Shown piece after piece: positions 1-32,101 of a DNA stretch of 32,101 nucleotides. This DNA is from Marivita sp. (GTDB lineage Bacteria; Pseudomonadota; Alphaproteobacteria; Rhodobacterales; Rhodobacteraceae): NCBI RefSeq assembly GCF_020055675.1, contig NZ_JAIPUS010000030.1, forward strand, positions 1 through 32,101. Direction: 5' to 3'. The notes beneath the pieces are model-generated. The model was not told the origin of the DNA. It saw nothing but the letters and a program-made list of their open reading frames with translations, and made no database searches. Within the stretch, counting starts at the first letter, position 1. Each line of letters opens with the position of its first letter. A program made the translations under genes and the position numbers.

Positions 1-11
1 ATACCCCCCAA

Positions 12-17
12 CAGGAG
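12..17 (+). promoter_or_regulatory. Shine-Dalgarno site of the formate dehydrogenase alpha gene
   Basis: A full AGGAGG lies 7 bases before the ATG at 25, which fixes that start. The 24 bases before the gene hold no promoter that can be judged. The gene is probably inside an operon whose earlier genes (in this family usually the gamma and beta subunits) lie to the left of the window; this is inference. Confidence 0.8.
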
Positions 18-24
18 GCGCGCC

Positions 25-2793
25 ATGTCTGACACAATCCGATTCACCCTCGACGGGAAAGAGGTCGAGGCCCGGAAGGGAATGACCATCTGGGAAGTGG
101 CCAATGGCCGTGGCCTTGTCATTCCGCATCTATGTCACAAGCCTGCCCCCGGCTATCGCCCCGATGGCAATTGCCGGGCCTGCATGGTGGAGGTCGAGGG
201 TGAACGTACGCTGATCGCGTCCTGCATCCGCGAACCATCCGAAGGGATGGTCGTGACGAGCAATTCGGCGCGCGCCGAAAGCGCGCGGAAGATGGTCATG
301 GAAATGCTTATTGCCGACCAACCCGAGCAATCGCAGGCGCACGACAAGTCCAGCCACATGTGGGACATGGCCGCGATGCAGGGTGTCACATCAAGCCGCT
401 TCCCCAAGCTTGAAGACGGGCACATCCCGCTTCTGGACGACAGCCATGTCGCGATGAGCGTGAACTTGGATGCCTGTATCCAGTGTGGTCTGTGCGTGCG
501 GGCTTGCCGCGAAGTTCAGGTCAATGACGTGATCGGTATGGCGGGACGTGGTCACAACGCCTATCCGGTTTTCGATTTCGACGATCCGATGGGCGACTCG
601 ACCTGCGTGGCCTGCGGCGAATGTGTGCAGGCCTGCCCGACAGGCGCGCTGATGTCCGCGACCGTGCTGGACGACCAGCAGGTGGGCGACAGCAAGGATT
701 ACGACAGCGAGGTCGAAAGCGTCTGCCCGTTCTGCGGCGTCGGCTGCCAAGTTTCGCTCAAGGTCAAGGATAACAAGGTTGTCTATGTCGAAGGGATCAA
801 CGGCCCGGCCAACGAAGGCCGGCTCTGCGTCAAGGGGCGGTTCGGGTTCGATTACATCCACCACGATCACCGTCTGACCAGGCCACTGATCCGGCGCGCC
901 GATGCGCCCGCCAAGGGGCTGAACGTTGATCCGGACAACTGGAAGGAGGTGTTCCGCGAGGCGTCCTGGGACGAAGCCCTGGACGTGGCCGCGAACGGCC
1001 TGAAAGGACGGGGGCGCGAGGTGTCTGGTTTCGGCTCGGCCAAGTGCACCAATGAAGAGGCGTATCTGTTCCAGAAATTTATCCGGCAGGGCTTTGGTCA
1101 CAACAATGTCGATCACTGCACGCGGCTGTGTCACGCGTCTTCGGTGGCGGCGCTTCTGGAGAATGTCGGATCGGGGGCCGTGACGGCGACGTTCAACGAG
1201 ATTGAGAACGCCGACGTGGCGATCGTGATCGGCGCGAACCCGATCGAGAACCACCCCGTCGCCGCGACCTACTTCAAGCAATTCGCCAAGCGGGGTGGAA
1301 AGCTCATCGTGATGGATCCGCGGGGCCAGGCGCTCAGCCGTCACGCGACGCATATGCTGCAATTCCGCCCCGGCGCGGATGTGTCTCTGCTCAACGCGAT
1401 TTGCCATGTGATTGTCGAGGAAGAGCTTTACGACCGCCAATACATCGAGGCCTATACCGAGAACTGGGAGGCCGAGAAGGCGCATCTGGCGGATTTTTCG
1501 CCCGAGACGATGGCCGATATCTGCGGCATCGATGCCGGGACGCTGCGCGTCGTCGCCCGCGATTTCGCAACCGCGCAGGCGGGGATGATTTTTTGGGGCA
1601 TGGGCATTTCCCAGCACATCCACGGCACCGACAATGCGCGCTGCCTGATCTCCTTGGCGCTGATGACGGGCCATGTGGGACGGCCCGGTACCGGGCTACA
1701 CCCGCTGCGCGGGCAGAACAACGTGCAAGGCGCCTCCGATGCCGGGCTGGTGCCGATGTTCCTGCCGGATTACCAGTCGGTGATGGATGACGGCGTGCGG
1801 TCTGCCTTTGCCGAGGTCTGGGGATCGGAGGATTTCTCGGACCAGAAGGGGCTGACCGTAACCGAGATCATGGATGCGGTGCATGATGGTGACATCAAGG
1901 CGATGTATATCCTTGGCGAAAACCCGGCCATGTCCGATCCGGATGTCGAGCATGCGCGCGATGCGCTGGCGAAACTCGACCATTTGGTGGTGCAGGATAT
2001 CTTCCTGACCGAAACCGCGAATTATGCCGATGTGATCCTGCCTGCGAGCGCCTTTGCCGAGAAGTCCGGCACGGTCACCAATACCAACCGTCAGGTGCAG
2101 CTGGGCCGCGCTGCGGTCACGCCGCCGGGCGAGGCGCGCGAGGATTGGGCGATTACAACGGAACTGGCGCGGCGCTGTGGCATGGACTGGCAGTATGACA
2201 GCCCGGCGGATGTGTTCGCGGAGATGAAGCTGAACATGGCGAGCCTGGACAACATCACCTGGGAGCGGTTGCAGGCGCAGAATGCGGTCACCTACCCGTC
2301 GCTGTCGCCAGAGGATCCCGGTCAGGCGATCGTGTTCGGCGATGGCTTTCCCCGGCCGGAGGGGCGGGCGCGGTTCACGCCTGCGTCGGTGATCGCGCCG
2401 GATGACGTGCCCGACGCCGAGTACCCGATGATCCTGACCACGGGGCGGCAGTTGGAGCATTGGCATACCGGGTCGATGACGCGGCGGTCGTCTGTTCTTG
2501 ATGCGGTGGAGCCGGAGGCGAATTGTTCGCTGCACCCCAGCACCCTGCGCAAGCTCGGGGTGGACCCGGGCGGGCATGTCCGGCTGACCACGAAGCGCGG
2601 GTCGGTTGTTGTCATGGCCCGGATGGATCGGGCGGTGGCCCCGGACATGGTGTTCCTGCCCTTCGCCTATGTCGAGGCGGCGGCGAATATCCTGACCAAT
2701 TCGGCTTTGGACCCCTATGGCAAGATCCCGGAGTTCAAGTTCTCGGCTGTCCGGGTCGAAAAGGCGGAGGACAGCGCGGTGGCGGCCGAGTAA
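25..2793 (+). CDS. fdsA: NAD-dependent formate dehydrogenase, alpha (catalytic) subunit
   Basis: Cytoplasmic molybdenum (or tungsten) enzyme oxidising formate to CO2 and passing electrons through an iron-sulfur chain to the NAD-reducing beta subunit. The 922 residues show the full FdsA/FdhF domain order. An N-terminal 2Fe-2S ferredoxin domain has Cys37, 50, 53 and 67. Two 4Fe-4S motifs follow (CIQCGLCVRAC at 151-161 and CVACGECVQAC at 194-204). The molybdopterin domain's own 4Fe-4S cluster uses Cys234, 237, 241 and 268. The catalytic pair is Cys369-His370, in the position where E. coli FdhF has selenocysteine-His, so this is a Cys-type enzyme. The C-terminal dinucleotide-binding part runs from about residue 800. 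The start has an excellent ribosome site. The next gene is a PRC-barrel protein, not fdhD or fdsD. Function is confident; the symbol assumes the FdsABG type. Confidence 0.95.
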   Translation: MSDTIRFTLDGKEVEARKGMTIWEVANGRGLVIPHLCHKPAPGYRPDGNCRACMVEVEGERTLIASCIREPSEGMVVTSNSARAESARKMVMEMLIADQPEQSQAHDKSSHMWDMAAMQGVTSSRFPKLEDGHIPLLDDSHVAMSVNLDACIQCGLCVRACREVQVNDVIGMAGRGHNAYPVFDFDDPMGDSTCVACGECVQACPTGALMSATVLDDQQVGDSKDYDSEVESVCPFCGVGCQVSLKVKDNKVVYVEGINGPANEGRLCVKGRFGFDYIHHDHRLTRPLIRRADAPAKGLNVDPDNWKEVFREASWDEALDVAANGLKGRGREVSGFGSAKCTNEEAYLFQKFIRQGFGHNNVDHCTRLCHASSVAALLENVGSGAVTATFNEIENADVAIVIGANPIENHPVAATYFKQFAKRGGKLIVMDPRGQALSRHATHMLQFRPGADVSLLNAICHVIVEEELYDRQYIEAYTENWEAEKAHLADFSPETMADICGIDAGTLRVVARDFATAQAGMIFWGMGISQHIHGTDNARCLISLALMTGHVGRPGTGLHPLRGQNNVQGASDAGLVPMFLPDYQSVMDDGVRSAFAEVWGSEDFSDQKGLTVTEIMDAVHDGDIKAMYILGENPAMSDPDVEHARDALAKLDHLVVQDIFLTETANYADVILPASAFAEKSGTVTNTNRQVQLGRAAVTPPGEAREDWAITTELARRCGMDWQYDSPADVFAEMKLNMASLDNITWERLQAQNAVTYPSLSPEDPGQAIVFGDGFPRPEGRARFTPASVIAPDDVPDAEYPMILTTGRQLEHWHTGSMTRRSSVLDAVEPEANCSLHPSTLRKLGVDPGGHVRLTTKRGSVVVMARMDRAVAPDMVFLPFAYVEAAANILTNSALDPYGKIPEFKFSAVRVEKAEDSAVAAE

Positions 2794-2852
2794 GCCGGGA
2801 ACCGGAGCGTGGCGCAGCGTGTTTCCCAAGGACAAGATCCAGGAGACACAGC

Positions 2853-3200
2853 ATGACCCGATTGATCCTAGCCGCAGTTCTTGGCCTTGCCGGGCCCGTC
2901 CTTGCCCAGACCGGAGAAGAGGGCGGCGGCACGGTAGACAGCCGTGATGCCACCTTCCTGCAATCGGTCGAGGACATGGACGTCGTGACCGCTGATGGTG
3001 ACAAGATTGGCGAGATTGAAGAGATTCTTGTCGACAATACGGGCGTACCGGCCGGGTTCCTGCTCGAAGTCGGTGGTTTTCTCGGGTTGGGCGATTCGGA
3101 TGTGAGTGTACCGCTTGACGCCCTGGCCTGGGATGGCACCGCTTATGTCAGCAAGATGACGCTAGAGCAGCTCGAAGCGCTGGCGCCATTCGACGAATGA
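2853..3200 (+). CDS. secreted PRC-barrel domain protein
   Basis: A 115-residue protein with a signal peptide (MTRLILAAVLGLAGPVLA, cleavage probably before Gln19) and one PRC-barrel domain at about 32-110, with the typical pattern of a 'DGDKIGEIEEILVDNTG' strand pair followed by a hydrophobic strand and 'VSVPLDAL'. PRC-barrels are small beta folds that bind partners or RNA; secreted versions in alphaproteobacteria have no settled role. The ATG at 2853 is chosen because AGGAG sits 7 bases upstream and a signal peptide starts exactly there; a longer in-frame reading from 2523 is only a shadow of the formate dehydrogenase gene. It lies 59 bases behind that gene, so co-transcription is possible, but nothing in the sequence links it to formate metabolism. 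Confidence 0.85.
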   Translation: MTRLILAAVLGLAGPVLAQTGEEGGGTVDSRDATFLQSVEDMDVVTADGDKIGEIEEILVDNTGVPAGFLLEVGGFLGLGDSDVSVPLDALAWDGTAYVSKMTLEQLEALAPFDE

Positions 3201-3204
3201 ACCC

Positions 3205-3226
3205 GCAGGGGGAGTGTCCCCTCTGC
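3205..3226. terminator. GC-rich hairpin after the PRC-barrel gene
   Basis: An inverted repeat (GCAGGGGG / CCCCTCTGC, one G-T pair, loop of about 6) begins 4 bases after the stop at 3200. No T-run follows, so termination is only probable. The convergent gene ends at 3344. Confidence 0.35.
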
Positions 3227-3343
3227 CGGAAGTCCTGGGACGGCGGGCCGCTGCTTTGCGCGGTCTCCCGGGTCTTGTCGTGTCCGGCGCCCGAGCGTAT
3301 CGGTGATCACAAACCCCATCGGTCGCGGGGCTGCACGTTTGGT

Positions 3344-3664
3344 TCAGGCTGATGCGTCGATGGACTGGATCGACTGAAATCCTTCGAACTGCGGCGTGCC
3401 TTCATAGAGTGGGCGGCTTTCCCCGGCGCGGGCGTGCGAGGCGCGGAATGCCTCGCTCGTGGTCCAGGCGCGGAAATGTGCCTCGGTTTGCCAAACGGTG
3501 TGCGATGCATAAAGCACGCGGCCCTCGTCCTCGGGACCCTTGAGCATGTGAAACGACACGAACCCCTCCATGTTCTGCAAATGGCTTTCCCGGTTGAGCC
3601 AAAGCTCTTCGAACTCTGCGGCGTTGGCGACGGGAACGGTAAAGCGGTTCATTGCGAGATACAT
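3344..3664 (-). CDS. ABM-domain monooxygenase, IsdG/HmoA-like (possible heme-degrading enzyme)
   Basis: A 106-residue single-domain protein of the antibiotic-biosynthesis-monooxygenase fold. It shows the pattern of the heme-degrading IsdG/HmoA branch: Asn6 in the first strand, 'FEELW', 'GFVSFHML', then Trp67 in 'FRAW' and His77 in 'FRASH'. Asn, Trp and His at about these positions form the catalytic triad of IsdG-type heme oxygenases, which open heme to release iron. Without a structure or heme-uptake neighbours the substrate stays uncertain, and related ABM proteins act on other molecules. The start has AGGAAG upstream. It is divergent from the M20 hydrolase across 189 bases, which must carry promoters for both; no clear -35/-10 pair was picked. 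Confidence 0.8.
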   Translation of the reverse strand: MYLAMNRFTVPVANAAEFEELWLNRESHLQNMEGFVSFHMLKGPEDEGRVLYASHTVWQTEAHFRAWTTSEAFRASHARAGESRPLYEGTPQFEGFQSIQSIDASA

Positions 3665-3853
3665 GGCGGTCTTCCTGTATGTGTGTGTCCGGGGTAATTT
3701 ATCTGCGTTGACCAGCAGGGAAAAGGCGCGCGCGCGCTGGATCAGCCCGGTGGCCGTTGGCCGGTGCGGCGCGAAGAATGTCCAGTCCGCCCCCTACTCT
3801 CCGGCCTGTTTGGCAGGTATAGACATCCTATCGCAACAGAAAGGACGCGCGAC

Positions 3854-5053
3854 ATGGCGCAGATCAATTCGGAACGATTCCTGGCAGACCTGCATGAATT
3901 GCGCCAGTTCGGAGCGTCCGGTGTGGGCAAGGGTGTGGTGCGCCCGGCGTATTCCGAGGCGGATATCGCAGCGCGGGACTGGTTGGCGGGCAAGATGCGC
4001 GACGCGGGGTTGCGTGTGCATGTCGATCCCGTGGGATCGGTTTTCGGATTGGCCGAGGGGCCATCCTTGCTTTTGGGATCGCATTCGGACAGCCAGCCCG
4101 AAGGCGGATGGCTGGACGGCGCGCTGGGCGTGATCGCGGCGCTGGAAGTTGCCCGCGCGTCGGTCGAGGCGGGAGGGCCGCCTGTATCGGTCGTGTCATT
4201 TCAGGACGAGGAAGGCCGGTTCGGCGTGACCACGGGCAGCGCGGTTTGGTCTGGCAACCTGCCGCTGGACAAGGCGGACGGGTTGACCGACCGCGATGGT
4301 GTGACCTTTGCCGATGCGCGTGCCCTGATGCCCCATCGCGAAGATGCGTTTGTCGACCCCGCTCAATTTTCCGGCTTTCTGGAGATGCATATCGAGCAGG
4401 GTCCGGTGCTTGACCGGGAGAGCGATGCAATTGGCGTGGTCGAGGCGATTGTCGGCATCCGCGACATGAAGATCACGCTGGAAGGTGAGCAGAACCACGC
4501 GGGCACGACGCCGATGCAAGGCCGGCGCGATGCGTTCCAGGCGCTGTCGCGGTTCAACACGCTGATCGCGGAGCGGTTTCAGAACGTGGTCACGCCGAGC
4601 ACGGTCTGGACCATCGGGCATGTCACGCTGCATCCCAATGCATCGTCGATTGTGCCCGGGCGGGTGACGTTCTCGATGCAGTGGCGTGACGGAGATGCGG
4701 ACCGCCTGGGCCGGATGGAAACGATCATCCGCCAGACGGCGGAAGACGTTGCGCACTCCGGCGGGTTCGATCTGAGCTTCGGCCCGATGCTTGGGCTCGA
4801 GCCGGTGGATATGGACGCTCGGCTGCATGACGCGCTGGCACACTCTGCCGAAGCCGAGGTGTCTGGACGTTGGCGCAAGATGCCGTCGGGCGCGCTTCAC
4901 GATGCGACGAACGTGTCCAAGATGATGCCGGTTGCGATGCTCTTCGTGCCGTCGATCAACGGGATCAGCCATGCTTTTGGCGAGGATACGGACGAGGCCG
5001 ACCTGGTGACGGGATTGCGCGTCCTGGCGGGGGCGGTGGGCCAACTGGGTTAG
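3854..5053 (+). CDS. M20-family Zn-dependent amidohydrolase (allantoate/N-carbamoyl-amino-acid/ureidoglycolate type)
   Basis: A 399-residue cytoplasmic enzyme of the AllC/HyuC branch of M20 metallo-hydrolases, which hydrolyse allantoate, ureidoglycolate or N-carbamoyl-L-amino acids in purine or pyrimidine-type nitrogen salvage. Likely metal ligands and catalytic residues are His77 (SHSDS), Asp88 (GGWLDGALG), Glu119/120 (QDEEGRFG), His179 (MHIEQGP) and His373 (ISHAFGE). The dimerisation domain contains 'QNHAGTTPM' at 213-221, and the substrate-binding 'GALHDA' is at 346-351. The ATG at 3854 is preceded by AGAAAGGA at 8 bases; a longer in-frame start at 3764 adds residues that match nothing and lacks such a site. 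No allantoin or hydantoin genes are nearby, so the exact substrate cannot be assigned. Confidence 0.9.
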
Positions 5054-5271
5054 CCCAAGCTGACCTTGCTCAGGAAGATATGCCCCGCGCCGTTGATCGT
5101 CTTGATCAGTCGCGGGGTCTTTGCGCAGAGGGGGGGCCGGACATCCGAGCCGCCGGGATAAGTGGTCGTTCGGCGCAAGCGCGGCATGATGCTGCCGATG
5201 TCATCGCCGCCTGTCTCTGGGCGCGGATTGACTGATGCGTCGTGCCGTCCCGTGCCGGCGTCAGAAGCCAC
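5050..5271 (-). CDS. possible small protein overlapping the protease gene
   Basis: A 73-residue reading frame that would start at a GTG 11 bases inside the end of the upstream protease gene (overlap with its stop at 5261-5263) and ends against the convergent hydrolase stop. The C-terminal half ([19 protein letters not shown] and on to [11 protein letters not shown]) looks protein-like, but I recognise no family and the N-terminal third is low-complexity. If real, it would be translationally coupled to the protease and might be its partner or inhibitor; that is speculation. It may equally be a chance frame in a 207-base gap. Confidence 0.3.
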
Positions 5272-5992
5272 GCCATTCGAACACGCGATAGGTGCGGGTT
5301 GTGACCGCTTGCATCCAGGCGCCGTAGTTGACCTTTTGGGTTTTGCCGACATTCGGCGGCCAGGGGTCAAGGACGGTCAACACCAGGTTGGCACCTTCAC
5401 CCGAACACCCCGAGATCACGACCATATGGCCAGGCGATCCCTTGCCTTCCACATATTGATCGGCTTTCCAAAGCATGTCGAACATCAAAGGGCTGCGTGC
5501 CAAGGTGTCCCGGATCAATTCGGGGCTCCACGACATCGGCGCATGACACGTCAAACCGTGAATGGCACCGTATTTCGTGCCCTCGACCACACCCTGATGC
5601 GTGCTGGAGTAATTGAGGAGGCCGCCGCCGGATCCTATCATGCTCTTGGGCGTCTTCTTGACCACGGCGGCGACCGTGCTTTTGACCATCATCGCCGTCG
5701 AGGCCGCCCAGCATTGTGTTTTGGTGGGTTGCGCAATGAGTTGTATGGGAAACGAAATATTTTTCGGGCCACCGGCGGGGAACAGTTTGGACTTTGTCTT
5801 CGGGCCGACAATCCCGTCCACCGAAAGCGGCGGATTGGCGGCTTGAAACTTTTGGACCGCTGCCGCGGTTTTGGCGCCGAATATTCCGTCAACCACGAGT
5901 CGCGGCACCGGGTTCAAGAGTTTGTTCAGCCTTGCTTGGATATCCCGCACTGCGGGATCACGGGAACCCTGTCGATAAAGAGGTCCGGTCAT
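5261..5992 (-). CDS. peptidoglycan-binding / papain-like (C70/C39-like) cysteine protease
   Basis: A 243-residue two-domain protein. Residues 5-70 form a PG_binding_1 domain ('QGSRDPAVRDIQARLN', 'VDGIFGAKTAAAVQKFQ', 'VDGIVGPKT'). Residues 80-243 resemble papain-like cysteine proteases of the AvrRpt2/C70 or C39-like group: Cys94 in 'TKTQCWAAS', His189 in 'GHMVVISG' and Asp209 in 'LDPWPP' form a plausible triad. There is no signal peptide or membrane segment even though the first domain is of a cell-wall-binding type. It therefore either acts in the cytosol, leaves by a Sec-independent route, or is an effector; the sequence does not decide. The ATG at 5992 has AGGA 7 bases upstream. Cleavage target unknown. 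Confidence 0.8.
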   Translation of the reverse strand: MTGPLYRQGSRDPAVRDIQARLNKLLNPVPRLVVDGIFGAKTAAAVQKFQAANPPLSVDGIVGPKTKSKLFPAGGPKNISFPIQLIAQPTKTQCWAASTAMMVKSTVAAVVKKTPKSMIGSGGGLLNYSSTHQGVVEGTKYGAIHGLTCHAPMSWSPELIRDTLARSPLMFDMLWKADQYVEGKGSPGHMVVISGCSGEGANLVLTVLDPWPPNVGKTQKVNYGAWMQAVTTRTYRVFEWRGF

Positions 5993-6213
5993 GGTACTTT
6001 CCTTCCGGGAAATCGTCTTGTGAAAAAATCATGGGCGGGGTCAGATGACCTTGGGTAATGGGAGAAATGTCGCCACGAATTCCCATGCGATCAAGAAAAA
6101 ACAGAAAGCCGGGCAATGCTGCACCACAGCGTCATCGCGCCGTGCGCTGCGCCGCTATCGGGATGCGCGCGTGCGGGTGTCCGGGTGCCTGGATCAGGCC
6201 ACGGGGGCGCGCG

Positions 6214-8817
6214 TCAATCCGAGCTTTCGAGAAAGGCGGCCGGGCTGTCACGCAGCGCGGTTTTGGTGCGGCTCCAGGATAGGTGAAGCTCTTGTGCGAG
6301 TTCCGCCAGGGTCGCATCGGAGGCATCGGGGACTGTGTCTTGCAGATTGCGCAAGCAAGCGTTGAGGTCCTGCGCGCCGAACACAGCCGCAGAACCAGCC
6401 ATGCGATGCGCCTCGCTGGCAAGGGAACTGCGGTCGGTGTCTTCCGAAAGGGTGGTCAGAGCAGCGATGAAGCTATTCATCTCGGTGACGAGGTCATGGT
6501 AGATATTGCGCAGCATGTCTTCCGGCACCATTTCGACCAGCTGCTCAAGCACCTCGGCATCCAGAAGCGGTGAGTCATCCTCCTGTGCGCCGGGGACGGC
6601 CCCTGGCGACGCATCCCGCGCCAGAGTGGTTGAGAGGGTCTGCCTGAGGCTTGCAAAGCTGAGCGGCTTGATCATCACGTCACATATGCCTGCGGCCTGA
6701 AACGCGGCGATTTCTTCGGGCATGGCATGAGCGGTGGTGGCGATGATCGGCACATCAGCTGCAGCACCGCCCCGCGCACGGATCTGCCGAGTCGCTTCGA
6801 TGCCGTCCATGCCGGGCATCGAAATGTCCATCAGGATCGCATCGAAGGCACGCGTCTGCGCTGCCAAAACACCCTCATGCCCATCATGGGCTTCGAACAC
6901 GCGATGCCCGTCGCGTTCCAGCATCTCGCGGGCAACAATGCGGTTCGTCGGATTGTCCTCCACAACGAGGATTTCCATGGGAGCCAGCCTGGTTTCCTCC
7001 TGATCGGGCGGCGTGTCCGCAGCTGCCAGATCTTTTGGCGCATCGGCGGATTCTGCGGGCAGAGAGAGCGGCAGGCGGAGCCAGAACACGCTGCCTTCGC
7101 CGGGTTCGCTCTCTGCTCCAAGCTCGCCATTCATCAACTTTGCCAGGCGTTGCGAGATGGCCAGTCCCAACCCGGTGCCGCCGGTTGCGCGCCCGTAGGA
7201 TGCGTCGACGGTGACGAAATCATCGAAGATCCGTTCGACATCCGCTTCGGCGATACCGATGCCGGTGTCGGTCACGCGGATTTCGACCGCATCGAGTCCC
7301 TCATTGCAGTCGGCTTCGACGGTGACGACCCCGTTGCGTGTGAACTTGAGCGCGTTGCCGACGAGGTTCAGCAGGATTTGCCGGATCCGGTTCCGATCGC
7401 CGAAGACCTCGTGCAGGGCTGGGCTTGGCGGGGTCAGCCGGAGCTGGTTGGCCCCATCCAGCGCCTGGCCGGCCTGGCCCTCGACGATCTCTTCGAGCAG
7501 CAGCACGAGATCGAACCGGCTTTGTTTCATCGACATCTTGCCGACGTCCAGCCGCGAGATTTCCAGCACGTCATTGACATGGGCCAGAAGCGTTTTTCCG
7601 GAATTTCGGATGATGCGCAGATAGCGCCTGTGGGGGGCGTCAAGCGTCGCCGGGTCGAACAGGTCCAGTGTGCCGAGGATGCCGTTGAGCGGCGTGCGCA
7701 TCTCGTGGCTCATCACGGCCAGCAGGTCCGCCTTGGACTTTTCGCCGGCCACGGCGCGATCCCGCGCGTCGCGCAGGGTGTTCTCGGCCTTAACACGATC
7801 CGAAATGTCGCGGATGAAACCGACGATGATGTCGCCTTCCGGACCCTTGGCCGCGGCCAGCGCGAGGTCGACCGGGAAAATCTCTCCTTTGCTGTTGCGC
7901 GCCTCAAGCTGAACGATGCCCTTGCCGATCACCGACGCTTCTCCACCTTCACGGTACCGTTGCATGCCATTGCGATGCATCTTCTGCATGTGTTCGGGAA
8001 CCATGAGTGGACCCATGTCGGCCCCGATCACCGTGCCGCGCGAATAGCCGAAAGTGCGTTCCGCGGCTTCGTTGTATTCGATGATGCGGCCATCCATATC
8101 GGTGACCACGATCGCATCGAGCGATGTCGAGACGATGGTTTTCATCCGGTCGCTCATCTGGCGCAGGTCGTTTGCCGAAGCCTCGATCCGCTGGACCATG
8201 CGCACGAGCAGCACGATCATTGCCAGCAGGAGAACCAACAGGGCCAGGGCGAGCAGTGCGATATCGAGCAGCGTGCGCGAGACCGAGGCGCGCCGCTCGT
8301 CGCTGAGCCGCGAGAAGATCTCGATCCCGGCGATGGCGGTTTCGCGGAGCAACCCCTGCGCCGCGCGCGCCTCCCGGGCAAGCTCGTCGAGCTGGGCACG
8401 CAGCGCGCTGTCGCCGCCGTCGATGATCGGGATGGTTTCTTGAAAGAAACCGCCAAGATCGACTAGAGCCGCGGCAACGCGCTCGTCTTCGCGAAGCTCT
8501 GCGTAGATCGGACTGTCGCGCAGCGTCGCGTATCGGCTGTAGAAGATGTCAAAGCGCAACCGCACTGCGTCAAGATCGGGATTTTCGGCAAAGTGCTGGC
8601 GCGCGGCTTCGGTTTCCAGCGCCTTCGCCTCGACTTCGGCCTGCGACAATGTCCACTGGACATTGTCCGAATTGGCCGTGGCCAGCGACCGCAACTGTTC
8701 GCGCACATCGGAAACAAAATAAAGCAGGGTTGCCAAAATCACCAAGGCCACGAAGACGATGAGTCTCCGCAGCCCGGCCTTGTCCTTGATCATCAACCGC
8801 GGCCCGCTCTGTTTCAC
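6214..8817 (-). CDS. membrane hybrid histidine kinase (PAS-HisKA-HATPase-REC-HPt)
   Basis: An 867-residue sensor kinase. A membrane segment (about 18-36), a helical periplasmic sensor region (37-183) and a second membrane segment (184-207) are followed by a short linker and a PAS domain (about 225-345). Next come HisKA with His371 (MSHEMRTPLNG), the HATPase with N-box NLVGNALKF, DTGIGI and GGTGLGLAIS, a receiver domain with Asp664 (LMDISMPGMDG), Thr695 and Lys717, and a C-terminal HPt domain with His804 (EAHRMAGSA). It carries a complete His-Asp-His relay whose last step should phosphorylate a separate response regulator; the obvious candidate is the NarL-type gene at 9668. It starts with GTG; AGGAGG lies 12 bases before it, unusually far. 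It follows the periplasmic protein gene by 31 bases, so the two are probably one operon. Confidence 0.93.
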   Translation of the reverse strand: MKQSGPRLMIKDKAGLRRLIVFVALVILATLLYFVSDVREQLRSLATANSDNVQWTLSQAEVEAKALETEAARQHFAENPDLDAVRLRFDIFYSRYATLRDSPIYAELREDERVAAALVDLGGFFQETIPIIDGGDSALRAQLDELAREARAAQGLLRETAIAGIEIFSRLSDERRASVSRTLLDIALLALALLVLLLAMIVLLVRMVQRIEASANDLRQMSDRMKTIVSTSLDAIVVTDMDGRIIEYNEAAERTFGYSRGTVIGADMGPLMVPEHMQKMHRNGMQRYREGGEASVIGKGIVQLEARNSKGEIFPVDLALAAAKGPEGDIIVGFIRDISDRVKAENTLRDARDRAVAGEKSKADLLAVMSHEMRTPLNGILGTLDLFDPATLDAPHRRYLRIIRNSGKTLLAHVNDVLEISRLDVGKMSMKQSRFDLVLLLEEIVEGQAGQALDGANQLRLTPPSPALHEVFGDRNRIRQILLNLVGNALKFTRNGVVTVEADCNEGLDAVEIRVTDTGIGIAEADVERIFDDFVTVDASYGRATGGTGLGLAISQRLAKLMNGELGAESEPGEGSVFWLRLPLSLPAESADAPKDLAAADTPPDQEETRLAPMEILVVEDNPTNRIVAREMLERDGHRVFEAHDGHEGVLAAQTRAFDAILMDISMPGMDGIEATRQIRARGGAAADVPIIATTAHAMPEEIAAFQAAGICDVMIKPLSFASLRQTLSTTLARDASPGAVPGAQEDDSPLLDAEVLEQLVEMVPEDMLRNIYHDLVTEMNSFIAALTTLSEDTDRSSLASEAHRMAGSAAVFGAQDLNACLRNLQDTVPDASDATLAELAQELHLSWSRTKTALRDSPAAFLESSD

Positions 8818-8848
8818 GCGTCGATTCTTCCTCCTGTCGGGGTTGGCG

Positions 8849-9367
8849 TCAACGCGTTACCTCAAGGCGGTCAAGTTGCCAGATGCTTCGAGAATAGTAC
8901 ACTTCCGACTGGAACTTCGGATCAGAATCATAGGGATAGACAATCCAGAGTGGCCCTTTCTCGCGGATCGACATGGGTTTGCCGTTTCGTTCAAAGGCGA
9001 GCAGGGCGTGATCATCCGAGGCATCGGCCCGAGGGACCTCGACGGCGTAATCATTGAGCGCGGTGGCCGTCAGATCACCGCCACCGGCGCCCACAGCCTC
9101 GACCAGATCGACGAGCGCGACGCCGGTAAAGGTCTGCACGCCCTCTGTCCAGATCGTCGTCGTCGTGATCGACGTTTTGTCAAACTCTTCGAGCATCTCC
9201 CGATCGAAATGCGCCTCGGCCCCGACATTGCTGTGGGTGATGTCGCCGCTTATGCGCAACAGCACGGGTCCTTCGGGTGCTGCCAGCGGATTGGCCGTGG
9301 CCGCGACACCCCACAAGATTGACATCGTGAGGAGTGCACCGGTCACTGCGTTATGCAAGCCCGTCAT
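8849..9367 (-). CDS. periplasmic protein with molybdopterin-oxidoreductase-like fold, no cysteine (probable sensor partner)
   Basis: A 172-residue protein with a signal peptide (hydrophobic stretch to about residue 22, cleavage near ATA-NP at 25). The mature part ('LRISGDI', 'GVALVDLVEAVGA', 'ALNDYAVEVP', 'KGPLWIVYPYD', 'WQLDRLEV') resembles the sulfite-oxidase-type molybdopterin-binding fold in stripped-down form. There is no cysteine anywhere, so the Mo-ligating cysteine of that family is missing and catalysis of that kind is unlikely. It is first in an operon with the hybrid kinase, which suggests it binds a periplasmic ligand or otherwise modulates the kinase. ATG at 9367 follows AAAAGG at about 9 bases. 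The fold assignment is moderately sure; the sensor role is inference. Confidence 0.75.
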   Translation of the reverse strand: MTGLHNAVTGALLTMSILWGVAATANPLAAPEGPVLLRISGDITHSNVGAEAHFDREMLEEFDKTSITTTTIWTEGVQTFTGVALVDLVEAVGAGGGDLTATALNDYAVEVPRADASDDHALLAFERNGKPMSIREKGPLWIVYPYDSDPKFQSEVYYSRSIWQLDRLEVTR

Positions 9368-9400
9368 TTTATTTACCTTTTCTCGTTAACACACTCAGAG

Positions 9401-9415
9401 GTTGCACCGTTGCAC
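9401..9415 (+). repeat. tandem GTTGCAC direct repeat upstream of the sensor operon
   Basis: GTTGCAC occurs twice with one base between (9401-9407 and 9409-9415) in the untranslated leader of the kinase operon. It may be a regulator half-site pair or chance; nothing else supports a function. Confidence 0.25.
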
Positions 9416-9445
9416 GAAACGTCCATTCTGTCGCTGGTTCTGCGG

Positions 9446-9460
9446 TATAGTACACCTATA
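9446..9460. promoter_or_regulatory. palindrome TATAG-N5-CTATA overlapping the sensor-operon -10 element
   Basis: A perfect 5+5 inverted repeat with a 5-base centre (TACAC) lies inside the AT-rich divergent intergenic region between the kinase operon and the response regulator. It covers the proposed minus-strand -10 hexamer (9455-9460), so a protein bound there would block that promoter. The response regulator at 9668 is the natural candidate, but this is untested. Confidence 0.4.
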
Positions 9461-9483
9461 CTTTTGGATAGTTTAATTATCAA
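9455..9483 (-). promoter_or_regulatory. sigma70-type promoter of the periplasmic-sensor/kinase operon
   Basis: On the minus strand TTGATA (9478-9483) and TATAGG (9455-9460) are separated by exactly 17 bases, matching housekeeping-sigma consensus at 5 of 6 and 4 of 6 positions. They lie about 90 bases before the ATG at 9367. No equally good pair was found for the plus-strand response regulator in the same 300-base gap. Confidence 0.5.
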
Positions 9484-9667
9484 ATGGGACAAGTGGCACA
9501 TCTCTTGCGACAATGCGCGTCTGAAGGAAATTTCTTAACTTTGTCCAAAGATTGCCACCATTGACCAATAGTGAGGCTGCACAATCCCGCCGAACGGCTC
9601 GACCTGCCTGATGTCCCGTAAGGCGGCGCAAAAGGCAGCTTGTAAAGATTGAATTGAGGTCAACGTA

Positions 9668-10270
9668 ATGCGCATCCTTGTGGCTGACGATCACGATCTG
9701 GTCCGAGAGACCATCGCGGCCTTCCTGATCGGGGAGGATATCGACGAAGTCCGTTGCGTGGCGACGCTTGACGAAGCGATTACCGCGACAGAGGAAAGCG
9801 GAAGTTTCGACCTTGTTCTGCTCGACTACCACATGCCGGGGATGCGTGGACTCGAAGGTCTGGCCCGGATGAAAACGGTAAATGCGGGCCAGCCCGTCGC
9901 GATCCTGTCCGGCACGGCAAGCCGAGACGTCGCCGATACCGCGCTGAAGGCCGGGGCGCAGGGCTTCATTCCCAAGACGCTTGGAGCCCGGTCCTTGCTG
10001 ACGGCGGCCCGGTTCATGGCGGCCGGCGAGATCTTCGCGCCTTTCGACTTCATGAACCAGGCGGACGAGTGCGACGGGGTGTCTCTTTCGCCGCGCGAAC
10101 GCGCCGTGCTGCGCGGCATCTGCGAGGCGAAGTCGAACAAGGAAATCGCCCGCGACTGCGACCTTCAGGAGGTCACGGTCAAGCTGCATGTCAAGACATT
10201 GAGCCGGAAGCTGGGTGCGCGCAACCGGACCCACGCGGCCATGATCGCCAGAGACCGTGGACTGGCCTGA
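9668..10270 (+). CDS. NarL/LuxR-family response regulator (REC-HTH)
   Basis: A 200-residue DNA-binding regulator. The receiver domain has Asp7/Asp8, phospho-acceptor Asp53 in 'LLDYHMPG', Ser81 and Lys103. The LuxR-type helix-turn-helix occupies about 138-200 ('LSPRERAVLRGICEAKSNKEIA', 'VKLHVKTLSRKLGARNRT'). GAGGT stands 7 bases before the ATG. It is divergent from the sensor-kinase operon, whose HPt domain is its likely phosphodonor, and its stop is only 19 bases before the first polysaccharide gene. This makes it the probable activator or repressor of the polysaccharide genes and possibly of its own and the kinase's promoters. Family assignment is sure; pairing and targets are inferred from position. 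Confidence 0.93.
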   Translation: MRILVADDHDLVRETIAAFLIGEDIDEVRCVATLDEAITATEESGSFDLVLLDYHMPGMRGLEGLARMKTVNAGQPVAILSGTASRDVADTALKAGAQGFIPKTLGARSLLTAARFMAAGEIFAPFDFMNQADECDGVSLSPRERAVLRGICEAKSNKEIARDCDLQEVTVKLHVKTLSRKLGARNRTHAAMIARDRGLA

Positions 10271-10289
10271 GCGGCCTTCCGGAGCACAG

Positions 10290-13200
10290 ATGGAGCCGTC
10301 CATTCCGACATGGTCGGGGGTCCGTCTGTTCGTGCCGGCGCTGACGCAGGAACCGGTCCAGGAGGGGCTGCGCCTGCTGTCGATGGCATTGATGCTTGCC
10401 GTACTCTATCACGGTGCGCTGCTGCCCTACACGCATGGCAACACCTACGACGCCTTCATCCACATGTTCTTTGCGGACAGCTATAATCGCAGCTGGTTCG
10501 ACGTGTGGGAACCGCGCTGGTACACGGGTTTTGCAACGACATCCTATCCGCCCGGCACGCATATGGCCCAGGCGGCGCTGATGAACATCATGCCGTTGCG
10601 CGCGGCGTTCATCGTCGTTCAGCTTGGTGGGCTCGTTCTGCTGACTGTCGGGGTCTACCGCTTTTCGCGGCTGTGGGTCGGGGACCGTGCCTCGGGCTAT
10701 GCCGCGCTGATGCTGGTGCTGGCGTCGTCGGTTTCCGAGACAGTCCACCTGTTCGGCCAACTGCCGACGATCTGTTCGCTCGGGCTGTTCCTGAATGGTT
10801 TGCCCTGGGTTTTTCGCTGGATCGCGCGGGGTGGCTACGGCAATCTTTTCGCGGCAACGGCCTTGGCCGCCGCCACCACCGCCGCGCATCATGTCACGAC
10901 GATTTTCGGCGGCGTATTGTTCGTCTTTCCGCTCGCGCTGCATGCCTGGGTCATTTACCTGCGGTCCTGCAAAACGACTGGACGCCCGTGGTGGCGGCGC
11001 CTGTCGATCTGGTTGCAACCTGTCGGGCGCGGCCTGGTTCTGGGTGTGTTGATGGTGGGCGCAATGGTGTTGACCGTGTTTCCCTACTGGGCCTGGTCGG
11101 TCAGCGATCCAATCACTCAGGTATCGATCCCGCATGGATCGCGAGAAAGCTTTATCGAGCGTCCGGACCTTGGATTTGTCTTCTTCGTGCTGCCCTGGGG
11201 CCTTGCGCTGCTGTTCTTGCCGTATGTGCTCTTCAAGACCTTGACCACCCGGCTCTGGCCGCTTGGTGGGGCGGTATTTTTCTGCTTCGTGCTGGGCACG
11301 GGCGGCACGACTCCGGTGCCGCGCGCGATTCTGGGCGGGGCGTTCGATATTCTCACCCTCGACAGGTTCACCTTTTGGGCAACCATCCTCATCCTGCCCT
11401 TTCTCGGACTGATGCTGGACAGCCTGCTGCATGGCCGGTCGCGGCGTATCCTGCGCGAGGCGCTTGGTGCCTTGCTGCATCGCGGCATTGTGGCAAGCCT
11501 GTTTCTGGGCTTTGTTGCCATGTCGATGCTGGCGGCCATTCTGCCATCGTTCCGGCCGACACAGCCTGACTTCATTGATCCCGCGCCCATCGTCCAGTTT
11601 CTCGACTCCGACCAGCATTACCGCTGGCGCTACCTGACGCTCGGGTTCGGCGACCAATTCGCGTATCTCTCGGCCCAGACCACGGCGCTGTCGGTTGATG
11701 GCAACTATCATTCCGCGCGGCGTCTGCCGGATCTCACGCGCTACTCGGTCGAGCGGCTCGAGAACGCGAAATACCTGGGTGTTCCCGGTCTTGGATCGCT
11801 CCGTCAGTTTCTGGTCAACGCCGAGCGGTACAATCTGAAATATGTCTTTGCCAATGACGCTTTCTACGATCCGCTCTTGTGGTTTTCGGGATGGTCTCCG
11901 CTGAACCGTCTGCAGAACGGCGTGGTGGTCTGGGAACGGCCCGACATGCCGCCGCTGCCGCGCCACCAGCCTCGGCGGTCGTTTTCCGTTGCACAGCAGA
12001 TGATGTGGGGCATCCTGCCGCCTGTTGCGCTGACTGTCGGGCTGGTCATTCTGCTTGCCGCAGCTGTGGCAAGCGTGCGCAGCGCGCGTCCGGCGGATGT
12101 GCCGCCCATGGCGATGGCCGACAGCTATCCCGATCCTGCGCGGGTGCGTGTGCTGGTTGTTGGGCTGCTCGCACTGGCCGTCTGTGCGGTGGCGGCCATC
12201 AGCGCGCGCACCGTGATCGAGATGCGCAAACCTTTGTCTCCCGAGAGCGTCATCGCCCGGTATTTCGGCCATCTCGACTTCCGGCGGTTCGAGGATGCGC
12301 ATGGTATGCTCGACCCCGTCACGCGCGCCAATCTCGAGGACTCGCTTTTTGCCTGGCGCTGGCGCGGTGGGCTGATCGCTTCTTATGGCAAGCTCGACGG
12401 TCTCAGGATCATCACGCTTGACGTGCAGGGTGATCTGGCGGACGCGGTGGTCGAACTTGATTGGCTGACCGCATTGGAACTGGTGCCGGAAAGACGCGAG
12501 GTCCGGCTGGTGCAGCGGGAGGGCCAATGGTTCGTCATCCCCGAAGACCTGAGGCCGTGGCAAACGCCCGAACGGCTGTTACGTGCGCCTCAGGTCGCCT
12601 GGACGACGATGGGGCGACGTCAGCCGCTGCCGGATAGCGACCTGCACCGCGATCAGCTGGACAGGCCGCGCATCGTCGTCAACGGCGCCAACCTGGTACG
12701 TCTGGACGGTCTGCTTTCGGTTGTCGGGCAGGTCACGAATGCCGACGCGGATCCCGCCCATGTCACGCTTCATGCCGATGCACTGGCCAATGGTGTGAGC
12801 CAGTCCCGCCAAGCGGCAGGAACGATTGCCGCGCATCGTTTGCGCCCGGCCGAAAGCGCCGGGTTCCGCGTGACGTTCGAAAATGTCCTGTCGCTTGAGG
12901 ATGCAGAGGCGCAGGGCGGGTTTGATCCGACCTCGTTCATTCCGCCGGAATTCGACACGCGCCCCGATGGGGCCGCAATCGACGTGCGCACTGTGGTGCG
13001 CACGGATGGGCATTATCGCGGCATCGCCCTTACGGGGCTCGATTTCGAAAAAACAGCCCAAGGGCTTGTTCTTGAGGGTCTTGCCAGCAACACCGGAATC
13101 GAAACCTCGACCATCTCGTCGGTGCAGGTTCTGCTTTATGACATGGATGGCCGGCCGGTCTGGGCCGAAACCGGGTTTCTGCGCGGCAACCTGTACCCGG

Positions 13201-13418
13201 GGCAGAGCGAGCCGTTTCAAGTGGCCGTGCCGGAGTGCGATCAGATCGAGATCGTGGCGGCGATCCCGCCCGAGACGATCATTGCGAATGGCGGAAGCCA
13301 GTACGCCGATCTCGATCCACCGGGTGCCGCCACGGCAACCTGGCCGCTTTCTGGCCTTGGCGGATGTTTATCTGCGCGCCTGCATGTTTCGACCATGACC
13401 TATGCCCCGCTGGATTGA
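10290..13418 (+). CDS. GT-C-like polytopic membrane protein (PTPS-related/YfhO-like) with long C-terminal soluble region
   Basis: A 1042-residue membrane protein. About a dozen hydrophobic segments lie between residues 28 and 640, with an acidic first outer loop ('TYDAFIHMF', Asp54 and His58, then 'WEPRWYTGF' and 'SYPPGTHMAQ'). This pattern is characteristic of the 6-pyruvoyl-tetrahydropterin-synthase-related/YfhO-type GT-C membrane proteins, where such an Asp is the catalytic site of glycosyltransferases using polyprenyl-phosphate sugars. After the last membrane segment come an NTF2-like stretch (about 650-757) and a beta-rich tail (about 770-1042) in which I see two FxLYD-like beta-sandwich repeats ('VVGQVTN...', 'LEGLASN...'). 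The ATG at 10290 has GGAG 5 bases upstream; the in-frame ATG at 10257 lies inside the regulator gene. It could be a transferase or a polymerase; the exact reaction is unknown. Confidence 0.75.
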   Translation: MEPSIPTWSGVRLFVPALTQEPVQEGLRLLSMALMLAVLYHGALLPYTHGNTYDAFIHMFFADSYNRSWFDVWEPRWYTGFATTSYPPGTHMAQAALMNIMPLRAAFIVVQLGGLVLLTVGVYRFSRLWVGDRASGYAALMLVLASSVSETVHLFGQLPTICSLGLFLNGLPWVFRWIARGGYGNLFAATALAAATTAAHHVTTIFGGVLFVFPLALHAWVIYLRSCKTTGRPWWRRLSIWLQPVGRGLVLGVLMVGAMVLTVFPYWAWSVSDPITQVSIPHGSRESFIERPDLGFVFFVLPWGLALLFLPYVLFKTLTTRLWPLGGAVFFCFVLGTGGTTPVPRAILGGAFDILTLDRFTFWATILILPFLGLMLDSLLHGRSRRILREALGALLHRGIVASLFLGFVAMSMLAAILPSFRPTQPDFIDPAPIVQFLDSDQHYRWRYLTLGFGDQFAYLSAQTTALSVDGNYHSARRLPDLTRYSVERLENAKYLGVPGLGSLRQFLVNAERYNLKYVFANDAFYDPLLWFSGWSPLNRLQNGVVVWERPDMPPLPRHQPRRSFSVAQQMMWGILPPVALTVGLVILLAAAVASVRSARPADVPPMAMADSYPDPARVRVLVVGLLALAVCAVAAISARTVIEMRKPLSPESVIARYFGHLDFRRFEDAHGMLDPVTRANLEDSLFAWRWRGGLIASYGKLDGLRIITLDVQGDLADAVVELDWLTALELVPERREVRLVQREGQWFVIPEDLRPWQTPERLLRAPQVAWTTMGRRQPLPDSDLHRDQLDRPRIVVNGANLVRLDGLLSVVGQVTNADADPAHVTLHADALANGVSQSRQAAGTIAAHRLRPAESAGFRVTFENVLSLEDAEAQGGFDPTSFIPPEFDTRPDGAAIDVRTVVRTDGHYRGIALTGLDFEKTAQGLVLEGLASNTGIETSTISSVQVLLYDMDGRPVWAETGFLRGNLYPGQSEPFQVAVPECDQIEIVAAIPPETIIANGGSQYADLDPPGAATATWPLSGLGGCLSARLHVSTMTYAPLD

Positions 13419-13428
13419 GGAGACCAAC

Positions 13429-14493
13429 ATGCCGCTCAATGTGTTTCGGTGCATTTTCCTTGGTGGGCTTCTCGGGGCCGCGCCAGTTGCTGCTGATAGC
13501 GCCTGGCAGGCGGACGCCTTCGGGCTTTACCGGTCTGGAACCGACGCTGCGCGCGACCGATGGTCCGGGCTTCGCAATGGCGCAAACACGTTCCTGCAGG
13601 CGCCCGGCGCCTTGGAGCGCCTGCATTTCATTGCCGGGCCGAAAAGCGCCGTGGCCGGCAAGGACCGGGTGCATCTTGTCGTTCTTGGCTTTGACGCCGA
13701 TGGAAACCTGGTGGCAGACGGCACGCCCATCCGCATTGCGACGGGGCAGGGTGACCGGGTTACGCGCGACACCGCAGGTGGTATTGCCGATGTGCTGCAT
13801 CGCCCCTCGACTGTCGCCGGGACCTACGTCGCCGGGGCAGAGACCGACAAGGTCCAAAGCCTGCGAGCCACCTATCGCGTGACCGCCGACCTGGGCAGCA
13901 TCCAGCCGTGGATCGCCCCGCAGGACCCTGTCCTGCCGGAAACACTGGCGGACATCCGGCTGCCTGACCTTGTGGACCGATATGGCAATCCGGCCGAAGA
14001 CGGCATCGGACTTAGCGTGTGGCTGACCGACAGTCGCGGACAAGGCGCCCGTCTGACCGGGGAGGCGACGGGAGGCGCAGGATTGGCACAGTTCATCGTG
14101 CGTGACATGACGGGCGGGCTGGATGCGCAGGCCTTTCTCGGAGGTGTCCCCAGTGAACATCGCGCGGTTGAAAGCCTGCCGCTGCGGCCGGATGGACCGC
14201 CTTTGCTGCGCCAGGAACCAATGCCCGATATCGGCGCGATACGCCTGCTCGTCGGACCATTCCGCACGGCGGCGGGACATTTGATGGGCGATGGCGTCGC
14301 GGTGCGCTTGTCGGTGTCACGGGACGGGACCGCTGCGCGGGTTCATGACACTTGGGTGCGCGACGGCATGGCCGAGGCCTTGTTGCCCTGGCCTGCGGGA
14401 CAAACAATCGCGGTACGCGTCGAAAGCCCGCTGGGCGCGTTCGAGACCGAGCTTTCTGGTGCGCCGTCTCGGGATGGGAAGGTGCAACCATGA
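13429..14493 (+). CDS. secreted protein of unknown function in the polysaccharide locus
   Basis: A 354-residue protein with a signal peptide (MPLNVFRCIFLGGLLGAAPVAA, cleavage near residue 22). The mature part has no membrane segment and is rich in predicted beta strands; stretches such as 'KDRVHLVVLGFDADGNLVADGTPIRIATG' split into alternating hydrophobic strands, and 'LPDLVDRYGNPAEDGIGLSVWLTDSRG' resembles bacterial Ig-like (invasin-type) repeats. I do not recognise a named family. ATG 13429 is chosen because GAGGAGA lies 5-11 bases upstream and the signal peptide begins there; an in-frame ATG at 13402 is inside the preceding gene. It starts 10 bases after that gene and overlaps the next by 4 bases (ATGA), so the three are translationally linked. 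A structural or scaffolding role in polymer handling is inference. Confidence 0.75.
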   Translation: MPLNVFRCIFLGGLLGAAPVAADSAWQADAFGLYRSGTDAARDRWSGLRNGANTFLQAPGALERLHFIAGPKSAVAGKDRVHLVVLGFDADGNLVADGTPIRIATGQGDRVTRDTAGGIADVLHRPSTVAGTYVAGAETDKVQSLRATYRVTADLGSIQPWIAPQDPVLPETLADIRLPDLVDRYGNPAEDGIGLSVWLTDSRGQGARLTGEATGGAGLAQFIVRDMTGGLDAQAFLGGVPSEHRAVESLPLRPDGPPLLRQEPMPDIGAIRLLVGPFRTAAGHLMGDGVAVRLSVSRDGTAARVHDTWVRDGMAEALLPWPAGQTIAVRVESPLGAFETELSGAPSRDGKVQP

Positions 14494-15992
14494 TGGGCTG
14501 GAAGACACTTGGCTTGGGTCTGGGGGTCGTGTTGGTATTCGTGGGTGCGCTGATGGCAACGGCGCGCGCCTTTGATGCCGCCGCCGAACGCGAGACACTC
14601 TATCGTTATCTCGACGACGTGCTCGACCCGGTCGCCGATACCGAATGGACCCATGATTGGGAACCTCCGCAGCGCGTGCTTGCGCGACCGATCACCAAAA
14701 ACGACGAGGTTATCCTTGGCGCCCGCATTGGCGAGGCCTGGTCTGCCTTCGGGGTTGCACAAAAGACCGGCGAGACAGCCATCCTTGCCGATTGGTTCGG
14801 CGGCGTGGCGCTGGAACGCGCGCAGCATGCGGCGGCCACGGCCCATGCCGATGAAACGCGGATGGCGATGCTGCGCCAGACGCTGAGACCGGAATTCCAT
14901 CATCTGGACGGATCGCTTGTCCAGCTTGGGTCAGAGACGCTCACGGTGCGCTATGCACCAGATCACTATGATCTTGCGCAGGATACGTTCCGCACCACCC
15001 TCCTGCGGCGGTCGACGGGGTGGCACGTGATCGGGCATGAGCGGCTTGCCAGTGCCCCTGTCGACCCGCCCGACGCGCCCGTGGCCCTCGAAGGAAAATT
15101 CGTGGGCGTGAACTACTATCCGGCTCAAACGCCCTGGTCCCTGTTCTGGCCGGGCTATGATGCGACGATCATCGCGGAAGACCTGCGTCTTGTTGTCGAT
15201 CTGGGCGGCAACGCAGTGCGGATGTTCCTGCCTGTCGACGATTTTGCGCCCGGATCCGACCTTGAGCGCAACTTGGCCAATCTTGGTGATTTCCTTCGTC
15301 AGGCAGAGGCCCTCGGGCTTCAGGTCATGCCGACGCTTTTCGACATGAAGGGCAATTACGATATCGCCACATGGGACGCAGATCTCGTGAAGCTCGATGC
15401 TGTGCTGCCGGTGCTTGCCGCCTCGCCGGCGGTAACGGTCATCGACATCAAGAACGAGCCCGATCTTGATTTCGAAACCCATGGAAAGGCCAATGTGCTT
15501 GCCTGGTTGCGCACGATGGCTGCCGAGATCAGGCGCGGTGCGCCGGGCATCCCCCTGACGGTGGGATGGGCCTCGGCCGAAGCAGCCGACCTTCTGGTGC
15601 CGCACCTCGAAGTGGTCAGCTATCACGATTATGCGCCCCTTGAAGGCACTGCCGACAGGCTCGCGGCGGTGCGCGCTGCGGCAGGTGACAAACCGGTTCT
15701 GGTGACCGAGATCGGCGCATCGGCCTGGTCGTTGACGCAGGATTTTCCGTCCTCGGATGCGGCACAGGCGCGGGATCTTGCAACACGGCTGGACGGATTG
15801 ACCGATGCGGATGGCGTCCTTCTGTGGACGCTGCATGATTTTCCCGACCCCGACAGCCGCGCGGTCGGATCTTCCCTCTGGGTCAGGGGACTCCAGGCCC
15901 GATACGGGATCTACGACGAGACGGGCAAGCCGCGCCCCCTGGCCGCAATCCTGCGCACCACTTTCGATAAAATTCTGAACGGAGAAAAGTGA
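14490..15992 (+). CDS. membrane-anchored glycoside hydrolase, clan GH-A (cellulase/GH5-like)
   Basis: 500 residues. An N-terminal hydrophobic segment (about 5-27) is an uncleaved anchor or a signal peptide. Residues 30-190 form an extra domain ending 'TTLLRRSTGWHVIGHERL', reminiscent of NTF2-like folds. A TIM-barrel hydrolase domain spans about 200-495. Probable acid/base Glu323 (IDIKNEPD) and nucleophile Glu407 (PVLVTEIGAS) fit clan GH-A retaining enzymes; 'VGVNYYP' at 205-211 and 'VVSYHDY' at 375-381 also fit. Polysaccharide loci often carry such a hydrolase to trim or release the polymer in the periplasm. It starts at the ATGA overlap with the previous gene (a second ATG follows at 14493). 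Family is secure at clan level; glycan specificity cannot be read. Confidence 0.85.
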   Translation: MMGWKTLGLGLGVVLVFVGALMATARAFDAAAERETLYRYLDDVLDPVADTEWTHDWEPPQRVLARPITKNDEVILGARIGEAWSAFGVAQKTGETAILADWFGGVALERAQHAAATAHADETRMAMLRQTLRPEFHHLDGSLVQLGSETLTVRYAPDHYDLAQDTFRTTLLRRSTGWHVIGHERLASAPVDPPDAPVALEGKFVGVNYYPAQTPWSLFWPGYDATIIAEDLRLVVDLGGNAVRMFLPVDDFAPGSDLERNLANLGDFLRQAEALGLQVMPTLFDMKGNYDIATWDADLVKLDAVLPVLAASPAVTVIDIKNEPDLDFETHGKANVLAWLRTMAAEIRRGAPGIPLTVGWASAEAADLLVPHLEVVSYHDYAPLEGTADRLAAVRAAAGDKPVLVTEIGASAWSLTQDFPSSDAAQARDLATRLDGLTDADGVLLWTLHDFPDPDSRAVGSSLWVRGLQARYGIYDETGKPRPLAAILRTTFDKILNGEK

Positions 15993-17236
15993 TGGCACGC
16001 ATGCTGAAACTGGCCCTCGTCTCGGCCTTCCCGCCGGGACGTCAGAGCCTTAATGAATACGGATGGCACCTTGCCCACGCGTTGGCCGAACGGCCGGATG
16101 TGGCCGAGGTGGTCATCATCGCCGACATCCTTGACGATCCGAAGCCCGAAGCCAGCCTGCCGGCCAAGATCCGTGTCGAGCGGGTCTGGCGCTTCAACCG
16201 GGTCGGCACGGTGGCGACCTTGCTTGGGGCGTTGCGCCGCGTGCGGCCCGACGGGGTGATCTACAATCTGCAGATGGCCAGCTTTGGCGACCGCGAGCTG
16301 TCTGCCGCTCTGGGCCTGTTCGCTCCGATGTTGTCGCGTGCGATGGGCCTGCCGAGCGGCGTGATTGCCCATAATCTCGTGGCGGGCGTCGATCTCGAGA
16401 ACACCACGCTGCGCGGCAAGCGGCTGCGACAGGCCGTGGTGCGCATGGGCGCGCGCGTCGTGACAGGTGCGCTGTGCCGCGCGTCCTATGTCACGGTAAC
16501 GCTGCAGAGCTACGCCACCCACCTTGCAGCAGCTTATCCGCGTGCCCGAACGGCGCTGGTCCCGCATGGCACCTTCGATACAGACCAGCGCGCCTGGGTC
16601 GATCTTGAAACCCGGCCGCGACGCATCGTGACCATGGGCAAGTTTGGCACCTACAAGCGGCTCGAGACGCTGCTCGCGGCGTTTGACCGTCTGCGCAGCG
16701 ATCCCGGTTTTGCCGATTACGAGCTGGTGATCGGCGGGTCGGATCACCCTGCCACCCCGGGCTACATGGACGATCTCAAGTCCGCGCGGGCGGATGATCC
16801 GGGTGTCGTCTTCGCGGGCTATGTCGCAGAAGAAGATGTGCCCGGCTTTTTCGAATCCGCGCGGCTTTCGGTCTTCGACTACGAGACGACCACGGGCAGT
16901 TCCGGTGTTCTGCACCAGACGGCCAGCTATGGCGCGGTCCCCGTCTTTCCCCGGATCGGCGATTTCGTCGATGTCTGCGAAGATGAAGGGCTTGGCGGCT
17001 ACCATTATGCGCCGGGCAGCGTCGAGGGCATGGCCGAGGCAATGGCCCGACCGCTGGCCAATCCTGCCACTGCCGAAGCGCTGGCCCGTGCCAATCGCGA
17101 CGCGGCCGAGGACCTGCCGATCTCGGATGTTGTCGGATGGCATGTGGATCGGCTGCGCGCGCTGGTGGAGGGCGCAAAGCTGTCTGACATCACTCTGCCG
17201 GGACACCGGGGCGGGCAAGCAGGCAAGGTCGCGTAG
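15992..17236 (+). CDS. glycosyltransferase family 4 (GT-B fold)
   Basis: A 414-residue cytoplasmic transferase. The N-terminal Rossmann half begins 'LALVSAFPPGRQSLNEYGWHLA' and the C-terminal donor-binding half has 'GKFGTYKRLETLLAAF' (216-231) with Lys217 and Lys222, plus 'FDYETTTGSSGVLHQTASYGAVPV' around Glu298, an EX7E-like region of GT4 enzymes. It should transfer a nucleotide-activated sugar to a growing lipid-linked or polysaccharide acceptor; sugar identity is unknown. The ATG at 15992 shares one base with the previous stop and has GGAGA 6 bases upstream. A GTG at 15989 would add one residue. It is the last gene before a strong terminator at 17301. Confidence 0.88.
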   Translation: MARMLKLALVSAFPPGRQSLNEYGWHLAHALAERPDVAEVVIIADILDDPKPEASLPAKIRVERVWRFNRVGTVATLLGALRRVRPDGVIYNLQMASFGDRELSAALGLFAPMLSRAMGLPSGVIAHNLVAGVDLENTTLRGKRLRQAVVRMGARVVTGALCRASYVTVTLQSYATHLAAAYPRARTALVPHGTFDTDQRAWVDLETRPRRIVTMGKFGTYKRLETLLAAFDRLRSDPGFADYELVIGGSDHPATPGYMDDLKSARADDPGVVFAGYVAEEDVPGFFESARLSVFDYETTTGSSGVLHQTASYGAVPVFPRIGDFVDVCEDEGLGGYHYAPGSVEGMAEAMARPLANPATAEALARANRDAAEDLPISDVVGWHVDRLRALVEGAKLSDITLPGHRGGQAGKVA

Positions 17237-17300
17237 CGCGCCTCCCGCAGGCCATCACGCCCGGCAACGCACCGCATCAAAGACCGGACGATCGTCTGGG

Positions 17301-17350
17301 AAACGGCGCTCATTCAAAGGGGGAATCCCCGGCGATCGGGCGCCGTTTTT
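17301..17350 (+). terminator. rho-independent terminator with nested hairpin
   Basis: A perfect 9-base stem (AAACGGCGC at 17301-17309 with GCGCCGTTT at 17340-17348) encloses a second hairpin (GGGG AAT CCCC, 17320-17330), and the stem runs into five Ts. It lies 64 bases after the GT4 stop and divides the polysaccharide locus into two transcription units, unless read-through is regulated. Confidence 0.8.
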
Positions 17351-17625
17351 GCGTCTTGGGCCGCGCGGAAGACGGTTCGGTCCGGGTGCCGGATTTGCCG
17401 GTCTGCCGGCTGAACGAGACAGCTCATCTACCCTTTCGCATAGGTGGTTTTCAAACCTGAGATGGAGCGTGTCCAAACGGTCCGAGGACCATCCCGAAGA
17501 GCGACCCGCTGTCCGTCCGGTCGGTGGATTTGAGCCGGTTTAGCGCGCATTCCAACTTCAGACATCGGTGTAAGACACGCCGTTGGACGTTGACGCAAAA
17601 AACCTCTGCCAAGGGAAGATGAGAA
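17351..17625 (+). promoter_or_regulatory. gene-free leader/promoter region of the GT2-flippase-cupin-barrel unit
   Basis: 275 bases without a credible coding frame, between the terminator and the GT2 ATG; together with 17237-17300 it makes a 389-base gap. It must hold the promoter of the second unit, but no clear -35/-10 pair was found. A short inverted repeat GGTTT-TC-AAACC lies at 17446-17457. The GT2 ribosome site is the purine-rich AAGGGAAGATGAG at 17611-17623. Confidence 0.4.
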
Positions 17626-18465
17626 ATGACCGATCTGAGCCGTTACCGGGAATTTGCCACGCAGCTTTCGACTGCCGTGCAGCCCTCTGCGACTGCACCC
17701 ACCGAGCCTGTTGCGCCCAGCCGTGCCGTCATCGTCGTGCCTTGCTACAACGAGGCCGCCCGCCTTGACGTAAAGGCGTTTCTGTCGGCCTTGCCGAATT
17801 TGCCCGGGGTTGATTTCCTGATGGTCGACGATGGCAGTACCGATGGTACGCACTTCTTGCTGGAGAGCCTCGCTTCACAGGCTCCCGACCGTGTCAGCGT
17901 TCTCATGATGGACAGCAACAGCGGCAAAGCCGAAGCGGTGCGCCAGGGACTGTTGGCGGCAAGCTCCCGCGGGGCGGCCTTTGTCGGTTTCTGGGACGCC
18001 GATCTTGCCACGCCTCTGCACGCCATTGGCGATATGCTGCGTCTGGGCGAGCGCTTTGACGATGTCGCGGTGATCTTCGGATCGCGCCGGTCCATCCTCG
18101 GGCACCGCATCCGCCGCGATGCCTCGCGCCGGATGGTTTCGCTGATCTGCAACCTGATGGCGCGGCTCGCGCTGGGCATGCCGGTGGGCGACACCCAGTG
18201 CGGCGCCAAGCTTTTGCGCAACACATCTCAATTGCGCCAGGCGCTGGAAAAGCCCTTTGCCGCCGGCTGGCTGTTCGATGTCGAACTCTTCGCCCGGATC
18301 GCTGCGCGCGTCGCAAACCGTCATGATGCCTTCTACGAGCAGCCCCTTGCGGAGTGGCACGAGGTTCCCGGCTCGAAAGTGTCGGCACGGGCCGTGCTGC
18401 GCGCCGGGACGCAGATGCTGCGGCTCATCGCGCTGAACCGGTTCGGGGTGTCGTCGCATGTCTGA
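17626..18465 (+). CDS. GT2 glycosyltransferase, ALG5/DPM1-like (probable polyprenyl-phosphate sugar synthase)
   Basis: A 279-residue GT-A enzyme without membrane segments. After a 30-residue lead it has 'VVPCYNEAARLD' (38-48), Asp68-Asp69 in 'MVDDGSTDGT', the metal-binding Asp124-Ala-Asp126, 'GDTQCGAKLL' (188-197) and 'GWLFDVELFARI' (214-225). The last two motifs are typical of dolichyl- and undecaprenyl-phosphate glucosyl/mannosyl transferases, which load one sugar from UDP- or GDP-sugar onto a lipid phosphate at the cytoplasmic face. Such lipid sugars are the donors of GT-C enzymes like the protein at 10290. The downstream flippase gene overlaps its end by 8 bases. Sugar identity is unknown; the mannose-isomerase-type cupin two genes on hints at mannose. 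Confidence 0.87.
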   Translation: MTDLSRYREFATQLSTAVQPSATAPTEPVAPSRAVIVVPCYNEAARLDVKAFLSALPNLPGVDFLMVDDGSTDGTHFLLESLASQAPDRVSVLMMDSNSGKAEAVRQGLLAASSRGAAFVGFWDADLATPLHAIGDMLRLGERFDDVAVIFGSRRSILGHRIRRDASRRMVSLICNLMARLALGMPVGDTQCGAKLLRNTSQLRQALEKPFAAGWLFDVELFARIAARVANRHDAFYEQPLAEWHEVPGSKVSARAVLRAGTQMLRLIALNRFGVSSHV

Positions 18466-19759
18466 CGCAGTTTTCACCCAGTCCGGTGCGGCGGCGCGCG
18501 CACGACTGCATCCCCTTTTTCTGATCGGTCCGGTCACCGTAATATTCCTGTCGGCCAATCTGGCCAATGCGGGCAATCTCGCCTTCAATATGCTGTTCAG
18601 CCGCTGGATGGGGCCAGAGCTGTTCGGCGAACTGGCGGTGCTCCTGACGATCAAACTGGCTGTGCTTGCCCTGCTCAATGCCGTGCAGATGGCGGTGTCA
18701 CGCCATGTCGCCGAAGGCCGCCCCGATCTTGGGGCGCTCAAAAGGCTGAACAGTATCGCACTTCTGGCCGGTTTTGCCGCCTTGCCGGTCATCGCGATGA
18801 CGCTCTGGGTCGGCGGGGTCGGGGAGGCGCTTGGCCTCAGCCATCCCGGGTTGTTGTTGATCCTGGCCGCCGCGCTGCCCTTCGCCACGCCACTTTGCCT
18901 TGCACGCGGTGTCGCTCTGGGGCGCGTTGCGGTCAAAAGCACGGTCCTGTCCACCCAGGTCGAGATGGTGGTCCGCCTGGGCCTTGGCGCATTGGCCTGG
19001 CAGGCCGGGTTCGGCATCGAGGGCGTGACCGTCGCGATTGGCCTGTCCATCCTTGCCGGCTGGAGCGTGATCGGGCGGGACGTGAGTGATTTTTCGGATT
19101 CGGCGCAGGGGGCGCGCCGTTTGGCCGAAGGACTGGCTCTCGCAGCCTTGCCCTTCGGCCTGCTGCAAGCCGCGCAGGTGATCCTTCTGGACGGTGAAGT
19201 GATCCTTGCGCGGCTTTGGCTCGAAGCCGAAGACTCGGGACATGCCGCGGCGCTGTCGCTGTTCCAGCGGATCGCCTTCTTTGCCAGCTTCGGGCTTGCG
19301 TCGGTTCTTCTGCCGGTCGTTGCACGGGCGCACAGTCGGTCGGAGCCGGTGGTCCGCGCCATCCTGCCGGTTGCTGCACTGTTTTGCGCGGTCTCCCTGC
19401 CGCTGGTGCTTGGCGCGGTGATCATACCCGAGACTCTGTTGCGCCTTGTCGTCGGTCCCGACTACCTCGCGGCGGCCCCTCTGCTGTGGAAAGCTGCCGT
19501 TGCTGCCATTGCCTTTACCGCCAGTTACCTGCTTGCCACCGCGCTTGCCGCATCCTCCGACTATCGCGGTATCGCACTGGTCGCGATGTGCGTGCCGCTT
19601 CAGATTGGCATGATGATGATGGCCGCCTATGGCGCGGCGCCCCTGCTTCTCGCGGAGCTGCTGACCATCAAGCTGATCTGCCAACTTGGCCTGCTGGCCG
19701 CGTTGCTGGGCACCTGCGTGCAGCGGTTCGGCAAATTCCCGATCTCTCTCCAGTCCTGA
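18458..19759 (+). CDS. polysaccharide/lipid-linked saccharide flippase-like membrane protein (Wzx/MATE-type)
   Basis: 433 residues with about twelve hydrophobic helices, of the MOP superfamily as in Wzx and PelG-type proteins: 'LANAGNLAFNMLFSRWMGPELFGELAVLLTI' near the start is the usual first-helix signature, and 'FQRIAFFASFGLASVLLPVVAR' matches the second half. It would move a lipid-linked sugar or oligosaccharide across the inner membrane. It overlaps the GT2 gene by 8 bases, so the pair is translationally coupled, fitting a model in which the GT2 product or a larger lipid-linked unit is its cargo. No Wza or Wzc homologue is in the locus. Confidence 0.85.
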   Translation: MSDAVFTQSGAAARARLHPLFLIGPVTVIFLSANLANAGNLAFNMLFSRWMGPELFGELAVLLTIKLAVLALLNAVQMAVSRHVAEGRPDLGALKRLNSIALLAGFAALPVIAMTLWVGGVGEALGLSHPGLLLILAAALPFATPLCLARGVALGRVAVKSTVLSTQVEMVVRLGLGALAWQAGFGIEGVTVAIGLSILAGWSVIGRDVSDFSDSAQGARRLAEGLALAALPFGLLQAAQVILLDGEVILARLWLEAEDSGHAAALSLFQRIAFFASFGLASVLLPVVARAHSRSEPVVRAILPVAALFCAVSLPLVLGAVIIPETLLRLVVGPDYLAAAPLLWKAAVAAIAFTASYLLATALAASSDYRGIALVAMCVPLQIGMMMMAAYGAAPLLLAELLTIKLICQLGLLAALLGTCVQRFGKFPISLQS

Positions 19760-19786
19760 AATACAACTTCAAGAAAGGAAATAGCC

Positions 19787-20170
19787 ATGAACGCAGAAGC
19801 TAACTTGACACTCTGCACCCCATACGAACAGGTCGGTGAAACGCGGCCATGGGGCCATTTCAGCAGCCTGATGCGCGGTCCGCGCTTTCAGGTCAAATCG
19901 ATCGTCGTCGACCCTGGCGGCATCCTCAGCCTGCAAAGTCATGTTCATCGCATGGAGCACTGGATCGTCGTGGAAGGAACAGCGACCGTGACAATCGGCG
20001 ACGAAAAGAAGCTTGTCGGCGAGAGCGGCGCGGTTTTCGTGCCCTTGGGTGCCGTTCACCGGCTTGCCAACGAGGGCAAGCTGCCCATGCGCCTGATCGA
20101 GGTGCAGGTCGGACCCTATCTTGGAGAAGACGACATCACCCGCTACGAAGACGTCTACGACCGCTCGTGA
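19787..20170 (+). CDS. stand-alone cupin of mannose-6-phosphate isomerase type II
   Basis: A 127-residue protein equal to the C-terminal isomerase cupin of bifunctional ManC/AlgA enzymes, without the nucleotidyltransferase half. It shows 'RPWGHFSSLM' (20-29), 'VDPGGILSLQSHVHRMEHWIVVEG' with metal ligands His52, His54 and Glu57, and His91. It probably converts fructose-6-phosphate to mannose-6-phosphate, the first step to GDP-mannose, or acts on a related sugar. AAAGGA stands upstream of the ATG and the gene follows the flippase by 27 bases. The missing GDP-mannose pyrophosphorylase must be elsewhere in the genome if mannose is used. Confidence 0.85.
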   Translation: MNAEANLTLCTPYEQVGETRPWGHFSSLMRGPRFQVKSIVVDPGGILSLQSHVHRMEHWIVVEGTATVTIGDEKKLVGESGAVFVPLGAVHRLANEGKLPMRLIEVQVGPYLGEDDITRYEDVYDRS

Positions 20171-20232
20171 CCTCTTTCAGTGTCGCGCCTCCGCCTCTTT
20201 CTTCCTTTCCCCAAACCTGTCGAGTACCTGTC

Positions 20233-21048
20233 ATGTTGCGTTTTCTTATTGCCCTCCTGTTGTCCCTTGCCGGTCTTGCAGCCGTGCCATCCTCCGCCAC
20301 AGCCCAGCCGGGCTTCAAGATGCCGGGGGCGACCGGCGGCATCTTGCGCTTTCCGAACACCAATCAGGACGAAGACGAGGGAAACGCCTTTGCCGAAGCC
20401 TGGCTCAAGCAGGGGATCCTCCTCTGGCAGGAGGGCGACATCAAGGTGCAGGCCTTCTACCTTGGGAACTTTGTGCGCGATACCGAACCCAATCCCTGGA
20501 ACAACTCGGTCAAACACGGTCTTGGCCTGCAGCTTTCGACACGGGTCGGAAAGCACCTCGAATTGACGTTCAGCGGCCGTCACGACTGGTACAGCGAACG
20601 TGACACGGACAACACGCTTTCGGGATGGCGCTTTGCGGTGGACTACTATTATTACCGTCACTTCCCCGCCGAGACCGACCTCAAGGTCGGACCGCTGGAC
20701 TACACGTCAAGCATCTTCAAGAGTTATGGCACCCTGGCCTATCCCGGCTCTCTTGAGGAGGACGACACAAATATCGTGCTGACCGCCGGGGGCGAGTATT
20801 CGTGGGAATTCCAGGTAGGTGAGCGTGATCTGCTTGCCGTGCCCTTTGTCGACCTGCACCTGTCGTGGGATCGTGACGCCAACAATTACAATAACAAGGC
20901 GATCCCGGCGGTCGGCGTCAAGCTACGCAAGCCAATCCATTATGGCGAGCTTTTCGGCGGTGTGAAATTCGAGGCCGACTACCGCTGGGTCGACGAAACG
21001 CTGGATACAGGACCGATGCTGTTTGCGGGATGGTACAAGGGTTGGTGA
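20233..21048 (+). CDS. small outer-membrane beta-barrel protein, last gene of the polysaccharide locus
   Basis: A 271-residue protein with a clear signal peptide (MLRFLIALLLSLAGLAAVPSSATA, cleavage near residue 24) followed by alternating hydrophobic/polar strands rich in Tyr and Trp ('VKHGLGLQLSTRVGKHLELTFSGRHDW', split by turns). It ends in 'GWYKGW'; the terminal aromatic residue is the usual signal for outer-membrane insertion. The length suits a barrel of about 12 strands with no TPR or other periplasmic domain. I do not recognise a named family. Position suggests the export pore or a surface-attachment protein for the polysaccharide, but this is inference. ATG 20233 lies 62 bases after the cupin gene, within a longer open frame that starts in the shadow of that gene. 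Confidence 0.7.
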   Translation: MLRFLIALLLSLAGLAAVPSSATAQPGFKMPGATGGILRFPNTNQDEDEGNAFAEAWLKQGILLWQEGDIKVQAFYLGNFVRDTEPNPWNNSVKHGLGLQLSTRVGKHLELTFSGRHDWYSERDTDNTLSGWRFAVDYYYYRHFPAETDLKVGPLDYTSSIFKSYGTLAYPGSLEEDDTNIVLTAGGEYSWEFQVGERDLLAVPFVDLHLSWDRDANNYNNKAIPAVGVKLRKPIHYGELFGGVKFEADYRWVDETLDTGPMLFAGWYKGW

Positions 21049-21086
21049 TGAACAAGAGCCGTTCCTAGCGAGGGGATAGCCCGGAG

Positions 21087-21140
21087 ATTTTCTGAAGCAA
21101 TCGGCGCCCGGCAGGGTCGTGCAGCCTGCTTCAAGAAAAT
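21087..21140. repeat. inverted repeat between convergent genes
   Basis: ATTTTCTGAAGCA (21087-21099) pairs with TGCTTCAAGAAAAT (21127-21140) apart from one bulged base, with a 27-base loop. It lies between the barrel gene and the convergent AbrB-type gene. No T-run follows on either strand, so it is not a standard terminator; it could be a processing or stabilising hairpin. Confidence 0.4.
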
Positions 21141-21214
21141 GCCGAAGATGAAACGCCGCGCCTTGTCGTGGTTGTCGCGGATCCGGGTTCTGTTGCACCG
21201 GTTCGGTCATGGGC

Positions 21215-22306
21215 TCAGGGTGATCGCCCCTTGTGGGTGTCCAGCCGCCATAGTGTTGCGAGACGCGCGGTAATGTTGATGATGATTGGCGCGGACGGAA
21301 GGATGATGAAGATCCTCACCAGGTGAAAGGCCGTCACGACGGCGATACCCTCCTGAAGTATCTTGGCCGTCAACGCCATTTCAGTGACGCTGCCGGGAGC
21401 GGTCGAAAGCACCATGACCGGCCAGGACACGCCGGTGATCCGCGACAGGCCCAAACCCATCCCCACGCAGATCGCCACCATCAACAAAGAAGACGCCACG
21501 GCACCGGTGATGAATCCGGCGGCGTTTTTCAGAAGCGCGCGGTCGAACACCGCCCCCAACCAGACACCGAGAAAGACCTGAGCGATCACCAGCACCGGAT
21601 AAGGAAAAGCGGTTACGGGAAAGCTCAGGGCTGCCGCCAGCGCTGCGCCGCCGATCGAGCCCACGAAAAAGGGATTGCCGAGCCGGACGGTTCGGGCCGC
21701 GAGCGCGCCGATCACGCCGAAACCAGCCAGCATCAGCGCGCCGGTGGTGGTCCAGGGGATCGCTTGGAGCACGGCTGTGGCATCATGGGTGCCATCGGAG
21801 AGCGTTACCAGAACCGGAGGTATGAAAACGACAAGCATCATGATCCGCAATGTCTGCGCAAATATGACGGGACCCGGGGACACACCATGTCGATTGGCGA
21901 GGTTCGCACTTTCGACCGGCCCCATCGGGATCGAAGAAAGCGTGGCCGTGATAACGTCCACCCGTGCCATCCGCATGAGAAGTGCCGCCACCACGAAACC
22001 GGCGGTGATCGTAAGGACCGCCACGCTGATCATCGGAAGGAACAAGGTGGATACCGCCGCAACGGCAGCCGGCGTGAACGACAGCCCGACCGAAGAAGCG
22101 ATGATCATCTGGCCGATCGGACGCGTCATCAAGGGAACCTGGACCGGCAGGTTCGAGAGGCGCACAGTGGACGCGAACACCATCGCCCCGATCATCCAGG
22201 GCAGGGGCAGATTGATCCGGTCGCCGATGGCCCCGAAGGCGAGCGCACCTGCGTAGATCAGGAGGATGTGTCTCAACTGGGCGGCACTGGGCCTAGCAAG
22301 ACGCAC
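21215..22306 (-). CDS. AbrB-family (ammonia-monooxygenase-like) membrane protein
   Basis: A 363-residue inner-membrane protein with two AbrB duplication repeats (Pfam AmoA/AbrB type): about ten hydrophobic helices and the paired 'LPLPWMIGAMVF' and 'SLPVTAFPYPVLVIAQVFLGVWLGAVFDR'-type segments, with 'SIPMGPVESANLA' and 'STAPGSVTEMALTAKIL' as the repeat motifs. Despite the name given to relatives, these are not ammonia monooxygenases; they are putative transporters or regulators with no proven substrate. The GTG at 22306 is preferred because GGAGG stands 9 bases before it and the homologous part begins at 'ARPSAAQLRH'; a TTG at 22357 would add 17 weakly supported residues. Confidence 0.85.
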   Translation of the reverse strand: MRLARPSAAQLRHILLIYAGALAFGAIGDRINLPLPWMIGAMVFASTVRLSNLPVQVPLMTRPIGQMIIASSVGLSFTPAAVAAVSTLFLPMISVAVLTITAGFVVAALLMRMARVDVITATLSSIPMGPVESANLANRHGVSPGPVIFAQTLRIMMLVVFIPPVLVTLSDGTHDATAVLQAIPWTTTGALMLAGFGVIGALAARTVRLGNPFFVGSIGGAALAAALSFPVTAFPYPVLVIAQVFLGVWLGAVFDRALLKNAAGFITGAVASSLLMVAICVGMGLGLSRITGVSWPVMVLSTAPGSVTEMALTAKILQEGIAVVTAFHLVRIFIILPSAPIIINITARLATLWRLDTHKGRSP

Positions 22307-23046
22307 TGCGGTTCCTCCGGTAAGTCCGATCGGCGGCAGGCCCGGTCGTCGTGTCAATCATCATAGACCAGCCGAACGCCCGCACCTGTAGAGATCGGGT
22401 TGCCCGGCGGGACCCTCGATGTTTTCGCACAGCGCCGCATCCTCGCGCGCGGTTCTAGCGGCGGGCGCAAGCGACACCGGCGGATGCCCGGCCACGGACA
22501 GGGTAGAGCAGCCCTCGATGCGGTCTGCTGCGGGCGCGGTGCCAGCGGGCGGGCAATTTGTCATGTGGCCAATAAACCAAGCCAGGTGGTGTGGCGTCAA
22601 GGTTGCCGCCGGGAACTTTTGCCAAACATCAAACCCTAGGTGGCAATCACGATGGTCGATGAGAGCATGGCACGGCTTTGCCAGGTGGATGTGCGCCGAG
22701 TTGAAAACTGGTGGTAGTGCATACGAGCCCTGTCTGATCCGTCGCGCCTGAAGGGCTTCCGTTTTACAGGCGCGGGGATCGGTGCACCTGTCCAGGATCT
22801 GGCGGGCCAACCCTCGAACGGCGCGCATCACGGGAAAAATGCGGGCAATTAGCCCAGGTTAATGAGCCGGGTCTGACCTTGAGGCACATTTTTTTCAGTG
22901 AGTGCGAACCGCGTTCATGTCCGGGTGACCAGCCTCGATCCCAGACTTGAAGAAAAGTGGGTTACGGGCTCGTCGGCTCCTGTTGCTTTTCTTGCGAAGC
23001 AAACAAGCCAAATGAGAATGCCACGTTTTGGCTTGAGGATTACGCT
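22307..23046. other. 740-base stretch without a convincing gene
   Basis: The only long frame (minus, 22361-22831, 156 residues) shows no family, no signal and poor codon periodicity. It contains runs such as 'HIHLAKPCHALIDHRDCHLGFDVWQKFP' that look half protein-like, so a decayed gene is possible. The right part (22840-23046) holds the leader of the CFA-synthase gene, with two hairpins described separately. No tRNA or insertion-sequence ends were seen. Confidence 0.5.
23004..23035 (+). promoter_or_regulatory. leader hairpin touching the ribosome site of the CFA-synthase gene
   Basis: A perfect 9-base stem (CAAGCCAAA at 23004-23012, TTTGGCTTG at 23027-23035) with a 14-base loop ends exactly at the first base of the GAGGA ribosome site (23035-23039) of the gene starting at 23047. 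A smaller stem (TTGCTT / AAGCAA, 22983-23002) precedes it. Folding could control access of ribosomes. Confidence 0.5.
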
Positions 23047-24288
23047 ATGCTGCTCACCAACATGATGCGACGCGTGATACAGCGCGGCCACATCACGCTT
23101 ATCGATGCGCGAGGGCGCCGGCATGAGATCAAGGGTCGAAAACCGGGGAAGCATGTCACCGTCAGTCTGCACGATACATCGCGGCACCGGAGCCTCTTTT
23201 TCAATCCTGAATTGACCTTGGGCGAAGCCTATATGGATAGGACGCTCACCGTTGAGGAAGGGGACATCGCCGATCTCCTTGCCATCCTCATGCAAAACAC
23301 CGAAAATTTCGACCAGCATTGGGCCTTCGCTGTGTCCGGGCGATGGCGGTACCTCACGCGGCGCTTCGCGCAAGCAAACAATATCTTGCGGTCGCATAAG
23401 AATGTTGCCCATCATTATGATCTTTCTGATGATCTTTTCGACAGATTCCTCGATGCTGACCGCTTCTATTCCTGCGCCTATTTTGAATCGTCTCATCACG
23501 ATCTGGAACGCGCCCAAGCGGCGAAGGCCCGCCATCTCGCCGCCAAGCTGAGGCTCGAAGCGGGATGCAATGTGCTCGATATCGGGTCTGGCTGGGGCAG
23601 TCTCGGCGTGCATCTCGCCAGGCTTGGCGCGGGTCACGTCGATGCGGTGACCTTGTCGAGTGAACAACAGAAATATGCGCAGGACTGGTTGAAGCACGAA
23701 GGCCTCTCTGATCGGGTCGACTCCAAGGTGAAGGACTACCGCGATCTGCGCGGCCCCTACGACCGGATTGTCTCGGTGGGCATGTTGGAGCATGTCGGCG
23801 TCGGTCACTTCCGGGAATATTTCGAGAAGGTGCGCGACCTTCTGGCCGATGACGGTGTCGCTGTCATCCATGCAATCGGGCGCTTCGGCCCCGGCGGATC
23901 GACCAATCCATGGATCGCGAAACACATTTTTCCGGGCGGCTATATTCCCGCCCTTTCGGAAGTGCTCCAAGTGATAGAAAGCGTCGGCCTGTTCACGACC
24001 GATATCGAAATCCTGCGCCTGCATTATGCCCAGACGCTGCAACGCTGGCGCACGCGCTTCCACGACAACTGGGACGATATTGCAGACCTCTACGACGAGC
24101 GCTTCTGCCGGATGTGGGATTTCTATCTCGCCGCTTCGGAGATGAGCTTTCGGTATGGTGGGAATATGGTCTTTCAGATCCAGCTGGCGAAAGATCAGAA
24201 CACCTTGCCGTTGACACGCGACTACATCACCGACTGGGAGCGCGAACATCCGGTGGAGCGTCAACCAAAGGACGTCGCAGCTGAATAG
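23047..24288 (+). CDS. cyclopropane-fatty-acyl-phospholipid synthase family methyltransferase
   Basis: A 413-residue enzyme of the CFA synthase family, which uses S-adenosylmethionine to add a methylene bridge to unsaturated acyl chains of membrane phospholipids, usually under acid, osmotic or oxidative stress. It has the small N-terminal lipid-binding domain ('LFFNPELTLGEAYMDRTLTVEEGDI', 50-74) and 'HHYDLSDDLFDRFLDADRFYSCAYFE' with Cys143. The SAM motif 'VLDIGSGWGSLGVHLA' is at 176-191, followed by 'VGMLEHVG' and 'LHYAQTLQRWRTRF'. All are standard for Cfa and its relatives. ATG 23047 is fixed by GAGGA 7 bases upstream; a longer frame from 22957 would read through the leader hairpins. Related family members make other methylated lipids, so the precise product is not certain. 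Confidence 0.9.
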   Translation: MLLTNMMRRVIQRGHITLIDARGRRHEIKGRKPGKHVTVSLHDTSRHRSLFFNPELTLGEAYMDRTLTVEEGDIADLLAILMQNTENFDQHWAFAVSGRWRYLTRRFAQANNILRSHKNVAHHYDLSDDLFDRFLDADRFYSCAYFESSHHDLERAQAAKARHLAAKLRLEAGCNVLDIGSGWGSLGVHLARLGAGHVDAVTLSSEQQKYAQDWLKHEGLSDRVDSKVKDYRDLRGPYDRIVSVGMLEHVGVGHFREYFEKVRDLLADDGVAVIHAIGRFGPGGSTNPWIAKHIFPGGYIPALSEVLQVIESVGLFTTDIEILRLHYAQTLQRWRTRFHDNWDDIADLYDERFCRMWDFYLAASEMSFRYGGNMVFQIQLAKDQNTLPLTRDYITDWEREHPVERQPKDVAAE

Positions 24289-24388
24289 AGCCGTGCTTTT
24301 TGTATTGGGACGGCGGATGCCAGGCACCCTGTCATGACTGTATGTCGGCAAGTTACCCAGCCTTTTTCATCGTATCGGGAAAGAACCT

Positions 24389-25225
24389 ATGAAAGCTGAT
24401 TTCAATAAAGCCGCCAAAACCGCAAAAGATTACTACGACAGCGCAGATGCCGATGCGTTCTACGCCGCGATCTGGGGTGGCGAGGATATCCATGTTGGCC
24501 TCTATGAAAGTGACGACGAGGATATCGCCGAAGCCTCGGCGCGAACCGTGCGCCACATGGCGTCAAAGCTTGATCTGAAGCCCGGCGCACAGGTGATCGA
24601 TATCGGTTCGGGCTATGGTGGCGCGGCGCGCTATCTTGCGCGTGAGAAAGGCGCGCATGTCACCTGCCTGAATGTTTCGGAAAAAGAAAACGCGCGCAAT
24701 CGCAGGCTGACCGAGGAAGAGGGCCTTGAAGACAACATCGAGATTGTCCACGGCGTGTTCGAGGACATGCCGTTCCCGGATAACAGCTTTGACGTGGTCT
24801 GGAGCCAGGAAGCCATCCTGCATTCCGGCGACCGCAAACGCGTGCTGAAAGAAGTCGCGCGCGTGCTCAAGCCCGGTGGCGATTTCATATTCACGGATCC
24901 GATGCAGGCGACCACGTCGGATGACGCGTCCGATTACCAGCCCATCTATGACCGGATTCATCTGCCCGATATGGAGTCGATCGAGGTCTATAAAACCACG
25001 CTGGAGGACCTTGGTTTCGAGACGGTCGAGATCGAAGACCTGACCCATCAGCTACGCAATCACTATGCCCGTGTGCGCAAGGAACTGAAGTCGCAGCGTC
25101 ACGCGCTCGAAGACAAGATCTCCTCGGACTACACCGACCGCATGCTCAACGGGCTGCAACATTGGGTCGATGGGGCCGATGCCGGACACCTCTCCTGGGG
25201 CGTGCTTCACTTTCGCAAGCACTGA
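24389..25225 (+). CDS. sarcosine/dimethylglycine N-methyltransferase
   Basis: A 278-residue SAM-dependent class I methyltransferase. The N-terminal 'YYDSADADAFYAAIWGGEDIHVGLYE' (15-40) is the hallmark of enzymes that methylate sarcosine and dimethylglycine to glycine betaine in halophiles such as Halorhodospira. SAM motif I is 'VIDIGSGYGG' (69-78), followed by 'MPFPDNSFDVVWSQEAILHSGDR' and 'VLKPGGDFIFTDPM'. Betaine is a compatible solute, so the gene fits life in salt water. The partner glycine/sarcosine methyltransferase that performs the first steps is not in the window. It lies 100 bases behind the CFA-type gene, in the same direction, and may share its transcript. The purine stretch GGGAAAGAA is a weak ribosome site. 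Confidence 0.85.
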   Translation: MKADFNKAAKTAKDYYDSADADAFYAAIWGGEDIHVGLYESDDEDIAEASARTVRHMASKLDLKPGAQVIDIGSGYGGAARYLAREKGAHVTCLNVSEKENARNRRLTEEEGLEDNIEIVHGVFEDMPFPDNSFDVVWSQEAILHSGDRKRVLKEVARVLKPGGDFIFTDPMQATTSDDASDYQPIYDRIHLPDMESIEVYKTTLEDLGFETVEIEDLTHQLRNHYARVRKELKSQRHALEDKISSDYTDRMLNGLQHWVDGADAGHLSWGVLHFRKH

Positions 25226-25290
25226 ATTTCTCAATCCCTGGATTTGAGCTGCGACCCCTTTCGCAAGAATGCAAGGAAGCACTGTGTGGG

Positions 25291-25524
25291 ATGAGTAGCG
25301 ACGTGAGGCGCAATATCGAGGACCGCCGCGAGGATCTGAATGCCGCCTATCGCCAATCGGCGAATCAGTGCAGGGCAGGGTTCAGTGTATCCTCAGCGAT
25401 TGCGCTGAAATTGGCATCGGCTTGCTTGGTTTTTTCCAGGATAAGTGACAGCACAGCTTCGTCCTCGCCCTGGCCAAGCTTTCTGGCCCAATTGGCCAAT
25501 GTTCCCAGAACAGCAATCTCATAG
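25291..25524 (+). CDS. possible truncated small gene running into the DUF892 gene's antisense
   Basis: A frame of 77 codons whose first 26 residues (from MSSDVRRNIEDRRE) look like a genuine protein start, with AAGGAAG 13 bases before the ATG. From about residue 27 it is simply the antisense of the DUF892 gene. It may be the remnant of a gene cut by a rearrangement, or chance. No family recognised. Confidence 0.15.
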   Translation: MSSDVRRNIEDRREDLNAAYRQSANQCRAGFSVSSAIALKLASACLVFSRISDSTASSSPWPSFLAQLANVPRTAIS

Positions 25525-25853
25525 TGCTCCATACGCTGCACCGACGCCACCAAAGCGGCGTCCTGCAGCGTTTCATCTGGGATCATGTTGTTCCATTTCT
25601 CCGCCTCGTTGATGATGGCGTGCATCGATGTGTCTTCGTGGGCATCCACCTCCCGCCCTCGGGCCTTGAGCAGCCCGTCAAGCTCGTCACGCTGGGCCGC
25701 CGTCTGTTTCCGGTGAGCGTCAATCGCTTTCGAAAGATCATTGTCATTTGCCTGCGATGCCATCTCCGCAAGGTGATCGGTCATCTGGGCCTCGACCGAG
25801 CGCAGCTCCTCGAGTTCGGCCAGGTAAAGCCCTTCAAGGTCGTGTAGTTGCAT
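25365..25853 (-). CDS. DUF892 ferritin-like protein (YciE/YciF type)
   Basis: A 162-residue all-helical protein of the DUF892 family: 'LHDLEGLYLAELEELRSVEAQM' at the start, a central 'HRKQTAAQRDELDGLL', and 'DAALVASVQRMEHYEIAVLGTLANWARKLG' near the end, with the Glu and His residues (for example Glu in 'AELEEL', 'MEHYE') that line the ferritin-like centre. Family members are produced under osmotic and general stress; their activity is not established. ATG 25853 is preferred over the ATG one codon earlier, because AGGAGG (25859-25864) is 5 bases from it but only 2 from the first. It follows the small membrane protein gene by 66 bases and could be in one operon with it. Confidence 0.88.
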   Translation of the reverse strand: MQLHDLEGLYLAELEELRSVEAQMTDHLAEMASQANDNDLSKAIDAHRKQTAAQRDELDGLLKARGREVDAHEDTSMHAIINEAEKWNNMIPDETLQDAALVASVQRMEHYEIAVLGTLANWARKLGQGEDEAVLSLILEKTKQADANFSAIAEDTLNPALH

Positions 25854-25919
25854 CATTACCTCCTATCGTCTGTTTGATGGAATGGCACAGGGTTCGCGCC
25901 GCCGATCGGCAGTCCGCCG

Positions 25920-26240
25920 TCACTTCGGCATTCGCCGCACCTGTGGTCGGCGAACAATCCAAACGGCAGCAGCACCGCCCGGCACGAGTGAAGCAAGCAC
26001 AGTGATTACCGCCGGCCCGACGCCTTCGAGACCTGAAGGTCCAACAAGTATCCTGCCGATGACGATCAGAACCCAGAACACGGATGTAGAGACAAGGGCC
26101 AAGATCGAGACGAACAGCAGGTAGGCGGCAAGGGGATGCAATTTCTCATGACGCAGTGATTGCGCAATCGGCCAGCAGGCCACGAGCGTGATGAGCGCGA
26201 TGATCCAGGCGATGTACTGGTTGGCGACATCAATAGTCAT
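25920..26240 (-). CDS. small membrane protein, function unknown
   Basis: A 106-residue protein with three hydrophobic segments (about 10-26, 38-63 and 74-95) separated by short charged turns, and a basic C-terminus (RRPQVRRMPK). No family recognised. It sits upstream of the DUF892 gene on the same strand and probably shares its transcript, which suggests a membrane role in stress. AAGGGC stands before the ATG. Confidence 0.7.
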   Translation of the reverse strand: MTIDVANQYIAWIIALITLVACWPIAQSLRHEKLHPLAAYLLFVSILALVSTSVFWVLIVIGRILVGPSGLEGVGPAVITVLASLVPGGAAAVWIVRRPQVRRMPK

Positions 26241-26280
26241 GCGGTGCCCTTTCGTCAGTCACGTCGATACGTGGCCCAAA

Positions 26281-26320
26281 CTAACGCGCCGGGACAGCGC
26301 GACGCCTTAACCCGCGTTAG
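26281..26320. repeat. 8+8 inverted repeat upstream of the small membrane protein gene
   Basis: CTAACGCG (26281-26288) and CGCGTTAG (26313-26320) are perfectly inverted with 24 bases between. They lie 41-80 bases before the minus-strand start at 26240, and so could be an operator or leader hairpin of the stress pair, or the end of the convergent-side region. No sigma-factor motif was identified with confidence. Confidence 0.3.
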
Positions 26321-26434
26321 GACCCGGCAGCTCTGGCCATGCGCCAACCTGTGCGAACAGTCTTTCAGACTGCAGAGAGCCCAAGTGGCGTGGGTGACCG
26401 CTGATTGACACGCATATTGGCCTGTCATGAGCCC

Positions 26435-27565
26435 CTAAGTGCTGCCGATGGCGCGACGGAAAATCAGGAGAGACGCCACAAGAAAGGCGGCACCCAACGT
26501 TCCAACCAGAAGGAATTCAGGCCAGACGGTTTCAAGACCGGCGCCGCGGAACAGGACCGCATTGGAAAAGCTCAGGTAGTGGCGCGATGGCAGAAACCAG
26601 GTGAGGTATTGCAGCCATTGTGGCTGGCTCTCAACAGGGCTCATCCCGCCTGACAGGATCATCATCGGCAAAACCGTTATGATCACGAGAAGCGCGAATT
26701 GGGCCATGGACCGCACGGCAGTTCCCAAAAGCAAGCCGATCGCCGCCGCCGCGAACAAGAACAGGAACGTACCGGTCAGAAACAGTGGCACCGATCCGGC
26801 GATGGGCACATCAAGCATCCAGCGCACCACGATCAGGAGCGATGCTGTAAAAGTCACGAAGACGATCATCGCGTTGGCCAGAATCTTGGACGTCGCGATT
26901 TCGAACGGTGTGACCGGCATGACCAAAAGATGCCCTATCGTGCCATGCTCACGTTCCCTGATCAGGGCGGCGCCGGTCAGGATGACGGTCAGATTCGTCA
27001 GCCAGTTGAGCAGGGCCGAGATGGCTTCGAACCATGTCGCATTGTTGGTCGGGTTGAACGCGCGTCGCAAGACCAGATCAGCACTGGCGGGACCGGACCG
27101 AACAGGGGCGACCGAGGTCGCAAAGCGTTCCTTCTCGCGGGTCAGGATCGCACGAATGTAGTTCGCGCCGACCGTGGCCTGCGTGACGTCCGTGGCATCG
27201 ACCCTCAAGAACACCGTCACGTCATCGCCGGCGCGCAGATCGGCGGCCATATTGTGGGGGATCATCAGGATAAAGGTATAGAGATCATCATCCATCAATT
27301 GCTCTGCTTGCCCGCCGTCTATGAGGTCCGGGGCCTGGAACCACGGCGCATAGAGCGCCTCGGCCATTGAGCGCGACAGCGCAGAACGGTCATTGTCGAC
27401 AAAAGCCACCGCCGCATTGTTGACCTGATCTGCGGCCGATTGCGCCTGAAAGTACACGCCCGGCCCAAAGGCGTAGATCACCAGGCCAACCAAAAGCCAG
27501 TCCCGCAGGACGCTCAATACCTCCTTGCGGGTGAGCCAGAGCAGATTTCCCAGCAACCGGCGCAT
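26435..27565 (-). CDS. yhhJ: ABC-2 type efflux permease (YhhJ-like)
   Basis: A 376-residue inner-membrane protein. One N-terminal membrane helix (about 23-40) is followed by a large periplasmic domain (about 45-170) and five C-terminal helices with 'REREHGTIGHLLVMPVTPFEIATSKILAN', the usual ABC-2 permease motif, and 'GGMSPVESQPQWLQYLTWFLPSRHYL'. It is the second permease of a drug or lipid exporter with the fused protein encoded just upstream. The ATG at 27565 lies 2 bases after the previous stop (27568-27570); a longer frame to 27637 overlaps that gene and is not used. Size matches E. coli YhhJ (about 375). Substrate unknown. Confidence 0.9.
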   Translation of the reverse strand: MRRLLGNLLWLTRKEVLSVLRDWLLVGLVIYAFGPGVYFQAQSAADQVNNAAVAFVDNDRSALSRSMAEALYAPWFQAPDLIDGGQAEQLMDDDLYTFILMIPHNMAADLRAGDDVTVFLRVDATDVTQATVGANYIRAILTREKERFATSVAPVRSGPASADLVLRRAFNPTNNATWFEAISALLNWLTNLTVILTGAALIREREHGTIGHLLVMPVTPFEIATSKILANAMIVFVTFTASLLIVVRWMLDVPIAGSVPLFLTGTFLFLFAAAAIGLLLGTAVRSMAQFALLVIITVLPMMILSGGMSPVESQPQWLQYLTWFLPSRHYLSFSNAVLFRGAGLETVWPEFLLVGTLGAAFLVASLLIFRRAIGST

Positions 27566-27567
27566 GA

Positions 27568-30306
27568 TCAGGGTGCCTGTTTGCGTAATAGCGCCAACGC
27601 CGGCACGAAGAATACTGGAATGAACAGGGCGATCCACGGGAGTTCCGGTGCAAGCTGACCCATCCCGAGCCCCTTGGTGAAGGCGCCAACGCTTATGTAC
27701 ATATAGTAGTGGGTGGGCCAGCTCAGCCCGATGATCCGGGCGCCGCCTTCCAGAGAGGCCACCGGCTGAACCATTCCGGAAAACACAACGGTCGGCATCA
27801 TCATGATGACCATCGCGGCAAACACGGCTGCAACCTGCGTCCGGGTAAAGACCGATACAAGCAAGCCGTAGCTGGTCGAGGCCATCACATAGATCAGCGC
27901 CCCCAAAGTGAGAATCGCGAAGTCGCCCGTGAATGGCACGCCAAAGAGAAACACCGCCATGCCTGACATGATCAGGTAATTGACCATGCCGATCGCGATA
28001 TAGGGAAGCTGTTTGCCGATCATGAATTCGAGGCGCCGTGTCGGCGTGACATGAAAGTTGGTGATCGTTCCGATCTCACGCTCTCGCGCCACGCTGATCG
28101 CCATCAGGATCGCGGGAAAAAACATCAGAAGGATCGCGGGGACTGAAGGTGCGATGGCCCGAATGCTGTCTACGGTCGGGTTATAGGCGAAACGTGTGTT
28201 GATGTTCAGCGAGGCGGGCGCGTCGGCCTGTGACCTGCTTGTTCGGACCTGCTCGGCAAGGAAATTCGTGTGCGCGCCCTGCACATAGCCCTCGATTGTC
28301 GACGCGCGCTGCGTGTTCGAGCCGTCGATCCAGGCCGAGACTTCGGATTGCCGCCCTTGGTGCAGGTCCCTGCCGAACCCCTGCGGGATATCGAGCGCCA
28401 ATGTGGCTTCACCGGCCCGAAGCAGCTGAACAAGCGCCTCGCGGCTCTCTACCGTGTCGACCTTCTGGAAATAACGCGATCCCTCGAAGGTTTGCAGGTA
28501 GGAGCGGCTCACCGGGCTCCGGTCTTCGTCGAAAATCGCAAACTCTATGTCCTCGACATCCATCGAGATGCCATAGGCAAACAGAAACATTAACAAGACG
28601 CTGCCACCAAAGGCAAAGGCCAGCCGGATCGGATCGCGCATGACCTCATAGGTTTCTCGCCGCGTGTAGGCCAGAAGCCGTCGCAGGGCTGCCGACCGCG
28701 AAGGTTTCCTGTTGTCCTGCCGATCAGAACCTGCCCACTCGTCCGCATCGCCTTCATCGGTGGCATCAGGGTCGTTCTGGCGGATCAGCGCCACGAAAGC
28801 CTCGTCAAGTTCGCCCTCGCCGTGCTCCTGGGCGATATCGCCGGGAGTGCCCACCTCCATTACCTGTCCCTTGTGCATCAGCGAAATCCGGTCGCAATAC
28901 GTGGCCTCATGCATGAAATGGGTCGAGATGAAGATCGTCACGCCATCGTCACGCGACAGATCCGACAGTATTTGCCAGAATGCGTCCCGCCCGGCCGGAT
29001 CGACGCCCGATGTTGGCTCATCAAGGATCAGCAATTCCGGTTCATGGATAATCGCGGCGGCCAGCGAAAGACGCTGCTGCAACCCAAGGGGAAGCGCCCC
29101 CGCACCGTCATCGGCGTGCCCGGCCAGGCCCACCTGATCGAGCAGCGCGTCGATGCGATCCCCGATTTCGTCTGCGTCCAGACGATACAACCGGGCGTGA
29201 AGCCACAGATTTTCGCGCAGGCTGAGTTGTTTGTAGAGTGAAAATGACTGGGACATGTAGCCGACGCGCTGGCGCGTTTCGATGTCGCTGGCATCCACCG
29301 GATGTCCAAACAACGATACCGTGCCTTCGGTTGCAGGCAGCAGTCCGGTCAGCATTTTCATTGTTGTCGTTTTTCCCGAGCCATTCGAACCGAGAAAACC
29401 GAAAATCTCGCCCTGCTCTATTTCAAAGCTGATGTCGTCAACGGCCGTGAAATCACCGAAGCGCCTGGTCAAGTCTTTGGCCTTGACCGCGATGTTGCCG
29501 GTTTCGGAATCCCGCGGTGGAATCTCAAGCTGCGCTTTCGCGCTCCGTTCGTCCTCCGGAACCATGGCGGTGAACGCATCTTCCAGCGTGTCGGTGCCGG
29601 TCTCTTCGCGCAATGCAGCGGCGCTGCCGCTGCCGATGAGCGCGCCATCATGCATGGCGTGCAACATGTCGAAATCTTCAGCCTCCGCCATATAGGCGGT
29701 CGACACGAGCACAGACATGTTCGGGCGGCTTTCGCGTATTTCCTCGATCAATCTCCAGAACTGCTGGCGCGACAGGGGATCGATGCCGGTGGTCGGTTCA
29801 TCGAGGATCAGGACGTCGGGATCATGGATCAAAGCGCAACACAGGCCAAGTTTCTGCTTCATGCCCCCGGAAAGCTTTCCGACGATCCGGTCCGGGAATG
29901 GATCGAGGCGGGTCGCTTTCAGAAGGCGGTCGATGCGTCGGTCGCGTTCCTTGGCGGTCTGACCGAACAGCCTGCCAAAAAATTCAAGGTTTTCACGAAC
30001 ACTCAGGGCCATATAGAGATTCTGGCCAAGTCCCTGGGGCATATAGGCGATGCGCGGAAAAACAGCGTTGCGATGTCTGGGCTTGCGCATCGACCCGCCC
30101 AGCACGTCGACCTCGCCCTCCTGCATCCGGCGCGCCCCGGCGATCAGCCCCATCAGTGTGGATTTGCCCACACCGTCGGGGCCGAAAAGGCCAACGATCG
30201 TTCCGGCTTCCAACTCGAGCGACACATCGTCCACCGCATGTTTGTCGCCGTAGCTGTGGCAAAGACCCTGAACGCGCACCACAGGGGCATTTTGCGCATT
30301 GCTCAT
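27568..30306 (-). CDS. rbbA: fused ABC transporter: two ATPase domains plus ABC-2 permease (RbbA/YhiH-like)
   Basis: 912 residues, the length and domain order of E. coli RbbA. ATPase 1 has Walker A 'GPDGVGKST' (42-50), signature 'LSGGMKQ' (145-151), Walker B 'LILDE' (166-170), but 'STAYM' where the switch His should be. ATPase 2 has Walker A 'GSNGSGKTT' (306-314), a divergent signature 'LPLGLQQ' (405-411), Walker B to Glu430 and switch His463. A permease domain follows from about 545, with a periplasmic loop and C-terminal helices. One composite ATP site is therefore canonical and one degenerate. It works with the adaptor (start 31314) and second permease (27565). RbbA was described as ribosome-associated, but context points to export. 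AGGAG stands 8 bases before the ATG. Confidence 0.92.
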   Translation of the reverse strand: MSNAQNAPVVRVQGLCHSYGDKHAVDDVSLELEAGTIVGLFGPDGVGKSTLMGLIAGARRMQEGEVDVLGGSMRKPRHRNAVFPRIAYMPQGLGQNLYMALSVRENLEFFGRLFGQTAKERDRRIDRLLKATRLDPFPDRIVGKLSGGMKQKLGLCCALIHDPDVLILDEPTTGIDPLSRQQFWRLIEEIRESRPNMSVLVSTAYMAEAEDFDMLHAMHDGALIGSGSAAALREETGTDTLEDAFTAMVPEDERSAKAQLEIPPRDSETGNIAVKAKDLTRRFGDFTAVDDISFEIEQGEIFGFLGSNGSGKTTTMKMLTGLLPATEGTVSLFGHPVDASDIETRQRVGYMSQSFSLYKQLSLRENLWLHARLYRLDADEIGDRIDALLDQVGLAGHADDGAGALPLGLQQRLSLAAAIIHEPELLILDEPTSGVDPAGRDAFWQILSDLSRDDGVTIFISTHFMHEATYCDRISLMHKGQVMEVGTPGDIAQEHGEGELDEAFVALIRQNDPDATDEGDADEWAGSDRQDNRKPSRSAALRRLLAYTRRETYEVMRDPIRLAFAFGGSVLLMFLFAYGISMDVEDIEFAIFDEDRSPVSRSYLQTFEGSRYFQKVDTVESREALVQLLRAGEATLALDIPQGFGRDLHQGRQSEVSAWIDGSNTQRASTIEGYVQGAHTNFLAEQVRTSRSQADAPASLNINTRFAYNPTVDSIRAIAPSVPAILLMFFPAILMAISVAREREIGTITNFHVTPTRRLEFMIGKQLPYIAIGMVNYLIMSGMAVFLFGVPFTGDFAILTLGALIYVMASTSYGLLVSVFTRTQVAAVFAAMVIMMMPTVVFSGMVQPVASLEGGARIIGLSWPTHYYMYISVGAFTKGLGMGQLAPELPWIALFIPVFFVPALALLRKQAP

Positions 30307-30309
30307 CGC

Positions 30310-31314
30310 TCAGTCTCCTGCCTCAAGAGGCGGGCGATCCGTCAAAGTCAGGTCATCGGGCCATGCTGTGTCCTGAGCGCCGACCAGACGAATATGTCCA
30401 GTCCCGCGCATGCCGGTCTTGACGTAGTCAATGTTGCGCTCGATGAGATCCTGCTGGACGCGCAGACGAACCCGGAACATCAAATCCGTGCGGACATCCT
30501 GTGTTTCCACGGTTTCCGGCGTGAATTGCGCATCTGGCGATACAAAGCTCACGTGCGCGGGGATCACAAGATCGATCCCGTCCAGCCTGATACGCGCCTC
30601 GGCCCCGATCCCGACCCGTGCGGCCTCGGCAGTGGGCAGAAAGACCTCCATATAGACCCGCGACAGATCCAGCAGGGTCACGATGGGCGCACCGCTGGCC
30701 ACAACCTCGCCCGGCTCGGCCAGGCGATACAGCACCCGGCCGCGCACAGGGGCCTGGATCTGCGCATCTTCGATCCGGCTCTCGATTTCACGAACGGACG
30801 CTCGGGCTGCTTCGACCTGGCGTTCAGCCGCGGTCAGGCTGGCTTTGGCAGCGGCCAGTGTGGCGCGGTCTGCATCGCGCTCGGACCGGCGGCTGTCTAC
30901 CTCCTCCTGTGTGCCGAAACCCCGCTCCAGTAGTGTTCTGGCGCGTTCCAGCTCGACTTGCGAAAATTCAAGCGCCGCTTCATTCTGACCGATCATGGCG
31001 CGGGCCTGCTCGGCCTGGCTTTCCGAAGCGGCGACATCGGCCTCGGCGCGGTCCAGTTGCGCTTGCAGGCTGTCGGTGTCGATCTCGGCGATGGTGATGC
31101 CTGCATCAACCAAATCGCCTTCCTGCACCTGAATATCCGCAAGACGCCCGGTGATTTCCGAAGCGACGTCCACCAGGTCGGCCTCCACCCGCCCGTTGCC
31201 TGCGGCGAACGCTGGCGGCGCGGTCTGTTGACTGGCTTGCCACCAAAAGTACCCCGCGACAACACCCGCGATCGCGACGAGACCGGCAACGGCAATTACC
31301 AATTTTCGTTTCAT
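30310..31314 (-). CDS. yhiI: HlyD-family periplasmic adaptor of the efflux operon (YhiI-like)
   Basis: A 334-residue membrane-fusion protein: an N-terminal anchor helix (about 5-25), the first half of a lipoyl-like domain ('GRVEADLVDVASEITGRLADIQVQEGDLV', 40-68), a long coiled-coil hairpin (about 80-185, rich in Ala, Glu, Arg and Gln), the second lipoyl half ('IQAPVRGRVLYRLAEPGEVV') and a beta-barrel domain. It bridges the inner-membrane ABC transporter to an outer-membrane channel that is not encoded here. First gene of the three-gene operon; its stop is 3 bases before the next start. ATG 31314 has no clear ribosome site; a TTG at 31332 adds six residues and is no better. The promoter must lie in the decayed region 31315-31480. 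Confidence 0.9.
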   Translation of the reverse strand: MKRKLVIAVAGLVAIAGVVAGYFWWQASQQTAPPAFAAGNGRVEADLVDVASEITGRLADIQVQEGDLVDAGITIAEIDTDSLQAQLDRAEADVAASESQAEQARAMIGQNEAALEFSQVELERARTLLERGFGTQEEVDSRRSERDADRATLAAAKASLTAAERQVEAARASVREIESRIEDAQIQAPVRGRVLYRLAEPGEVVASGAPIVTLLDLSRVYMEVFLPTAEAARVGIGAEARIRLDGIDLVIPAHVSFVSPDAQFTPETVETQDVRTDLMFRVRLRVQQDLIERNIDYVKTGMRGTGHIRLVGAQDTAWPDDLTLTDRPPLEAGD

Positions 31315-31379
31315 CAAGGCCGACCCACACAATCAATACAACCAAGGTAAGCCATGCAAAGCAGTTGAGCTTTGCTCTG

Positions 31380-31700
31380 GGTTAAAGGGCTTTCTGAACA
31401 CTGGACGCGCAGCGGCAGCTTGGATCCGGGCAGTGACCCTGCATGCGAAAGTGACCCGCTTGGGTGGGTGGGGTGAGACCATCCAGAGCTGACCCACCTG
31501 CAGTGTCGCCATGCTTGGCCATCCCCTTAAGCAGCGTTGCCTCCGACATGCCGTGTTTGCTGCACAGATCCGATACCGTCGCTCCGGCTGGGCGCGAAGA
31601 TTGAGCCCGCGGACCAAGCATTTCACGCGTGAACCATACGCTTGCGATCCGCCGGCACTCTGGTCGTCGGTGAAACGGGCATTTCGGATCGCCCGTTGCC
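31380..31700 (-). pseudogene. decayed IS3-family transposase OrfA remnant
   Basis: In one minus-strand frame (from about 31686) the residues 'RNARFTDDQ' match the start of IS3-type OrfA proteins. After a frame change the next frame (about 31585 to 31510) reads 'AGATVSDLCSKHGMSEATLLKGMAKHGD', the OrfA helix-turn-helix with 'GVSDATFYKWKAKYG' as the usual form. The middle is scrambled and no OrfB follows, so this is an inactive fragment. Between 31434 and 31495, TGACCC occurs three times (31434, 31452, 31490), which recalls the repeated ends of some IS21-type elements; this second identification is weak. Confidence 0.6.
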
Positions 31701-31753
31701 CGCGTCGCCGTGACCGTTTCGAGTCCAGTCCATCCTTTGGGATGGCCCGGGTT

Positions 31754-31975
31754 TCAGGGCAGGTCATCCCCCCCGGGGATTTCTGACGTCTTGGTAGATT
31801 TGCGTCGGATCAACCCAAGCCGGCACAGGGTCTTGAGAGGTGGCATTGGAGGGAACTGAACTTTTTTTCCGTCGACGGTGATTTTCGTCTTGCGGACTTT
31901 GGGCGGTGACTCTAAATACCCCTTCACCGGCGGCGCTGAGGCGCTTGTTGGGACGGTGGACGGGACGACGGGCAT
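31754..31975 (-). CDS. possible small protein of unknown family
   Basis: A 73-residue frame beginning MPVVPSTVPTSAS and ending ...EIPGGDDLP. The middle ('VRKTKITVDGKKVQFPPMP') looks like real protein, but there is no recognised family and no good ribosome site. It lies between the transposase remnant and the rRNA promoter, so it may itself be part of a decayed element. Its ATG overlaps the proposed rRNA -35 on the other strand. Confidence 0.25.
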   Translation of the reverse strand: MPVVPSTVPTSASAPPVKGYLESPPKVRKTKITVDGKKVQFPPMPPLKTLCRLGLIRRKSTKTSEIPGGDDLP

Positions 31976-32004
31976 TGTGTCGGTTGGAACGGAAGGCGGA
32001 TAAT
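31975..32004 (+). promoter_or_regulatory. possible rRNA operon promoter
   Basis: TTGTGT (31975-31980) and GATAAT (31999-32004) are 18 bases apart, a fair housekeeping promoter about 65 bases before boxA. A weaker alternative is TTGTCA at about 32013 with a poor -10. Chosen mainly because an rRNA leader follows. Confidence 0.4.
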
Positions 32005-32067
32005 TCAGGGGTTTGTCAGGGCGGGCGCGCCGCGGTTAGGGCGCACTGGTCTGGTTTTGTTTCTGGG

Positions 32068-32101
32068 TTGCTCTTTGACATTGATAATATCTGAAGAGAT
32101 A
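32068..32101 (+). promoter_or_regulatory. rRNA operon leader with boxA antitermination site
   Basis: TTGCTCTTTGACA (32068-32080) closely matches the boxA element (TGCTCTTTAACA) that recruits NusB/S10 antitermination factors on rRNA transcripts. The bases that follow (ATTGATAATATCTGAAGAGATA) are of the kind found before 16S rRNA genes in Rhodobacterales. The 16S gene itself should begin a short distance past the window end. No rRNA bases are inside the window. Confidence 0.75.

Follow-up and report, generated by a model that had tools for sequence, protein, structure and literature searches.

Glycan assembly on a lipid monophosphate is best known from archaeal and side-chain glycosylation. Multi-component transmembrane glycosylation systems combine a GT2 glycosyltransferase, a flippase, and a GT-C glycosyltransferase, and according to excerpts of two accounts some of them have a flippase of the MATE or Wzx type (PMC8035078, PMC11127046). 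Examples named in these excerpts are Gtr, CsbB-GtcA-YfhO, GacI-GacK-GacL, and the Citrobacter youngae GT136 system; a Wzx-type flippase (GacK) has been proposed for one such system and a MATE-type flippase for another (PMC8035078, PMC11127046). In some of the systems, a separate membrane protein anchors the synthase (excerpt of PMC8035078). The Agl pathway of Haloferax comprises AglJ/G/I/E-AglB and AglD-AglR-AglS, which act on dolichol phosphate (excerpt of PMC3871713), and the Psl pathway of Pseudomonas includes the GMP/PMI enzyme PslB, several glycosyltransferases, and the inner-membrane endoglycosidase PslG (excerpt of PMC10569066).

The window analyzed here is a stretch of 32,101 nucleotides from Marivita sp. 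(contig NZ_JAIPUS010000030.1). An initial annotation had described the interval 8849..21048 as a self-contained polysaccharide system with its own phosphorelay that matched none of the known systems. The features of this region are as follows.

6214..8817, minus strand: hybrid histidine kinase with PAS, HisKA, HATPase, REC, and HPt domains (Pfam)
8849..9367, minus strand: small periplasmic protein with an Oxidored_molyb-like (molybdopterin-oxidoreductase-like) domain (PF00174, E 8.3e-7)
9668..10270, plus strand: NarL/LuxR-type response regulator (PF00072, PF00196)
10290..13418, plus strand: GT-C-like glycosyltransferase (STT3-like fold) with C-terminal, presumably NTF2-like, and beta-rich domains
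13429..14493, plus strand: secreted Ig-like (beta-rich) protein with an N-terminal hydrophobic segment; conserved
14490..15992, plus strand: membrane-anchored NTF2-like + GH-A (GH5-like) protein
15989..17236, plus strand: GT4 glycosyltransferase (PF13692/PF00534)
17330..17345, plus strand: terminator-like hairpin with T run between two sub-operons (consensus match only)
17626..18465, plus strand: GT2 of the polyprenyl-phosphate sugar synthase type (PF00535; profile-PDB matches)
18458..19759, plus strand: predicted MOP-type flippase with 14 hydrophobic segments (simple scan) and a weak NCBIfam Wzx-type match (E 0.0055)
19787..20170, plus strand: stand-alone PMI domain, the C-terminal part of GMP_PMI (PF01050, E 1.7e-41; TIGR01479 positions 360-466)
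20233..21048, plus strand: outer-membrane-type accessory protein with a signal-like N-terminus and an inferred barrel

As evident from this list, the open reading frames of the unbroken run from the regulator to the outer-membrane-type protein were in place as annotated, with 19 bp between the regulator end and the GT-C start, and adjoining frames overlapped or almost touched, as had been claimed. The hybrid kinase with HPt had been placed inside the interval but lies outside it, and the first gene of the interval, previously left unnamed, encodes the small periplasmic protein. The gene called a cupin exists, and its product was identified as the C-terminal PMI domain of GMP_PMI. The hairpin with its T run agrees with the terminator noted after GT4, but it is weak evidence by itself; 18 such hairpins were observed in the region versus a mean of 12.4 in shuffles. 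A minus-strand frame opposite the regulator (9473-10303) had no Pfam match and was dropped.

Conservation of the run was analyzed in 44 related loci. All five genes for GT-C, GH-A protein, GT4, GT2, and flippase were held by 31 of them, and each of these 31 showed one of two fixed orders. A single order, which also included the Ig-like protein, was found in all 21 window-like loci, and a second fixed order of the same five genes was found in all 10 Hellea-type loci. Relatives of the cluster were present on four Deinococcus plasmids, and GT4 matches at E<=1e-40 fell on the same four plasmid records as GT-C. Among 292 genomes of the order, a full-length GH-A protein occurred in exactly the five genomes with a full-length GT-C. 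Conserved order and co-occurrence ruled out a chance neighborhood; the conserved co-occurrence that the annotation had proposed to look for was observed, and scattering of the genes without order was not seen. The gene run is thus a real, conserved system with six core genes. In a class-wide draw of 385 genomes, which did not include the Hellea-type genomes, the host was the sole positive, and the system is therefore rare and patchy. The genome contig scan relied on two peptide patterns and could have passed over divergent members; its bin labels, among them Mycobacterium, Halomonas, Bacteroidales, and Acidimicrobiales, were not counted as host range. In the open-licence literature searched, outside which most subscription papers lie, no paper on this cluster was found, nor any biochemistry for a cluster member. 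On balance, the six core genes would probably encode an envelope-glycan system that combines a start on a lipid monophosphate, flipping, and periplasmic transfer by the GT-C protein.

The claim of a dedicated phosphorelay did not hold. Kinase, small protein, and regulator also occurred together in genomes without GT-C, next to other operons, which ruled out a relay belonging to this cluster alone. In many window-type loci the kinase gene neighbored the cluster, and it also occurred next to other operons; the small periplasmic protein had matches in 185 of the 292 order genomes (E<=0.001). This shared regulatory cassette could also be used to locate further surface operons in Rhodobacterales.

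In the window, the GT-C protein (~1,040 residues) matched no Pfam family, and its profile found nothing in a sequence search of the PDB. Its structure model matched STT3 and AglB best, and an invariant Asp corresponds to codon 10449-10451. One of its C-terminal domains is taken by us to be NTF2-like. WWDYG is the motif of oligosaccharyltransferases; compared with STT3/PglB/AglB, the protein has the STT3-type GT-C fold but not this motif, which was absent from all 30 GT-C sequences (0/30). The top structural matches would suit an oligosaccharyltransferase-like enzyme acting on envelope proteins or lipids, but the missing motif and the polysaccharide-acetylation genes accompanying some loci make protein or lipid glycosylation very improbable. 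A periplasmic GT-C step, as initially proposed, is probable: the model is closest to STT3/AglB, and the GT2 profile is closest to polyprenyl-phosphate sugar synthases. The GT-C protein could polymerize the glycan or only decorate it with single side-chain sugars.

The best PDB matches of the GT2 profile were GtrB sll0501, dolichol-P-mannose synthase, and ArnC (E 4e-20 to 3e-14), and the homologue in KNUC1210 is annotated as dolichyl-phosphate beta-glucosyltransferase; by sequence, GT2 is assigned to the GT-A-fold polyprenyl-phosphate sugar synthase type. With 279 aa and no hydrophobic segments in a simple scan, it is unlike GtrB. The flippase lacked a Pfam match and its profile found nothing in a sequence search of the PDB, but the profile matched a KNUC1210 protein annotated as an oligosaccharide flippase. 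It is predicted to be of the MOP type and to fit the slot taken by GtrA, MATE, or Wzx-type flippases. No GtrA-type protein was found in the host; cluster genomes G102 and G175 contain one. These three parts fit the published composition of Gtr-like systems, MATE or Wzx-type flippases included, as far as the excerpts describe it, and the host genome encodes two Poly_export proteins at other sites, which points to other polysaccharide loci. It is therefore possible, if doubtful, that GT2, flippase, and GT-C merely decorate the polymer of another locus with side chains, on which GT4, GH-A, and Ig-like proteins then act. Against this stand the presence of GT4 in 37 of the 44 loci, its fusion with GT2 in one open reading frame on three of the four Deinococcus plasmids, and the recurrence of the cluster as a unit in distant hosts, which presumably need not share a backbone polymer.

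A further alternative is a Wzx/Wzy-like system with its starter elsewhere, in which GT-C would be an unusual polymerase of undecaprenyl-diphosphate repeats. The MOP flippase, GT4, and the resemblance of the GT-C fold to oligosaccharyltransferases, which use lipid-linked oligosaccharides, are compatible with it, as is a Bac_transf starter somewhere in four of the five cluster genomes (host, G088, G102, and G113). The fifth, G175, however, contains the whole cluster without Bac_transf and, of the two starter families searched, has only an MraY-like Glycos_transf_4. A tblastn search with one phosphoglycosyltransferase query also found none in the 44 loci, the four plasmid loci, or the window, except for a weak match in locus L052 that lies within the PMM gene (E 5e-4). 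The alternative is accordingly improbable, and the system apparently does not need the enzyme that usually starts the best-known bacterial polysaccharide route.

A whole GMP_PMI enzyme was encoded in 12 of the 44 related loci, and the GDP-mannose genes point to mannose as probably the sugar. None was detected within the fetched flanks of the Hellea-type loci, so a sugar other than mannose may be used there. The window has no PMM; it also lacks the GDP-mannose pyrophosphorylase (GMP) domain, which the host carries elsewhere, so that the system is self-contained only in part. The outer-membrane-type protein was present in 4 of the 44 loci (within fetched flanks); strong matches came from 3 of the 292 genomes, each of them with the GT-C and thus three of the five cluster genomes, and seven weaker matches were found elsewhere. 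Export is therefore not explained by a constant part. Two sites with relatives of this protein in one other genus (L080, L081) were viewed by eye and lay beside unrelated genes. MBOAT/AlgF polysaccharide-acetylation genes accompanied some loci, and a TolC-type protein was present elsewhere.

The GH-A protein of the window contains DIKNEPD and VTEIG. Counting residue 1 as codon 14487, its putative acid/base Glu (E324, after beta-4) is codon 15456-15458 and its nucleophile Glu (E408, after beta-7) is codon 15708-15710. Both catalytic Glu residues of a retaining GH-A glycosidase (GH5-like) are thus present in the window, but the barrel is not constant across the system. The nucleophile was kept in 38/38 family members and the acid/base residue was Glu in 27 and Gln in 11; the barrel was missing in loci L050 and L051, and in D. 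grandis and D. actinosclerus the profile recognized none. On these grounds, catalysis by hydrolysis was ruled out as a fixed part of the system; the NTF2-like part is the constant part of the protein. Myrosinase likewise has Gln at the acid/base position, and PslG is of the GH39/GH-A class. Foldseek ranks 1-3 were GH2 glucuronidase-type chains, and the likeness to mannosidases is therefore not exclusive. The Ig-like profile connected the window protein with L043 and Deinococcus proteins, and the homologue in L050 matched Invasin_D3/Big_1.

From gene content, order, co-occurrence, and folds, we infer the following biochemical steps for the preferred reading of a monophosphate-based envelope-glycan system. 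GT2 would load a hexose, probably mannose donated by GDP-mannose, onto undecaprenyl phosphate (the class is taken from the profile, the sugar from the operon partners), and GT4 would add a further sugar or make the acceptor at the cytoplasmic face. The MOP flippase would move the monophosphate-linked sugar across the membrane, where the STT3-fold GT-C, whose NTF2-like and beta-rich domains would face the periplasm, may transfer it on the outside, so that a surface polysaccharide is built or extended. The secreted Ig-like and membrane-anchored NTF2/GH-A proteins may bind, guide, or trim the chain, and accessories (outer-membrane-type here; TolC-type or MBOAT/AlgF acetylation elsewhere) may export or decorate it. 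The widely used kinase/small-protein/regulator cassette would control the cluster. A bolder proposal, to which we give limited credence, is a further exopolysaccharide route beside Wzx/Wzy, ABC, and synthase, with an undecaprenyl-monophosphate start without phosphoglycosyltransferase, MOP flipping, periplasmic polymerization by the STT3-fold GT-C, and the GH-A protein as a non-hydrolytic partner. Where the acid/base residue is Gln, the latter might then act as a transglycosylase that uses an activated donor, and where the barrel has been lost, as a pure scaffold.

If the preferred mechanism is true, distant bacteria (Rhodobacterales, Hellea-type Alphaproteobacteria, and Deinococcus) make an uncharacterized surface glycan by a lipid-monophosphate logic. 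The cluster is a compact, testable gene set with a GT-C near the STT3 fold but without the oligosaccharyltransferase motif, and it provides a natural experiment, since a glycosidase domain stays in the system while its acid/base residue or the entire barrel is lost.

Pfam scans of the cluster proteins revealed no Wza or Wzc partners and no Wzy family match, although Wzy is too variable for exclusion this way. No ABC match lay between 9668 and 21048; an ABC-2/HlyD set is encoded on the opposite strand at 26435-31332, past unrelated genes. A processive inner-membrane synthase of the BcsA or Alg8 type was not found, the only GT2 of the cluster being the 279-aa protein without hydrophobic segments. 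With Psl, as excerpted, the cluster shares a GMP/PMI-related part, several glycosyltransferases, and an inner-membrane glycosidase-type protein (PMC10569066), but relatives of the PslA-type starter, PslD (Wza), and PslE (Wzc) were absent from its Pfam matches. Unlike GH5_18 exo-beta-1,4-mannosidases and related GH-A enzymes, the GH-A protein has a membrane anchor and an NTF2-like domain, in addition to its variable acid/base residue and barrel. The Agl pathway, according to the excerpt, resembles the cluster in its monophosphate-lipid sugars, flippase step, and transfer on the outside (there by AglB or AglS), and the GT-C model resembles AglB; the cluster differs in being bacterial, in lacking WWDYG, and in having GH-A, Ig-like, and outer-membrane-type accessories (PMC3871713). 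What the comparison with known systems had overlooked is the closest known kind, the multi-component transmembrane glycosylation systems. The cluster shares with them, as excerpted, a predicted polyprenyl-phosphate sugar synthase, a putative flippase, and a GT-C, and it differs from them in the size and the additional NTF2-like and beta-rich domains of its GT-C and in the addition of GT4, secreted Ig-like, and membrane NTF2/GH-A proteins.

The window is a single contig (C18) of a 3.6-Mb genome. Genes were called from open frames supported by family matches and codon-position composition, with the following arrangement.

6214-8817, minus, divergent from the cluster: hybrid kinase with HPt
8849-9367, minus, divergent from the cluster: small periplasmic protein, Oxidored_molyb-like domain
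9668-21048, plus: cluster, from regulator to outer-membrane-type protein
First gene of this run, plus: NarL-type response regulator
19 bp after the regulator, plus: GT-C-like protein
Between the GT-C-like and GH-A genes, plus: secreted beta-rich (Ig-like) protein
Between the secreted protein and GT4, plus: GH-A protein
After the GH-A gene, plus: GT4
Between GT4 and GT2, plus: terminator-like hairpin
3' of the hairpin, plus: GT2
Next after GT2, plus: MOP-type flippase
19787-20170, plus, after the flippase: stand-alone PMI domain
Last gene of the run, plus: outer-membrane-type protein

The initial annotation had misplaced the kinase, left out the small protein and misidentified the cupin; its gene list was otherwise right. 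An AbrB-family membrane protein is encoded at 21215-22357, and beyond it (22957-25225) lie a cyclopropane-fatty-acid-synthase-like gene and then a methyltransferase. Two Poly_export proteins are encoded elsewhere in the host (L073 on C11, L072 on C10); by eye, one neighbourhood is Pel-like and one Kps-like in look.

The run of genes is a conserved system. Among 292 genomes of the order, the GT-C protein had matches in six, at full length in five including the host and as a 50-residue remnant in G116. The GH-A profile matched 16, at full length only in the same five (E 2.0e-185 or better); the remaining 11 matches were partial (E 9e-9 to 3.5e-5). These counts support the proposed co-occurrence across Rhodobacterales. 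The flippase profile found one copy in each of these five cluster genomes and none in G116. The outer-membrane-type protein matched 10 genomes, three strongly (E 8e-138 or better), all among the five, and seven others weakly. A class-wide draw of 385 genomes gave a match in the host only; therefore, the system is rare. At the G116 locus (L016, 4868-10993) the regulators are retained and a GT-C stub is followed by integrase- and transposase-like frames (frames by eye); G116 has apparently lost the cluster.

A scan of named bacterial genomes yielded 44 loci, and all five core genes (GT-C, GH-A, GT4, GT2 and flippase) were present in 31. In 21 of 21 complete window-type loci the genes keep the window order, in which the gene for the secreted protein separates GT-C from GH-A. 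A second order, here called Hellea-type, was seen in 10 of 10: GT4 and GH-A share a strand, and GT2-flippase-GT-C occupy the opposite one; the Ig-like protein is kept next to GH-A (the profile comparison covers L043 only). The five core genes stood in one of two fixed orders in 31/31 loci that hold them all; the outer-membrane-type protein, strongly matched in three of five cluster genomes, is an accessory. Ten of the 13 incomplete loci end at a contig edge (L020, L021, L027, L030, L035, L037, L040, L041, L044 and L051). L038 has a divergent flippase, detected by profile, and in L050, as in L051, the GH-A protein is shortened to its first part. In L049 (Thioclava) the missing half lies ~25 kb away on the same 54-kb contig. 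This split Thioclava marina cluster (L049/L070) adjoins repABC-type genes, and the contig is probably a plasmid. The MAG labels Mycobacterium, Halomonas, Bacteroidales and Acidimicrobiales on L021, L035, L046, L050 and L051 may reflect misbinning; in a tree, the GH-A proteins of L021, L035 and L046 group with alphaproteobacterial ones.

The phosphorelay, previously taken to be the cluster's own, proved not to be so. The small periplasmic protein had matches (E ≤ 0.001) in 185 of the 292 genomes. In six neighbourhoods hand-picked from strong matches outside GT-C genomes, a window-like regulator lay within 3 kb in 6/6 and the kinase adjoined in 5/6; in five, other polysaccharide genes were recognised, by Pfam in L089, L090 and L094 and by eye in L091 and L092, and the sixth had LpxR. 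At 20 further sites, taken from among the matches listed, kinase and regulator were both present in 17. Two or more polysaccharide markers were found at 8/20 versus 0/19 control stretches of the same genomes, a count that favours the cluster types of the first six sites, from which the markers were mostly derived. Nine of the 12 marker-free sites were viewed by eye: two adjoined flagellar-type genes, the others mixed genes. Kinase, small protein and regulator are a cassette beside various polysaccharide and other operons of the order (window 6214-10270; L089-L094, L100-L119), and the cluster regulator is borrowed.

Among 72,556 plasmid records, GT-C (E ≤ 1e-5) matched four, all Deinococcus, at 40-50% identity, and GT4 at E ≤ 1e-40 matched exactly these four. 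Near GT-C, a flippase-like gene was matched by profile in three, and in L097 only as a tblastn fragment (E 4e-4); the Ig-like protein gave profile E values of 3e-12 to 6e-6 (30 proteins searched). GT2 and GT4 are fused in a single ORF on three plasmids (L095:7026-8981, L097:7095-9224, L098:7209-9161). Deinococcus sp. KNUC1210 has a GH-A relative near GT-C (E 7e-55). Its annotation also lists AlgF together with an MBOAT acyltransferase, and a PAS kinase accompanied by a small molybdopterin-oxidoreductase protein. The GT-C match on the KNUC1210 plasmid (L096:12001-14909) is spread over two frames; the gene, or its sequence, may be broken. A second, more distant GT-C-like protein lies close to the first at L095:19009-22218 and L097:2153-4975.

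The GH-A relatives near GT-C in D. grandis, D. actinosclerus and, weakly, D. aquaticus (E 7e-9, 3e-5 and 0.003) matched the GH-A profile in the N-terminal anchor/NTF2-like part only; a second D. aquaticus gene matched positions 64-286 (E 2e-4). The L050 and L051 proteins consist of membrane anchor and NTF2-like part alone (202-204 aa). Because the barrel is absent or unmatched while this part stays, the anchored NTF2-like domain is the constant part. The nucleophile Glu was invariant in 38 orthologues. At the acid/base position 27 of them carry Glu and 11 carry Gln, the latter being all 10 Hellea-type proteins and L054 (Tabrizicola MAG). In the GH-A tree, whose bootstrap is not fully settled, the switch requires two separate changes, the starred branches forcing at least two. 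The Gln residues and barrel-less members ruled out the barrel as a fixed catalyst. Members with nucleophile but without acid could possibly act as transglycosylases on an activated donor; myrosinase is a parallel.

The GT2 would probably make a polyprenyl-phosphate hexose. Complete GMP_PMI occurs in 12/44 loci and PMM in 6/44, and the host has a complete GMP_PMI elsewhere, which might allow the window to retain the PMI domain alone; the sugar is therefore most likely mannose, at least for window-type loci. GMP_PMI was not detected in Hellea-type loci within the flanks covered. It is cut down to the PMI domain in the window (19787-20170), L022, L024 and L055; in L033 it is split between two stretches, 9266-9640 and 19901-21040, one for GMP and one for PMI. 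Initiation would be by GT2 on undecaprenyl monophosphate. Among the five cluster genomes, G175 (~99% complete) had no Bac_transf enzyme, the other four having one to four each; Glycos_transf_4 occurred in all five, and the only one of G175 is MraY by eye, adjoining MurF. Thus, a full cluster can occur in a genome that lacks a starter phosphoglycosyltransferase from either family, which favours such initiation. The MOP flippase would carry the lipid-linked sugar across; it is the natural carrier since, of the five cluster genomes, only G102 and G175 have a GtrA-type protein, the host and the remaining two having none. The GT-C protein would perform the final transfer, either polymerising or decorating. 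L058 has an MBOAT gene and L043 one of TolC type (with relatives in further Hellea-type loci by clustering); these genes, like MBOAT plus AlgF in KNUC1210, fit a secreted polysaccharide.

In the available text of two papers (PMC8035078, PMC11127046), multi-component transmembrane glycosylation systems comprise GT2, flippase and GT-C, the composition also found here; the flippase is proposed to be of Wzx type (GacK) in one of them and of MATE type in another. In the Haloferax Agl pathway, as far as the available text describes it, glycans are assembled on dolichol phosphate and transferred via AglB or AglS (PMC3871713). Psl resembles the cluster in two parts, its GMP/PMI enzyme and an endoglycosidase of the inner membrane (PMC10569066). 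The cluster's gene set is absent from all these systems as described in those texts (PMC8035078, PMC11127046, PMC3871713, PMC10569066), and no description of it was found in open-licence literature. The cluster is real and conserved, and apparently an undescribed variant of transmembrane glycosylation.
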